A DNA stretch of 64,000 nt from contig BCGQ01000003.1 of the NCBI GenBank assembly GCA_001599355.1, forward strand, positions 560,468 to 624,467, in the 5' to 3' direction. The stretch comes from Nakazawaea peltata. Lineage: Eukaryota > Ascomycota > Pichiomycetes > Alaninales > Pachysolenaceae. The notes under the pieces are model-generated. The model was not told where the DNA came from, made no database searches, and saw only the letters and a program-made list of their open reading frames with translations. The position numbers and the translations under genes are program-made. Positions 1-64,000 of the stretch are shown here, one piece after another. The stretch's first letter is position 1, and each line of letters starts with the position of its first letter.

Positions 1-1
1 G

Positions 2-631
2 GTAGCTCCTTCAGCTGCACAAGCTCCACCAGCTCTGTCAGCCCCTGCTCCACCAGCTCCTGAAATGGAGCCTGCTGAAGTTGCTCCTGCTCCAGAAGCT
101 TCTGCCGCTCCAACGTCCACTCTGAACACCTCCGACGCCGATGACGACTTTGCTACACCACCTTCTGGAACTCCAGCACCAAATGGATCGTTCAGCAATG
201 ATGAGAGGGAAGTTGAGGCTCCAATCTCAGCAGCTCCACCAATTCCAGTAGCTCCACCTATTCCATCAGCTCCACCAATCCCATCGGCTGAAATTCCATC
301 AGCTCCTCCTATCCCATCAGCTCCTCCAATCCCAGCTGCTCCACCTATCCCATCAGCTGAAACCCCACCATCTTCAATTCCACCACCTCCACCCCTCCCA
401 TCATCTTCAGCTCCTCCTCCACCACCTCTCCCATCAATGGCTCCACCACCACCAGCTCCCCCAGCTCCACCTGCCCCACCAATCCCATCAGCTCTGCCTT
501 CGCTGCCCGCCCCTGCCCCTGCTGGCATCTCTGCCCTCTTGGGTCAAATCCAAGGCGGTGCTGCCTTGAAAAAGGTCCCTGAAGAACTGAAACATCACGT
601 TGTTGGTGCTACAGTTGGTAAAGTACTTTAA
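2..631 (+). CDS. C-terminal part of a Pan1-like proline-rich WH2 protein (5' partial)
   Basis: The frame is open from the left edge, so the true start lies outside the window. The visible part is an Ala/Pro-rich tail with many P-P-I-P-S-A and P-P-P-P-P-L-P blocks. It is followed by a WH2-like actin-binding motif (ALLGQIQGGAALKKV) and a short end finishing in VGKVL. A C-terminal WH2 after polyproline matches Pan1, the Arp2/3-activating scaffold of cortical actin patches. Verprolin has its WH2 at the N-terminus, and Las17 has an acidic tail after its WH2, so both fit less well. Several CTG codons fall inside Ala/Pro runs, as expected if CTG encodes Ala. The EH domains and coiled coil that would settle the identity are not in the window. 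Confidence 0.6.
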   Translation, partial: VAPSAAQAPPALSAPAPPAPEMEPAEVAPAPEASAAPTSTLNTSDADDDFATPPSGTPAPNGSFSNDEREVEAPISAAPPIPVAPPIPSAPPIPSAEIPSAPPIPSAPPIPAAPPIPSAETPPSSIPPPPPLPSSSAPPPPPLPSMAPPPPAPPAPPAPPIPSALPSLPAPAPAGISALLGQIQGGAALKKVPEELKHHVVGATVGKVL

Positions 632-660
632 TTAGAGTAATAAATAGGATTAACTATACA

Positions 661-1033
661 GTGCCCGGCTGTACCTGTGCCCGGCAACCATCGTGCCCGG
701 TTGTGCCTGTGCCCGGCAGAGCTATGCCAGACCAGCTCCTGCTGATAGACCAGCCCCTACGGACAGACCAGCTCCTGCTGGTTCTCTGGTGCAAGGCAAG
801 GCCGCTCGTAGTCCGTAGACTCTCCCTGTAGAGACTGCCCATAGACTAACTCTCCTTAGACTAAACATCATAACACCAACTCACAACCACCAGATCCTGC
901 CCATCTTCAGGCTAATCTCTGACCAACGTCAGGCTAATCCCTAGACAGGCTCATCTCTGTCCAGCTTAGGCTAATCTCTGTCTAACGTCATGCCAATCCC
1001 TGGGCTAGGTCATGCCAATCCCTGTTCAAGCCA
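661..1033. repeat. Three successive tandem arrays (16-, 18- and 22-bp units)
   Basis: The space between the Pan1-like gene and ATG7 holds three different arrays. At 661-724 a 16-bp unit beginning GTGCCCGG is repeated four times. At 729-782 an 18-bp unit beginning AGACCAGC is repeated three times. At 909-1033 a degenerate unit of about 22 bp, of the form AGGCTAATCTCTGTC, is repeated about six times and runs into the last codons of ATG7. No gene is seen here. Confidence 0.85.
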
Positions 1034-3300
1034 ACCCCTCATCATCACTCCAATCCAAATCATCTCCAATCTCCTCAGCCTCCCTTTGAAGCTCTGCCAA
1101 TCCCGTAAGTTCCTCCAATACCTTCGAATCCCCCAAAACACTCTTAACAAACTCCCATCCTCCTCTTCTAAACTCCGCAACCACCAGATCCGAACATCCA
1201 GAGCAATATGTGTACCGTGGAGTCTCAACGTTGAGGTTCTTGAAGTTATGGAGGAACCCTCGGATCTGATGAGGAACAGCTCCAAGGAGACTGCTGTTGG
1301 AGGAGAGTTCGGTGGAGGCAGGAGCATGCAGACCAGCTGGATGTTGAAGGAGGGAGACCAAGAGTTCGACGGCTAGTCCTGAGGCGAGAAGAGCTACACC
1401 TGGACGAGTGACGGTACACATTTGATCGAGGGATCTGTCGGTGAGGGAGTCGGAGGGGGCGAAGATGTCGTTGCAGAAGTAGCAGCCGAGCCCTGACCCC
1501 GAAGACTCCGAAGCCGAAGGCTTTGGAGTCGAAGAGGGAGAGACCGAGGGCAATTCCGAGGGTGAGTCTGAGACCGAGGGCAACTCCGAGGGTATTTCCG
1601 AGGGTGCTGATGTCTCCAGTTCCTTTGGCCTTGGATGATCAGCAGGTTCTGGCCCTGGACGACGGCATTCGCTCTCCGACTCCAGTGCCTTCGGCTCTGG
1701 AGTCTTCGGAAGTCCATGCCTCATCACCAAATAACTATCAAACCCCAACAGTGCATTGATCACAACCTTCCCCATCGCATTCCCAGCCACCGTAGGCAAC
1801 CATCTCGTCTCCCTCGAATCCATAAGTAAAAACACAACGTCATGAGATTCGATCAACTCCATAAGCTTCTCATAATCCTCCACCTGTTTCTTCTCATTGT
1901 AGACCGGATGTCCAGCCATTGGCACCTCCAAGTCATAACCCTCACTGACCACCGATGGATAAATCTCTTTCAAAGCGGCAGCAGCAGCGGCAGCCTTCGG
2001 AGCTCCTCCGTCCAAACAGTCGGCAAACTTGAAGAGAGGTTGACGGACAGGATTCGAGAACGACACTCGTCCATTGTCGACGAACGTGATATGAGAAACT
2101 CCCCATCCCATCAAAGCACGAGCCACATAAGACCCCAAAGTTCCTGCTCCAAGCAAGAGACACTTTGTGTGCTTGATTTTGGAGAGATTTAGGTCGGGAG
2201 AGATCCTCCATTTCATCAATTTGAGGTTGAGATCTACGGCTTCGTCGGCGAGTTTGGTGGGGTCGATAAGAGATTTCAAATCGGCCACTTTTGGGCCTAA
2301 TTTGCCGGTGTTTGTACGTTCCCAACCTATGATTTTGGGTCTCGAGGACTCTGACGGGCAGAGTTCAAGGTGGTGAAGACGAGGTTTGGAATGTTGAGTC
2401 CATACAATGAGTTTGAGGTGGTGGAAGCCGTAGATTTCAAGCAGAGCGAGTAAATTTCGGAGTTCCCAAGAAGGGTTTGGGGAGCCAGTTGAGGTTGATT
2501 GGAAGCCGATGGTGAGATCAGTCACCGAGTCAGTGACTGACTCGGTGGCTGGCACGGACTTGGTGGCTGGTACTGACTCAGGCAGTGACTCGGTGGCTGA
2601 GACTGACTCGGTGGCTGATACCCTGTCAATCACTGAGCCTGCCCCTGAGCTTACCCCTAACCCCTGCCCAACCATCTTCCCCAACTCACTCAACTCATAA
2701 ACAACCCCATCCCTAATAACACAAAACTGATCTCCACTCTCATTCAACATCTCACTCTCTTCACTCCCAAGTATCCTCCAATTACTTACAATCTGAACAC
2801 TATTCATCCAATAGTAAAACCGATATTTCTTCAAATCTGAGAATGACAAGACAGAGAATGGGGCCAAAAGAGCCGGATTCTCTAAAACTCTCAAACTTTT
2901 GATATCCTCGATCAATTTCAGTCCTCTCTCTTGAAGAAATTCGGCCTTGTTCACATTCTTAAACTCTTCAATTGTGTTAGTATTGAAGAGTTCACCATGA
3001 CGGAAATAAAACGAGTTGGCAGCGCTGCGATAGTTAGTATATCTAGGTCAACCTAGAGGTACGGTCGTGGTGGTGGTTTACTTACACACTGCTCTTCACC
3101 GCATCCAACCCTTCAAAACTATGATCATCCAAGAATATCGTCAGATCCACCTCTTTACCCAATGAACTAAACCCTGATGACCCATAGATCCGTTTAGAAG
3201 AGGTGTCTAATTTGTATTGATTGAGCTTTAATTCTGATAGTTTTTGGAAAAATGACGAGTCCACAATCGAATGAGGGGTATCGAATTGTAGATATGACAT
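1026..3300 (-). CDS. ATG7: Atg7, E1-like activating enzyme of autophagy (spliced)
   Basis: Atg7 activates Atg8 and Atg12 through a thioester, starting both autophagy conjugation systems in the cytosol. The gene has two exons, 3300-3086 and 3024-1026. Splicing joins an N-terminus with a D-S-S-F-F-Q-K-L-S motif to S-F-Y-F-R-H-G and F-S-D-L-K-K-Y-R-F-Y-Y-W, giving 737 residues. The nucleotide-binding loop is LLGAGTLGSYVAR. The catalytic cysteine is about residue 608, in DQMCTVTRPG, and C-x-F-C and C-x-x-C zinc ligands flank it. The yeast family is usually nearer 600-650 residues. The excess comes from two low-complexity inserts rich in Ser, Thr, Glu and Pro, encoded near 2518-2640 and 1480-1700. 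The upstream region carries a TTAACCGGA array. Confidence 0.95.
3025..3085 (-). other. Intron of ATG7 (61 nt)
   Basis: On the minus strand the donor GTAAGT begins at 3085, the branch point TACTAAC is at 3039-3033 and the acceptor CAG ends at 3025. Splicing restores a continuous, Atg7-like reading frame (V-A-A-N-S-F-Y-F-R-H-G across the junction). Without splicing the frame stops just past the donor. Confidence 0.93.
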
Positions 3301-3376
3301 TTTGGCCTTGAGGTGTAGTGTTGTGCGTATGGTTTAATGATGAGATGAGTAGGATGGAGGCGAGATTTGTGTTAAC

Positions 3377-3548
3377 CTCTGTTAACCGGACAAACATTTG
3401 CCCTCTGTTAACCGGACACATATCATCCCCTCCCCTAACCGGACGGGCATCCTCACCCCTCCCTTAACCGGAGACACTCACCCCCCTTAGCCGGGCACCC
3501 GTTACCCTCTCTTAACCGGACATCTCCACATTCCCCCTCTAAACCGGA
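3377..3548. repeat. Seven phased copies of TTAACCGGA upstream of ATG7
   Basis: The core TTAACCGGA or a close variant starts at 3382, 3408, 3435, 3464, 3487, 3512 and 3540, a spacing of 23-29 bp. The first two copies share the longer string CTCTGTTAACCGGACA. It may be a degenerate minisatellite or an array of transcription-factor sites in the ATG7 upstream region. The same core occurs twice, inverted, upstream of TRM734 (57564 and 57593). Confidence 0.75.
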
Positions 3549-3568
3549 CCCCAACTTCACCATCCCTA

Positions 3569-3661
3569 CACTACATCACTACATCACTACATTCACTACA
3601 TTCCCCACTTCACTACATTCCCCACTTCACTACATTCACTACCACTACTCTATTCACTACC
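3569..3661. repeat. CACTACATT-type tandem repeat
   Basis: A run built from CACTACAT(T) units is mixed with a longer unit of about 17 bp (CACTACATTCCCCACTT). It lies between the TTAACCGGA array and the 3' end of NMD3. It is non-coding and I see no other feature here. Confidence 0.75.
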
Positions 3662-3731
3662 ATGCTCTATATCAACATGTATATCACCTATATACTACTC
3701 TCCTCCTATACTATACTACTCTCATCCAGCC

Positions 3732-5279
3732 CTAACCCAGCATCTCAGCATCTTGCAATGTCAAGTCATCCAACTCATCCAACAACTCATCAAGCTCAAT
3801 TTGTGGGGCATCATCATCACTAAACTCATCCTCCATATCAGTCTCAGCTGCAACTGGCTCCTCCTCTGCTTTATACAAATTAATAGCTTGTCTCATTTCT
3901 TGATCCTCCTCCAATTCTTGCAAGAAGATCTCGTAATCTCTTTCGGCTCTTTCAGCCTCTTGTCTGGCTTGTCTGGAAGTCTCGTCATTAGCAACGATAT
4001 CGTTGTGTTCTCTGGCCATTCTCTTCAATTTCCATTTTCTGTTCTTGCTCTTCTTCGATTTTCTGGTGTAATGTTTCTTGACCAACACAACGTCTGGTAA
4101 CTTATCAGAGTCCATACTATCCCATAAGTCAGAGTTATAGTTGGCATTGACGGTGTAATAACCCATGGCTGAGTCACCAGGATGCAAAATACCACCAAGA
4201 TGAGATCTCACATAGTATGTGGTATCGTTTAAGCCGAGATCTTGAGCCCTGGCAATGGTGACGTCTGCTGCAACGTATTTTCCATTGGTCTCACCGGTAG
4301 GTTCAACGTCCAAAACTACAAACTCAACAAGCTGAGTCACATCCGATAATGATAAGAATGGATTTCTCCAATAAACCGAAGGATTTAAGTCGGCTGTTTG
4401 CAAAGTATTAGGGTCCAAAAATTGAAGAGTGTTGGTAACTTTAGAACATAAAACAACTCTTGAAATGTTACCCATTTGATGAGCCAATTTTTTAGGTAAG
4501 ATCACCAAATCATCTCTACAGATAGGTACGATCTCAACAGAGAAGGAAAACTTATACTGAGAAGTACCAGCATGAATATCTTGAGAAACCAACTCCTCAG
4601 AACGCTTGGATTTGACCGGTACAACGGCATTCAAGAAATCCAACATTTTAGTAGCGTGATTTCTCAGTCCATAGTAGAAATCCAAACCATCCTTGTTCTC
4701 CTTAATGGAAACAGTATCAACATGAGCATTATGCTTCAAAATTAACTGCTCCAAATATAAGAAAGTTCTCTTATGTTGAACTTTTTGTCTGATTTGAACG
4801 GCTGCTCTCCAAGTATTTGTAGTATAAGATTTAGCACAGTCGGCACATTGCATGGCAACGACGACATACTCCACCTCAAAAGTCTGCTGAACAATAGTGT
4901 TAGTCATAGCTTCACCTTGAACGGTCAACTTGACTCTAATACGACGGGAATGGGGCTCGGTCCAAATGAAAGAGGCATCGACTAACCTCACCTTACTCAA
5001 ACCCTTCAATCTTCTAAGACACAAGGCCAATAATTCTCTGGATTCTAACTCAGCACGGATCCATTGACCTGGTGGTTGCAAGAAACGTTCACAGTTTCTA
5101 CAAAATGAAATGTTTGCCTCCCTTGGAATCCCCTCGGTGATGTCCACGGTCAATTTGATACAGTCGTAACACATGACTAAACCGGTCGAACCGTCCATCG
5201 GAACACCACAGTTACAACATAACACAGTAGCTACGGTCTGTTGCTGAGATTCAGCATCTAATTGCGTATATCCAGACAT
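3732..5279 (-). CDS. NMD3: Nmd3, nuclear export adaptor of the 60S ribosomal subunit
   Basis: Nmd3 binds the pre-60S subunit and recruits Crm1 for export, then leaves in the cytoplasm. The 515-residue product has the family's N-terminal zinc-binding pairs: CCNC with CYDC near residues 21-39, CRNC near 61, and CADC near 143. The stretches DITEGIPREA and DASFIWTEPHSRRIRVKL are typical Nmd3 sequence. The C-terminus is basic (K-K-S-K-N-R-K-W-K-L-K-R) and then strongly acidic and leucine-rich, where the localisation and export signals lie in the family. The length matches yeast Nmd3. RRPE words occur about 60-80 bp upstream of the ATG. Confidence 0.96.
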   Translation of the reverse strand: MSGYTQLDAESQQQTVATVLCCNCGVPMDGSTGLVMCYDCIKLTVDITEGIPREANISFCRNCERFLQPPGQWIRAELESRELLALCLRRLKGLSKVRLVDASFIWTEPHSRRIRVKLTVQGEAMTNTIVQQTFEVEYVVVAMQCADCAKSYTTNTWRAAVQIRQKVQHKRTFLYLEQLILKHNAHVDTVSIKENKDGLDFYYGLRNHATKMLDFLNAVVPVKSKRSEELVSQDIHAGTSQYKFSFSVEIVPICRDDLVILPKKLAHQMGNISRVVLCSKVTNTLQFLDPNTLQTADLNPSVYWRNPFLSLSDVTQLVEFVVLDVEPTGETNGKYVAADVTIARAQDLGLNDTTYYVRSHLGGILHPGDSAMGYYTVNANYNSDLWDSMDSDKLPDVVLVKKHYTRKSKKSKNRKWKLKRMAREHNDIVANDETSRQARQEAERAERDYEIFLQELEEDQEMRQAINLYKAEEEPVAAETDMEDEFSDDDAPQIELDELLDELDDLTLQDAEMLG

Positions 5280-5601
5280 CTCTCCCTACTTCTTTCAACT
5301 TCAATGCTGATTAATCAGGTAAGTTGAGAGGTAGAAAATTTTTATAGGAAAAATTTTTATTTTACTAATTGGGTAAGTCATCGATTACTTGAAGGGGAAG
5401 TCTGGGTGAGCGCAATACGAAAATGGAGATTAGCATATCTTGAGCATAATACGATTTTATGGTATTACGTCAGATGTGGATTTGAGCAATCTACTAATTA
5501 TGAATTAATTGAGTATTGTATTCTTGAGCAGTTTATCAATCTCATCTATTTATCCACTCTTAAAGAACTAGACAGATATCACTTGGTCACTTGGTCATAT
5601 A
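5280..5601. promoter_or_regulatory. Divergent NMD3 / DUF202 promoter with RRPE words
   Basis: This 322-bp region separates two divergent genes. It holds two A/T palindromes of the RRPE type, near 5335-5342 and 5349-5358 (AAAAATTTTT). RRPE is the ribosomal-RNA-processing element of yeast ribosome-biogenesis promoters, which fits NMD3. A clear PAC word is not seen; GTCATCG near 5376 is only a partial match. Confidence 0.6.
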
Positions 5602-6063
5602 ATGTCCGACTCCAATGATCCCACCGAGACAAGCTGGCTTCTCTCACAATTCGAACATGTCCCCGTATCTTTAGTTGTGGAAAATAGAACCTCAGAACCA
5701 AGAGACGCTTTAATGGCAGAGAGAACGACTCTCAGTTGGGCTCGATTCTCCATCACTCTTCTGATGACAAGTATTGCTGTCATGCTCAATTTCCGTTTAG
5801 ATACCGGAAATGACCCAAATCAACCTCAAGAAAGGTACGGTTTCACCAAATCAAAGTCGTATATTCTCGCCGTCGGTATCACCTTCGTGCTACTATCATT
5901 AGGCTGTACTATAATCGCAGGATATAATTATGCCCAAACTTTGAGACACACACTATCGCAGAAGATCAACATCTTTTCACCAAAACCAACATTATACACA
6001 CTTGTGTCGGTTGTTGTGCTGATGTTAGTCGTGAGTATCTCTCTTATTATAGATGAGATATAG
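5602..6063 (+). CDS. DUF202 (YidH-like) small membrane protein
   Basis: The product has 153 residues with three predicted transmembrane segments, at about 50-65, 88-110 and 130-150. The stretch L-M-A-E-R-T-T-L-S-W-A-R-F just before the first segment is the signature of the DUF202/YidH family, which is also found at the end of the VTC polyphosphate polymerase proteins. No SPX or catalytic domain is attached, so this is a free-standing DUF202 protein. The family's biochemical role is not settled and I assign none. The short N-terminus is polar and has no signal peptide. Confidence 0.85.
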   Translation: MSDSNDPTETSWLLSQFEHVPVSLVVENRTSEPRDALMAERTTLSWARFSITLLMTSIAVMLNFRLDTGNDPNQPQERYGFTKSKSYILAVGITFVLLSLGCTIIAGYNYAQTLRHTLSQKINIFSPKPTLYTLVSVVVLMLVVSISLIIDEI

Positions 6064-6185
6064 TCGTGCATCACCACTCAATTCTCCATACTTAAGAAAA
6101 GACGTGCACCATCACCCAATTTCCAATTTCCCCATAGTTAAGAAAAGTCGTGCACAATCTCCCATCCTCCCATAGTAACAAAAAG
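6064..6185. repeat. Three degenerate copies of a 38-46 bp repeat
   Basis: Copies at 6064-6101, 6102-6147 and 6148-6185 each start with (T/A)CGTGCA. They continue through a CATCACCC-like and a TCCCCATAGTTA-like part and end in AAGAAAAG or a variant. They begin directly after the DUF202 stop codon, so they lie in its 3' UTR and upstream of BRF1. Confidence 0.8.
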
Positions 6186-6212
6186 ATAAATAATTTTTAT
6201 TATGTAAATAAA

Positions 6213-6257
6213 GTAGGTCATCTGGTAGTCATCTGGTAGTCATCAGGTAGGTCATAG
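6213..6257. repeat. GTAG(G)TCATCTG short tandem repeat
   Basis: There are four head-to-tail copies of an 11-12 bp unit, at 6213-6224, 6225-6235, 6236-6246 and 6247-6257. They lie in the BRF1 upstream region. A TATAAA word follows near 6307, about 95 bp before the BRF1 ATG. Confidence 0.8.
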
Positions 6258-6403
6258 AGTAAGCCACAGAGCAGGTTCATCGAGTCGGGCGTCTGACAGA
6301 GGTCATATAAAGAATAGGAACCGCGATCCAACTAACCGCCAGTCACATTTCCAACAACCATCGCCTATCACTCATCGCTTATCAGCCACCCTTTCTGTTA
6401 GTT

Positions 6404-7930
6404 ATGGCCCCAAAAAGAGATAGATGTCCCGGGTGTAATGGGACGACTCTTGTTAGAGATATCAGCACATCCAGTTCGCTTTCATGTGTCACGTGCAGTA
6501 GAGTGTTAGAAGACAATCCGATCGTATCGGAGCTTCAATTTTCCGATGGAGCCGCCGGTTCTTCAACTGTGGAAGGTCAATTTGTAGGAGCCGATCAGAA
6601 GAGAGTCACCACTGGAAATATTGGTAAGAATGCCATGGATTCTAGGGAACAGACGTTGGCTAAAGCGAAGAAAAGCATCAAAGATATCGCCAGATCGCTT
6701 CGGATATCTTCATATATCGAAGACTCGGCGTTTCTTTGGTTCAATTTACTGTTGTCGTACAATTTTGTCCAGGGAAGAAAGTCTCAGATCGTTTATGCTC
6801 TGTGTTTGTATATTCTGTGTCGTAAGGAGAAGACACATCACATGTTGATCGACTTTTCGTCGAGAATTCAGGTCTCTGTGTTTGCTGTAGGTGCTACCTT
6901 TTTAAGGTTAGTGAAAACACTTCATATCACCAACTTACCTTTACTGGATCCTTCATTATTTATTCAGCATTTCGCTGATAAGTTGGATTTTGGGAGTCTG
7001 AGGACCAAAGTGATCAAAGATGCCGTGAAATTATGCCAAAGAATGGCCGATGATTGGATCCATGAAGGTAGAAGACCTGCTGGTATTGCCGGAGCTTGTT
7101 TATTATTGGCTGCCAGAATGAATAATATGAGAAGAACTCATACTGAGTTAGTTGCTATTTCTCATGTTGCCGAGGTGACGTTACAGAAGAGATTGAATGA
7201 GTTCAAGAAAACTCATGGTGCATCTTTGACCGTTAATGAATTTAGACAGACCGATAATTATCAAGCTACTCTGCCTCCATCTTTTTTGAGGAACAGAAAA
7301 CTGGAGAAAAAGGGATGTGATGATCCTGCTGAACCGGTGGATAAATTGATTCAAGACGTATTCAACGATGGAGCTCTTTCAGAGCAAGACATTAATAAAG
7401 AATTGAAAAGAATCAGTGACCGGCAAAAGAATCTCAATAAAGGTGAATATCCTCAACTGGCTCAGCGTATTGAATACGAGACTCTGAAAGAAAATAGAAA
7501 GAAAACGTATATAATGCATTTCCCTCAAACGACGACGGAAGAATTGCTTTCAAAGATCTCGTCTGACCCATCCAATTTAGATGACGTCGACGACGACGAG
7601 ATCGATGGAGCTCTTCTCACGACGGAAGAATCCGAGTTGAAAACTCGAGTATGGTACGGATTGAATCGTGAATTCTTATTGGAGCAAGAAGAGAAGAAGT
7701 TGAAGGAACAAAGAGACGAGGTCGCCGGTCATGGTAAACCTAAACGGAAGAAGATCAAGAAACAAGAAGACGAAGATCTGCTCTTCCAAGAAGCCGTCGA
7801 TAATAGTATAGGAGAACCATTACTGGGAGTTAAAGGAGGTGCTCACGCTGTCCTGCTGTTGATGACAAAGAAGAGTACCAAGATTAACTACAGTGCAGTT
7901 GGTAATTTATTCGAAGATGGTGGTGTATAA
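6404..7930 (+). CDS. BRF1: Brf1, TFIIB-related subunit of RNA polymerase III factor TFIIIB
   Basis: Brf1 joins TBP and Bdp1 to recruit RNA polymerase III to tRNA and 5S genes. The 508-residue product starts with a zinc ribbon (CPGC, then CVTC; residues 8-33). Two cyclin folds follow (about 80-265), with VQGRKSQ, CRKEKTHH, LDPSLFIQHFA and EGRRPAGIAGACLLLAARM. The C-terminal part keeps the TBP/Bdp1-binding homology (V-W-Y-G-L-N-R-E-F-L-L-E-Q-E). CTG codons 116, 133, 138 and 181 stand where TFIIB/Brf proteins have alanine, which makes this the best gene in the window for reading the genetic code. CTG codon 290, before P-P-S-F, stands where S. cerevisiae Brf1, as I remember it, has Leu. Confidence 0.96.
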   Translation: MAPKRDRCPGCNGTTLVRDISTSSSLSCVTCSRVLEDNPIVSELQFSDGAAGSSTVEGQFVGADQKRVTTGNIGKNAMDSREQTLAKAKKSIKDIARSLRISSYIEDSAFLWFNLLLSYNFVQGRKSQIVYALCLYILCRKEKTHHMLIDFSSRIQVSVFAVGATFLRLVKTLHITNLPLLDPSLFIQHFADKLDFGSLRTKVIKDAVKLCQRMADDWIHEGRRPAGIAGACLLLAARMNNMRRTHTELVAISHVAEVTLQKRLNEFKKTHGASLTVNEFRQTDNYQATLPPSFLRNRKLEKKGCDDPAEPVDKLIQDVFNDGALSEQDINKELKRISDRQKNLNKGEYPQLAQRIEYETLKENRKKTYIMHFPQTTTEELLSKISSDPSNLDDVDDDEIDGALLTTEESELKTRVWYGLNREFLLEQEEKKLKEQRDEVAGHGKPKRKKIKKQEDEDLLFQEAVDNSIGEPLLGVKGGAHAVLLLMTKKSTKINYSAVGNLFEDGGV

Positions 7931-7960
7931 TAGAAGATTGTATTATAAAGGTTGTAGTAA

Positions 7961-8061
7961 CATCGTAACACCAAAAAAATAAAAAAATAAAAAATCCCAG
8001 GGAATTTTCAACATCATTACACCAAATGAAAAATCGGTCGTTTTTCGTTGGTGTCATGATG
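7961..8061. promoter_or_regulatory. SRP101 leader: three CATCATTACACCAA-type words and a large inverted repeat
   Basis: Words of the type CATC(A/G)T(T/A)ACACCAAA lie at 7961-7975 and 8012-8026. An inverted partner, TTGGTGTCATGATG, lies at 8048-8061. The last two, with the inner GAAAAA and TTTTTC, form an almost perfect inverted repeat of about 50 bp (8012-8061) just upstream of SRP101. The same word recurs in other intergenic regions of the window (866, 11610, 11631, 55828, 55861 and 55932). Confidence 0.7.
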
Positions 8062-8121
8062 TTTCTCGCACCCGACGTTGTTCAAATCCTTGATCTCAAA
8101 GGCAACTGGTGGTCAAATTGA
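8056..8121 (+). other. Possible 21-codon upstream ORF of SRP101
   Basis: An ATG inside the inverted repeat opens a 21-codon frame that ends with TGA at 8119-8121. That is 16 nt before the SRP101 ATG and in a different frame. It would be a uORF if transcription starts upstream of 8056, which the sequence alone does not show. Confidence 0.35.
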
Positions 8122-8137
8122 GACGTACAAACACGGC

Positions 8138-9955
8138 ATGTTCGACCAATTCTTGATCTTCTCGGGCTCGGGAGCCGTCTTATTCAAGTACCAGCTGAGA
8201 AGAACCCCGGAAAATGTCATAAACAACTTCATCTCCTCAACATTCGTCTCTCAAAGAGAGACTTTGGTTGGGATCAACAACAAGGTTGAAGAGGAGGAGG
8301 AGGAGGAGGACAGTGATGGAGAAGAGGGGGTCAAATCGGAGACCATCACCACTTATAATGGCGACGGGTACACGATCAAGTACATCAAGACCAGTATTCC
8401 GAACTTGTGCTTCTCTCTTGCGTATCCATCGATGATTCATTTACATAATACTGAGAGTATATTGGTTCAGGTGAAGAGATTGTTCCTTGAGATGTTTGAG
8501 GATGAGATCATGGAGCGGGTGAGGTTGAATCCTATGGATTTAGTTGATTTTGAGGGTGAGAAGTATGTGAAATTTGAGCAATTTTTCAACTTGCAATTGG
8601 AGAAGTATAAGAGTAGTCAGAATGAGATTGGAGGTGGAAATGGAGGTGGAAATGGAGGTATTGGTGGGGGTATTGGTGCCGGAAATGTTGGTTCAATCAC
8701 TCCAAGTGGTAGAGATTCGCCTAAGAAGAAATCCCAGTCACTGGCCGCCTCAAAAAAGTCCAGAAAATGGGGTATTGATGGTTCTTTTGTAGAAGATAAT
8801 GGAATTGAAGATCTGGCTTTAGATTTCTCTCTGGCTGCTACTCCAAACGACGTGAAGAAGGATTTAAAGAACGTCGTAGGTAATACGGCCAACTTCGGGT
8901 CTCATGGCAAGAAAGGTGAGTTCTTAGTTAGTGATTTGGGTGCCGAAATGGACAGGATTTTACAAAATTCCAGTGAGAAACCAAGAAAACAAAAGTCTGC
9001 TCTGAAAGAGGATTCTCTGGCTTTGGGATTCTTGAGAAACTATATTGGAGGTAAGACAATCACTAAGGATGTGATCCAGAAGACTACCCAGCTGTTAACT
9101 GACCATTTAATTAAGAAGAACGTAGCTCCAGAAGTCGCTAAGAATCTTATCAGTAATGTTGAGAAGAGTTTGATTGGTAACACGACCAAATCGTTTACTT
9201 CGATCGACCAAACTTGTAAAGAACTGTTAACCGATGCATTGACTACACTTTTGACTCCAAATACTTCCATGGATTTGTTGAATGAGATCCAGGCCAAGAG
9301 AAAGAAGAATGAGCCTTACGTAATATCGGTCGTTGGTGTTAATGGTGTAGGAAAGTCTACGAATCTTTCGAAATTGGCCTTCTGGCTCTTACAAAACAAC
9401 TACAAAGTGTTGATCTGTGCATGTGATACCTTCAGATCTGGAGCTGTCGAGCAATTGAGAGTTCATGTTAACAATCTTAAACAACTTACTGAGGATTCTG
9501 AGACTCCGAGGGTAGAATTGTTTGAAGGAGGTTACGGAGGAGCTGATTTGGTCGCTAAGATCCTGCGTGGAGCCATCAAACATGCTCAAGAGACCGATTT
9601 CGATATCGTCTTAATGGACACTGCCGGAAGAAGACATAACGATACAAAGTTGATGGCTCCATTACTGAATTTCGCTAAAGCTGCTAATCCTGATAAGATT
9701 ATTATGGTTGGAGAGGCTTTGGTCGGTACCGATTCGGTGCTGCAAGCTCAGAACTTCAATAATCTGTTTGGGGCCAACCGGAAATTGGACTGTTTCATCA
9801 TTTCCAAGTGTGATACCGTCGGAGATTTGATCGGAAGTATGGTCAATATGGTTTACGCTACAGGTATTCCGATTTTATTTGTTGGTGTTGGTCAGACATA
9901 CACGGATTTGAGAACTTTGAAGGTTGATTGGGCTGTGAACATGTTGATGTCATGA
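8138..9955 (+). CDS. SRP101: SRP receptor alpha subunit (Srp101)
   Basis: This GTPase docks the signal-recognition particle with its nascent chain at the ER membrane. The 605-residue product starts MFDQFLIFSGSGAVLF, the usual start of the longin-like SRX domain that binds the beta subunit. The frame is open further upstream but has no ATG there, so 8138 is the start. A charged, Gly-rich linker (about 140-240) leads to the NG domain. The P-loop GVNGVGKST is near residue 400, followed by DTFRSGAVEQL, MDTAGRRHND, ISKCDTVGD and GVGQTYTDLRTL. CTG codons 476 and 543 align with alanines of the family. Confidence 0.96.
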   Translation: MFDQFLIFSGSGAVLFKYQLRRTPENVINNFISSTFVSQRETLVGINNKVEEEEEEEDSDGEEGVKSETITTYNGDGYTIKYIKTSIPNLCFSLAYPSMIHLHNTESILVQVKRLFLEMFEDEIMERVRLNPMDLVDFEGEKYVKFEQFFNLQLEKYKSSQNEIGGGNGGGNGGIGGGIGAGNVGSITPSGRDSPKKKSQSLAASKKSRKWGIDGSFVEDNGIEDLALDFSLAATPNDVKKDLKNVVGNTANFGSHGKKGEFLVSDLGAEMDRILQNSSEKPRKQKSALKEDSLALGFLRNYIGGKTITKDVIQKTTQLLTDHLIKKNVAPEVAKNLISNVEKSLIGNTTKSFTSIDQTCKELLTDALTTLLTPNTSMDLLNEIQAKRKKNEPYVISVVGVNGVGKSTNLSKLAFWLLQNNYKVLICACDTFRSGAVEQLRVHVNNLKQLTEDSETPRVELFEGGYGGADLVAKILRGAIKHAQETDFDIVLMDTAGRRHNDTKLMAPLLNFAKAANPDKIIMVGEALVGTDSVLQAQNFNNLFGANRKLDCFIISKCDTVGDLIGSMVNMVYATGIPILFVGVGQTYTDLRTLKVDWAVNMLMS

Positions 9956-10100
9956 TTTGAGGTATTTTCAAGTTGAGTGCTGAGATATTTCAATGTATAA
10001 TCGAGTTATTTCATTTTAGTCTTATCATTTACATATTATGTATAGTCTAAATAAGTATTTTTTTTCCAAACTTTAAATGTATGGCGAATTTTTAAGCGGG

Positions 10101-10138
10101 AAAAAATTTTAAGTGAAAAAAAACTTTAATGCGATGAG
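10101..10138 (+). promoter_or_regulatory. RRPE and PAC words of the DBP8 promoter
   Basis: AAAAAATTTT at 10101-10110 is an RRPE word and GCGATGAG at 10131-10138 is an exact PAC word, 52 bp upstream of the DBP8 ATG. The pair is the classic signature of yeast ribosome-biogenesis genes, in keeping with the product. Confidence 0.8.
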
Positions 10139-10189
10139 GTGAAAATTTGAAGTATTAAGTATTGATTTGGTGGTCTGTAGAGGTAGAAG

Positions 10190-11509
10190 ATGTCGTTTGA
10201 GAAGTTAGGAGTACTGAAATGGTTGGATGAGGCCCTTGCGGCTATGAAAATCCACACCCCAACTCATATTCAAGAAGCTTGTATCCCAAAAATCCTTGCA
10301 GGACATGATTGTATTGGAGGAGCCAAGACAGGTTCTGGTAAGACGATTGCATTTGGTGCACCAATGTTGACTAAATGGTCTGAAGATCCAATGGGGATCT
10401 TTGGAGTGATATTAACACCTACTAGAGAGTTGGCTTTACAAATTGCCGAACAATTCACTCTGTTAGGATCCACTATGAACATCCGAGTCTCGGTCGTTGT
10501 AGGAGGAGAAGATATTGTTCAACAGGCTTTGAATTTACAAGCCAGACCCCATTTTGTTATAGCCACACCAGGTAGATTGGCAGATCATATCATTAATAGT
10601 GGAGAGGAGACCATTTGCGGGTTAAGAAGGGTCAAATTCTTGGTCTTAGATGAGGCCGACAGATTGTTAAGTAATTCTTTTGGTAAAGATTTACTGAGAG
10701 TCTTTGAAGTGTTGCCAAAGCTGGAAGAACGTCAGACATTGCTTTTCACAGCTACTGTCACTGATGCCGTAAGGGCCTTGAAAGAGAAACCTGTCCTGGA
10801 GGGCAAGTTACCTGTATTTATGCATGAAGTAGAAACCGTAGATAAAGTTGCAATTCCTCAAACTCTTGCTGTTTCTTATATGTTCATTCCATCTTATGTG
10901 AAGGAGTCATATCTTTATGGGATATTGAATCTGGCAGAGAATATTGAGAAGACAGCTGTGGTCTTTGTAAATCGTACTCTGACAGCCGAGGTCTTACGTA
11001 GAACCTTGAGGTTACTCGACGTCAAACTGACCTCATTACATTCAGAAATGAAACAAACCCAAAGAACCAATTCTTTACATAGATTTAAAGCTAGTGCTGC
11101 TAGAGTTTTGATAGCTACCGATGTGGCTTCGAGAGGTTTGGATATTCCTACCGTAGAGATGGTGATCAACTATGATATTCCAGCTGACCCTGACGATTTC
11201 ATCCATAGAGTAGGTAGAACAGCCAGAGCTGGTCGTAAAGGTGAAGCCATTAGTATGGTTACCGAGAAAGATGTGACTAGAATTTTGGCTATTGAGGAGA
11301 GAATTAATAAAAAAATGGATAAATATGAAGTTGTCACCGATAATAAGATCATCAAGGATGCTTTGACAGCTGTCTCTGCTGCAAAGAGGGAACTGTTGAT
11401 GGATATGGATAAAGATAATTTTGGGGAGAAGAAGAAGATTAATAAGAGGAAGAATGGGGAGGAGGAGAGGAAGGTTAAGAAGAGTAAGAAAAGTAAGGGG
11501 AGGGACTGA
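10190..11509 (+). CDS. DBP8: Dbp8, DEAD-box RNA helicase of 18S rRNA processing
   Basis: Dbp8 is a nucleolar ATP-dependent helicase needed for 40S subunit synthesis. The 439 residues carry all DEAD-box motifs in order: Q motif around HIQEAC, Walker A GAKTGSGKT, PTREL, VGGED, TPGR, DEAD (V-L-D-E-A-D-R-L-L), TAT in place of SAT, VNRT, ATDVASRGLDIP and HRVGRTARAGR. The strings FGAPMLTKWSEDP and ILTPTRELALQIAEQF are diagnostic for Dbp8 rather than Rrp3. The C-terminus is a Lys-rich tail. The ATG at 10190 gives a start like the family's (F-x-x-L-G-V-x-K-W-L). Confidence 0.96.
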   Translation: MSFEKLGVLKWLDEALAAMKIHTPTHIQEACIPKILAGHDCIGGAKTGSGKTIAFGAPMLTKWSEDPMGIFGVILTPTRELALQIAEQFTLLGSTMNIRVSVVVGGEDIVQQALNLQARPHFVIATPGRLADHIINSGEETICGLRRVKFLVLDEADRLLSNSFGKDLLRVFEVLPKLEERQTLLFTATVTDAVRALKEKPVLEGKLPVFMHEVETVDKVAIPQTLAVSYMFIPSYVKESYLYGILNLAENIEKTAVVFVNRTLTAEVLRRTLRLLDVKLTSLHSEMKQTQRTNSLHRFKASAARVLIATDVASRGLDIPTVEMVINYDIPADPDDFIHRVGRTARAGRKGEAISMVTEKDVTRILAIEERINKKMDKYEVVTDNKIIKDALTAVSAAKRELLMDMDKDNFGEKKKINKRKNGEEERKVKKSKKSKGRD

Positions 11510-11908
11510 AGAGGAGAGAGTAGCCATCTCCTGCCGTCATCTCCCGTCCTCCATAAGCATCTTCCACCCTCGCATTCACTATATAATCATATATAATAAA
11601 AGTGATGATCTGGTGTAATGATGTAGCTGATTGGTGTAATGATGTGAAATGGATGGATCGAGTACTCCGACCTGATCTTCGGAATGATCACGTGTCATGG
11701 GTTCGGAACATCATGAATTTCAGAGAATTCAGGTAATCCACTTCTACTGAAGAGTGGTGGAGGCGATAGTTGATCTCTACAGTGTCTAGGATGGTAGATA
11801 TCCAGTTATAGCACCCTTCCTACGCATTTAAATCTCAAGTATATTTAGTATATTAAGTAATGCTAATCTAAGTATGAAACCGAGGGTAACTTGGCTATAG
11901 AGCATGAA

Positions 11909-12188
11909 GTAGAGCTAGAATAGAGCTAGAATAGAGCTAGAATAGAGCTAGAATAGAGCTAGAATAGAGCTAGAATAGAGCTAGAATAGAGCTAGAATAG
12001 AGCTNNNNNNNNNNNNNNNNNNNNNNNNNNNNNNNNNNNNNNNNNNNNNNNNNNNNNNNNNNNNNNNNNNNNNNNNNNNNNNNNNNNNNNNNNNAATAGA
12101 GCTAGAATAGAGCTAGAATAGAGCTAGAATAGAGCTAGAATAGAGCTAGAATAGAGCTAGAATAGAGCTAGAATAGAGCTAGAATAGA
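11909..12188. repeat. 11-bp minisatellite (AGAGCTAGAAT)n with internal assembly gap
   Basis: The unit AGAGCTAGAAT repeats nearly perfectly on both sides of a run of Ns, with about eight or nine copies visible on each side. The right edge decays into AGAATAGAGAACAG. The true copy number is unknown because of the gap. The unit length is not a multiple of three and the array lies between convergent genes, so it is non-coding. Confidence 0.95.
12005..12094. other. Assembly gap (90 N)
   Basis: A run of 90 Ns sits inside the 11-bp minisatellite. Both flanks are the same repeat, so the assembly broke on the repeat and the gap length need not be real. Confidence 0.98.
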
Positions 12189-12232
12189 GAACAGAATAGA
12201 GCATAGAATATAGCCCGGAGAGTAGGTTCCAT

Positions 12233-14458
12233 CTAAAATCCCTTCTTCTTCTGCTTATCAATATGTGCCCTCAATACCTTCTGTCTATCCCTCAAACTCA
12301 TCTTCTGTTTACCCTGGACTTGTTTCTTATGGATCATCATGACGAAGTTCTTCTTTCTGGCCTTCTCTTTATTGGTGGTGGAATGAGAATTTGGATCTCT
12401 CTTACCCTTTCTGGAACCATGTTTCTCGTCATCCTTTCCTTCCTTCTGCAGAGCAATACGTTCTTCTCTCAACATTTTATACTTGACAGGTCCTACTAAA
12501 CTGGTAGAATCAACTTCTTCTTCGTTGTGTAACTTCTTTGGACCTCCCATGATCTTCTCGATTCCGGCCTCTTGTTGTAATTCCTTCAATTTGGCGAAAT
12601 CAGCTGGAGTCAAAACACGAGAAGTTAAAAGTTCAGTGATAAGATCTTGCAGAGAAGCTCCAGAGGCAGAAGTAGAAGCAGAGGCAGAGGCCAGCTTAGA
12701 GGATTTCTCAGTCTCATCATCAGATAATTCAAGATCGGAATCTTCATCTCCTCCAACTCCTTCACCTTCACCTTCACCATCATCTCCATCAGAAATCTCA
12801 ATATCCTCTCCATCATCTTTAACATCGACCCAATCACCTTCAATGTCATCTTCCTCCTCACTTTCTTGCTCTTTAACCAGCCAAGCAGCTTCATCCTCAT
12901 CCTCAGCTGTCAACCCTTGCTCTTTTCTCCATTTAGCCAACAATTCCAACCCTGGAATAGACGTAGTAGTAGCTCTCTCGACACCAAACTGCGGTAACCC
13001 TTCTCTCTCGTTTCTCTGCAACTCCATAGCAGCAGTCTTCCCTCTATCTTTCTTCAGTAACATTTCAGGAGCTACTTCTCTATACAAAGTGATCAACGAA
13101 CGAGCAGCCATCATAACAGGCTTCGATTTGGAGCCCTTATATTCGGTCAAATCTTGTAATAAGGTAGAATCAATAGCAAGTGGAGCTCTGGCAAGAATCT
13201 CTCTGATAGTATTGAGACCAGCTGAAGCAACCTCAGCTGCAACACCATCACTTACAAACTCATCAGCAATCTTACGAACAACCATATTGATAGACTCAGG
13301 TGGAACCAAATCATGAGATGCTTGAGCTGCTGCTGCCATGATTTGAGTGACATTTCTTTGCTTAGGAGTCAAATATTTCAAGAAGAATGAGTAAATACCC
13401 AACACTGTAAGCTTATGGGTACCAATTAACCTTGAAACCAAGTTCATCAACATGATTTTCTGGTCAAGATCGAACTTGTTCGAATGTTTAGCAGTGAGAT
13501 GGTTATTATACAACAGTTCAGCAAATCCTTGAGGATCTCTTAACAAATGAATAGCTGAGAAGTTCAAATAAGTCAGTGAATGTTTAGCACTCGACTTCTT
13601 CTTCACCTGTTTCATAGCATTCTCAAGCTTCTTTCCTCTTTTACCCGATTTCTTATTCATTTGCATCTTATGTTTCATAGAAGCGATATCAATGTCCTCG
13701 TCATCACTGTCGTCCTCTTCTTGCATCTCCTCTCTCTCCTTGTCGGCACCCAAGAAGAACTTCACACCGGCAATAGACACTTTAGGATCCGAATGTAAAG
13801 CTGCTTGGGTCATGATCTCGACAGTTCTCGAGTCATCCCAAATTCCTCTTCTCCATAATTCTCTAGTCAATTTAGTCAGCCATAAACCTTGAGATGAGGT
13901 GGACTGCTCCTCGAGCAAGTTGAAAAGCAAGGCCTGCGTCGACCTGTTCAACTTCTGGTTCTTCGACCCGGCGTTCACGTTCTTCAATAAGCTCACCAAC
14001 GTGGAGTAAATCTGCTTTCTTAACTGCTTCAGATGCAGACCAATGTTTGGAGCATTGGACGAGTATGCGATTAAAAGTGGGAAGATGGTCTGGATCAACG
14101 CTTCAGACGTGATCACTTTACGGTTTCTCAACATCGTAAGACACTGAATGATCTTCTCCCTCAACTCCGGGCTCAAATCACGGTGGTTATTGGCCAAAAG
14201 TTGTCTCAATTCATTGGGGAAGTTGGCGGTTTCTTTGGGATAACATGAACATACGGCACTTACAAAGCCGATCAACTCTTCAAATTGCGAGTTTCCGTTC
14301 GAAGCCAGTGGATTCATCATGAAAATATCTCTTAATGTTTCGTAATGCGAATATTGTTGGGAGAATTCCTCATAGTAGGACTCTGGATCCCTACGAACGG
14401 CATTCTGCAAGAGAATGATATTGGTGGGGAGGGTGGCGGTTGTTCTTCTTTTGACCAT
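12233..14458 (-). CDS. SDA1: Sda1, 60S ribosomal subunit biogenesis factor
   Basis: Sda1 is a nuclear protein of the pre-60S particle, needed for subunit maturation and export. The 741-residue product has the family's N-terminus (T-L-P[14 protein letters not shown]), an armadillo-like helical body, and a KxxGKRGKKL basic stretch near residues 270-300. A long acidic segment lies at about 520-600. The basic C-terminus holds [17 protein letters not shown], highly conserved in Sda1. The length is typical. The promoter shared with SPC97 has two RRPE words around a GATGAG core. Confidence 0.95.
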
Positions 14459-14872
14459 TATACCTATGGGAGACTATGTATTGTAGTACTGTTGTTTTTT
14501 GAGGTGCTTTAGATGACTTTTAGGGGGTCTCCAACACTTGTTCTCACCTCTTCTCACCTCTTCTCAGCTCTTCTCTAAGAAAAATTTTAGCTCATCTGAG
14601 AAAAATTTTATCGATAATTTGTATTTTGCTCAACAGAAAATTTGCCTGATTAGGCATTACTAGATTTAGCAGTTAAGGGATTTTACATAATTCATATTTT
14701 GCTCATTTCGATGTTTCCATTTAAAGTAATCCCTAATTAAGTAATCATAATATGCTCCCCTTGTGTTATTGTTTACAAAAATAACCGCCAGAACTCATCT
14801 TTCAATCAATTACAAACAAATAAGGTGTAGATCACAAAGTCAAGGTACATCAAAACTCAAGGTGATTTCGTC
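14459..14872. promoter_or_regulatory. Divergent SDA1 / SPC97 promoter with RRPE-PAC-RRPE
   Basis: AAAATTTT at 14581-14588, CTCATC (reverse of the PAC core GATGAG) at 14591-14596, and AAAAATTTT at 14601-14609 form a compact block about 125-150 bp from the SDA1 ATG. A 10-bp repeat, TTCTCACCTC, lies beside it at 14541-14575. The block points to ribosome-biogenesis control of SDA1; SPC97 shares the region passively, as far as the sequence shows. Confidence 0.7.
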
Positions 14873-17224
14873 ATGATGACAAATTCATCGCTCCAGTTAA
14901 TAAACTCCATTCATTTACTTGGACGGACAACTGGACCATCCACTGACTCCAGTAACGCCCCCGCCAACACCCCCATCACCCCCAACACCACCAATAAATA
15001 CCCGATCCAAGACGCGCTGGACCTTCATCTTCAACAGCTGCTCATCATGAAAGACCTTTTTCACGTGTTGATCGGACTCGAAGGCAACTACGTCAGGTAC
15101 TCCAAGAAATTCGACCCCTCCTATGACGCCATCTCAGGCCCAAATTACAATATCACCAAGCATCTTGACCCTTCTCTTTCTGATATAATGAAGAGAATGG
15201 TACGACTTGGCAAATATTACTACGCGTTGAGCGCGTTTTGCGAACAATATGACGATGAAACCAACGGGAAAGTGGTGCAACTGTTTTGTTATGAGATTCG
15301 TCAGGTATTAAAGCTTTATTTACTGGCCTTAGTAAGAGTCGAGCAACGGTTTTCTACAGAACCTTCATATTCACTCCGATTACTCGAGCAAGATATGGCC
15401 AATGATCCTGTAGCCACCAAGCTTTCACATTGTTATGAATTAGTCACTTTCATCCACGAAGAAAATCGCACCAGATCACTGCAAGTTGAGAACCATTTCA
15501 CTGCTCTTATCAAAGATATCAGAGAAGATTTGCAACAGACCGGCGGGATTGATATTTACGCTGACTCAAGTAATAGTAGAATCGTAAAAGGAGGACTTGT
15601 ATTGAAGATTATTGAGCAGAGATTGGATCTGATCAAGGGAGATCCTCTTTCGAGTGACTTTCTTCGTCAATTATTCCATAATATTAGCTCCGATTATATT
15701 CAAATGTTGAATGATTGGTTATTGAGAGGGCATTTCGATGATCCATACGATGAGTTTTTCATAAGAGTGGTGAAACAGCTTCCTCAGATCTCAGATGAAG
15801 CCCATTGGGATAATAAATTCAGTCTTCGTAAAGAAGGATTAGTTAGAGCTCTTTCGGTGAGAGAAATCCAGACTAAAATCTTACTCACAGGTAAATATTT
15901 GAATATTCTGAAAGAATCAGGAGTTCAAGTCGACGATTTAGTCACAAATTCTATCATGATAACTTCACTTAACCCCACAGATTTGTATTTACAGATCGAT
16001 AGAGCTTATAAAAGAGCTAATGAGTTGATTTCTGGGTTATTTATTGAAGGATTCAACCTTTATGAACTTTTAGTATCGCTTAAAAGGTTTTATCTCTTGG
16101 ATTCTTCGAATAATTTCAACCGATTCCTCGATATTTCCATTTCTGAATTGAAAAAACCACTGGATCTTGCTTCGGAATCAACTTTATTAAGACATTTTGC
16201 TACTAGTCATGTAAAAGAGGACTCTATTGAGTTGGATTTGGTCTCGAAATCCAATAACATCCAACAAATCAGCAACAAAATGGTATTCTCCTTGCTCGAA
16301 CTCACTCTCGAACACAATACTGTCTATAATTATCTCTTTGAGATCTTGAATGTTCAAGCTCTTGATGCAGATGAGCTGTTGGCGTCTTCTAATGTGAATT
16401 TCTTGAAGCAATTACTCAATAAGACACTCGAAACTGAGCGTGAAGACCGTCCTACTACATCTTCTAACTCCAAAACTGACAATTACGCAATCAACAGACT
16501 CAATTTCGATCTTAATATCCCCTTCCCTTTGAATTTGGTCATCACAAGAACGTTTTTCACCCAATTCCAACTTATAAATCGCCATTTCATGGTCACCAAG
16601 TTCGTAGACAAGCTTTTGGAGTTGTCCTGGCGTGAGATCACCTTACAAAAGTTCTGGAGGTACACTTATAGAGACAACAAAGTCAACAAATGGATCTTGA
16701 GATGTCGTTCTTTGCATTCCAAGATGAGAACATTCATGAAACTTGTTCAATTTTACCTCAGTCAAGACGTAGTCGAACTGGCTTGGAAGAAACTTGAAAC
16801 CTTCCTCAGTTCTCATAGAGATGAGAATTTCGAGTTCGATTCCATCTACTTGAGTATCCAGTCCTTCATTCATTCGGTCTTCACCAACTCTTTCTTGACA
16901 TCGCAGAACTTGATCGATGTTATCAACAAATTATATGCCATCGTAACATTGTATTGTAATTTCGTGAACTCACTCAGAAAGACCTTGGTCTTACTCGATG
17001 AGGACTTGTTTTATGAATATGAATCGAAGATCACAGACAAACTGTTTGATCTTGAGAAGAATAGTGAAAGAGTTAGTAAATTAAATGAAGTTTTACTGAA
17101 TTATTCGAGGAATTTCGATCTGATGTTGATTGAATTCAATCTGGGATTGAAATATTATGGAGAATCGGAATGTCATGGGTTATTGAGATTGAATGAGGAA
17201 TTGGAGATGAGTGGGTTGTTGTGA
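14873..17224 (+). CDS. SPC97: Spc97, gamma-tubulin complex component (GCP2 family)
   Basis: Spc97 and Spc98 with gamma-tubulin form the small complex that nucleates microtubules at the spindle pole body. The 783-residue product contains KDLFHVLIGLEGNYVRY and F-x-P-S-Y then L-D-P-S-L-S, which resemble the GRIP1 start of S. cerevisiae Spc97 closely. GRIP2 features follow: D-L-Y-L-Q-I-D-R-A-Y-K-R-A-N-E-L and F-D-L-N-I-P-F-P-L-N-L-V-I-T-R (near 545). The body is helical with no membrane segment. Two ATGs (14873 and 14876) open the frame; the first is used here. GCP3/Spc98 is less likely given the L-I-G-L-E-G motif. Confidence 0.9.
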   Translation: MMTNSSLQLINSIHLLGRTTGPSTDSSNAPANTPITPNTTNKYPIQDALDLHLQQLLIMKDLFHVLIGLEGNYVRYSKKFDPSYDAISGPNYNITKHLDPSLSDIMKRMVRLGKYYYALSAFCEQYDDETNGKVVQLFCYEIRQVLKLYLLALVRVEQRFSTEPSYSLRLLEQDMANDPVATKLSHCYELVTFIHEENRTRSLQVENHFTALIKDIREDLQQTGGIDIYADSSNSRIVKGGLVLKIIEQRLDLIKGDPLSSDFLRQLFHNISSDYIQMLNDWLLRGHFDDPYDEFFIRVVKQLPQISDEAHWDNKFSLRKEGLVRALSVREIQTKILLTGKYLNILKESGVQVDDLVTNSIMITSLNPTDLYLQIDRAYKRANELISGLFIEGFNLYELLVSLKRFYLLDSSNNFNRFLDISISELKKPLDLASESTLLRHFATSHVKEDSIELDLVSKSNNIQQISNKMVFSLLELTLEHNTVYNYLFEILNVQALDADELLASSNVNFLKQLLNKTLETEREDRPTTSSNSKTDNYAINRLNFDLNIPFPLNLVITRTFFTQFQLINRHFMVTKFVDKLLELSWREITLQKFWRYTYRDNKVNKWILRCRSLHSKMRTFMKLVQFYLSQDVVELAWKKLETFLSSHRDENFEFDSIYLSIQSFIHSVFTNSFLTSQNLIDVINKLYAIVTLYCNFVNSLRKTLVLLDEDLFYEYESKITDKLFDLEKNSERVSKLNEVLLNYSRNFDLMLIEFNLGLKYYGESECHGLLRLNEELEMSGLL

Positions 17225-17308
17225 TGGTATTGTATAATGACTTTAGGTAATGTAATAGTATTGTATTGGATGTTATGTACAGTAATCAGGTCTGACAGCT
17301 GGAGAGCT

Positions 17309-17356
17309 GGTTGGCTGGTTGGCTGGTTGGCTGGTTGGCTGGTTGGCTGGTTGGCT
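17309..17356. repeat. 8-bp tandem repeat GGTTGGCT x6
   Basis: Six perfect head-to-tail copies lie between the convergent ends of SPC97 and MTG2. Non-coding. Confidence 0.95.
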
Positions 17357-17415
17357 GCTGGGTCAGTGATCTGCTGATCTGGTGAAATGGTTCGCTGCTG
17401 CCGTGGTCTCGAACA

Positions 17416-19056
17416 TCACTCCTTCCCAGCCGTCTCAGCCATCAATTGAATCACCCTCTCAATATTCTCCCCCTTCATAGCACAACATGGAACAATCTTC
17501 CATCCTCTCTCCTCTACATACTTCCTCAAACCAATAGAATTCTTCTGAGCATTCTTAAGATCCCCCTTGGTAGCCACGATCAACACCCTCTTGTTCTCCA
17601 ACCTCTCAGGACCAAGTTCCTTCAATAAAATCTCCAAATCTTTGACCGGATTGGAAGATTCAAGAGAGATCACAAACACAAGTCCTCCAGATCTTTCGAT
17701 ATGTCTCAAGAAACTCAACCCAAGACCTTTGTTATCACTGGCACCTTCGATAATTCCAGGGATATCCAGTACTGTAAAGGCCGGTTTATCAATTCTATAT
17801 GGGATAGTTCCAATCGTAGGTTGTAAAGTGGTGAAAGCCCAATGACCAACTCGAGGTCTAGCTTTAGAGATTGCTCGAAGTAAAGTTGATTTGCCGGAAT
17901 TCGGTAAACCCACAAGTCCGAGATCAGCAAGCAACTTCAATTCAAATACGAATGTCAGTTCCAAAGCTTCTCTACCTTGTTTGGCAAACCTGGGATTACG
18001 GATAGTCGGTGTGAGGAAATGCATATTCCCCATGCCTCCTCTTCCACCTTTCAAGAGAAGGACTGGGGTTTTGGTGGGCTCCGGGAAGTCTAGTCCGTTT
18101 ATAGGGAAGATATCAGTTTCTAGTTCCTCTCGAGAGAGTTTGGTGTCATACGGCACTACAGTTTTAGCCAAGTTGGTGAAATATTCTCTCTCTTGATGGT
18201 ACATTTCATCTTTATCCAGTTTGAAGAGCCAGCCTTTGCCTGGTTCGTATCCTGGACGGAAGAATTGCAAGAACTTTGGCTTTGGATCATATAAATGATC
18301 ACCTACAGCATGCAGAACTACACTTCTAGGAGTCTCTTTATCCTTCAAATGGTCTTTGAATTGAAGAGGATCAGGACACCATTTGACTACGGTTCCAACT
18401 GGGACTGTGATGATCATATGCTCACCTGTCTTACCGTCGAGTTGGTTTTTCTGGCCATTACCACCATCTCCTGCCACATACTTCACTTTAAGTCTATGCA
18501 ATGAGTTCAATCCTTCAACAGCTTGAATGTAAATGTCTCCTCCGTTACCTCCATCACCCCCATTAGGTGGACCTTTAGAACGACCGGCTTCTCTTAAAAA
18601 AGAGACAGTCCCGTTTCCACCTTTGCCGGATCTGAGCTTGACATACCTGATATCAGCAAATGATTGGTTGGAGTCCACTTTGGGTCTGTTTTTATAACTC
18701 AAATGTGACCACATCGATGAATATACTTGGAAGTTGGAGAGAGGAAACCCTACTTTGAAGAAATTCTGGTCCTGACTAGGGGTCTCTAAAATCTTGTAGG
18801 GGGAATTTGGACCTTCAGTCTCCGAGCAATCAACTTCTTCAATGGAATACTGCTCTAAACCAAGATGAGAGATCACTGGCCTTGCTTCAAGAGCCTCCTG
18901 ATCACCTTCAAAAGCTCCCAATTCTTTCAACCACAGCTCATTCTCTGCCAAAGTAGGAGCATTATCTGGGGCATCACCGAATTTTCTGGTACTCAAAACG
19001 GTCCTACTACTCCTCACTGTCCTCGTGAGCCTCAATAACCCTTTATATCCGATCAT
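17416..19056 (-). CDS. MTG2: Mtg2, mitochondrial Obg-family GTPase
   Basis: Mtg2 assists assembly of the large subunit of the mitochondrial ribosome at the inner membrane. The 546-residue product begins with a basic, Ser/Thr-rich stretch (M-I-G-Y-K-G-L-L-R-L-T-R-T-V-R) typical of a mitochondrial targeting sequence. The Obg fold follows (about 130-345), with GKGGNGTVSF, GPPNGGDGGNGG and GGRGGMGN glycine-rich turns. The G domain has P-loop GLPNSGKST near 381, switch TTLQPTIG, DIPG and a final ATKGD in the NKxD position. The family's G-domain order is intact. A GAGATGAG PAC-like word lies at about 19155. Confidence 0.95.
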   Translation of the reverse strand: MIGYKGLLRLTRTVRSSRTVLSTRKFGDAPDNAPTLAENELWLKELGAFEGDQEALEARPVISHLGLEQYSIEEVDCSETEGPNSPYKILETPSQDQNFFKVGFPLSNFQVYSSMWSHLSYKNRPKVDSNQSFADIRYVKLRSGKGGNGTVSFLREAGRSKGPPNGGDGGNGGDIYIQAVEGLNSLHRLKVKYVAGDGGNGQKNQLDGKTGEHMIITVPVGTVVKWCPDPLQFKDHLKDKETPRSVVLHAVGDHLYDPKPKFLQFFRPGYEPGKGWLFKLDKDEMYHQEREYFTNLAKTVVPYDTKLSREELETDIFPINGLDFPEPTKTPVLLLKGGRGGMGNMHFLTPTIRNPRFAKQGREALELTFVFELKLLADLGLVGLPNSGKSTLLRAISKARPRVGHWAFTTLQPTIGTIPYRIDKPAFTVLDIPGIIEGASDNKGLGLSFLRHIERSGGLVFVISLESSNPVKDLEILLKELGPERLENKRVLIVATKGDLKNAQKNSIGLRKYVEERGWKIVPCCAMKGENIERVIQLMAETAGKE

Positions 19057-19331
19057 ATCACCTGTACCACCCTAACTGTCTCTTCAAACTGTCTCTTCAA
19101 ACTCCCTCCTCTACAAGTGCCCTCGAATTTTTCACTCACCTGTCTTATCCGGACGAGATGAGCTAAATCCATTTTCTTGTATTTTGCTCATGTGGCTAAT
19201 ATTTTTCGTATTCGGAGATGAATTCCCAAAACGGAAACTCGTGTGGCCCATCGGTTTCTAAGCCTTAAAAAACAGCCATCGCCGCCTTGCTGTTCATCTT
19301 TGTTATCAATTGAGAGGTTGTTTAGGACACC

Positions 19332-20948
19332 ATGTCACTTGAAGAAGAAGTCGAGTCTTCACTGTTGATGGGACAACCAGTCGTCGCTCATGCTGAGCCT
19401 GAGAATGACAATTCTAGCCAGCAATCCCCAAAACTTTCAGCCATCTACGGCACTATCCATGAGAATACCAGTGAGGTGAGCTCTCAGAGCAGTAAACCAA
19501 CCCATGAACAATGGCTTGAACAAGAGAGAAGCCACCATATGACGTTGAGTCGCTTCCGTAGACCCAACATTTACATGCTCGGGTTCATGATGCTGTTTTA
19601 TACCCTCGCAGCGGGGGTTGCTCTTCCCTCCAGACTTCAATTGGGTTTACAGATGGTTTGTAGACTGAGTTTAGGACTCAATGGTGATGATTCGTGTAAT
19701 AGTAACCCTGCAGTTCAACTGACCTACTCGAAATTGATGGGAACAGTCTCTTTTCTCTCCAATTTTATTGCTTCTTTGGTCAGTGGAGCTGTTGGAGATT
19801 ACGCCGATCGTTATGGTCGTCAAAAGATGTTCTTGATGAGCATTGTCCTTACTCTTTTCTCGAAATCCTGGCTCTACATATTATATAGACCTGGAGTATC
19901 CAGCTTCCATCCGGTTTTGATTGTCTTAGCCACTTGTCTTGAATTTTCAGGCGGTGGAATGCCCTCTTTCTTCTCGCTTTGTAACACTTATCTTGCTGAC
20001 TTTCTGGATACAAAAAGCAGAGTCATTCAGATGAGTATTATTGGTGGAGTTGCATTTTCAGGAATGGCCGTAGGACCACTTCTTAACTCCTTCATCGTCA
20101 CTGTTTGGGGCTCACATCTGATCCCCTGCTTTGTCGAGATCTTTCTCTTATGTTTCTTGACTGTGTTTGCTGGTTTCATTTTACCAGAATCAAGATCAAA
20201 GATTGCCAGAGATAAATCTCTTGCGGCTCATGAACTGTCTCGTGGTGATCATGAACTTGGTATCTTTGAGTTAGCTGCCAACTTATTCAAGCCATTGAAA
20301 TTGTTGGTCCTCCCACCAGATATCGACTTGCAAACAGGTGCTAAAAATTACCGTAGACGTTATGAATTGATAGTTTTAGTACTGACTCTTTTGCTCTACT
20401 TCACCGGGTCAGTTTATCTGGGTCAAGTAATGTTATTCTACCCTATTTACCGGTTCAATTGGAGTCCTGCCGATATCGGAATCTTCATGTCTGGTCTCAT
20501 GGTGGTCAGAATGGTGATGTCATTCGCAATTTCTCCAGTTTTACTCAAGTTCTTACAAAGGATGCATAGTCCTCAACTGGATCATATTGATAAAGTGGAT
20601 GTAATTCTGATCAGAGTGTCTTTATGCATCGAGCTTGTGAGTCTGATCGTTTTAATCTTTGCTAATACTTCAGCCGTCTATCTAATGGCCCCTCTGTTGG
20701 GAGGACTCAGTTGCTTATTACCTCCAGTTATAGATGGTGCTTTAGTTAAGTATAGTCCTGTAGAAAAGGTAGGTCAAATGATGGGAGCTGTCACTATGGT
20801 TAAGAACTTGACCTCCACCGTCGCTCCAGCCGTCTTATTATGGATTTACTCCACCACTTTGGAATCCAACCCCAAGATCGTGTTCTACGTCATGGCCTTC
20901 CTGCCTCTCTTTGCTTTAATAACTTGTACGGTGTTGAAAGGTAAATGA
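19332..20948 (+). CDS. MFS transporter of the YCR023C / HCP-like group
   Basis: This 538-residue integral membrane protein has a polar N-terminal tail of about 80 residues and twelve predicted transmembrane segments. The loop GDYADRYGRQKMF (about 155-167) is the major-facilitator motif A. The sequence resembles the proton-coupled-folate-transporter/HCP branch that includes S. cerevisiae YCR023C, whose substrate is not established. The central cytosolic loop holds a basic region (near 285-340). The substrate cannot be read from the sequence. It diverges from MTG2 across a 275-bp spacer. Confidence 0.85.
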   Translation: MSLEEEVESSLLMGQPVVAHAEPENDNSSQQSPKLSAIYGTIHENTSEVSSQSSKPTHEQWLEQERSHHMTLSRFRRPNIYMLGFMMLFYTLAAGVALPSRLQLGLQMVCRLSLGLNGDDSCNSNPAVQLTYSKLMGTVSFLSNFIASLVSGAVGDYADRYGRQKMFLMSIVLTLFSKSWLYILYRPGVSSFHPVLIVLATCLEFSGGGMPSFFSLCNTYLADFLDTKSRVIQMSIIGGVAFSGMAVGPLLNSFIVTVWGSHLIPCFVEIFLLCFLTVFAGFILPESRSKIARDKSLAAHELSRGDHELGIFELAANLFKPLKLLVLPPDIDLQTGAKNYRRRYELIVLVLTLLLYFTGSVYLGQVMLFYPIYRFNWSPADIGIFMSGLMVVRMVMSFAISPVLLKFLQRMHSPQLDHIDKVDVILIRVSLCIELVSLIVLIFANTSAVYLMAPLLGGLSCLLPPVIDGALVKYSPVEKVGQMMGAVTMVKNLTSTVAPAVLLWIYSTTLESNPKIVFYVMAFLPLFALITCTVLKGK

Positions 20949-20981
20949 ATATGGTTATTATGCTATATATAATGCTGGTCA

Positions 20982-21875
20982 TTAGTTTTGTTTAATGGAA
21001 TTTTCAATGCAATCTAAAAGGTAGCAATTATTAATCACAAGTCTGTCAATACTGAGGTAATAATTGGTCAAAATATCGTAATCGTAAGGGCTTCTAGGAG
21101 GAACCTCTTCTCCCTTAGTGAGGGTGAAAGAGAATCCAAATTTACGACGAGGTGCCACGATCGACTGCAGGTTATCCTGAGACCAGCTAGGATCGAAATT
21201 TTGAGAAATATCAAAGAATGTTTGTTGATCGGCATCATTTGACTTGGTCATGCTAAGTTGGATGGTCATCTTGAACGAATTTGAGTCCTCATCCACTACC
21301 AAATTCATAGTAGACGATTTTTTCGGATCGGAAATCATGGTGATCTTCTTGGTCAAAGGATTTCTGGTCTTGACTAATGAGCCAAGTTCGAAACAAGTAT
21401 ACAAATTCTCATTCTCGGGTTTCTTGAACACCGAAGTAGCGTAAAATTCTTGTTCATGAGCAAGTTTAGTGAGAACATCATCCATTATTGGTAAACTTTT
21501 AGTAGAGACCTGATTATGATCAGCCAGTGCGATATTTGAATCCTGCTCTTCATAACTCAGAGGAGTCTCAGACTCCGATTGAGGTTTCGAATTAGCCCTC
21601 GAATTCGTATGAGATTTAGGATTGCTAAGAAATTTAGTCTCATATAACTCCACCTTCTTATCGATATTTTGAGGTGAGAAAAAGCTCAGGAGAATATTAC
21701 AGCCGTCTTCCTGGCCACGGTAAAGCACATTCTCGATCCTGTACTGGATCACATAGAAAGCCAACTCTCGTAAATCATGAGTAGTTTTCAAGCACTGAGC
21801 TAAAGTGCGGGCATCGGCTTGCTCAAGCACAAGAATTTGTAACTCCGAAGGAAGTTTGGTGAAATTTGGGAACAT
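20982..21875 (-). CDS. F-box-like protein of unknown function
   Basis: The first 45 residues (L-P-S-E-L-Q-I-L-V-L-E-Q-A and a following leucine-rich helix pair) look like an F-box, the Skp1-binding module of SCF ubiquitin ligases. The rest of the 297 residues shows no LRR, WD40 or other substrate-binding repeat. It is predicted globular, with a Ser/Asn-rich linker at about 85-120. I do not recognise an ortholog. The F-box is judged by pattern only and the actual role is open. The upstream region has an RRPE word (22038-22047) and a PAC-like GCGATGGG (22084). Confidence 0.7.
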   Translation of the reverse strand: MFPNFTKLPSELQILVLEQADARTLAQCLKTTHDLRELAFYVIQYRIENVLYRGQEDGCNILLSFFSPQNIDKKVELYETKFLSNPKSHTNSRANSKPQSESETPLSYEEQDSNIALADHNQVSTKSLPIMDDVLTKLAHEQEFYATSVFKKPENENLYTCFELGSLVKTRNPLTKKITMISDPKKSSTMNLVVDEDSNSFKMTIQLSMTKSNDADQQTFFDISQNFDPSWSQDNLQSIVAPRRKFGFSFTLTKGEEVPPRSPYDYDILTNYYLSIDRLVINNCYLLDCIENSIKQN

Positions 21876-22796
21876 TTCGAACGTCTATTGAAATCTAGTA
21901 TGAAATCTGATCTCAAATCTCAATTCTCTCCATCTCGAATCTCCCCATTATATATATCCCCCGATGACTCTACCATCTCCTTCAAGCCGGTACAGCTCCG
22001 GTAATACTAAATAGGCAAGAGGAAAAAGAAACAAAGGAAAAATTTTTAGTTTGTTCCGGGACGTTACGAATTTAGACGAGGGAGCGATGGGAAAAAGAAA
22101 CGAAAATGTAGCGTGATTCGGGGAGGAGGGTTGGTTGATGGGGGTGGCTCGATGGGGTACGAAGGGTGTGAAGGGTGAGATAGGGGCGAGTTAACGTCGT
22201 ACCACGATAAGGTTTCATAAATTCCGGGGTAATATCAGGTGGCACCTCCTTTTACTGTTGTGTTATTTTTACCCTAAATCTCCCTGTGTTTTGCTCCCTT
22301 ACACTATAAATTTCTCCGGGTCAGCTCGCGCAAATTATTTAGATCTGACAGGTAGCGACTTGGCAAGGAGCCGGGTCGAGGGGTGAGTTTTGATGGGGTA
22401 TATATCTTGGTATAGTATTGGTATGTATTTCTGGGTTATGGGGTATTAGTGGAGATCTAAGAATGAACCGACCTTAACTGGTCTGAATATCTTAGAAGTT
22501 TCTGTATCCCCTTTTTAATGTCTTTGCGAACCCCTCAGAAAACTCTATATAAATTTTATATCTCTTTTATTAAGTGTACAACTACAATATAGCAGATATG
22601 TCTCCAAACGCATTATGAAAAAAATTATTGGAAACCACATTGTACACAGAGCATGATGAATGATATCATCCTAAAAATCACCTCCAGCATCCTGACATTC
22701 ACACACCACCATCGACTCAATATCCTCTACTTTATTTCAAAATTTGAGTTCATTTTAGTCAAAAAAATTATAGAGAATTTTTTCAAAAAAAAAAGA
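21876..22796. other. Intergenic region upstream of the F-box-like gene
   Basis: Over 900 bp without a supported gene. It holds the RRPE and PAC-like words of the F-box-like gene (22038-22091), several GGGGTA and CCGGG words near 22200-22450, and TATA-like strings near 22308 and 22400. A small RNA cannot be excluded, but I see no box pattern strong enough to call. Confidence 0.6.
22785..22794 (-). terminator. RNA polymerase III terminator of tRNA-Lys
   Basis: A run of ten A on the plus strand (T10 on the tRNA strand) begins two bases past the tRNA 3' end, the normal Pol III stop signal. Confidence 0.9.
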
Positions 22797-22881
22797 AGCC
22801 CGACGCGGGGCTTGAACCCGCAACCTTTTGATATCTGTATATCTTAAGAGTCAAACGCTCTACCGATTGAGCTAGCCAGGC
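22797..22881 (-). tRNA. tRNA-Lys (anticodon CUU) with a 12-nt intron
   Basis: The acceptor stem GCCTGGC pairs with GTCGGGC allowing two G-U pairs, with discriminator T. The D arm has GCTC/GAGC and the T arm GCGGG/CCCGC around TTCAAGC. The anticodon stem TTTGA/TCAAA encloses a 19-nt stretch. It reads as the seven-base loop CTCTTAA, anticodon CTT, with an insert of 12 nt at the standard position after base 37. AAG is decoded as lysine. An oligo-T terminator follows. Confidence 0.95.
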
Positions 22882-23537
22882 GCTTCTTGTGAAACAAAAT
22901 GTTACTACGTATACTAGTGCAGTGGGAGCGCATTTTGATTTCCTATTTCGACATATAAACCGTTTCAAGTCAATTTATAATTTAAAGTTCTTTAGATCTT
23001 AGGCCCTGAAATCGACACCCCTTTGTATTTGGGGTCAACATTGAATTCTATTCAGTTATTGACCCCTGACTGTGGAATATTAAATCACTCTCCCTGAATA
23101 CGAAAACGTGCAATCTAATTCTTATCGAATTTCAACATCCTCTAAAACTACTCCTAACACTACCCCCCTTGCACCTTTACAGCCTCACTCACCTCACTCA
23201 CAAAAAAATCTCCTGTTCCTCACCTAAAATAACATGATTTTTTCCTTCTTGTATGGAATGCACCAGATTTTTTTCTTTTCAAATCACGAGATTTTTCTTT
23301 TTTTCCCTACCCCATCTGTTTCTTTCTGTGACTAAGCAAGTTTAGTGGGTAGTTTTAAAGTATGATGGGCCAAGGATTTGGATTATCTTACGATGACCTG
23401 TTTAAAATTGCATTTGGATTGAATCTCTTTAATATTATAAATACCTCTCCCTTGCTCTCTCAGTAACAACTTATATTCATCATTCTACATTGAAGAATAA
23501 CTTAATACAAACCAACTAAACCAACCAAATTAACAAG
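22882..23537. promoter_or_regulatory. Upstream region of the 66-residue membrane protein gene
   Basis: Contains TGACTAAGCAAG at 23329-23340, about 200 bp before the ATG, and a TATAAATA word near 23437. The same 12-mer lies upstream of the next small gene (24214). Otherwise AT-rich, with T-runs and no gene seen. Confidence 0.5.
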
Positions 23538-23738
23538 ATGTCTGCATTGATTCTGCCGCAAACTTTAAAGGGTGTCGCCTACTTCACAGCCGTTATTGGC
23601 CCTATTGTATGGACCGGATTCGCTGTAAGACCTTCATTCAAGGGAGTGATCCGTTACAAGACTGCTGAGGACCATGACTTGAACAAGGCTCTGTTAGAAA
23701 GATACTCCAAGGGAGGTGTCTTCTTTCGTAAACAATAA
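23538..23738 (+). CDS. Small single-pass membrane protein A (66 aa), P-x9-P family
   Basis: The 66-residue product has one hydrophobic segment (about 12-32) followed by a basic and charged tail. The segment reads T-A-V-I-G-P, nine residues, then R-P-S-F. The same P-x9-P-x-(F/Y) pattern occurs in the proteins at 23866-24096 and 27902-28589, so the three are probably paralogs. The size, an N-terminal membrane span and a charged C-terminus are typical of small mitochondrial inner-membrane proteins, but this is inference. I do not recognise the family. The ATG at 23538 follows an AAC-rich yeast-like leader. It converges with protein B. Confidence 0.75.
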   Translation: MSALILPQTLKGVAYFTAVIGPIVWTGFAVRPSFKGVIRYKTAEDHDLNKALLERYSKGGVFFRKQ

Positions 23739-23865
23739 GGATCCAACTATGTTCTTCCTCCCATAATGATTACATGATTTTACGTCCTAACTACAGTTCC
23801 ATTGATGAATAAATATTAATATTATTTCGTGACTAACATAACTTATCTCGTAGATTCAACTTAAC

Positions 23866-24096
23866 TTACTTCTGCAGTACCTTATAATGGTTCTCCAACA
23901 ACTTCAAATGCCAGTTCAATGTTGTGATCTCACTCTGTAAGTCATGAATCTTCTTCTCTTCCTGGGCAATTTTCTGGTTCAACATCATATCGTACCTAGG
24001 CTTTACTACATAGTAAGTTAAAGCCACAGGAGTTATTATTCCTGAGAGGAATCCAAGAGTTCTGTAGGTGTTGTATGATGTTCTTGCTGCGTTCAT
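23866..24096 (-). CDS. Small single-pass membrane protein B (76 aa), P-x9-P family
   Basis: The 76-residue product has an N-terminal tail, one hydrophobic segment (about 13-32) and a charged, probably coiled-coil tail (about 40-76). The segment and its flank, S-G-I-I-T-P, nine residues, K-P-R-Y, align without gaps to protein A. The following N-Q-K-I-A-Q-E-E matches D-Q-K-L-R-E-E of protein C. A mitochondrial inner-membrane assembly or supernumerary subunit is plausible but not shown. TGACTAAGCAAG lies about 118 bp upstream of its ATG and a TATATA word near 24174. Confidence 0.75.
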   Translation of the reverse strand: MNAARTSYNTYRTLGFLSGIITPVALTYYVVKPRYDMMLNQKIAQEEKKIHDLQSEITTLNWHLKLLENHYKVLQK

Positions 24097-24564
24097 GCTG
24101 ATATATGCTAATTTTAGGGTATGATGGTTTTTATGTCTAAAATTAAACTTCTAATTGAGATTTCCCCATCTTTTATATACCGAGCTTATTAATTCTTCCC
24201 CCCCTCCCACTCATGACTAAGCAAGCCGGATATGACGCACTTGACTCTCCCGCATTTATGCGCACAAGGGGAAGAAAAACTCCCCGGCAAGTGTCAAAAA
24301 AGAAGCTTCCCCACACTTTGAATTTCTGGAAAAAAATTGTTGCGGTGGGTCGCACTCCGAAAATTGTCAAATCAGGATTTTTTGCTAGACCTTGGTAGGG
24401 TAGCTTAAAACTCCGGGACTAGTCAGAGGATCTGCGGATCCGGTCGCGCGATGGAACTGAGGCAGGGGCTAATTACTACAGTACACTATTTTATTAGCGT
24501 GTATTTATTATCAAATTTATCATGGCACTCGTTAGTATGGCAATTAAAGCCTTATATATGGGGA
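24097..24564. promoter_or_regulatory. Upstream region of protein B
   Basis: Holds a TATATA word near 24174, TGACTAAGCAAG at 24214-24225 and a CCGGATCC-like GC-rich patch near 24430. A 61-codon frame at 24213 overlaps these elements and is not supported as a gene. Confidence 0.5.
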
Positions 24565-26493
24565 TCATTTTTTCTTGGTGTTGAACCCGAATTTCTTGAA
24601 ATTGAACCCTGCAAACTTAATGGAATCTGTAGAAGAATCTGGAACGAGAGTATCACTCTTGCTTCTTTCTTTCTTGTATTTTGCAGGAATAGTATTTTGT
24701 TGATTAGCAGACGTTTTGGATTTACTCGATACTGAGGATCTAGTAGTAGATTTCGAAATCGACATTTGATCCACTGGCTCAAGTAAAGACTTCACTTTAT
24801 ACATACTTTGTCCATTCAGCAAGTCAACATCATCTCCAAAGGTTACCTTTTGAGGTAAGACAATCTGTGGAATATAAGCAGAAGGTGATGACTCCAAAGA
24901 TGGACCAGAATCCATTGAGTTGTATTTGGGTCTTGACAGCAATTGCAGTTGGATTTCTTGAATACTTTTTTGTCTAGAATTATCCGATACTCTGCTTAAC
25001 CTATTTTTAAAGAAATCCAGATCGTAAGTTGGTTTGGAGTCAATTTCAACCTCATCCTCATCATCATCAAAAACTGGTCTAAATTTGATCGCTGAAGACT
25101 GATTATAGTTGTCAGTAACAATAATTACAGGCACAGCTGAAGAAGCGATTGCAAAACTGGTCAATTTGGTATGTTTAACTCCACCTACTTTAAAATAACC
25201 ATTATAACCATTTCCTAAAGAAGAAGTGGTGGAAGGTCTTTTAACAAGGGTTGGGAATTGTTTATTCTGGGAAGAACCAGACGATTCATAACTAAATGCA
25301 CTTGTTACTCTTTGGAGTAACCCATTTTCATCAGTTTTAGACCCTAAAACAACCAAATGAGGTTTATATAATTTGATTCCATCTTGGAACACTTGCTTAG
25401 TTGTCTCGCAATTGATAATTTCCACTGAAACTTTTACCACAATATCCCGGGATGACAATAAATGGAGCAGGTATTCCAAAATATTCTGAGATTTCTTATA
25501 AATAGCATTTGAAGAAATATTATAAGATTTCAGTCTCTCAAATTCTTGATCATTCAGTTCCTTGGATAATCTAGGAGACCTTGTAGAAGCTTCAATTTCT
25601 TTTACAGGTATGTGAGAGGTGATCACAATATGATCTCCGTCCCTCAGAAGATCCTTGGCTATATAATCAATACTATTCCATGTATGACGTCTACCAGTAA
25701 TAGCAGTAAATAACACCCTGCATAATCTATCGTCAGGGAATTTATGGTCATAATCTGGGTGATTAGCACTAATACAACAAGCTCCATGTTCAATTACAGG
25801 TCTTGAAGGGTACAGTTTATTTGCAGCATCAAGATTTCCAGAGCCAGCGCCAGCACTGCTCACAACTTTCGATTTGGCACTAATGGGCCCATTTTTTGGC
25901 TCAGGTGGCTTTTGAATATAAGTCGACTGAATATTGTTGAAATGGAATGACTCTATATTAACCGAAGAACGACGACTGTAAGAATCCTCTAAAGCCAGAA
26001 GCTCCTCGTCAGTCATATCAGCAAACGACTTTCTTCTAGGTTTTGCTAAGGGCATATTAGAAGCTGCAGGAGGGGTTGCAGGTAATTCCGGCTCCTCTTC
26101 AGTATCGGTGTCCTCATCATGATCTGAACCATTAGCCTCTTCCATTTGAAGCTGTTCAGCAGCATCTCTGGTCAAAGTATATTTAATCTCCCCAGCATAC
26201 TTCTGCTTCTTTAAAATGGACTTTGCAGGTGGAGGGGGTAATTTGGGGATCTTTCTCTTAGTGGTGAAATTCAGACCAGTAGGTGATTTTGTGTAATAAT
26301 CCTCAATATTGTTGATGGCAGGACCCCCAAACCCAAAATTCAAATCCATGAACCGTCTAGGTTTCAGATCCAGCAGTGGAGTGGACGAGTCACCCTCATC
26401 ACGTAGCTGGGGCGGCACATGCAATGGACTAGTAGGGTCGATATAAGATGGGTATAAATTGTTAAAAGAGACTCTTCGAGAATAAGACAGCAT
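24565..26493 (-). CDS. USP-like (universal stress protein fold) domain protein
   Basis: From the ATG at 26493 the product has 642 residues. Its N-terminal third is disordered, with R-R-V-S-F, R-R-K-S-F and acidic runs. A globular part at about 255-470 starts C-R-V-L-F-T-A-I-T-G and contains D-Y-I-A-K-D-L-L-R-D-G-D-H-I-V-I and K-P-H-L-V-V-L-G-S-K. This is the beta-alpha-beta pattern of universal-stress-protein domains. The C-terminus is Ser/Lys-rich and ends F-G-F-N-T-K-K-K. The frame stays open to an ATG at 26760, but those 89 residues look like translated leader, so 26493 is preferred. Function unknown; the R-R-x-S sites suggest kinase targets. Confidence 0.75.
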   Translation of the reverse strand: MLSYSRRVSFNNLYPSYIDPTSPLHVPPQLRDEGDSSTPLLDLKPRRFMDLNFGFGGPAINNIEDYYTKSPTGLNFTTKRKIPKLPPPPAKSILKKQKYAGEIKYTLTRDAAEQLQMEEANGSDHDEDTDTEEEPELPATPPAASNMPLAKPRRKSFADMTDEELLALEDSYSRRSSVNIESFHFNNIQSTYIQKPPEPKNGPISAKSKVVSSAGAGSGNLDAANKLYPSRPVIEHGACCISANHPDYDHKFPDDRLCRVLFTAITGRRHTWNSIDYIAKDLLRDGDHIVITSHIPVKEIEASTRSPRLSKELNDQEFERLKSYNISSNAIYKKSQNILEYLLHLLSSRDIVVKVSVEIINCETTKQVFQDGIKLYKPHLVVLGSKTDENGLLQRVTSAFSYESSGSSQNKQFPTLVKRPSTTSSLGNGYNGYFKVGGVKHTKLTSFAIASSAVPVIIVTDNYNQSSAIKFRPVFDDDEDEVEIDSKPTYDLDFFKNRLSRVSDNSRQKSIQEIQLQLLSRPKYNSMDSGPSLESSPSAYIPQIVLPQKVTFGDDVDLLNGQSMYKVKSLLEPVDQMSISKSTTRSSVSSKSKTSANQQNTIPAKYKKERSKSDTLVPDSSTDSIKFAGFNFKKFGFNTKKK

Positions 26494-27901
26494 TCGTAAA
26501 GGTAATAAATCTCTCAAAGTATCCAAACGAGTATTCTCTTTATTAATTGCTCCCTCCCTAGGATCAGCAGAGGATATTGCTTCTTTATATTTGATTCCTG
26601 CATGAAGAGCAGAAAAAAAGCAGATGATGTTTGTAGGTGAAGAACAGGTGTGCGCTATGAAATAAATTACTTGCCAAGAGTTAGGAAGGAAATGATATTG
26701 CTGTGGATCAACTTGAAAGATTGGGCGGGCGGTGTTCTGAGAAAAAAATATGTACGGCACATGCTATTGTTACGATAACTTAAAATCTTTAGTTAGAAGA
26801 GAGGGAACTGAGTGGTGACAGTGACAGCACTGTGTGTCACCAGTGTCACTGTCTAAGGAGAGGAGGGGCGAAAAATAGATGATTTGTCTGCGTGCGTACA
26901 CAAAGGGAAAAAGAGATTTACAAATGACATGCGTTGAATGGGATCGATCATGTGGCTGTAGACAGATAAAATTAGGAGGGAGATAGAAGCAGGAAGGAAT
27001 GCAGTTTGCGAGTGTTGTTTTTGAGAGTCAAATGGACGTGACTAAGCCCCGGAGACAGTTCTCCAAATTGGATGCATCTTCTCGCTTATTTTCTGGTTAA
27101 TCATTCCCCGACCCCACCGGGCGCTGCTCTGTGGACTATTTTTCCCAAGGATTAACGGAAACTTAAAAAAAATACCAAGACTTTTGGTGATTTCAGTGGG
27201 TTTTGGCCACCCTTAGGGGCCGCAGCTGATAAAATGGTTGAGCGATGAGGCTGAGTAGACAGTGCCCGGAAGCATTATTGTGTCCAGATTATAGAGAACT
27301 TAAAATGGTTACGGTTCAGTCAGACGTAGTGCCAATATTTTTACTATCTAATTGTTTTTTGTAAATTCTTGGTCTTTTATCAAGAGATTCTCATGAGATC
27401 TTTGCGGTTGAATGAGAATTAATTCTTCACAAGGCTTTTCATTGATTTTCATATTTCTACACTGATCTTCACTGATCTCTCCAATGACATGCCGACTGAC
27501 CCTCGACTGTTCTCTTCATTTTTCTCCTCATCTATCTCTGCACTATCCCCCACATCTCCTGCCCCAAAAGAAACAGCTCATCCTCAGCAGTTTACTAAAA
27601 CAGCAATTTCCCAAAGGTAGTTCACAATTTATCAATTCTCCATCTTATCGGTGATTATGCACTAGCGATGAGTCTCAGAATTTTCTAGTCCATTTGATTG
27701 GGGATGGGAAAAAAAAGGGGTCGAAACAAAGATATTTCATTTGCTATTGAACTATAAACGTTATGTACTGTTCCTATGTATGTTCCGAGGCCTTTAAGTT
27801 TTTCATTTCGAATGAAAAATGAAACCTAACACTTGGTTATCTATTAGATCTTTTGTACTATTGGTAAATAACCTATATAATATTCGATAATTGAGTCAAG
27901 G
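26494..27901. promoter_or_regulatory. 1.4-kb divergent region between the USP gene and protein C
   Basis: No gene is supported. It holds nested inverted repeats at 26814-26853 and TGACTAAGC at 27039-27047. The region also covers the doubtful N-terminal extension of the USP gene (26494-26760). Control signals for both divergent genes must lie here. Confidence 0.55.
26814..26853. repeat. Nested inverted repeats (GACAGTGACA / TGTCACTGTC)
   Basis: GACAGTGACA at 26817-26826 is the perfect reverse complement of TGTCACTGTC at 26844-26853. A second pair, GGTGACA at 26814 and TGTCACC at 26835, overlaps it. The DNA could form alternative hairpins or bind a dimeric factor. Confidence 0.75.
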
Positions 27902-28589
27902 ATGTCACAAATTACTCAAATCTTCAAGAATCGTCCATTGTAAGTAGCTTGGAGAGACCACTAACTCGAGCTTTTATACTAACTATTGTAGGTTGAAAGC
28001 AATGGTTGCTTTGGGCGCTTGTTGTGCACCATTATATCTGTCTTCATTGAGCATTGGACCTTCTTATGGTAAGTTGATCGACCAGAAATTGAGAGAGGAG
28101 CAAGAGCTTTTGAAGAGGGAGAATGCTTATGATCCACAAAATTGGAGAGTGAAGTTTTTGGGAAATTGGAAAGAGCATCATCTGGGTGTTTATGATGAGG
28201 CTCTGCAAGAGCGTTTCCTGCAACAGACAGCTAAATCATCTGGAGAGACGGTGAATGGGTTCAAGTTTTCACTGGGTGAATCGGGGGAATCGGGGGAATC
28301 GGAGGGAGAACTGCTGAGTGAAACTGAGTCACTGAGCGAGGGAGAATCACTGAGTGAAACTGCTGCTCCGGCCGAAGAAAGTGCTCCAACTGAAGAAACA
28401 ACTCCAGCCGAAGGATCTGCTCCGGCTGAAGAATCGGCTCCTGCTGAAAACAGCTCAACTGAGGCTGCGCCAGCTGAAGAAAAGCCTACCGAGGAAACAT
28501 CTGCCAAACCTGCTCCTGAAGCTGCTTCTGAAGCTACTGAGGCTCCAGAAGCTACTGAGGCTCCAGAATCTACTGAAGAAACTTCCTGA
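27902..28589 (+). CDS. Small membrane protein C with acidic Ala/Glu/Pro tail (spliced)
   Basis: Two exons, 27902-27939 and 27992-28589, give 211 residues. The N-terminus has one hydrophobic segment (about 16-34) with the P-x9-P-S-Y pattern of proteins A and B, then D-Q-K-L-R-E-E-Q-E-L-L and an N-W-R-V-K-F-L-G-N-W stretch. From about residue 110 the protein is a low-complexity tail of Ser, Glu, Ala, Pro and Thr, with repeats of the form A-P-A-E-E. Most CTG codons of the tail fall where Ala fits the repeat (E-S-x-S-E). A mitochondrial inner-membrane place is plausible by architecture only. I do not recognise the family. Confidence 0.8.
27940..27991 (+). other. Intron of the protein C gene (52 nt)
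   Basis: Donor GTAAGT at 27940, branch point TACTAAC at 27977-27983, acceptor TAG ending at 27991. The first exon has 38 nt. Splicing gives N-R-P-L-L-K-A-M across the junction. Confidence 0.9.
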
Positions 28590-28641
28590 TCTCCACATAA
28601 AATCTAAATAATCAATTCTATTTTATTGTATCGTTATATAA

Positions 28642-30450
28642 CTACTCCAATTGACTCTCCAAGTTCAATATGTACTCATAATAGAAAGCAATTGTCTGTA
28701 AGAAGGACCCGACATCGGCCTTTTCGTCAACTGAATGAGCATGACTGTCATAGACTTCCAATGAAGGAGGGAAGAATCTGAAAATATGGTCAGTCAATGC
28801 CCAATAAGATTTGGTATCAGTGTTTCCGGAAGGAAGAGCAGGAGTACAAATCAAGCTCTCACAGGTACCGTTTGGACCGAATTTTTCAGGATAAAACTTG
28901 TCCTCATACAAATGTCTCAAAGTTCCAGCTAAATTGTTCCAAATATCATCGTTCAATGGCGTAACAGGCAGAGTTTGTAACGGATCTTTATAGGTGAAGT
29001 TGAAGTAGCCCTTGTCGGTTGGTTCTACGATGACTTTTCCCTCAATTACCAATCCCAAATTGTGTTTAGAGGCAATTTTCAAGATATTTGTTTGAAGTTT
29101 ATCACTGGTTTCTTGAACACTACTTTCAACACTGATTCTGTTGTTAACTAAGATGGAAACATGTTCAGGCAAGGCATTGGATTTGACTCCACCGCTGATA
29201 ATGTCAATCAGTTGAGAAGTGGTGATCATATATTTCATATATGGGCTATCTTGGAGCATCCACTCGACTACATTTTGGTTCAGGTCCATATCAATGCCAC
29301 TACGGAAGATATTAGATCTCAATTCTGGAGACATGTCGGAAGAATGTTCGGCAAGACATTGTAATTTGCCCATAACTGGATTTCTGTTTGATAACAGAGG
29401 AGAATATGGAGTCTTCTCGATCTCATTGATCAATTCTGACATAATACCAATACTGGTATGGTCTGGAGGGACACTAGAATGTCCTCCTGGAGTAAATAAT
29501 TCAATAATAGCATCCAAATATCCCTTCTCACCAGTATCAATACCAAGGAACATGTTACCACCTTCTTCGGAGATTCCAGAACCACCTTCATCAATGATAT
29601 GGAAGACGGAATTCTCACCGTATCTGTTCAAAATCTCATCAGCTAATAACTTCAGTGATCTACCAATAGCTTCCTCATCAGCACCGAATGACAAGAGGAT
29701 GGTTCTCTTTGGTTGGAAATCCTCCGAAAGCAATAACTCAGTGACCTCGAATAAAGCTGTCAATAACAACTTACAGTCAAGAACACCACGACCCCAAACA
29801 AATTTACCATCGTATTCACCCGAGAATGGAGAGTAAGTCCAATCCTTAATGGTTTCCTTCTGAACGGGAACGACATCTTGATGCAGCATAAGAACCAACG
29901 GCTCCAAAGTTTCATCAGATCCCTTCCAAGTATAAAGCAAACCGGAGTAGACTTTAGTCAACTCCAATTTGGAATGGACCAACGGGAACAGCTCTTCCAA
30001 ATACTCATGTAATTTGATGAAATGATCCCACAGATGAGGATTCTCATCGATGTTACCCCACTCATCATACACTTCGGTGGGTCTTTGAACAATCCCACTC
30101 CAATGAGCAACGGATTGGTTCCTGTAAGTCTCGTCCTTCAAAATCTTATCAATAAGATCTTCAGAATACAATTTATTTGAAGGGAAAATCTTCTCCGGGA
30201 TTGGACAAAGAGAGTCAGGAGCACCATCCAGCAATGGGTTCAAACCGTGGGCTTTGACAGCGTGGGCCCTGTCACCGTGGGCTCCGTTACCGTGGGCCTT
30301 GATAGCGTGGGACCCCTTAGCGTGGGGACAACCGGCCAAGATATCCCACGAGCCAAATGAGAACCCAATTGAGCTCAAAATCACCAAAAGAATGGCCGGA
30401 GCTAAGATGAATGGAATCTTCGACTTCGATTTACCTGTTTTCTCGTTCAT
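28642..30450 (-). CDS. CPS1: Vacuolar carboxypeptidase S (Cps1), M20 metallopeptidase
   Basis: Cps1 cleaves C-terminal residues from peptides in the vacuole. It is made as a type II membrane precursor sorted through multivesicular bodies. From the ATG at 30450 the product has 602 residues: a basic cytosolic tail, a signal-anchor at about 14-34, then the lumenal domain. Metal-site motifs are L-M-L-H-Q-D-V-V-P-V, W-G-R-G-V-L-D-C-K and G-A-D-E-E-A-I-G; the fold ends with a C-terminal H-A-H-S-V-D-E. The frame is open seven codons further upstream but without an ATG. The stem after the anchor holds a five-residue His/Ala/Gly repeat encoded by a 15-bp tandem repeat. Confidence 0.95.
   Translation of the reverse strand: MNEKTGKSKSKIPFILAPAILLVILSSIGFSFGSWDILAGCPHAKGSHAIKAHGNGAHGDRAHAVKAHGLNPLLDGAPDSLCPIPEKIFPSNKLYSEDLIDKILKDETYRNQSVAHWSGIVQRPTEVYDEWGNIDENPHLWDHFIKLHEYLEELFPLVHSKLELTKVYSGLLYTWKGSDETLEPLVLMLHQDVVPVQKETIKDWTYSPFSGEYDGKFVWGRGVLDCKLLLTALFEVTELLLSEDFQPKRTILLSFGADEEAIGRSLKLLADEILNRYGENSVFHIIDEGGSGISEEGGNMFLGIDTGEKGYLDAIIELFTPGGHSSVPPDHTSIGIMSELINEIEKTPYSPLLSNRNPVMGKLQCLAEHSSDMSPELRSNIFRSGIDMDLNQNVVEWMLQDSPYMKYMITTSQLIDIISGGVKSNALPEHVSILVNNRISVESSVQETSDKLQTNILKIASKHNLGLVIEGKVIVEPTDKGYFNFTYKDPLQTLPVTPLNDDIWNNLAGTLRHLYEDKFYPEKFGPNGTCESLICTPALPSGNTDTKSYWALTDHIFRFFPPSLEVYDSHAHSVDEKADVGSFLQTIAFYYEYILNLESQLE
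30245..30330. repeat. 15-bp tandem repeat inside CPS1
   Basis: Five full copies and one partial copy of a 15-bp unit (plus-strand form starting (C/G)CGTGGG) keep the frame. They encode an A-H-x-x-x repeat in the stem just after the membrane anchor of Cps1. Confidence 0.85.
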
Positions 30451-30757
30451 CCTCAATGCAACCAACCCCAATATTTAACAGCGGCTAGCCTTTAATTTCT
30501 AAACTGGCTTTAATTAGCGCTTGCTTGACTATTTATAGTTTGAGTGCGCGGCCGTGGGGTTTTGAGCCGCACGGGTTTCCTAAATAGGAAATTTGATAAG
30601 CTGATAACGACTTTATGTGGGGAGGTGATGCCTACGGTTCTACAACAGTTTAGTATATATAATTTTAGTCATATATTCAAAGTAATCGTCACGATAAATA
30701 TTATTTGTAGAAGATCTAGCTGCTCCAAAATCAAATTAACTCCGCACATCTTGTAAT

Positions 30758-32611
30758 TTAAGAAGATTCGATACCAGTCAACCATCCAGTAGATCTTTGG
30801 ACGGCTCTCTCCCACAAGGTCCAGTTCTTTCTTCTCTCATCATCACCCATAGTAGCACGGAAAGTGTTGTTGACTGGGACACTGTCCTTAGAAGTCAACA
30901 ATTCGTTACCCTTGGAGATTTCAGCAACGGCATCGGTCAAAGAAGACCAAACACCAGAGTGCAAACCAGCAGCGATAGCAGCACCCAAAGCGGTACATTC
31001 GGCGTTTGGAGATCTCTTGACGGTGACACATGGACCCAAGATATCAGATTGGATTTGCATAACCTCGTCAGACTTGGACATACCACCATCGACGGCCAAA
31101 ACGTCCAATGGAGCAGTACCATCCAGCTTGGAGGACTCATCAAGGAAGTCGGCAGAAGCACCGGCATCGTTGATCATAGCCTTTAAGATAGCTCTGGTTT
31201 GGAAACAAACACCTTCCAAAGCAGCTCTAGCAATATGAGAAGCAGAAGTGTATTGAGTCAAACCCAAGATGGTACCTCTGGAGTCAGAGTCCCAGTATGG
31301 AGCGAACAAACCACTGAAAGCTGGGACGAAAACGACACCACCAGAGTTCTTAACCATGGAGGCCAAAGGTCCGACATCTTGCAGCTTGGAGATCAATCTC
31401 AAGTTGTCTCTCAACCATTGGACAACGGAACCGGCAACGGCAATAGAACCTTCCAAAGCATATTGTGGTTGGGAAGCAAACTCACCGTCAACACTCTCGT
31501 CCAAGTTAGGGAACCAGTAACCGAAGGTGGTCAAAGCACCGTTCTTGGAGATCAACTTGTTCTCACCAGTGTTGTATAACAAGAAGGCACCGGTACCGTA
31601 AGTACACTTGGCAGAACCCTTCTTAACGGCCAATTGACCAACAAGAGAGGCAGATTGGTCACCAAGACAACCACAAACTGGCAATCCCTCGACAGTTTGC
31701 AAAACCTCAAGAGCCTCCTTGGTCAAACCACTCTCGGTGTAACCAATCAGGGCCAAGTCTGGAATAGAGAACTCACCATACTTCTCAGAAGATGAGACAA
31801 TCTTTGGCAATTGAACCTTCTTCTTGTCGACACCCCAGAATTCCAATAACTCGTCATCGTAATCCTTGGTCTCCAAGTTCATGAAGGCAGTTCTAGCAGC
31901 GTTGGTGACATCAGAAACGAAAGCCTTCTCCTTGGTCAAGTTGTAAATCAACCAAGTGTCAACGGTACCGAACATCAAGTCACCATCACCGTTGTTATAA
32001 GCGTCAGCGACAGCTGGAACATTCTCCAACATCCAGATGAATTTGGTGGCAGAGAAGTAGGTGGAAACTGGAGTACCACTCTTTTGTCTCATAGCCTCCA
32101 ATTTCTCCTTGGAGTTCTCGTTGTTGATTCTGGTAACAATGGCACCGTTTCTGGTATCGTTCCATACAATACCGTTGTACAAAGCCTTACCAGTCTTCTT
32201 GGACCATACAATGGTGGTCTCTCTCATATTGGCAACACCGACAGCGTTAACCTTGTAAGGAACCTCACGGGACTCGTTGGTGGTCTTCAAAGAAGCCAAA
32301 CAAGCAGCGAAACATTGGACAGCGTTGGCCAAAATACTCTCAACACGACATTCAACCCAACCGGCTTGTGGGAACAGTAAAGTTGGCTTCAGGGTAGACT
32401 CCAAAACCAAGTCGGCAGTCTCAGTAATAGCAATACCCTCGTTAGAGATGATTTGCTCACTGGAGTCTCTTCTGCTTCCTACTTGGGCAGAAGTAGAATA
32501 TTCGATTTGGTGCTTGGCGACTTCTTGACCAAGCTTGTTGAAGAGAATGACTCTGGTGGAGGTGGTACCAATGTCGATGGTAGCAACCAAAGGCTCAAAG
32601 GATGTAGACAT
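30758..32611 (-). CDS. GUT1: Glycerol kinase (Gut1)
   Basis: Gut1 phosphorylates glycerol to glycerol-3-phosphate in the cytosol, the first step of glycerol catabolism. The 617-residue FGGY kinase starts with the ATP phosphate loop D-I-G-T-T-S-T-R-V-I-L-F-N. It has A-N-M-R-E-T-T-I-V-W and W-N-D-T-R in the glycerol site and C-T-Y-G-T-G-A-F-L-L as part of the FGGY signature. The adenosine loop is V-D-G-G-M-S-K-S-D-E. Codon use is strongly biased (TTG for Leu, AGA for Arg, few rare codons), as in highly expressed yeast genes. It diverges from a glycerol channel gene across about 5 kb of gene-free DNA. Confidence 0.97.
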   Translation of the reverse strand: MSTSFEPLVATIDIGTTSTRVILFNKLGQEVAKHQIEYSTSAQVGSRRDSSEQIISNEGIAITETADLVLESTLKPTLLFPQAGWVECRVESILANAVQCFAACLASLKTTNESREVPYKVNAVGVANMRETTIVWSKKTGKALYNGIVWNDTRNGAIVTRINNENSKEKLEAMRQKSGTPVSTYFSATKFIWMLENVPAVADAYNNGDGDLMFGTVDTWLIYNLTKEKAFVSDVTNAARTAFMNLETKDYDDELLEFWGVDKKKVQLPKIVSSSEKYGEFSIPDLALIGYTESGLTKEALEVLQTVEGLPVCGCLGDQSASLVGQLAVKKGSAKCTYGTGAFLLYNTGENKLISKNGALTTFGYWFPNLDESVDGEFASQPQYALEGSIAVAGSVVQWLRDNLRLISKLQDVGPLASMVKNSGGVVFVPAFSGLFAPYWDSDSRGTILGLTQYTSASHIARAALEGVCFQTRAILKAMINDAGASADFLDESSKLDGTAPLDVLAVDGGMSKSDEVMQIQSDILGPCVTVKRSPNAECTALGAAIAAGLHSGVWSSLTDAVAEISKGNELLTSKDSVPVNNTFRATMGDDERRKNWTLWERAVQRSTGWLTGIESS

Positions 32612-35600
32612 TATAAAGTATGATTAATGATACAGTATTAGATAACCTATATGACTCCAAGTTAGGGGGATATTGGGGGGAATTTATATTTTTTCCATAA
32701 AAGAAAATTTATCAGCGAGGTAGATTTCGGTTGGAGATTGGGTGGATTAATTTTGCGATTTTTCTGGGGAAGAAAAATTCTATCTGTGAGCCCGGTGGTT
32801 TTTTCTTATTGTTCTCCATGTTTGGTGCATGTATTCTGGGATTTGGGAGGGGGTAGTGTGCGTTTTGTTCTGGTGTTCTTAAAAAAAAGAAAGGAATTAG
32901 GGTGGGAAAAAAAAGAAATCTGTCCCGGTTAATGATTCGATATTAAAAAGTTTAATCCCCCTCTCCCTTTTTCCCAGAGTGTTCTGGTAGGGGAGATATG
33001 GGAACAGTTATGTGGTTGGATGCATTTGTGGATTCAACTGTACTTCTTTAAGGCTTACAGGTCATTGAAATCCAGATCTTCACATGTCGTTTCGGCGCTT
33101 AAATTGCTTGGGGTACTCCAAAATGTCGTTCGCAATACAAAAGAAAAATAACCAACTCGCATTATTTTGTTTTTGGAAAACTCCTTATTTCAGCTTAACG
33201 ACTCTGTGGGTTTTTCTGGGGCCCCGCACACACTGAGAAGACCTGAGGGTCTCAAGCATCGTAGGAAAAAATAGAAACAAAGGAAAAAAAACTTGAAAGA
33301 TTGCACAATCTTTAAGCAATAGGGGCCATGCTTTTCTCGATTCCCAGACTGTGTGCTTTACATTATCTACTGCAGTTATACCATCTGAGGGGTGTGTTGT
33401 TGTTATTGTCAGAAATAAAGATAATTACCTTACTGTATAGCCCCCTCACTCCCGCCTTCAGTTTCTCATCGGAATCATTTTTAGGTTTTATTTCGGCTCG
33501 TCGCCCTTAGCTACAAAGCTTCTCTCCGCAACGTCTTATTTTATTCCTTTCTGAATTTTGGTCACTACTTTCTTATTCAAAAGAAAGGAAAAATATGTTC
33601 CGAACATCTATGTACTCCGATAATTTTTTTTGCCCCACAATGCTCTCTTCTTATGCCTTTCGGAATAATTTTTATATTGCGCGCGTATTCAATTGGACGG
33701 GGCCGGATCATCGAGTTATTCAAGTTTTTGTTCCGAATCCACTCTTCGCCGCTCACCGAGCTGAAAACTTATTCCAGCCACGAAAATTCTTAGGACCCTA
33801 TCCGATACAGAAGAAGGCTAATACTTTAAATCATTTACTTTTCTATCTTTTTATCCCTAAAACACTGACAACATTTAATATCATTAATTCACTTATAGGC
33901 TGTGCCTCTGCTCTTGCTATTGCTATTAGCTCATCTCACACAATAGATGTCAAACAGCAACAGCAACAATTTCTGATATCTTGCTTTATTTTGCTGACGC
34001 CTTGATATTACGCTCAGTTCTTAATTAAAAAAATTCTTTCCTTTTACAGTAAGTGTGCTATATATTGTTTCGTACACTACTTTTTCCAAGAGTATCCCCT
34101 ATTTTGAAAAGTAACAGAGAGATCTTTAGTAATCATGAATTGCATTATCAAAATTGATCAACTTAAACCGAGACACAGGATAATTGCTTGAACCCTGTAT
34201 TGTTCGCTTTTGATTCTTTCTTGGTTTTTCATGTACCAAGAGATTGTAATTCCCCCGAAAACTGAACACTCAGGATCAAGATCTTGAACCCCATCAGAAC
34301 ATATTGGAAACCATGATCAAGTGGGGATCATTAATTTGAAGATAATGGTCAGTTCATTACATTACCGTTTAATCCCACATTATCTCTCTCCTCTTTGTTC
34401 CCCACTTATTCCCCTCCTATTGCCGGGTACAAAATATTAATCTTGATCTATTAACACAAACCAGCTAATTGCATCTTCAAACCTTTTGATCCGCAAGTTT
34501 AGATGTGACCTCCACCAGATGAACCCACCCAAAGTCTCAAGTGGGTTACTGAAGATTCCCCGAGAGTTTCGGAATTTTGTTAGTCACTCCTTTTTATCAC
34601 AATTGTTCGGAAGAGACTATCAATTGATTAATAATCCGTGATCTTATTTTACGGAGGATCTACAAATCGTGAAGACACTGCTCTACACCTCAGATCTCGG
34701 CGTGACCGGAGTTTTGTTGGGAAATTTACATTTCAATTCAATATCATTCCCCACAATTTTAAGGCAATTCACCCATTAGTCCGCTATGGCAAAAGCAGCC
34801 AATCGATTCTGAAAGTAACTGGGTGATATCTTAAAGAGGGGCTTTCACGGTTTACACGATCTTGCCAAGAATGAAAACATCCGGGGTAATTGTTTGTCTA
34901 TTTAGTCAATCCTGTAGCAACTCTTATCTTTTTGGGAACCATATACAAATTTAGTAAAAGAGTTTTCGGGGTCCAAATAGGAATTTTTCGCATGAGTTCC
35001 GAAATGAGATCCGGAACCTATATTCAGAAACAAACTTTTTGGGAACAGGCCAAGCAATAGAAGACCACTACTATAATGAGTTGTTCGCGTAAGACGACTT
35101 TCGGAACTAGGGATCCCAAGTTGAGTGTGAGAACATTGATTCTGAAAGTAATTTATAAATGTATGATGACGAAAAAGGAGGGGTTTATTCGATAAAGATT
35201 CACGAAATAGGCCACGACAACAAACAAGGCAGCCAGGAAGATTTACACGAGAGTTGGTTTCTATAGAAACTGCTTCACGCTTTACGATAAGCGATTTTCT
35301 TGAAGCTAAATTGACCTCAAAATTTAAGCAAAAGTAACCAGGACTGTAGATAAAAGAGATCCTACTAAATCATCTACACTACTCATCAGTCTGGTCCTAT
35401 TATATTGAATTCCAGAGCGATGATGTATCGCAAGACTGGAAAAAACTCGAAAGGCTTGAGCTGATGAATCAAAGAACACTAATACAAGGGACACACTGTT
35501 CCGTAGGATCTGAGTGTTTCCAGGTCTCGGAACAACAGGACAAAAGCTACAATCGGAATCGAGAAGTTCTGAACATAAATTAGTTCCGACAAAGCGAATT

Positions 35601-37559
35601 TTTGTTTGTTTAAAAGGCGAATTTTATCAGACGGGGAGAATATCCGTGACTTGGGTTAATCAAAGAGGGGAAGCACCCACAATATGAGTAAGCAATTCTA
35701 TAACTGTTCTGGTTACTATTCTATAGTTCTTGTTGATATGCATCATTGGCTAAGTTTTTGATACATTCCCTTCAGGTCTTGCGGGGAAACGGTTAAAGAA
35801 TGAGATCTAATTCGTGCTTTTTCATATAGTATTTGTTCAAAAATCAAAAACACAAGTGCTATAGGTAGAGCACAGGAGTAAAGCTTCTAGTTACCGATAT
35901 ATAAATTATTATACAACTTTCATTCAAAAATGTCTCCAAAGAATTCATTGTTTCCCTATTTGCTAAGAGGTCATTTCCGATTTTCCGGAAATGCAAGAGG
36001 GGGCAAGGCACGGCCACCGCAATATTTATTGGTGGTTATCAGAATAATATTTGGGAACAAGAACAAGAATGAATTATAAATAGGATTTCGGATTCGGTAA
36101 CTTTAATCGGGAGATTTAAAACATGGAACAGACATACGATTTCCTTAACCACTCTTTATATCCGAGCGTGAGTCCTTGCTCGCGACCTCTGTACCCTGCT
36201 CGTTCGCACTTGTCTGTTTCTAGGCTACCGCTTTGTACGAAGGTGTTCGCACCTTTTTTGTATTTTTGTTCACCGCCAGCCCTTTTCCAATCTTTTCGGC
36301 AGATTTGCCCTTCGAAAAATTTTCATTGTCTCCTCCACTTTTTGGATGAAGGGGGTGTATTATAATGGACTTCTTCATTTTCATTTTTAAGCGGCCACTT
36401 TTGTATCTCAGTAATTGTAGTGTTGTTTGCTAGTCCGTATAAGAAATTAGCTCCAGTGTGAGAATAATCTGAGACATTATTTTATTGTATAAAGTTTTAA
36501 ACGCCTTCTAAAGTCATACTTTCTCTGTCTCCCCCATACAGTTGCCCCCCTATAATTAAATTCCTATTGCCGTTTGTCCACAAGAATTCGTCCGAGATTA
36601 CCCCATATAGATTCTGAAATTTGGGAAAACTTTTTAAGGTTTTTTTTCTTCCGGTCACCGTTCGGAGAAGAGAAAAAGTAATTTACACTCATAATAGCCG
36701 CGTATTGTTCCCCGATATTTGTTATGCGTGTGCATAAAAGCCTTAAATACCCCATATTCTTGTTCTGGTAAGCTTTTCCACATGCTGGAATAACTTATTT
36801 ATCGGAACGTCCAAGCTTTTGTCGAAGCATGTTGAGCGGAAGGAGGCGAAAAACATAAGCTGAGTACAGGAAGCTACAATAGCTTATATTTTCAAAGAGG
36901 GGGACCTATATAGTATATTGTTTTGGTCACCTGGGGATGTAGAGGGGATATTTCCCCGGATAGCCGTGGGGGACAACATCATTCTTGTTCCTATGATCTG
37001 AGAAATCATAAGAATATTCAGAAAGAATGGTTGCCTTCGGCGGGGAAATTGATGTAAGTTCATAGCTTCGTTACCCCAGTTTTTGTTCCTATGTTTTATT
37101 GCCGTTTGACCAGCTGAAAGGAGGGGCTCACACTCTAAAATCCTAAATCCAGAACAGTTTTTCCAAGGTTTTCTTGCGCCTTCCGCTCGTTCGTACAGGA
37201 AAAATGCAGAACAGAATGAAATCTCCAGAAAATAAATTAGCCTTTTCTTGTTTTTTTCTCTTCTCCGGCCATCCCTCGCCTGCTTTAAAGCAAAAAGAAA
37301 ATTTTTATGTAAAATATGTATAAAAAGACCTGATTTTCTCTGTAATCCCCAGATCTTTGACCCTTTGTTAAACCCCAGATTTTATCAGTTCAAGTTCTAT
37401 TAGAAAATCAAGTTTAATATCTTAGCCATCTGTTGTGACTGACCATATTTCATCAGTCTCATAATAGTTTGTCAGATATTTTAAAGGTAACACATTATAT
37501 ATTATAATATATAAAAGTTACTGTGAAACGGATTTGAATTTATTGTCATTTATTCAGAC
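32612..37559. other. 4.9-kb gene-free region between GUT1 and the glycerol channel gene
   Basis: No frame in this region looks like a gene: the longest (136 codons, at 33595) has no recognisable family and no coding-like codon use. I found no tRNA, no TACTAAC branch point, no long internal repeat and no transposon. What stands out is a cluster of TTC(C/G)GAA palindromes at 33.6-35.1 kb and poly-T/poly-A runs. It is the shared upstream region of two divergent glycerol genes, and in size could also house a centromere or a long non-coding RNA. Confidence 0.7.
33597..35108. promoter_or_regulatory. Cluster of seven TTC(C/G)GAA palindromes
   Basis: TTCCGAA or its reverse TTCGGAA occurs at 33598, 33659, 33731, 34568, 34606, 34997 and 35102; the first is extended to GTTCCGAAC. 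Random DNA of this length would be expected to hold well under one copy. Further related words (TCCGGAAC at 35011, GTTCCG at 35583) lie nearby. They may be sites of a dimeric regulator of the flanking glycerol genes. Confidence 0.5.
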
Positions 37560-38519
37560 ATGGCCAAAGCTGACGTTGTGGAAGTAGAGAATATGCCAGA
37601 AACCTCTAACTCTTCGGAGAACCTTGAAAAGCAACAAACTCCTATTATGGAGGAAGATGACGGACCAGTTTTCTTGAACTCTTGGAGTAAGATTCGTTAC
37701 GAATATAGAGAATATCTTGCTGAGTTCCTTGGAACTATGGTTCTTGTTTGTTACGGTGACGGTGTCGTTGCCCAAAAGGTTTTGTCTGACGGTACTGCCG
37801 GTGAATACTCCACTATTGCTTTCTCTTGGGGTATCGCCGTTATGTTAGGTTTCATGGTTAGTGGTGGTATCAGTGGTGGTCACATGAACCCAGCTGTTAC
37901 CTTCTGTGCTGCTGTATTCAGAGGTTTCCCATGGAAGAAGGTTCCAGGTTACATTTTCTCTCAATTATTAGGTGGTTTCATTGCTGCTTACATTGTTTAC
38001 GGTACCTACTACCAATCATTCGATGCCTTTGAAGGTGTTGGTGTCAGAACTCACCTGACTGCTGGTATCTTCTGTACTTTCCCACAAGATTTCTTGAACT
38101 CCAAGGGACAATTTGTCTCTGAATACGTTGCCTCCCTGTTGTTGCAGTTGGGTATCTTCGCCTTGGCTGATCTGTTCAACGTTTCTTCTACCAAGTACTG
38201 GTTCCCAGTTGGTTTGTTCTTCTTGATCTACGGATTGGGTGCTTGTTTCGGTTACCAAACTGGTTATGCTTTGAACATGGCCAGAGATTTCGCTCCAAGA
38301 GTTGCTGCTGTTTCTCTTGGTTACGGAAGTGAGATGTTCACTTACGGTCACGGTTACGCTTGGGTACCAGTCGTTGCTCCATTCATCGGCTGTTTCACCG
38401 GTGGTTTCATGTACGACTTCTTCATCTACTCAGGAAATGACTCTCCAATCAACAAGCCTTACTTCGGTTTGGGTAAGTTGTTCAAGAAGTCCCCATCTTA
38501 CGACCAAGCTATTTGTTAA
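37560..38519 (+). CDS. Aquaglyceroporin / glycerol facilitator (MIP family)
   Basis: The 319-residue membrane channel has six predicted spans and the two half-helix loops of the MIP family. The first loop is G-G-H-M-N-P-A-V-T (NPA at 110-112). The second is N-M-A-R-D-F-A-P-R (NMA at 239-241), so the second NPA is changed while its arginine is kept. Yeast glycerol channels such as Fps1 also have altered NPA boxes. Unlike Fps1 (over 600 residues) it lacks long regulatory tails, which suggests an unregulated uptake facilitator. Its place opposite GUT1 supports glycerol as substrate. Codon bias is strong. Confidence 0.9.
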   Translation: MAKADVVEVENMPETSNSSENLEKQQTPIMEEDDGPVFLNSWSKIRYEYREYLAEFLGTMVLVCYGDGVVAQKVLSDGTAGEYSTIAFSWGIAVMLGFMVSGGISGGHMNPAVTFCAAVFRGFPWKKVPGYIFSQLLGGFIAAYIVYGTYYQSFDAFEGVGVRTHLTAGIFCTFPQDFLNSKGQFVSEYVASLLLQLGIFALADLFNVSSTKYWFPVGLFFLIYGLGACFGYQTGYALNMARDFAPRVAAVSLGYGSEMFTYGHGYAWVPVVAPFIGCFTGGFMYDFFIYSGNDSPINKPYFGLGKLFKKSPSYDQAIC

Positions 38520-41063
38520 AAACGGAGTTAAATTATAGATTTGAAAAAATCAATCATGGACATGTATATTGTATTTGCTGAGTGGCTCAAATTGCTAAGA
38601 CAATCAACGACTCTTTACTGTCGATTCTAATATTAGTTTAATAATCTCAATAAAATGTCTCGTTCAAGTGTTAATGTTTTTTTTTGTAGTAGATTAGTAA
38701 TGAAATATGATATTTAATATATAATTTTTATATAGATTTTTTCACCATTAAAAAGCAAGAGCTAATGAACTATGAAAAATGAAATGCCAGGACTCTGAGC
38801 AGTATCGACTCACCTATAAGACCCAAAGTAACTCTACCCTTGACGAATAGCTCCAATATCAACACATCATTCTCATAAACTCCTCTATTCTCTATTCTCC
38901 GTACCCACTAGATTCTCAACTTGAGGGGTAGATTTTACTGAGGCTACTACTCCCTGCGCAGTGTATCCCCAAAATATTTTCGAATTTTTCAGTACACAGA
39001 AAAATATTTTCCTTTCCGAAAAAAAAGCCTACCCGTTTCTGCATGGACTTGGAGGGCGGAATAATTAAGCGCTTCGTCCAGAAACGGCAGAACAGAGGGG
39101 GAACAGACAAATATGGGAAGTCGTCCCGAATTGTCCGTGTGAACAGATCTCGCAGGTCAATTAGCGTGACCCTGAAGCTATCTGAAGCACACAAATTCTA
39201 CATTGTTACAATATACAATTCTGTTTACAAGATGATCTAATCCAAGACTCCTCAATATGTATTATTTGATTCCGATCGAGGCTCTTCCGTTCAAATTGTT
39301 TACAAAGTAACCCAAACTTTAAAGCTTCGAAAGTACTTTTGAAAGAATGTGGTGTGCCGCGATACGTTGCGGAATGCGGAGAAACCACAAAGATAAAAGA
39401 TAAGGAAATCGAAAGAAAAAAAAAAAAAAGGCAAATTTAACCTTGGAGAAGGGCGAAGGCAGATTTGGAAAATTCTTTTGTCTTGGGCGGTATTCTTCAC
39501 GGCGATCCGGCGGTGGGCAAATTTGTAAATCGAATCTCACAACACTTCCTCCGGCTATAACCATTATGGTATTGTTGTTTCTTGGTCAATTGCATTGATT
39601 GCCCTAATATCAATGGGCTGCTTAAAGCCCTTTGAGCAGTCAATCAATATAGTATTTGAAATTAAAAAAGTCTGATTGGTCCTTCGGCAAAGAAATACAA
39701 AAAACCAGTAGTAAAAAATAAGAAGGAAGAAGGAATTATTTTAAGCCGACGGAGGTTATGAATGCAGCAGCTGATTCCCGTCTCTGAACTGTATCCAAAT
39801 TAAATAGTAAAAGGGAATCAAATATTGTCTCAAATATTTCTGAGAGCAATTGAACTTCTGGCTTATCTATGGCAATTCTGTGGAGAAGATTAGAGATAGA
39901 TCTACCCCAACAATACGGGCACCTTCAAAGTTGAGGAGTAAATCAAGTAAATGCAACTTTTATCTTTTAAAACAGGGGCAAATTCTTGTAAACTTAAATC
40001 TAGTTTTAGAGTGCTGATCGCCCCAGCCTTATCAGAGAAATTGTCCTCCTTAGAGCAGTTCATTAGGTTGGTTCCGAAATACATACGGAGTCAAAAAATA
40101 AAGAAAAAGTCAAAAAATGGCCTAAAGCAGAAAAAAGAACATATGAAACCGAGGAGGGCAAACGGGGAAGTTTAATGAAGGGACAGTTTGATGGAAATCA
40201 CCAGTTGGGCTCATTTGACGAAATTTTTTTCACTAAAAAACGGCAATTGAGTTTCAAGAGTACCCAAAGATTCATCACTGGCTATATATTACAACATGAG
40301 ATGACTTCAATGGAGATCTGTACTGTAGAAAATTCCTAATAGGCGGAGAAACTCCAAGTTGAGAAAAAAAATTTTTTGTATGTAAAAATAAACCACTAAA
40401 CTCTGCAAAATATCCGACCACCGCGTAAGGAGTTGCCTGGAGAAAACCAAGCTGCATAGTAGGCAGAGAAGGGCAGATACAGCAGACGAGAAGAGTAAAT
40501 CCCCTCCAATTACGTGAGAGTCAGACGTGAGAAAAAGCCTGGTCAACAGAGAGTCACTTAGTGGCATTGCGGAGTAGTCTCCGATTTGACTTCACCATTT
40601 CCAAGGATCCTCGCAACCAAGTGCCCCTTTTCAATGCAGCACACTTCATCTTATCAGGGTTTCTAAATGGTCGTCAGCAGTTTTTGCGTGAGTCGATTCC
40701 TTAGAGCGGCTTGTGCCCCCTCGGAAGCTTATGTAAGGCAGACAGCCCATTTGTGCCCGCAACTCACGACCTCGGGGCACCGATAAGAATTCGTGATTGG
40801 CCGATAACAAAGAGCGCCAAACTTGCCCCTACCCAATTAGGCGGTAATTGGTCATTTTTAAATTTCTTTTTTTCCTCTCTTGCGTTATTTTTTCTGTGCT
40901 GTGAGTAATTTCCTAATCACAAAAAGATAATGGCTCTATATAAGAGGGAGGATATCTTGATCAGGGAGAGTAGAAAGTTTTGAGTTGTATCTTCTGATTC
41001 AGTCAATTTCCTTCGTGAATTCGAATCTGAAAAGACGAAAACAAACAAACAAACATATATACA
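38520..41063. other. 2.5-kb intergenic region upstream of GLN1
   Basis: No gene is supported. A hairpin-forming stretch lies at 39594-39648 (ATTGATTG paired with CAATCAAT, with GGGCT/AGCCC inside). The last 450 bp carry GATA words and a TATA box of GLN1. The middle is AT-rich with homopolymer runs, and the short open frames there look random. Confidence 0.6.
40650..40944 (+). promoter_or_regulatory. GLN1 promoter: GATA-factor sites and TATA box
   Basis: CTTATC at 40650-40655 and GATAAG at 40782-40787 are core sites of Gln3/Gat1-type GATA activators. GATAAC (40803) and GATAAT (40926) are weaker matches. CTATATAAG at 40936-40944 is a TATA box 120 bp before the ATG. GATA control is the known mode of nitrogen regulation of yeast GLN1. 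Confidence 0.65.
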
Positions 41064-42173
41064 ATGAGCGTTGCTGAGAACACTGCTACTTTACAGAAAT
41101 ATCTGAACTTGGACCAAAAGGGTGCCGTAATTGCTGAATACGTCTGGATTGACGGTACTGGTTGCCTTAGATCCAAGGGTAAGACTTTGTCCAAGAAGCC
41201 AACCGACATTTCTGAGTTGCCAGAGTGGAACTTTGACGGTTCTTCTACCAACCAAGCTCCAGGTCACGACTCTGATGTCTACTTGAGACCAGTTGCTTTC
41301 TACCCAGATCCATTCAGACTCGGTGACAACATTATCGTTTTGGCCGAATGTTGGAACAACGACGGTACTCCAAACAAGTTCAACCACAGACACGAATGTG
41401 CTAAGTTGATGCTGGCTCACAAGAAGGAGGAGATCTGGTTCGGTATTGAACAAGAGTACACCATGTTTGACCACGAGGACAAGGTCTTCAACTGGCCAAA
41501 GAACGGTTTCCCAGCTCCACAAGGTCCATACTACTGTGGTGTCGGTACCGGTAAGGTTTACGGTAGAGACGTTGTTGAGGCCCACTACAAGGCTTGTCTT
41601 TATGCCGGTTTGCAAGTTTCTGGTATTAACGCCGAAGTTATGCCATCCCAATGGGAGTTCCAAGTTGGTCCATGTGAAGGTATTGCCATGGGTGACCAAT
41701 TGTGGATTGCTCGTTACTTCTTGATCAGAGTCGCTGAGGACTTTGGTGTCAAGATTTCCTTCCATCCAAAGCCATTGACTGGTGACTGGAACGGTGCTGG
41801 ATGTCACACCAACGTTTCTACCGCCGAGATGAGAGTTGAAGGTGGTATGAAGGCTATTGAATCTGCTATCGAGAAGTTGTCCAAGAGACACTTTGAGCAC
41901 ATTGCCTTGTACGGTGCTGACAACGACATGCGTTTGACTGGTCGTCACGAGACTGCCTCCATGAGTGCCTTCTCTTCCGGTGTTGCCAACAGAGGTGCTT
42001 CTGTCAGAATCCCAAGATCCGTTGCTAAGGAAGGATTCGGTTACTTCGAGGACAGAAGACCAGCTTCCAACATTGACCCATACTTGGTCTGTGGTATCAT
42101 GGCCGAGACCATCTGTGGTACTATTCCAGATGCTGACATGAGCAAGGAGTTCGCTAGAGAATCTTCCGAGTAA
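41064..42173 (+). CDS. GLN1: Glutamine synthetase (Gln1)
   Basis: Gln1 makes glutamine from glutamate, ammonia and ATP in the cytosol. The 369 residues match the eukaryotic type II enzyme in length and sequence: [10 protein letters not shown] near the start, [11 protein letters not shown], the catalytic [28 protein letters not shown] and [12 protein letters not shown]. Codon bias is that of a highly expressed gene. Only a few CTG codons occur: codon 117 falls at an alanine of the S. cerevisiae protein, while codon 14 (K-Y-x-N-L) falls where fungal sequences usually have Leu. Confidence 0.98.
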
Positions 42174-42935
42174 GTTGCTTACTTGTAATATCCCATAACT
42201 TTACTATTGTTTGTTTGTTTTGTTTTGAACTTTTTTACTTCCTGCTATATAATTAAGTTTGGTAGCCGTTCATTTGCTCCTTCCTTATAACCCCAAAAGT
42301 GAACAGATTCTCTTGAATTATCTGTTTTGAATCCAATCGTATTTATTTGTTCCCTAACTTTGGGATAAGCTCAATAATCTGAAAGTAGCAACCTATCTCG
42401 ATACTCAACCTCTTGTCTCCATTTATCCCCTACTCATCTCATCTCACTCTTCGTGCCCACTTCCAGTAATCGCTCCCCCAAACCTCATCACCCAGCCTTA
42501 CCAGCCCTCACCCTGCATCCCTAATTTCACCTAATTACCATAAATTTTCCAAATTTAACTCCGTTCACCCAGATCACACGCAGGCGCACTCCACATCTCA
42601 TTAGCTCATCTCAGTTACTTTCTGCCCTTCATCCCACCACTACCTTTGCTCAAGCGCTAGTGACTGCCCTCCTCAGCGCTTCACTTGGCCCTTTTTTTTC
42701 GGCGCGGTTTATTCGAGATGCTTACGTAATCATTTCATGCCCTTTTTCCGAGGCATTACGCTTATGTAATCAGTTTGCTACTTATAATAGGGTTTTGACA
42801 GGTCTTACGATGGAATAAACTACCGAATCGGATGCATAAATGTATGACATGGGATTTACATTGTGCGATGCCCTTAACTTCTATTTTAATGCCATAAAAT
42901 GATCTTTAATTTATTTTTATACTTCTTCAAAATCT
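42174..42935. other. Convergent spacer with promoter-like words
   Basis: This 762-bp region lies downstream of two converging genes, so no promoter is expected. It nevertheless has GCTTACGTAATCA at 42720-42732, a one-mismatch copy GCTTATGTAATCA at 42760-42772, and a TATA-like CTTATAATAG near 42782. TTACGTAA is the type of site bound by fungal bZIP factors. No gene longer than about 20 codons follows. Confidence 0.5.
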
Positions 42936-44249
42936 CTACAAATCAAAAGGTACTGCTTCGCCTCCCTCAAGGTTCTCAATCGATGTAACGTCCTGGCTAT
43001 CACTTGAGTAGGTCAAGTCACCAGAGTGACTGCAGTCATATTTATCGGAGAATTCGTAGTTCTCCTGGGTTACATCTGGATCTTCAGCAACAGGCTCAAT
43101 TGTGCTTGGGGTTGCGAGAAATCCTCGACTATTGTTGAATCCTAACCCTTCGAAGTTGTCCATAAATTGTTTGCCTTTCTTAAAACATTCATCTTGGAAC
43201 TTCTTGCTATCACTAATGAAATTTGTAGAAATATCGTTAAAATCTTGTTTGATTTTCAACATTGACTGCTTTCTTGCGAGTGAAGATTGTCTCTGATCTG
43301 AGTCTGTAGCGTTTGAAGTGAAGTTTAAGATGCTCACTTTAGACTTAAGAACCTTTCTGATTGGGGATGCACTGTTAGATGAAGATGATGTGTTATTGAG
43401 TGATGCAGTGAGGGTGGTATTTGTTGTCTCTTGAATTTTCTTTTTAAACTCCAACATTGGCGTTGTGATGCTCAACAACTTAGATGCCATATCGTTGGTA
43501 GCTGAAGAACTTGAGGAGGTGGATGAAGCAGAAGTTGAACGAAGAGGAGTTTTACTGCTTCTTTCTGAGCTGATCGTAGACGTTCCAGGTGGATTTTTTG
43601 ATCCTGGTTGGTACTGATGACGATTTTTGAGCATGGTTTGTTCCAATTCTTTCAATTCCTTCTCAGCATGTTCCAATTGTGACTTCAATTCAAGAACTTC
43701 TCTTTGTTTTCTGGCATATGTGAATAAAAGTTCTTCTTCTTCTGAAACTTGTAAAGTAGACGATGTAGAAGGGGATGCAGTAACTGACGAGTCATCTTTG
43801 GCAAGTATTTTCTTTGGGTTAGGTGAGAAGAATGGACTCAGGACCTGGTCAGAGAAACTCCCTTTCACAGGAGGATCCACTGGAATATATATCGGGAGAC
43901 CTTTTTTCTCAAGGGTCGAACCGGATGTGGTAGAACCTGAAGTGTCTGAAGATGAGGATCCATTTGGATCTTGTCCTGATCTCTTAAGAGAAAATTTAAC
44001 CAAACCAGTGGACTGGCTAATAACTCTTTGGTTGATCGGTTTACTGATTTCAGAAGACCCTCCCGTCCTACGAGCAACATCATTGTTCGAAAGAATCGAT
44101 AATGACTTCTTTGGTCTTATCGTCCTAACAGATGAATGAGTAGATCCTGTCTCAGCGACAGTTTTCACACCATCCTCAGAACCCTTAACTTCGACACCAC
44201 CACCAATATTTTCTTTGTTAATTGTCTCTGTCTCAGGTATGACCTCCAT
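42936..44249 (-). CDS. Ser-rich coiled-coil protein, possibly Tda11-like
   Basis: The 437-residue product is mostly disordered and rich in Ser, Thr and Lys. One clear coiled coil (about 173-207) reads E-E-E-L-L-F-T-Y-A-R-K-Q-R-E-V-L-E-L-K, followed by H-A-E-K-E-L-K-E-L-E. This helix resembles the conserved part of fungal proteins related to S. cerevisiae Tda11 (YHR159W), whose function is unknown; that link is from memory and weak. A second conserved-looking region (about 330-385) has F-N-D-I-S-T-N-F-I and F-x-x-G-K-Q-F-M-D-N-F-E-G. No membrane span or enzyme motif is seen. Confidence 0.7.
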   Translation of the reverse strand: MEVIPETETINKENIGGGVEVKGSEDGVKTVAETGSTHSSVRTIRPKKSLSILSNNDVARRTGGSSEISKPINQRVISQSTGLVKFSLKRSGQDPNGSSSSDTSGSTTSGSTLEKKGLPIYIPVDPPVKGSFSDQVLSPFFSPNPKKILAKDDSSVTASPSTSSTLQVSEEEELLFTYARKQREVLELKSQLEHAEKELKELEQTMLKNRHQYQPGSKNPPGTSTISSERSSKTPLRSTSASSTSSSSSATNDMASKLLSITTPMLEFKKKIQETTNTTLTASLNNTSSSSNSASPIRKVLKSKVSILNFTSNATDSDQRQSSLARKQSMLKIKQDFNDISTNFISDSKKFQDECFKKGKQFMDNFEGLGFNNSRGFLATPSTIEPVAEDPDVTQENYEFSDKYDCSHSGDLTYSSDSQDVTSIENLEGGEAVPFDL

Positions 44250-44574
44250 GATGACCTATCACAAGAACACCGAACTCTCTAACCACCTTCAAACCTCTTA
44301 CAAATCAATCCCCTACCTGAAATCTAAACAATGCAACTGAAAAAAAAAGGCTTCCAAATTAGGAAATCCCCAAACAAGATCCCGAAGAAAGGTCGTGTAA
44401 TGTTAACAAACGCTCTCAAGATCTCAAGGTAGTAGTGCACGTTAGACCAAAAATTATACCCGTCTCTATTTTTCTCCCATAGAAAGGCAAGGGGAAGAGC
44501 TGAGGGTTGAGATAGAGCTGATATCGCAAGGGTCTCAAGATCACAATTCAAGAATTTTTACGTAATTTCTTGTC
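44250..44574. promoter_or_regulatory. Divergent region between the Tda11-like gene and CSN12
   Basis: A 325-bp shared upstream region. Apart from A/T runs I see no recognisable site. Confidence 0.5.
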
Positions 44575-45816
44575 ATGGATGCATATATTAACTCTATAAG
44601 TGCTTGTATATATCAGCAGAAGGGGAAAGATTTGGCGAAACTCCTCACCATAACGGACTCAGAAGTGTTAGCTCGCGCTCAATTCCCTGAGTACCAAGTG
44701 GCCCAGAAGGTGGCGAGATTGCCGGATCAGAAATGGCTGAATTTAGTTCTGACTCACTTGAAACTCTTAAAGCTGATTGTCATTACACAAAACGTGGAGG
44801 ATCTGTTTCTTTTGGCAGTACAGGTGACCGAATGCTTGAATAGATGTGCAGAGAAACAAGATAATTGGATCTTGCCGTTAATGTACCAGAATATCCAGGA
44901 ATTGAGAAGAATTTATAGGACAAAAGCAGAATATGCCCCTGACAGTGAAGAAGAACTTACCCAGGGGACCTCATCTCTTGAAAAAATGGCTCGTGTAGTG
45001 AGCGTATCATTCCAAATGTGCTTGAATGATAGAAATGCAGAGGCTAACAAGAGTAAACGTTTAGGGGTATACTTTTTCATCAACGAATTGTTCAAGATTT
45101 ATTCCATTTTACAGAATTACGATTTGGCACGCAGTACCAATAAACTGTTCAAGAGTTTGAGCCATGAATTACCAAAGTTAAACAAAGTTAAGAAATCACA
45201 TGCTGTCACATATTTATATTTTAGTGGGGCGATTTCTTGTGCCGAAAATGACCTTGAAATGGCTAATGAGCATTTAACTAAAGCTTTATCAATGTGTAAG
45301 AAGACTGACAAAAAGCAGATCCAATCGATTTTGATCCTTTTGATTCCTGTCAGATTCGCGCAAACCAGATCGTTACCTACTCTGAGTATATGGCAGGAAC
45401 ACCCTGTGATCGGAGCATTATACAAAAAATTATTCGATGCTATCAAGACAGGTGACTTGAAAACATTTGACAGTGAATTGCATAAATTGGAGCCTTTGCT
45501 TTTGAAAAGACACCTTTATGTGGTGGTAATGAATTTGAGAATCATTCTCATCTCGAAGTTGGCCAAAAAGGTATGGTTAGCTTTAGACCGTAAACCACAT
45601 ATCCCAATTTCGGCATTTCAAGTTGCATTGGAATTTTCAGCATCTCTGGTCCCGATGAAGGATGGTCAATTCAAGTACTCGTTAGATGCGGCAGAATCTC
45701 AATTAGCTCGTCTTATTTCTACGGGATATGTAAAGGGATATTTGTCTCACGGGAACCGAGTAGCTGTTCTTAGTAAACTGAACCCATTTCCACCTCAATC
45801 AACTTTGCCAATATGA
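44575..45816 (+). CDS. CSN12: Csn12, PCI-domain protein of the COP9/TREX-2-like group
   Basis: The 413-residue product matches the Csn12/PCID2 family. It has K-R-L-G-V-Y-F-F-I-N-E-L-F-K-I-Y in the helical repeats, then the PCI domain, with S-I-L-I-L-L-I-P-V-R and the C-terminal winged helix around Y-V-K-G-Y-L-S-H-G. It ends in L-N-P-F-P-P, a family hallmark. In S. cerevisiae Csn12 is a COP9-signalosome-linked subunit that also works with Thp3 in transcription elongation and splicing. The length is typical of the family and no region appears missing. Confidence 0.9.
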   Translation: MDAYINSISACIYQQKGKDLAKLLTITDSEVLARAQFPEYQVAQKVARLPDQKWLNLVLTHLKLLKLIVITQNVEDLFLLAVQVTECLNRCAEKQDNWILPLMYQNIQELRRIYRTKAEYAPDSEEELTQGTSSLEKMARVVSVSFQMCLNDRNAEANKSKRLGVYFFINELFKIYSILQNYDLARSTNKLFKSLSHELPKLNKVKKSHAVTYLYFSGAISCAENDLEMANEHLTKALSMCKKTDKKQIQSILILLIPVRFAQTRSLPTLSIWQEHPVIGALYKKLFDAIKTGDLKTFDSELHKLEPLLLKRHLYVVVMNLRIILISKLAKKVWLALDRKPHIPISAFQVALEFSASLVPMKDGQFKYSLDAAESQLARLISTGYVKGYLSHGNRVAVLSKLNPFPPQSTLPI

Positions 45817-46073
45817 TCTAGATTTAATATTATGACTAATGTATGTATTTGTAGAACCTCATGACACCATTCCGATTCACAAGATGTTCTGAAGAGAGTT
45901 TGCCCCTTTTTTCTCCGCATTTAATCTGCCCCCTTTACCCCTGGCTCACCCCCTTTTCGTATCTCTACATTTGAGCAAAGTATCAATTATCTTCCTATCT
46001 ATTTTCTTACTAAGTAATCTTATTGCCCCTTGAATTCTTGAGAGGATCTTCTTACCAAACGTATGAATTGAGT

Positions 46074-49000
46074 ATGCTCAACTTCACGGGAACTACGAAA
46101 CGGCGGAATATCAACCTCAGCGGGAGCCGTAAACCGACCGCCAATGGTGCTAGCTCTTATTTGGATCAATTAAGCCAAGAAAGAGCCAAAAGAGCTCGTC
46201 TGAGGCTTGAACTGCATAGCGCCGCTGTAATCCAAAGACTGATTAGGTCATATTTGGCTTTGAGAGCATATTCACTCGAACTAGAGACACACTGGGATAC
46301 AGTTTTACAAACAGGAAGTACCTTAGATTTACTTCAACAGTTCACATTTGTCTCTCGGTTTACCCAGACAGCCACCAAGTATGAGTATTTGTATCAGATC
46401 AATACTCGTTTACAGAATGAGGGTGGTCTTCAGATAGAAAATGACTCTCAGGCATTAACTTTCATCCATTTTTTCAACCAAGTCATTCAAATACACTCAA
46501 AAGACATCTCAAAAGACATTAATAAGCGGGAATCTCAAGCGCTGTTACTTAATTTATGCTCGATACTACGGCTTACTTCACAACTGAGCTCTTCATTATC
46601 TTCTAAGTTACATATACCACAACTTCTTGATAATATTTTGGCTTCACTTTGGGAAGATCCAGGACCTACTACATTACAGGAACTCTTATTGCTCTTCTTC
46701 GACTTCTGCCAGTTCGATCTGACAAAGATTATTCGTTTATTGTCATTCCGTGATTCTGAGGACTGGATCAAACTGTATCTTAGACCCGAATCACAGATCA
46801 AACTCTTTGCTGGGCTATGTACGGCAGTAGAATCTTCCGCATCAGAGGATCTTTCGATTGCTAACTATGTATTAATTCCTGCTATATCTAATTGGGTACA
46901 TATTATTAGAAGCTTGTCTTTGCCATTGAATGCAGCAATTGGGCCGATCACAAAATTGCTCTCTCTGGTGGAAGTTCAAGTCTCTTTTGTTAAAGATCAG
47001 GAAGATCAAGACTCCATCATGACCACTGAAGATGATGACACTGCTTATGTAATATGTGATGATGATATCGAAGAAAAGTTCAAGTACTTGTATTCATTTG
47101 GTTTTATCACGTCGATTTTAACGGGAAAGACATCTTCTCTCCACCAAATATCCGCATTCTTATATGCTATATTAAATGCCATCCAACCAAAATCACTGAG
47201 ACTGTCGCCATCAGCCACAAACCAACATCTTAAATCAGGGTTGATGATCAATATTACAAGTTCTGACCTTTGTATGGAGCTTCTGAAACAGCTTTTGCAT
47301 GAATTTGCTCCTACTTCTACTGGCTTGAAGCAATTTCCCGACCATACTGAACTGTGGCACTCATTTACATTATTTAATGAAGTGTTTTCTCACATTTTGG
47401 CGTTCCGTAACGACAGAGACCTCTCTAAAGCGGTAGACAATAAATGGCTAGTCAATTGTTGCCATGTTCTCAAACAATACTCCATAGAGATTGCTCTCAA
47501 TACCAAAACCTTGGAAGAATTACTGGGGGAACTCCCTATTTCGTTACATGAACTCAGATGGTGCACTTCAACCGCTTTTAAAGTGTTGAATCAGCTTTAT
47601 ATGAGAAACACTAGACTTAAATATGTTGATGATTCTTTCTGGTCTATAACAGGGGCTCCTAATTATCGTTTCAACATGAATATGGCTGTTGAAATTGCAG
47701 CTCTGAACAGCCAAGAAGATGACATAGAGATTGAATTTTTAGAGTTCCCCAAAAATATGAAATCAGACGCTCGTGCGACATGGAATATCTTAGTACATTT
47801 GCCATTCTTGATCCCATTTGATGTCAGAGCAACCATCTTCCGCAGCTTGGTCTCACTTGATCTGGCAAATGGATCAGACAATAATCCCTTTGATTTGTTC
47901 TTCAGTAACAATAGTGGCTCGAAACTAAAGGCCACCATTTCCAGAGAAAATCTCTTGTTTGATGCCTTTGAACTGTTTGGAGATGTCCCATCTTCTCAGT
48001 TTAAGAAGAAATTAGATGTAACTTTCGTTAATCAGTTTGGTCCCGAAAGTGGAATTGATGGTGGAGGATTGACTAAAGAGTTTTTAACATCAGTATGTCT
48101 GGAAGGATTCCTGTATGTGAACTTCGATGATGAGACATTAAACACAGAGTCCACAGAGTCGGCTTATAATTTCTTCAAACAGACCCCAGACTCATATGAA
48201 TTGTATCCAAGTACAGATTACTTTTGGAAATTGCAATATCAAGAACAACAACTGAAATTACATGGTGGAAATGTACTCCCAGAGTTTGATTTCAGTGAAG
48301 AAGGTGCATTCTTCAGGAGAATGATGAAATTCTTGGGTCGTGTCATAGGCAAATGTCTCTATGAGAATGTCCTTATTGACATCTCATTTGCGCCTTTCTT
48401 CCTCTCCAGATGGTGCTCTGCTGAGAAGTCGGGATCAGCTGGTGCAACTACTGGAGTTTATGGCGCACAGAGCTCACAGAGAGCTTCATTTGATGATTTA
48501 AAATCTCTAGATTCAAGCTTGTACCATAGTTTATTGAAATTAATGGAAATGTCAGATGAGGAACTTGCCAGTTTAGATCTTAATTTTACCATTTCAGAGA
48601 AATTGGCCCATGAAAACACTATTGTCACCGTTGACTTGGTTCCAAACGGGTCTCAAATTGTGCTCAATTCTTCTAATAGGCTCCACTACATTTACGCTAT
48701 GGCCAACTTCAAATTAAGCAGATCAATTGATCTCCAAACCCGTCAATTTTTGAGTGGTCTCTACGAGATAATCAACCCCTTATGGTTGAATTTATTCAGC
48801 TACTCAGAACTTCTGGTCTTGGTGTCCGGAGGTGATAAACCTATTGATCTCAACGACCTCAAACGTAACACTGTCTATGGTGGCTACTTGGAAACCGACC
48901 TTACAGTGAAATTGTTTTGGGAAGTCATGGAAGAATTCAGCGCAGAAGAAAGATCCAAAGTGGTCAAATTCGTCACGTCTTCTCCAAAAGCACCCCTCCT

Positions 49001-49178
49001 TGGCTTCAAAGAATTAGTTCCTAAGTTCGCCATTAGGGATGCCCTTGATACCCAACGATTACCAACAGCATCAACTTGTGTTAACTTATTAAAATTGCCT
49101 GACTATAGAGACAAGAAAGTCTTGAAAGACAAACTCTTGTATGCCATCAATGCTGGTTCTGGTTTTGATTTATCTTAG
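46074..49178 (+). CDS. HUL5: Hul5, HECT-type ubiquitin ligase
   Basis: Hul5 extends polyubiquitin chains on proteasome-bound and misfolded proteins. From the ATG at 46074 the 1034-residue protein begins M-L-N-F-T-G-T-T-K-R-R-N-I-N-L, the typical Hul5 start. The frame is open 17 codons upstream but without ATG. An IQ-like helix (A-A-V-I-Q-R-L-I-R-S-Y) lies near residue 50. The HECT domain fills the C-terminal third, with N-Q-F-G-P-E-S-G-I-D-G-G-G-L-T-K-E-F. The catalytic cysteine is about residue 1002, in L-P-T-A-S-T-C-V-N-L-L-K-L-P-D-Y. Confidence 0.95.
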   Translation: MLNFTGTTKRRNINLSGSRKPTANGASSYLDQLSQERAKRARLRLELHSAAVIQRLIRSYLALRAYSLELETHWDTVLQTGSTLDLLQQFTFVSRFTQTATKYEYLYQINTRLQNEGGLQIENDSQALTFIHFFNQVIQIHSKDISKDINKRESQALLLNLCSILRLTSQLSSSLSSKLHIPQLLDNILASLWEDPGPTTLQELLLLFFDFCQFDLTKIIRLLSFRDSEDWIKLYLRPESQIKLFAGLCTAVESSASEDLSIANYVLIPAISNWVHIIRSLSLPLNAAIGPITKLLSLVEVQVSFVKDQEDQDSIMTTEDDDTAYVICDDDIEEKFKYLYSFGFITSILTGKTSSLHQISAFLYAILNAIQPKSLRLSPSATNQHLKSGLMINITSSDLCMELLKQLLHEFAPTSTGLKQFPDHTELWHSFTLFNEVFSHILAFRNDRDLSKAVDNKWLVNCCHVLKQYSIEIALNTKTLEELLGELPISLHELRWCTSTAFKVLNQLYMRNTRLKYVDDSFWSITGAPNYRFNMNMAVEIAALNSQEDDIEIEFLEFPKNMKSDARATWNILVHLPFLIPFDVRATIFRSLVSLDLANGSDNNPFDLFFSNNSGSKLKATISRENLLFDAFELFGDVPSSQFKKKLDVTFVNQFGPESGIDGGGLTKEFLTSVCLEGFLYVNFDDETLNTESTESAYNFFKQTPDSYELYPSTDYFWKLQYQEQQLKLHGGNVLPEFDFSEEGAFFRRMMKFLGRVIGKCLYENVLIDISFAPFFLSRWCSAEKSGSAGATTGVYGAQSSQRASFDDLKSLDSSLYHSLLKLMEMSDEELASLDLNFTISEKLAHENTIVTVDLVPNGSQIVLNSSNRLHYIYAMANFKLSRSIDLQTRQFLSGLYEIINPLWLNLFSYSELLVLVSGGDKPIDLNDLKRNTVYGGYLETDLTVKLFWEVMEEFSAEERSKVVKFVTSSPKAPLLGFKELVPKFAIRDALDTQRLPTASTCVNLLKLPDYRDKKVLKDKLLYAINAGSGFDLS

Positions 49179-49598
49179 AGGTGGAATTACCTTAATTTAT
49201 ATAAAATCGAATGCATTGAATTGAATTAAAGTTCGTAATGATTTCGATGCTGAATATTATCACATGCTGATCACATGCCAATTTATTGTATGTTGATTTC
49301 TAATGTTCTAACCCCTTTACCCCTTTACCCCCTTTTAACCCCTTTACACACCAAATAAAGTTTAATTAATTCAATTTAATTCCCGCAAACCCCTAAAATC
49401 TTGTTCAATTTCACATCAATATGCATCTTCCATGTAAATAATCAAATCAATCTGCATCTCAACTCCTTGTTCAAAACCACATCAATTTTACTATGGGTTC
49501 AGCGCTTAATTCTCCTACTCGCGCAACTAAATTGACGCGCTATTTTTCATTTAAATCTAGTCACAATGAGGTGTGATCAGCGGGGAAATACATCAGCA
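49179..49598. other. HUL5-MLH1 spacer
   Basis: 420 bp without a gene. It holds a short CCCCTTTA repeat (about 49311-49345), GATCACATGC words near 49260-49275 and AT-rich stretches. ACGCG-like words near 49517 (GCGCAACT and GACGCGCT) could be MBF-type cell-cycle sites of MLH1, but the match is only partial. Confidence 0.45.
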
Positions 49599-51732
49599 AT
49601 GTCGGACGAACGCAAAAGGATCAAGGTATGTGATATAAAAGAGCGCTCATTCCCTGCAGAATACTAACTTTGTATAGCCATTAGATGTGTCCGTGGTGAA
49701 TAGGATCGCCGCTGGCGAGATTGTGTTAGGACCTTCCAATGCTTTGAAGGAGATCATGGAGAATTCGATTGATGCTGGCGCCACTTCTGTGGATATATTA
49801 GTTAAAGAAGGCGGACTCAAACTCTTACAAGTCACTGATAATGGAAGTGGAATACATAAAGATGATTTGGATATACTTTGTGAGAGATTCACCACTTCAA
49901 AATTACAGACCTTTGAAGATTTGAACGCCATCGCCACTTATGGATTCCGTGGTGAGGCATTGGCCAGTATATCTCATATATCTCATCTCTCAGTTACCAC
50001 CAAGACCAAGGACTCTGTTTGTGCTTGGAGGGCGCTGTATATTGACGGCAAGATGGTGCCTTTGAACCCCAATGATTCTTCTTCTTCTCCTAAAGCTGTG
50101 GCAGGAAAGGATGGAACTCAAATCACCATAGAAGATTTGTTTTATAATGTTCCTTCTCGTTTGAGATCACTCAGATCTACCAGTGAGGAATTTGGCAAAA
50201 TAGTTGACGTTGTAGGGAGGTATGCGGTTCATACTGATAATGTGGGATTCTCATGCAAGAAATTTGGGGGTTCCTTCAGTACTATAACTACAAGGACTGG
50301 AGCTCCACGTAAGGAGCGTATTCGTACGGTATTCGGGTCTTCAGTGGCCAATGAGCTTTTATCTATTGAAATTGGTGCTAATGAAGAATTTGGAGTGATA
50401 AAAGCAATCGCAGAAGTTACTAATTCCAATTATAATAACAAAAAATCGATTCAACCAGTATTTTTCATCAATAATAGACTTGTGACATGTGACCCTTTGA
50501 AAAGACTGATTTATCTGATGTATTCAATCTTCTTGCCGAAGGGTAACAAACCATTTGTGTATCTCCTGTTGGAGCTCAATCCTGAAAATGTGGATGTGAA
50601 CGTTCATCCAACCAAGAGGGAGGTTCGGTTTTTGCACGAGGATGAGATAATAGAGTTTGTAGTTTCCAAATTGCAAGAATCGCTTACCAACTTGGATACA
50701 AGTCGTACATATTTGACACAGCAAGTGTTGCCTAATTTAAAGAAACGGAGTCTTGAACTGGATGATCGTGGCTTTGGGTATACAAATCAAATGCTGAAGA
50801 CATATGCTCACAATATGGTAAGAACAGATGAGTCTCAGACTAGGATCACCTCATTCATGTCTCTGGCAAGTACCAATGATTTAGGAGTGACGGTATTTGA
50901 AACTGTTTCTGAAGATACTTCAATGGACACTCAAGCAGAGCTCAATGAAGAGTCGGTTGAAGAAGGATTGGCTGAAGCACCAGATACCGAAAGGACAATA
51001 AAAGAGCGCGTGGATGTCAATTTGACCAGTATATTATCTCTTCGTCAGGAGGTGCAACAAAACAGTCATCGAACACTTACTGAGATATTTGCTAAACACA
51101 CCTACGTTGGAAATGTGGACCTGGAGAGAAGGCTTGCTCTGATACAGCATGACGTTCGTTTATATTTGGTTGATTACGGGGCAGTATTATATGAGCTTTT
51201 TTATCAAATTGGTTTATCAGAGTTCAATAATTTTGGACGTATCCATATAGGAGAAGGGGTGCCAATTGAGCCGCTTTTACAGCTGGCTTACAAAAGCCCT
51301 GAATTCGACCACACTAAAGTTGTCAAGCCCTTTGATCAAGTAACAGAAGAAATATCAGAGATGGTGCCAATGTTAAAAGAATATTTCGAGATTGAGATCG
51401 ATGCGGCAACCATGACATTGCGTGCAATCCCAATGCTTCTTGAAGGCTATAATCCACCTCTCTCAAAGTTGCCTGTATTCATGTTCCATCTTGCTCATCT
51501 TGTAGATTGGGAGGACGAAGAAAAATGTTTGAAGGGCATCTTGCAACTGATAGCTTTGTTTTATATCCCACTGCCTCATCTGGATGAGATCAGTGACCTG
51601 GAGCGTCTGGATTACGAGAATGTTCTCTTCCCAGCCATCAAAAGACGTCTCATCGCTACAAAGAATCTTACCAAAGATGTGATAGAAATAGCTAACTTAC
51701 CTGGACTCTACAGAGTGTTCGAAAGATGCTGA
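49599..51732 (+). CDS. MLH1: Mlh1, MutL homolog of mismatch repair (spliced)
   Basis: Mlh1 pairs with Pms1, Mlh2 or Mlh3 in mismatch repair and meiotic crossing-over. Exons 49599-49625 and 49678-51732 give 693 residues, starting M-S-D-E-R-K-R-I-K then P-L-D-V-S-V-V-N-R-I-A-A-G-E-I. The GHKL ATPase motifs are E-N-S-I-D-A-G-A, D-N-G-S-G-I and T-Y-G-F-R-G-E-A-L. P-S-R-L-R-S-L-R and N-V-D-V-N-V-H-P-T-K-R-E-V follow. The protein ends in F-E-R-C, the conserved last residues of Mlh1. The CTG codon at 50506-50508 aligns with a conserved Ala (L-R-K-A-I in human). Confidence 0.96.
49626..49677 (+). other. Intron of MLH1 (52 nt)
   Basis: Donor GTATGT at 49626, branch point TACTAAC at 49662-49668, acceptor TAG ending at 49677. 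The first exon has only nine codons. Splicing supplies the normal Mlh1 N-terminus, and the second exon has no ATG at a suitable place. Confidence 0.93.
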
Positions 51733-51760
51733 ATATATAATTATAATACACAAAAAAGGA

Positions 51761-52681
51761 TCATCTCAAGTGAGGTGGCAACTCATCGTCATTATCTTCA
51801 TCCATCGCACTAGTATCTTGTAAATGAGGAGGAACATAAGAATCGTCATTTTCAGTTTCCATCAGATCAGAGTTAGCAACAGGCAGATCCGATCTAGAAG
51901 GCTCTATTATACCGCTACGGCTAGGAACAGTTTCAGATCTGGATGGAGGAAGAGTTCCCGATTTAGGTTCAAGGGTTCTTCTAGGAGGAAGTAATGTCAG
52001 ACTTCTCTCTGGTTGAGGAGGTAACATACCACCTTGACTCTTGAAACGTTCTTGTCTTTCATTGAATCTCTCACTAGAAACACCAGAATCTCTTTCTCTT
52101 GGGAAATCTCTATCTCTTGGGAAATCCCTATCCCTTCCGAACTCTCTATCTCTTCCGAACTCTCTATCTCTGCGGAACCCACCTCTGTCACCTCTGAATC
52201 CCCCTCTTCCTCTTCCGCCATATCTTTGATATCCACCATTACGGGCACCAAACTCTTTCTTGAACTGTCCTCCATCAGCACCTCTACCATATTGTCTTCC
52301 TTCTTCGAACCCTGGGTCCAAATCGATCTCAATTTTGGAACCATCAAGCATTGTATGATTTAAATATTTCATTGCTGCTAAAGCTGACTTCAGATCTTGG
52401 TAGATGATAAAGCAAAAACCACATGGAGTGTTCTTAAATCTATCAAGACCCATTATAATTTGTTTGATAACACCACATTTTGAGAATAACTCGTACATCT
52501 GCTCCTCTGTTGTGTCAGTGGAAATCTTACCAATGTACAAAGTGCATGACTTCATGGATTTCTGAAGGGATTCATAACCATCTGGTTTGAATTTGGCTTT
52601 TTTAATCAAATACAGCGATGGTTGATCTAAACGCTTCACACTATTAACGAACGTTGGTATTTCAAACTCTTGCAATGACAT
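51761..52681 (-). CDS. CBC2: Cbc2 (CBP20), small subunit of nuclear cap-binding complex
   Basis: Cbc2 with Sto1 binds the m7G cap of nuclear RNAs and helps splicing, export and 3' processing. The 306-residue product has one RRM (about 45-125), with RNP2 C-T-L-Y-I-G-K-I-S and RNP1 [12 protein letters not shown], and the CBP20 region [15 protein letters not shown]. The long C-terminal tail is Arg/Gly-rich. It holds R-D-R-E-F-G and R-D-R-D-F-P repeats (encoded near 52095-52165), then a proline-rich acidic end. The tail is longer than in S. cerevisiae Cbc2 (about 208 residues). Confidence 0.94.
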
Positions 52682-53781
52682 TGTGGGTATGTTCGTATCT
52701 CTCTACCTCTTCATCAAAGGTAAAGCATTAAATTTTCATCTTGAATAAGAGAATGTTTTGATCAAATTACACGACTATTTAAGATTTGGTTATGATTACT
52801 ACATTCAGAAGCTTCCAAATTCAGAAACTAATGCAGAAATCTCATAAAGTCGTGTACTATATTCCAATTCTTAATCAGCTTAATTAAGCAGCACGCCAAA
52901 GACCGGGTGTCATTTTTTCGTATCTTTCAGTTCACACGTGGGTAAAACCGGGTAAAAATACCTAAAGAGGGGTTGTGGCTGTTATCGCAGCCCTCTCAAA
53001 TAAGGAGGTGACAATATACTAAATGTCAGAAGACACTTAAACCTTTTAGGGGTCTTATCAAGGGACCAGCAAATATCTAACAGTAATTTCATTCCTACAA
53101 ATCCTTCATAAATTATGATTGGTCTTCTATCACATTTTACAACACCTCAGTGCAAATCTGTCATAGGCCGCAATTGCCACTATTGCAAATCTGAAGGCGT
53201 TCGGTACATAATAATACTCGGGTTTAACAAGCGTAGTTCGGTGTTTTTTTTCCTTAATGTTTTTTGTTGAGCTGCACAATTGGCAGCTATTCTTAGAAGG
53301 GGCAGTTTAGTTTCTAGACCGAGAATGGCTGAGACAAAGGGTTAAGGATTAGATATACGTAGACAGATCATATCAACATCCAGACCACAACAAATCTGTG
53401 ATCTTCCCTGATCTTCTCTCACTGGCCAGATTTTATCTCCTCCTCTGTGTTCCTCTTTCCTGCCTCTGCCTCTGCCTCTGCCTCTGCCTCTGCCTCTGCC
53501 CTCCCCCACTACCGGCTTCCCCCTAAATACACCGCGCACACTTTAAAAAGAAATGCGCTTCCGCTCGTTCAATCCCGTTTCTTCACTTAGTCTCAAATAG
53601 GCTCACACCTCGCATTTTTTCCCTTCCTCTCCCAGCCTTTGAGATCCTCAAAAATTTTTCCTTTCTTCGCTTCTTATTAATAATCGACAGAGAACAACGA
53701 TTCCATCAGTACGGTTCAAAGACCAGTTCAAGTTATCTTCACCCCATTTTCTTAACAACTACACATATATTATAATCACTC
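52682..53781. promoter_or_regulatory. 1.1-kb divergent region between CBC2 and the phosphatase gene
   Basis: Holds CACGTG (52935-52940, Cbf1-type) next to CGGGTAA (52949-52955, Reb1-type), and the TGCCTC repeat at 53461-53496. The 3' part is pyrimidine-rich, as in leaders of yeast genes. No gene is supported. Confidence 0.55.
53461..53496. repeat. 6-bp tandem repeat TGCCTC x6
   Basis: Six perfect copies, continued by a partial one, lie about 290 bp upstream of the phosphatase ATG. The opposite strand reads as an Arg-Gly run in a random frame, which is not a gene. Confidence 0.9.
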
Positions 53782-55539
53782 ATGGGGAATAGCCCGTCTT
53801 CAGTTAAAAATGATTCATCTTCCCAGGCCCAGTCGCAAATGCTGCAGTCGTCTTCCGCCTCAGCCAGTCAAGGAGAGGGTTTAGAACCCCCTCCCTCGAG
53901 GCATAAGAGGCTGGAAACCTCGCCCCTTTCGCTGTCTGGCTCACCATCATTTGACTCTCCTAGACACCATCGTTCTAAACATGTCATGATCGCCTCCAGC
54001 GCTTCTTTAACGACGACAGAAACCGTGGTAATCCCACAAGACAAACATAGACATAAAAACAAGAAATACTCGACCGCTTACTCACCGAAGATCTCCTTAG
54101 CTCATAAGCTGTCCCCGCCGGCAACACGAGGCACCGATTTCGATTTGGATATCCTTACTAGTCTGGCACTGGCAATGAATATCAATAAACCGACTTCGAC
54201 TCGTAAAAATCCGACTAAGGAAATCACCCCAACAACTTCTGCAAATGGAACTGCTAATAATTCCAGCAGTAGCTCTGAAGATGTCTCCTCTTCTCCTGAG
54301 AGCGAGATGTCTTTAGTTCCTGACTCTCCGTCAAGCACCATTTCATCCTCATTTGCCGCCTCTTCGAGTGCTCCTCAGACCTCTTCATATCCTTTCCCAA
54401 CTCTGGATCAACAAGACCTGTCCAAGAAACCGGCCTTGTCTAAATCCAAGAGTTTGGATCCTATTAATGAGGACTCATTAGAAGGCACTCCAGAGCCGAA
54501 GTTGTCATCTTCTTCCCCTGCGAAGAAATCCAAATCCAAATCCAAACCAGCAAGAGCTTTGTCCGCCTCATCAAATAGCTCTAATGATGACGATGACCCA
54601 GGTCTCGATTCGATTATTGAAAGTCTTATCGAAACTGGTCTCTCCAGATCTTATTCTAAGAAATTACCGGTCACCTCCGAACAGATTCAATGGATCTGTG
54701 CAAAATCCAGAGAAATCTTTTTGAGTCAACCAATGCTCTTAGAATTAGCTGCTCCCGTCAAAGTAGTCGGAGATATCCACGGCCAATTTTACGATTTGCT
54801 TAGAATCTTAAAGTTATGTGGATTCCCTCCTCACTCTAATTACTTATTCTTAGGTGATTACGTCGACCGTGGTAAGCAGTCATTAGAGACATTGTTACTT
54901 TTACTTTGTTTCAAGATCAAATACCCTGAAAATTTCTTCATGCTCAGAGGGAACCACGAGTGTGCTTCGATTACCAAGATGTACGGTTTCTACGACGAGT
55001 GTAAAAGTAGATCTACAACTAAGAACTGGAGACGTTTCGTCGATGTCTTCAATAGTTTACCTGTTCTGGCTACTATCGGAGATAAAATTTTCTGTGTACA
55101 TGGTGGATTATCACCTCATTTAACCGATATCGATCAGATCCAAAAGTTGGCCCGTCCAACTGATGTGCCCGATGACGGTTTATTAAGCGATTTGTTATGG
55201 TCAGACCCAGATCCTCATACTATCTCTTGGGGTGAAAATGACCGTGGTGTCTCATATACTTTTGGTCCCGATGTGGTGAATAAATTCTTGAAACATCACA
55301 ACATGGACTTGGTAGTAAGAGCCCATATGATCGTCGAGGATGGTTACGAATTCTTTGCTAAAAAGAAATTAGTCACAGTCTTCAGTGCTCCTAATTATTG
55401 CGGTGAGTTTGATAATTGGGGAGCAGTGATGAATGTGAATAAAAATTTAGTTTGTTCTTTTGAGATGTTGAAACCTTTTGTCACATCTAAAAAGAATACC
55501 AACTCCAATTCTGCTTCGATCTCTAGAAAGAAGCATTAA
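53782..55539 (+). CDS. PP1-like Ser/Thr phosphatase of the PPZ/PPQ type
   Basis: The 585-residue protein has a Ser-rich N-terminal half starting M-G-N-S-P-S, a likely N-myristoylation site as in Ppz1. The catalytic domain (about 285-570) has GDIHGQ, GDYVDRG, RGNHE, HGGLSP and [13 protein letters not shown], so the metal and catalytic residues are complete. The Trp in F-D-N-W-G is PPZ-like, while the [13 protein letters not shown] stretch is nearer PP1 or Ppq1/Sal6. I cannot decide between Ppz1 and Ppq1. Ppz enzymes control ion balance and wall integrity. CTG codon 429 stands at the conserved second Ala of L-P-x-A-A. Confidence 0.9.
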
Positions 55540-55982
55540 TTGTCTTGTCTTGTCTTCTCTTGTGGAAATATCGTTTCTCTATGATTATTTTCAAATGATA
55601 CTTAGTATCATTCATTTACGTTTAACATATGATTGATTTTATTCGTGTGTAGTTATCATTAGTATGGGAGTTTAGTACTCTCTCATATTTTCCTCCTCCC
55701 TCAGCTCTTCTCTATCCCATCTCCTCCATCTGTCTCCTCCATCTGTCTCCTCCATCTGTCTCCACCTACCAGTCTTCACCCTGCCCTTGCCCTTGTAATT
55801 TGCCCTCCCTTGCCCACAAATTTTAACATCATTACACCAATCGCACAGATCAATTCCAAACATCATAACACCAAGTTACCCTCACTAAAAATAATCAAAA
55901 TTCCTTTCCCTTTCACTTTATACTTGGCTTGCCATTACACCAACCGCTGTCACCTATCAATTCATTCATAACATAATCATAA
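55540..55982. promoter_or_regulatory. CTI6 upstream region with three CATCATTACACCAA-type words
   Basis: CATCATTACACCAAT at 55828-55842, CATCATAACACCAAG at 55861-55875 and the shorter CCATTACACCAAC at 55932-55944 lie 40-155 bp before the CTI6 ATG. A 13-bp repeat (CTCCTCCATCTGT x3) fills 55721-55759. The same word occurs upstream of SRP101. Confidence 0.6.
55721..55759. repeat. 13-bp tandem repeat CTCCTCCATCTGT x3
   Basis: Three perfect copies between the phosphatase gene and CTI6, non-coding. Confidence 0.9.
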
Positions 55983-57455
55983 ATGGGTCCACGTCGTTCT
56001 ACTAGGAGTGCAAATCCCGACGGAAGAAGTGCCTCGGCAGAAGAAGATATCCCAGCCTTGGAAGAAGATGAAATCGAAGAAGCTGATGATGAAGAATTAG
56101 ATGACGAGGACGAAGTGGAGGAGGTGACAAGATGTATTTGTGGCAACGCTGAATTACAGCTTTCTCCTAGTCATCCAGAGTATGATCAGATTGATACCGG
56201 TTTTTTCATCCAATGTGAGGAATGTCAAGTATGGCAGCATGGGTACTGTGTTGGTATCAAGGACGAGCTGGAGGCTCCCGACAAATATTGGTGTGAGATG
56301 TGCAAGCCGGAATTGCACACGTTAGTTTACAAAGGTCCGAAAGACAAGATAAGTTTCTATACACCAGTGACAGATAAGAGACCGGGTCTGAGAAAGAGTG
56401 GGAAGAAACTGAAAGAGGAAGATGGTCTGGTGTCAAATGAACTGAACGCTTCTGATAACGCGCCGGTATCTGAAGTAAGGGGTGACAGCTCTCCAGCACA
56501 TCCAGACTCCTCAAGACATAGAAGAGAAAGATCAAGGGGGACGTTGAATTCAAGAGATGCTGAATACGAGATGATGTTGAAAAGAGCTTTAGAGGAAAGT
56601 GCCAAGGAGAGCGGGGTTCTGCCTGAAGAACCAGAGTTATCTGAATTCTCCAGGGAAAGACAGAATAGAAGAAGAACTAGACATTCAGATGACGTTAAGA
56701 AGGAAGAGAGTGAGTCCGAGGGAAAGAGTGGAGCTGGAGATATGGAACTGCCAGTTTCAAAACTGAATGAATCTGATCTGAATGATGATCAAATTGCTGA
56801 ATCTGATCATAATACCACCAATAATTCAGCTACTAGTAGCCGTAAAAGACGTGGACAAGGTCTCGATTCAGAGATGAACCATTCTAATACCAATGATACA
56901 TCGATATCTGCAGTCAACGATGACTCAAGGCTAGCAAAGCATGGTTCCAATGCTAATCATACTCTGACTGATATGTCTGAGAATGAAAGTGGGTCAATGT
57001 CTTCTGTTTCAGCCAACAGAAGAAAGAGACCAAAGAGAACTCTGACTTCAGCCACTAATGCAGCAATAAACACTACCTCTTCCCCAGGTGGAAAACTGAA
57101 AAATGATAAAAAATCATCTCCAAAGAAACAAACCAGATCAAAAGAGGAAATCGATGCCGATAAACCTACCAAACCACGTTTGCCTCCACTGAGAATCTCA
57201 ATGTACGAGATGAGAAAAAGAACATCTCTGATTTTGGAGTTCCTCGTAAGGACCCAGACCGAACTTAAAGAAGATTTCGAGCAAGGTCCTGACATGACTG
57301 AGTTTGTTGAAGAAGATCCGAATTCTCAAGATCCCTCTAAAGCTGAAATTCAAGAAACGTTATCTAAAAATCATCGTGAGTCCATGGCTTTAATGGAGAG
57401 CTTAACAAAGAGGATCATCGACTGGAATACCAAATATGGAGAATCAACTTTTTAA
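55983..57455 (+). CDS. CTI6: Cti6, PHD-finger subunit of the Rpd3L histone deacetylase complex
   Basis: Cti6 links the Rpd3L deacetylase to Cyc8-Tup1 and to methylated histone H3. The 490-residue nuclear protein has an acidic start and one PHD finger (about 50-107): C-I-C-G, F-I-Q-C-E-E-C-Q-V-W-Q-H-G-Y-C-V-G-I and Y-W-C-E-M-C. The Cys4-His-Cys3 set is complete and the C-x-V-W-Q-H-G core is typical of Cti6. The middle is basic and Ser-rich. The C-terminal R-I-S-M-Y-E-M-R-K-R-T-S-L-I-L-E-F-L-V-R is a second conserved block of the family. Confidence 0.9.
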   Translation: MGPRRSTRSANPDGRSASAEEDIPALEEDEIEEADDEELDDEDEVEEVTRCICGNAELQLSPSHPEYDQIDTGFFIQCEECQVWQHGYCVGIKDELEAPDKYWCEMCKPELHTLVYKGPKDKISFYTPVTDKRPGLRKSGKKLKEEDGLVSNELNASDNAPVSEVRGDSSPAHPDSSRHRRERSRGTLNSRDAEYEMMLKRALEESAKESGVLPEEPELSEFSRERQNRRRTRHSDDVKKEESESEGKSGAGDMELPVSKLNESDLNDDQIAESDHNTTNNSATSSRKRRGQGLDSEMNHSNTNDTSISAVNDDSRLAKHGSNANHTLTDMSENESGSMSSVSANRRKRPKRTLTSATNAAINTTSSPGGKLKNDKKSSPKKQTRSKEEIDADKPTKPRLPPLRISMYEMRKRTSLILEFLVRTQTELKEDFEQGPDMTEFVEEDPNSQDPSKAEIQETLSKNHRESMALMESLTKRIIDWNTKYGESTF

Positions 57456-57563
57456 TAGCTATGTATAATGTACCTGAATCTTAGATAAAGTGAATCAGAT
57501 GTAGATCGGTTAACACGGGGAATAACTAAAGATGCACGATTATTGCGGGGATGCTGATGATCT

Positions 57564-57659
57564 TCCGGTTAATCCGAGGATCACCCCTATCATCCGGTTA
57601 TCTGAAGGAAAAACTTTTCTCCCTAAAAATTTTTCAGAAGGCCTCGAGGAAGCGATGAG
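57564..57659 (+). promoter_or_regulatory. TRM734 promoter: TCCGGTTA pair, RRPE and PAC
   Basis: TCCGGTTAA at 57564-57572 and TCCGGTTA at 57593-57600 are inverted copies of the ATG7-upstream word, 29 bp apart. AAAAATTTTT at 57625-57634 is an RRPE word and GCGATGAG at 57652-57659 an exact PAC word that touches the first ATG. A PAC so close to the start hints that translation begins at the second ATG (57684). Confidence 0.65.
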
Positions 57660-60600
57660 ATGACCAAATTGACAGTGGGAATTATGTCTGCTACGTATAG
57701 GCTGAGCAATCCTAAAGCTGAAGAGGCTCGGTTGGTGCCTAAATTTCATTATGGTCCAATTACAAGTGTGAAATTCCTAGGGCGCAATATAATATTAGCT
57801 TCAAATGGACCAAATATCCAGGTCTATAAAGACCAGAGGCTAGTTAGGACGGTGAGGATCTTTGGAAAACAGAAAGTTCATGGAATGGAAATTTCTCCTG
57901 ATTCCAAACGCGTCTTGGTATTCGGAGGAAAGTCGTTCACTGTCGTGCCTATCGAAAAAGGGCTCATTGAAGGAGATATCTCAAGCTTTAAAGAACAAGG
58001 AATCCATGAATGGATCATGACGATGAGTTTTGGTTGGGACCATGACTCTTTATGTTATTTATTAACTTCTCGTAATACTGTATATACACTTAGCATGAAA
58101 ACTGAGCCAGGAGAAGTGACCAAATTCTCCGTCATTTCCACAAAATCATTTGTCGAAAACTCCATCTTGTACTCAGGATGCATCAGAGTCTTAGAAGACA
58201 AGGTGATCATCGCAGCTGGAACTATCATGGGGGGTATTTTTGTATGGGATCTCAGTAATTGTCAGATTATCCACAACTTAGTAGGTCACGAAGGTGCTAT
58301 TTTCGGTGTTGTTATCTGTCCTAAAGGTGAGTACGTTGTCTCCTGTTCTGACGACAGATCCGTTCGTGTGTGGACTTTAGAAACAGGCTCAAACCTCTGT
58401 ACTGGTTGGGGCCATGGTTCTCGTATTTGGCTGCTTCAATGGTACGAAGGTAACAAGATTATAAGTTGTTCCGAAGACACAACAGCAAGAGTCTGGGAAT
58501 TCGAACGTAACCCTGATAAAGTTTTATATTGTCTTGATGTGTTAGAACTTCACCAAGGAAAGCATGTCTGGGCCTGTGATATAGATGAAGAACTGGGATT
58601 ACTTGTAACTGGAGGGGGTGATGGAAAACTCCGTTGTATAGATATTGATAAGTCTAGAAGACCGGATAACTGGAAGAAAGAATATTCGATTACAGAGCTC
58701 AGTAATAAGAAGGGGGAGTTCTTCAAGAATTTCGTCCAATTCAATAATGGTGTACTTCTGTTAACTGCAACTGGGTACTGTTATAAGCTTGAGAACTATG
58801 AGACGTGGGAACTTCTTTTCCATGATGAGACATTAGATAATTTCCAAGTATTGAATTCGTTCTACGACGAGAATATTGTGGTCATCACCTCTAAAACTGG
58901 TGTGACTACCGTTCTTAAATTTGACCAAAACTTCAATATTGAGAAGAAAGTGGTCATTGATAAATCTGTTAATATCAAGGCCAAGGTGACCAATGCTTTA
59001 GTGACTAAGAAAGATTCTGAGCATTTCTTCTTACTCATTGAATCGCCTAACCCTAAAGATGATCTCTGTTTATATGAAGTAGATTTCAAATTAGACAAGG
59101 AACCACACCAGATCCTCATCAACAAACCAGATACAAGATTCATCTCTACATGTTTACTGTTTGACCTGGTAAATCAATGGCTCTATATAGGATCTAGATA
59201 CACCACATTTATGATGGTGGAGCTCCAAAATGGACTCGCTTCCAAGTACTGGAAGAAATTCGTCAAAGGCGATACTATTACAAGTTGTTGTGTTGTAAAT
59301 CAAAAGCCAGGGGAGGTTGTTATATTGATGACAGTTAGAGATGGTGATTATTTATTCTTGAAGTTCACTCAAGACCTGCTTAAACAATTCCAATTGGAAG
59401 TCATAGAGCATAATAAAGTCCAAAGAGGGTTCTTAGAAGGGGGTTTCATAGACACAGCTCTTGATAACGAGTTGATATTGTTGAATTTCAAAAGTGATAC
59501 TTTCCATCTTTGGAATGAGTCTCGTCAATTTGAAATTTTCAATGAAGTTTGTGGGGGTATTCATCGCTCTTGGAATTTGCATGCCAATGATATGGCCAAG
59601 AATGACTACAATTTCATTTATAACAAATCTTCTAACTTGATCATTAGAAACACAGGTCTGCAACCAGTGGAGAACAGCTGTCTTGCACTTGGAACTCATG
59701 GAAGAGAGGTCAGAGATATCGCAGTTTCTTCAGCTACCAGATCTAATGGAGAGAAATTCGTCTTGACAGGTGGAGAAGATACTTTAGTAAGATTGTCTAG
59801 CATCAATAACGAAGGACAGATCACTGCTTTCAAGTCGATGAGATATCACGTCTCGGGACTCCAAAAAGTCAAGTTCATCTACGGAGATGAATACCTGGCA
59901 AGTTCGGCCGCTAGAGAGGAGTTTGTCATTTGGAAGATCAACGATACTTATGCGGATTCTGCTCCCTACATTTCATCGTACGCCATTCTACCTCCAGTTG
60001 AAGAAGAACCTGATCTTCGTATCATGGATTTCGACACTATTCCTATCAAGCATGAGGGGAGATTATACGGTTGGTTAATTGTAAATCTGTATTCGGACTC
60101 TACTATCAAGGTTTACGAGTTCAATTTGTTCACTAAACGTTTCAAACTTGTCGCTGAGGATCGTTATTCTACCTGTTGTTTATGGGATGCCAGGTTCATT
60201 GTTAATGATGGTAGGGTATTTACATTGATAGGAGGAACAGATGGTCATATTTCTATATATGATATTACCGAAGTATTGGCTTCATTGTATTCTGTTTCTA
60301 CAGACTCTCAAACAGGTGACAACTACTTGAGTTTACTTGAAGATCCAGAATTGACAGAAGCTACAGAAGATGAGGAAGTAGAAGGTGAAATAGGTACGAG
60401 AGTAGAGAATATCCCACTGTTCCCTACTCTTGTCATCAAACAACAGATCCATCAATCAGGTATCAAAAGTCATATCGTTATTGAGCATCCTCAAGATTCC
60501 AAGACCCTTGATTTGATTACTGCTGGTGACGATAACGCTTTGATTCAGACAAGATTGACATTCACAAAGGACAGTATCGAATTGAATATCATGGCATTCA

Positions 60601-60878
60601 AAGAGAATGCAGCCTCATCAACAATCACCTCCATCAGTCTCGTTGATCTGTCTCCGAATAGTAGTAAGAGACAGTTGATCGTCGTCAGTGTTGACCAAAT
60701 AGTCAGACTCTGGGAAATTGATTACGAAGACACTACAACCGACGGTGTTATGGTGTGTCAAGATTCCAGATACACTACTAATGGAGACACTGGGCCAAGT
60801 GATGTTTGTTGTTTTGAGAATGGCACAACCTTTGCGCTCATCGGAGGTTCGGGAATTAGTTCGTGGGAGGTGAAATAG
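57660..60878 (+). CDS. TRM734: Trm734 (Rtt10), WDR6-like partner of the tRNA methyltransferase Trm7
   Basis: Trm734 guides Trm7 to 2'-O-methylate position 34 of certain tRNAs, and is also known as Rtt10. The 1072-residue product is built of WD40 repeats throughout. The family hallmark lies near residues 205-280: G-H-E-G-A-I-F-G-V, C-S-D-D-R-S-V-R-V-W, W-G-H-G-S-R-I-W and S-C-S-E-D-T-T-A-R-V-W. A second in-frame ATG at 57684 may be the true start, because a PAC promoter word abuts the first one. It converges with RTC6; in S. cerevisiae the two genes (YPL183C and YPL183W-A) are neighbours too. Confidence 0.93.
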   Translation: MTKLTVGIMSATYRLSNPKAEEARLVPKFHYGPITSVKFLGRNIILASNGPNIQVYKDQRLVRTVRIFGKQKVHGMEISPDSKRVLVFGGKSFTVVPIEKGLIEGDISSFKEQGIHEWIMTMSFGWDHDSLCYLLTSRNTVYTLSMKTEPGEVTKFSVISTKSFVENSILYSGCIRVLEDKVIIAAGTIMGGIFVWDLSNCQIIHNLVGHEGAIFGVVICPKGEYVVSCSDDRSVRVWTLETGSNLCTGWGHGSRIWLLQWYEGNKIISCSEDTTARVWEFERNPDKVLYCLDVLELHQGKHVWACDIDEELGLLVTGGGDGKLRCIDIDKSRRPDNWKKEYSITELSNKKGEFFKNFVQFNNGVLLLTATGYCYKLENYETWELLFHDETLDNFQVLNSFYDENIVVITSKTGVTTVLKFDQNFNIEKKVVIDKSVNIKAKVTNALVTKKDSEHFFLLIESPNPKDDLCLYEVDFKLDKEPHQILINKPDTRFISTCLLFDLVNQWLYIGSRYTTFMMVELQNGLASKYWKKFVKGDTITSCCVVNQKPGEVVILMTVRDGDYLFLKFTQDLLKQFQLEVIEHNKVQRGFLEGGFIDTALDNELILLNFKSDTFHLWNESRQFEIFNEVCGGIHRSWNLHANDMAKNDYNFIYNKSSNLIIRNTGLQPVENSCLALGTHGREVRDIAVSSATRSNGEKFVLTGGEDTLVRLSSINNEGQITAFKSMRYHVSGLQKVKFIYGDEYLASSAAREEFVIWKINDTYADSAPYISSYAILPPVEEEPDLRIMDFDTIPIKHEGRLYGWLIVNLYSDSTIKVYEFNLFTKRFKLVAEDRYSTCCLWDARFIVNDGRVFTLIGGTDGHISIYDITEVLASLYSVSTDSQTGDNYLSLLEDPELTEATEDEEVEGEIGTRVENIPLFPTLVIKQQIHQSGIKSHIVIEHPQDSKTLDLITAGDDNALIQTRLTFTKDSIELNIMAFKENAASSTITSISLVDLSPNSSKRQLIVVSVDQIVRLWEIDYEDTTTDGVMVCQDSRYTTNGDTGPSDVCCFENGTTFALIGGSGISSWEVK

Positions 60879-61045
60879 CTATTCGGATAGGATTATTTTT
60901 TCATTAAATAGATTTTCTACATAGTTTAGGGTGCTAATATAGATTTATCATTTAAATCCAGGTAATGGAAATACAGTTAATTGAACTACAGCCAATTTAA
61001 ACATTGTAGTGTATTAACTATGATATATATACAGGGGATATCCAT

Positions 61046-61309
61046 CTATCCTTGACGTTGCTTATGCTTAGGATTAGATTTGCATAACACATACACTCTT
61101 CCCTTACGTCTGGCAACATAACATGAAGGACACATTCTCTTAACAGAAGTTCTAACTTTGTACGATCTTTCGAGTTGGATCAAGTTGGATGAGTTGGATG
61201 AAGGTGTGATAAGTCTCTTGTTCCATGTATTGAGTAAAGCGGATTTTTGTGGAATAGATAACACGGATCTACTAATAGATCTCAGTGACGAAAATAGAAG
61301 TGAAAGCAT
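61046..61309 (-). CDS. RTC6: Rtc6, mitochondrial ribosomal protein bL36m
   Basis: This is the mitochondrial form of bacterial L36, a small zinc-binding protein of the large ribosomal subunit. The 87-residue product has a mitochondrial targeting N-terminus of about 48 residues. The bL36 domain is [14 protein letters not shown], then R-K-G-R-V-Y-V-L-C and N-P-K-H-K-Q-R-Q-G. The zinc ligands C-x2-C, C and H are all present. It is a neighbour of TRM734, as in S. cerevisiae, and diverges from PAN2. Confidence 0.96.
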
Positions 61310-61619
61310 CGTAAAGTGTATTATATCGTACCTCTCTAGTTATCTCGACACTCCTTTAAGGTGAAAATTTTTAGCGCTTAGAAAATCGATCCCTTTGGCT
61401 AATTGAAATATCATTTTCTGTAAAGTTCACACGACCATAAACATCTGCTGATAAAATATCAATATCTTTTTCTATTCAAGCTTATTTGTACATAACACAC
61501 TACCTTTATTGTTTAGATTCTCTGTCCGCTCGATTGCCTATCAAAGGTGGACTAAGAAGGTAAAGACAGTCACCTCTCAGAGTGTATTAGGTGTTTCATT
61601 GATATTGAGCCTATTAATC
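61310..61619. promoter_or_regulatory. Divergent RTC6 / PAN2 region
   Basis: A 310-bp shared upstream region, AT-rich, with no site I can name. Confidence 0.5.
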
Positions 61620-64000
61620 ATGGAAGGCTGGTTAGAGGTATGTAATGGTGTGGCGTGAGGTTCGTCGGCCAATGCCCGGAGTCATCTCCTAGTCGTCTCC
61701 ATTTCCCCCCAAATGACCCCATATTAACCCATTTTAGGTATCACAAGTTCCCGCTTTCAGAGACCATAGACCCTACACAACCCCCCAATCTCTTGAATCT
61801 CAGTCATCTGAGATCTCATGTTTGGTATTTGACGAAATTCACGAGATTTTATGGGCAGGCTCCAAAGATGGCTACATTAAAGCTTTTAACTATGTGGAAG
61901 AATCCCCAGGTGTGAAAAGTTTAGTACCATATACTTCATTTAGATGCTTTTTATCGGACAAACCGATCTTGGAACTTCTCCCTCATAACTCTGGGATCTT
62001 AGCTCTCTGTAGTTCCGGTGTCAAACTTTATACTGTGTCAGGAATATGCAAATTCTCTCTCACCTCAAAGAATGATCCAAGGTTAGACCAATTGAAATCG
62101 ATGGCATACTATCAAAACTCGCAGAATGATATAGTGGTTGGAAGTCTGACTAAATCAGAGCTTCTTCGTATCGATATCACTAAGAAAAAGAAGGTCACAG
62201 ATACTATAAGAATTGACTATGGCATTGGAGTCTCTGGAATTGGAGTCTCTAAACTCGCCTCAAATAACAGATACATAGTAATTGTCAAACCAGATGCTTC
62301 AATTGATATAGTTGACCAAAAGACTTCACAGCTCATCAAGACTTTCCCCCCAAATTCCCACGCCTTCAATGACTTTTATTGTAAAGAGCAAACCATAATA
62401 ACCTGTGGGTATTCCTATAGAGGACATCAAATAATGAACGATAGGTTTGTTAACCTTATAGATTTACGTCTTATGAAATCACTTCCGCCAGTTCTGTTCC
62501 CGGCGGGAGCCTCATTCGCAAGGCTTCATCCCAAATTACCCTCAATAGCCATCATTCTGTCCCAAACAGGGCTCATCCATTTCGTCGATATCTTCAACCA
62601 AGCCAACGTCTCTCTTTACCAAGGGAACGTAGGTGCTTATATGAACTGTATGGCGATCTCGGCCTCTGGAGATTACCTTGCATTCGGAGATTCCTTCCAA
62701 AATATCCATCTTTGGACTCATGATCCTCACTCCTCTTTCACCAAATTCAAATCTTCACTTGAATATGGCACTCCATTCTATCCTGCACCACCTGAATCTC
62801 GGATCTCAATTGATAGCCTGAATGTCCCATTGAGTGTCGTAGGAATGCCTTACTATAAAGAGACTTTACTATCTGCTTGGCCTTATAGTCAGAAATTCCA
62901 ACTGCAAAGATTCCCTGACAAAATCGACCCAGAAATATTGGCAAATGCTAAACGTATAGACAACACAGACATCGGGTTCTCGATCTATGATGCTCAGAAA
63001 TACGGTCCCCGTAATACGATGAGCTCCAATAAACAAGGACCAAATTCCAAGCCCAAAATTGAGACAAAATTCATCAGTGAACAAGAATCAGACTCCAAAA
63101 TCATCGATAATGCCATCTTCGATTACCAACCAAAGTCTACTAACGTCATTCCTTCATGTTATAGTAGATTAGAGATCTTGTATTCGAAGTTCGGAGTCGA
63201 CGACTTCGATTTCGATTACTTCAACACCACAAAGTACGCAGGATTGGAGACCCACACTTCCAATACTTATTGTAATCCACTATTACAATTGTATAGATTC
63301 ACACCTGATATCTTCAACTTGGCGATATCGAGTCTTGCTCAAGATACGTCCGACCAAATCACCATCACCACAGAACTAGGTTACTTATTTGATATGCTTG
63401 TCAAAGCCGATGGTCGTCATTGTAATGCTTCGAATTTCCAGAAAGCTTTGTCTGCTTTACCTGAAGCTCAACAATTGAACTTGATAGACGAATCTGGTAG
63501 TAGATACTTGAAAGATGGTTACCAACAACGTCGTCTTATACAGACGTTCAACAAGTTCTTGATGGAGAAATTAGCAGCTGAAGAGAACACCAAACATCCA
63601 CCTGAGTTACCTATTGGAGACCGAGCAATGGGCCAAACTGCTTGCTTAGCAATAGCTGAGGAAGTGAGGGGTGTCAATTATCAAATGCATGCTCAAAGGA
63701 TCCGTATAAGTTATTCTGTCGATATTGGACCTCCAATTCAAGCCAGACCAAATAATCGTAGAATCAACTTGAATATCTTGAATTACATAGAGGAAAGTGT
63801 CAATAATACGGTCCAAAAAGCAATGGGTCAACAGATAGTAGAACATACCATGGTATTAAAGAACTTGCCCAACTTATTCTCATTGAATTTGAACTTGAAT
63901 GACTTGGAAATGGCTGAATTGAAATCTTATCGTAACTGGTTACTCCCGGAGTTTTATGCCTCCATCAACAGCAATGGTGTAGCTTGTTTCAATACCATCA
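61620..64000 (+). CDS. PAN2: Pan2, catalytic subunit of the Pan2-Pan3 deadenylase (spliced, 3' partial)
   Basis: Pan2-Pan3 trims mRNA poly(A) tails. Exon 1 (61620-61637) encodes M-E-G-W-L-E. Exon 2 runs from 61738 past the end of the window, so about 760 residues are visible. The start is a WD40 propeller (about 30-330) with I-L-W-A-G-S-K-D-G-Y-I-K-A-F. The Pan3-binding linker follows, with S-V-V-G-M-P-Y-Y-K-E-T-L-L-S-A-W-P and K-Y-G-P-R-N. The pseudo-ubiquitin-hydrolase domain begins around C-N-P-L-L-Q-L-Y-R-F. The RNase domain lies beyond the window. Confidence 0.95.
61638..61737 (+). other. Intron of PAN2 (100 nt)
   Basis: Donor GTATGT at 61638, a branch point of the variant form TATTAAC at 61722-61728, and acceptor TAG ending at 61737. 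The frame is phase 0 and exon 1 has six codons. No suitable ATG in exon 2 would give a full N-terminus. Confidence 0.85.

Follow-up and report, generated by a model that had tools for sequence, protein, structure and literature searches.

The 64,000-nt window (the whole stretch of DNA that was analysed) very probably comes from the nuclear genome of a budding yeast in which CUG encodes alanine (NCBI translation table 26), and we give this reading a probability of about 0.93. Comparison with related proteins supports alanine as the best of the 20 amino acids in a tabulation of ten proteins from the window and as the best of three readings in sums of Pfam scores. By the same comparisons the leucine reading is firmly excluded, and the serine reading less firmly. 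This reassignment had been proposed in a sequence-only reading of the window, and it stands, with Ala first of 20 readings at the CTG columns and the Pfam sums in agreement. Alanine as the meaning of CUG in budding yeast nuclei is already known, and the available parts of PMC11540330 and PMC5951914 place it in print since 2016 to 2018; the window exemplifies this known code and not a new one. The proteins of the window are to be translated with table 26, and a wrong choice of code would put about 1.6% of their residues in error (220 CTG among 13,457 codons in 25 ORFs).

The Brf1 gene (6404-7930, + strand) encodes a TFIIIB subunit of 508 aa with Pfam TFIIB and BRF1 matches. Among solved structures the protein is closest to TFIIIB 70 kDa subunits (E 3.7e-138 and 2.7e-137), the second value being that of chain 6eu0_Z, which we take to be S. 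cerevisiae Brf1. Translation of 6404-7927 with CTG masked places the 13 CTG codons at 116, 133, 138, 181, 199, 290, 300, 352, 361, 459, 474, 484 and 485. Codons 116 (6749-6751), 138 (6815-6817) and 181 (6944-6946) face Ala in 6eu0_Z, and codon 133 (6800-6802) faces Ser. In chain 1d3u_B, presumably an archaeal TFIIB, codons 116, 133 and 138 face Ala and codon 181 faces Val. The four codons lie where the sequence-only reading had put them, and its placing of codons 116 and 181 at alanines of Brf1 agrees with 6eu0_Z. Its further claim, that codons 133 and 138 hit both alanines of an A-A-C-L-Y-x-A-C-R motif, is exact for the TFIIB chain, but at the first of the two 6eu0_Z has Ser. Five more CTG codons are aligned to 6eu0_Z and face K, R, K, A and D, so that the nine stand opposite four Ala, two Lys, and one each of Ser, Arg and Asp. 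Ala is thus found opposite 4/9 of the CTG codons in Brf1 and 22/85 overall, as against 1.3% of 544 columns at other Leu codons, and its presence opposite the Brf1 CTG codons is not due to chance.

Ten of the 25 ORFs in the window, picked as proteins with expected solved relatives, were tabulated in this way. CTG was masked as X in nine of the alignments, so that no reading was favoured, and the HECT protein was read by table 26. One closest relative was used per protein (for MLH1 an N-terminal and a C-terminal one), and a second tier added up to two more. The ten genes contain 119 CTG codons, of which the alignments used cover 90 and pair 85 with a residue in the closest relative. These residues are 22 Ala, 12 Lys, 7 Ser, 7 Glu, 6 Asp, 5 Leu, 4 Gln, 4 Asn, 3 each of Arg, Thr, Tyr and Val, 2 Pro, and one each of Gly, Phe, His and Met. 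As a yardstick from the same columns, the encoded amino acid recurs in the relative at 40% of 317 columns for GCN (Ala), 30% of 304 for TCN (Ser) and 59% of 544 for other Leu codons. Where at least two relatives are aligned, they agree at 8 of 36 CTG sites, on Ala at six and on Lys and Ser at one each. Agreement at GCN sites (57 of 164) is on Ala in 44, and at other Leu sites (105 of 248) on Leu in 96.

The alignments left out were mostly near-duplicates or more distant chains: u97134, u1668 and u11847 for Brf1, u127319, u99768 and u116175 for the SRP receptor, u61689 for MLH1, u163836 for Spc97, u173496 and u173498 for the PCI protein, u142474 and u145697 for the helicase, u112733 and u81763 for glycerol kinase, u39027 for TRM734, and u157915, u159211 and u161137 for the HECT protein. 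Blocks were also left out within alignments, namely query 314-322 for Brf1, 73-139 of u85412 for the SRP receptor, residue 411 for the PCI protein, 518-739 of u148956 and 514-552 and 608-738 of u143193 for SDA1, 435-535 of u81109 for Spc97, 9-39 and 489-570 of u58055 for glycerol kinase, and 903 onward for TRM734.

CTG codons facing Ala in the closest solved relative are spread over the other tabulated genes. The SRP receptor alpha subunit (8138-9955, +) has four, codons 363, 476, 510 and 543 (starting at 9224, 9563, 9665 and 9764). The Spc97-type gamma-tubulin complex protein (14873-17224, +) has three, codons 56, 203 and 757 (15038, 15479 and 17141), as does the PCI-domain protein (44575-45816, +), where codons 59, 67 and 191 (44749, 44773 and 45145) face Ala in PCID2. 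Codons 251, 462 and 618 of MLH1 (49756-51732, +; 50506, 51139 and 51607) also face Ala, and on its own this protein has Ser as its best reading, by 2.4 bits. The start Met of the MLH1 ORF is paired with residue 37 of 4p7a_A, a solved MLH1 chain, so that the ORF probably lacks an exon or start lying further upstream. SDA1 (12233-14458, -) has Ala opposite codons 143 and 194 (14030 and 13877), and alone favours Lys. Single sites are found in the DEAD-box helicase (10190-11509, +), presumably Dbp8, at codon 280 (11027), in the TRM734-type WD40 protein (57660-60878, +) at codon 367 (58758), and in glycerol kinase (30758-32611, -) at codon 288 (31748); these three proteins alone favour Arg, Asn or Thr, and Pro, respectively, the last from 3 sites. 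The HECT-domain ubiquitin ligase (46074-49178, +), which we take to be Hul5, has five aligned CTG sites facing K, K, K, N and Q, none of them Ala, and favours Lys. Scored singly, with 3 to 14 sites each and hence small numbers, 4 of the 10 proteins have Ala as their best reading.

For the scoring of all 20 amino acids, a residue spectrum for each was trained on the non-CTG codons, and the CTG columns were scored under every one in three data sets: closest relatives, all relatives, and closest relatives without the HECT protein. In the plain model Ala is first in all three, with Leu 164.5, 252.6 and 168.3 bits behind and Ser second each time, 3.6, 5.2 and 8.0 bits behind. A leave-one-out control over the other codons (those for Met, Trp and stop not included) returned the standard amino acid for 56, 57 and 57 of 58 codons. 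Only AGC (19 columns) and CGG (6 to 9 columns), both with few columns, were missed, and nearly all other sense codons that could be tested appear standard (56/58 with the closest relatives). We would attribute the narrow lead over Ser in the plain model to a below-average conservation of CTG sites. With conservation fitted, Ala is ahead of Ser by 13.4 bits and of a background-only model by 20.9 bits in the closest relatives (285 of 300 bootstraps), and ahead of Ser by 15.7 bits in all relatives (279 of 300). The fitted conservation weight at CTG is 0.47 and 0.50 in these two sets, each with 56/58 in the control, the 2.5% bound of Ala minus Ser is +2.0 and -0.7 bits, and Leu does no better than background. 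Among 2000 column bootstraps of the plain model the best reading was Ala in 1166, Ser in 663, Lys in 144, Gln in 26 and Asn in 1; among 2000 gene bootstraps it was Ala in 1171, Ser in 531, Lys in 295, Asn in 2 and Gln in 1.

Pfam scores point in the same direction. Twenty window proteins were scanned under tables 26, 1 and 12, and scores were summed over 39 families picked so as not to overlap. The Ala reading gains 83.8 bits over Leu, being higher in 28 of the 39 families and lower in 6, and 18.9 bits over Ser, being higher in 20 and lower in 12. The first ten proteins contribute 77.8 and 16.3 bits to these gains over Leu and Ser, and the second ten 6.0 and 2.6. The largest single contribution comes from the TFIIB repeat of Brf1, which scores 188.8 with Ala, 183.0 with Ser and 176.4 with Leu. 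Families that overlapped a kept family or were weak side matches were dropped, among them Cyclin_N, MeaB, nSTAND_NTPase5, AAA_30, ResIII, Cas3-like, Peptidase_M28, Herpes_UL36, HATPase_c, FeoB_N, Arf and TPR_MalT, together with every WD-repeat family except WD40 in the TRM734-type protein. The dropped WD families point both ways; for PF25175, for example, the scores are 42.1 (Ala), 59.0 (Leu) and 63.6 (Ser).

An Obg-type GTPase (17416-19056, -), probably Mtg2, has Pfam matches to GTP1_OBG and MMR_HSR1 and lies outside the ten-protein tabulation. Its CTG codon 430 (17767-17769) stands directly before the Asp-Ile-Pro-Gly of the GTPase motif. A scan of prokaryote genomes with part of the GTPase gave eight bacterial loci, with Ala at this site in seven and Thr in one, L007, which looks like another GTPase. 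A search of 58 genomes gave 30 further loci, and in the 23 where the motif pattern was found the residue is Ala in 22 and Thr in one; L021, L029, L030, L032, L033, L035 and L038 had no match to the pattern. The query for these 30 was the Leu translation, so Ala was not favoured by the search. The loci are not independent, since L018 and L001 are in one genome and four of the first eight are from Achromobacter. Neither Ser nor Leu occurs at the site among the 31 bacterial loci read. On the GTP1_OBG and MMR_HSR1 profiles themselves, Leu outscores Ala by 0.3 to 0.4 bits. The same kind of prokaryote genome scan found no relative for the carboxypeptidase-like ORF at 28642-30450.

Serine is the meaning of CUG in the Ser1 (Candida) and Ser2 (Saccharomycopsis, Ascoidea) clades, and since Ala and Ser swap easily, sites that encode Ser could face Ala in relatives. 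Agreement among relatives shows the effect: at the Ser-codon sites of this yeast where relatives agree (34 of 144), they agree on Ser in 9 but also on Ala in 7, and an agreed Ala alone does not exclude Ser. Ser is second best in all the rankings, stands opposite 7 of the 85 CTG sites, codon 133 of Brf1 (6eu0_Z) among them, and scores above Ala in 12 of the 39 Pfam families, such as NMD3 and SDA1_dom. The sequence-only reading had stated that Ser does not fit; Ala does beat Ser overall, but the statement was too strong for codon 133. The plainest comparison between the two is the ratio of Ala to Ser at CTG sites, 22:7. By the shares at the yeast's own Ser and Ala codons, the expected Ala share is 0.26 if CUG is Ser (P 2.5e-8) and 0.78 if it is Ala (P 0.46). 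With the 13.4 bits lost in the fitted model, the 18.9 bits lost in the Pfam sums and the lack of Ser at the 31 Obg loci read, we regard the serine reading as quite improbable.

Under the standard code CUG would be leucine and the four Brf1 sites would be coincidental. Leu does stand opposite 5 of the 85 CTG sites, and it scores above Ala in 6 of the 39 Pfam families, both families of the Obg-type GTPase among them. However, Leu is opposite other Leu codons in 59% of 544 columns but opposite CTG in 6% of 85, and it is absent from the 8 CTG sites at which relatives agree. Leu had been called odd at the four Brf1 sites from the sequence alone, and it is 164.5 bits worse than Ala with the closest relatives; we consider the chance of the leucine reading negligible. 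A mixed decoding, in which Ala predominates but Ser, Leu or a polar residue takes an appreciable share, would be consistent with the roughly twofold lower conservation of CTG than of GCN sites (fitted weight 0.47) and with the abundance of K, E, D, Q, N and R in relatives at these sites. Weak conservation is however the published pattern for recoded CUG in the available part of PMC5951914, and Leu has no marked excess at the CTG sites (5/85), so that ambiguous decoding appears a slender prospect next to a plain alanine code.

The CTG alanines do not resemble the average alanine of the window. Where the facing residue is other than Ala, it is K, E, D, Q, N or R at 36 of 63 CTG sites as against 57 of 191 GCN sites, about twice as often (P 1.5e-4), and Lys (12, next to 22 Ala) is in excess over what Ala codons predict. 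The polar and charged residues and the excess of Lys suggest that CTG sites are unlike ordinary Ala sites. We take this to mean that CTG alanines occupy exposed positions that change readily; this agrees with the portion of PMC5951914 available to us, according to which CUG in recoded yeasts tends toward non-essential sites. A possible reason is that, with every GCN codon more than one base away from CTG, most CTG alanines should have come from other codons. A possible fresh use lies in the polar footprint of CUG-Ala compared with GCN-Ala, which could help to time the refilling of CUG after reassignment.

CTG makes up 220 of the 13,457 codons in the 25 ORFs (16.3 per 1000), and the triplet occurs at 12.5 per 1000 per strand outside ORFs. 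Under table 26 it would supply 22% of the Ala codons, above GCA (124) and GCG (33) and level with GCC (219). CTG density varies 20-fold across ORFs, from 46 per 1000 in one low-complexity ORF to 5.4 in glutamine synthetase and 2.3 in the ORF at 42936; the ORFs of this comparison are 28002-28589 (+), 41064-42173 (+) and 42936-44249 (-). CTA is nearly absent as a codon (19/13,457, 1.4 per 1000 in the 25 ORFs), the triplet occurring at 14.4 per 1000 outside ORFs. It accounts for 3% of the CTN box, the A-ending share in the seven other four-codon boxes being 11 to 43%. This scarcity may reflect a CTN box without an efficient tRNA-Leu(UAG). CTA is generally unpreferred throughout the subphylum according to the available text of PMC11540330, and its scarcity in the window is thus not a special sign.

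The alanine clade consists of Nakazawaea, Peterozyma and Pachysolen, and the accessible part of PMC5951914 gives the codes of 18 species at key positions by mass spectrometry; PMC11415595, as far as its text was available, agrees with it on the CUG-Ala code. The sequence-only reading had linked the window to table 26 and the relatives of Pachysolen, and the code is indeed reported for these three genera in the same portion of PMC5951914. They form the family Pachysolenaceae in the order Alaninales (NCBI). On the basis of the code alone, Alaninales (Pachysolen, Nakazawaea, Peterozyma) is most likely the order of this yeast, which narrows the choice to the three genera of a small order. In common with Pachysolen tannophilus, Nakazawaea and Peterozyma, the window would have CUG as Ala, the other codons standard as far as tested, and weakly conserved CUG sites. 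The CUG-Ser1 code (table 12, Candida) and the CUG-Ser2 code (Saccharomycopsis, Ascoidea) share with it the movement of the same codon off Leu, but there it is read as Ser and in the window apparently as Ala.

The frequency of CUG differs from the published pattern. CUG is relatively rare in recoded clades in the part of PMC5951914 available, and what was available of PMC11540330 describes avoidance of CUG in Serinales and Ascoideales, whereas it is fairly common in the window (16.3 per 1000; 22% of Ala codons). The yeast could belong to an undescribed or separately recoded lineage outside the described Alaninales species, in which CUG is now an ordinary, often-used alanine codon, and we think this unlikely. 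If true, a reassigned sense codon would be able to recover fully from near-loss, and the CUG sites would be positions that turned to Ala only after the code change.

Decoding of CUG as alanine would involve a tRNA-Ala(CAG) charged by alanyl-tRNA synthetase, a mechanism that we take from the available portion of PMC5951914. In that portion the CAG-anticodon tRNA of the alanine clade is described as made from a tRNA-Ala gene, and the synthetase would be able to charge it since particular anticodon bases are not needed. The former tRNA-Leu(CAG) would have been lost. Searches of the 64-kb window with ARAGORN, allowing introns at normal settings, and with Rfam found no tRNA(CAG); the single tRNA found is a tRNA-Lys(CTT) gene (22797-22881, -) whose anticodon loop is interrupted by a 12-nt intron. 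At a lowered ARAGORN threshold, seven of 392 matches had a CAG anticodon and were treated as noise.

The window has a GC content of 41% and contains 90 Ns. A tandem array of the 11-nt unit TAGAGCTAGAA at 11877-12233 is broken by a run of Ns, which is probably an assembly gap. In the roughly 5 kb from glycerol kinase to a major-intrinsic-protein gene (32612-37559), the sole ATG-started ORF of at least 120 aa is at 33595-34005. A short frame at 61046-61339 (-) looks to us like mitochondrial ribosomal protein bL36, and an open frame running off the window at 61738-64000 (+) looks like the Pan2 deadenylase subunit.
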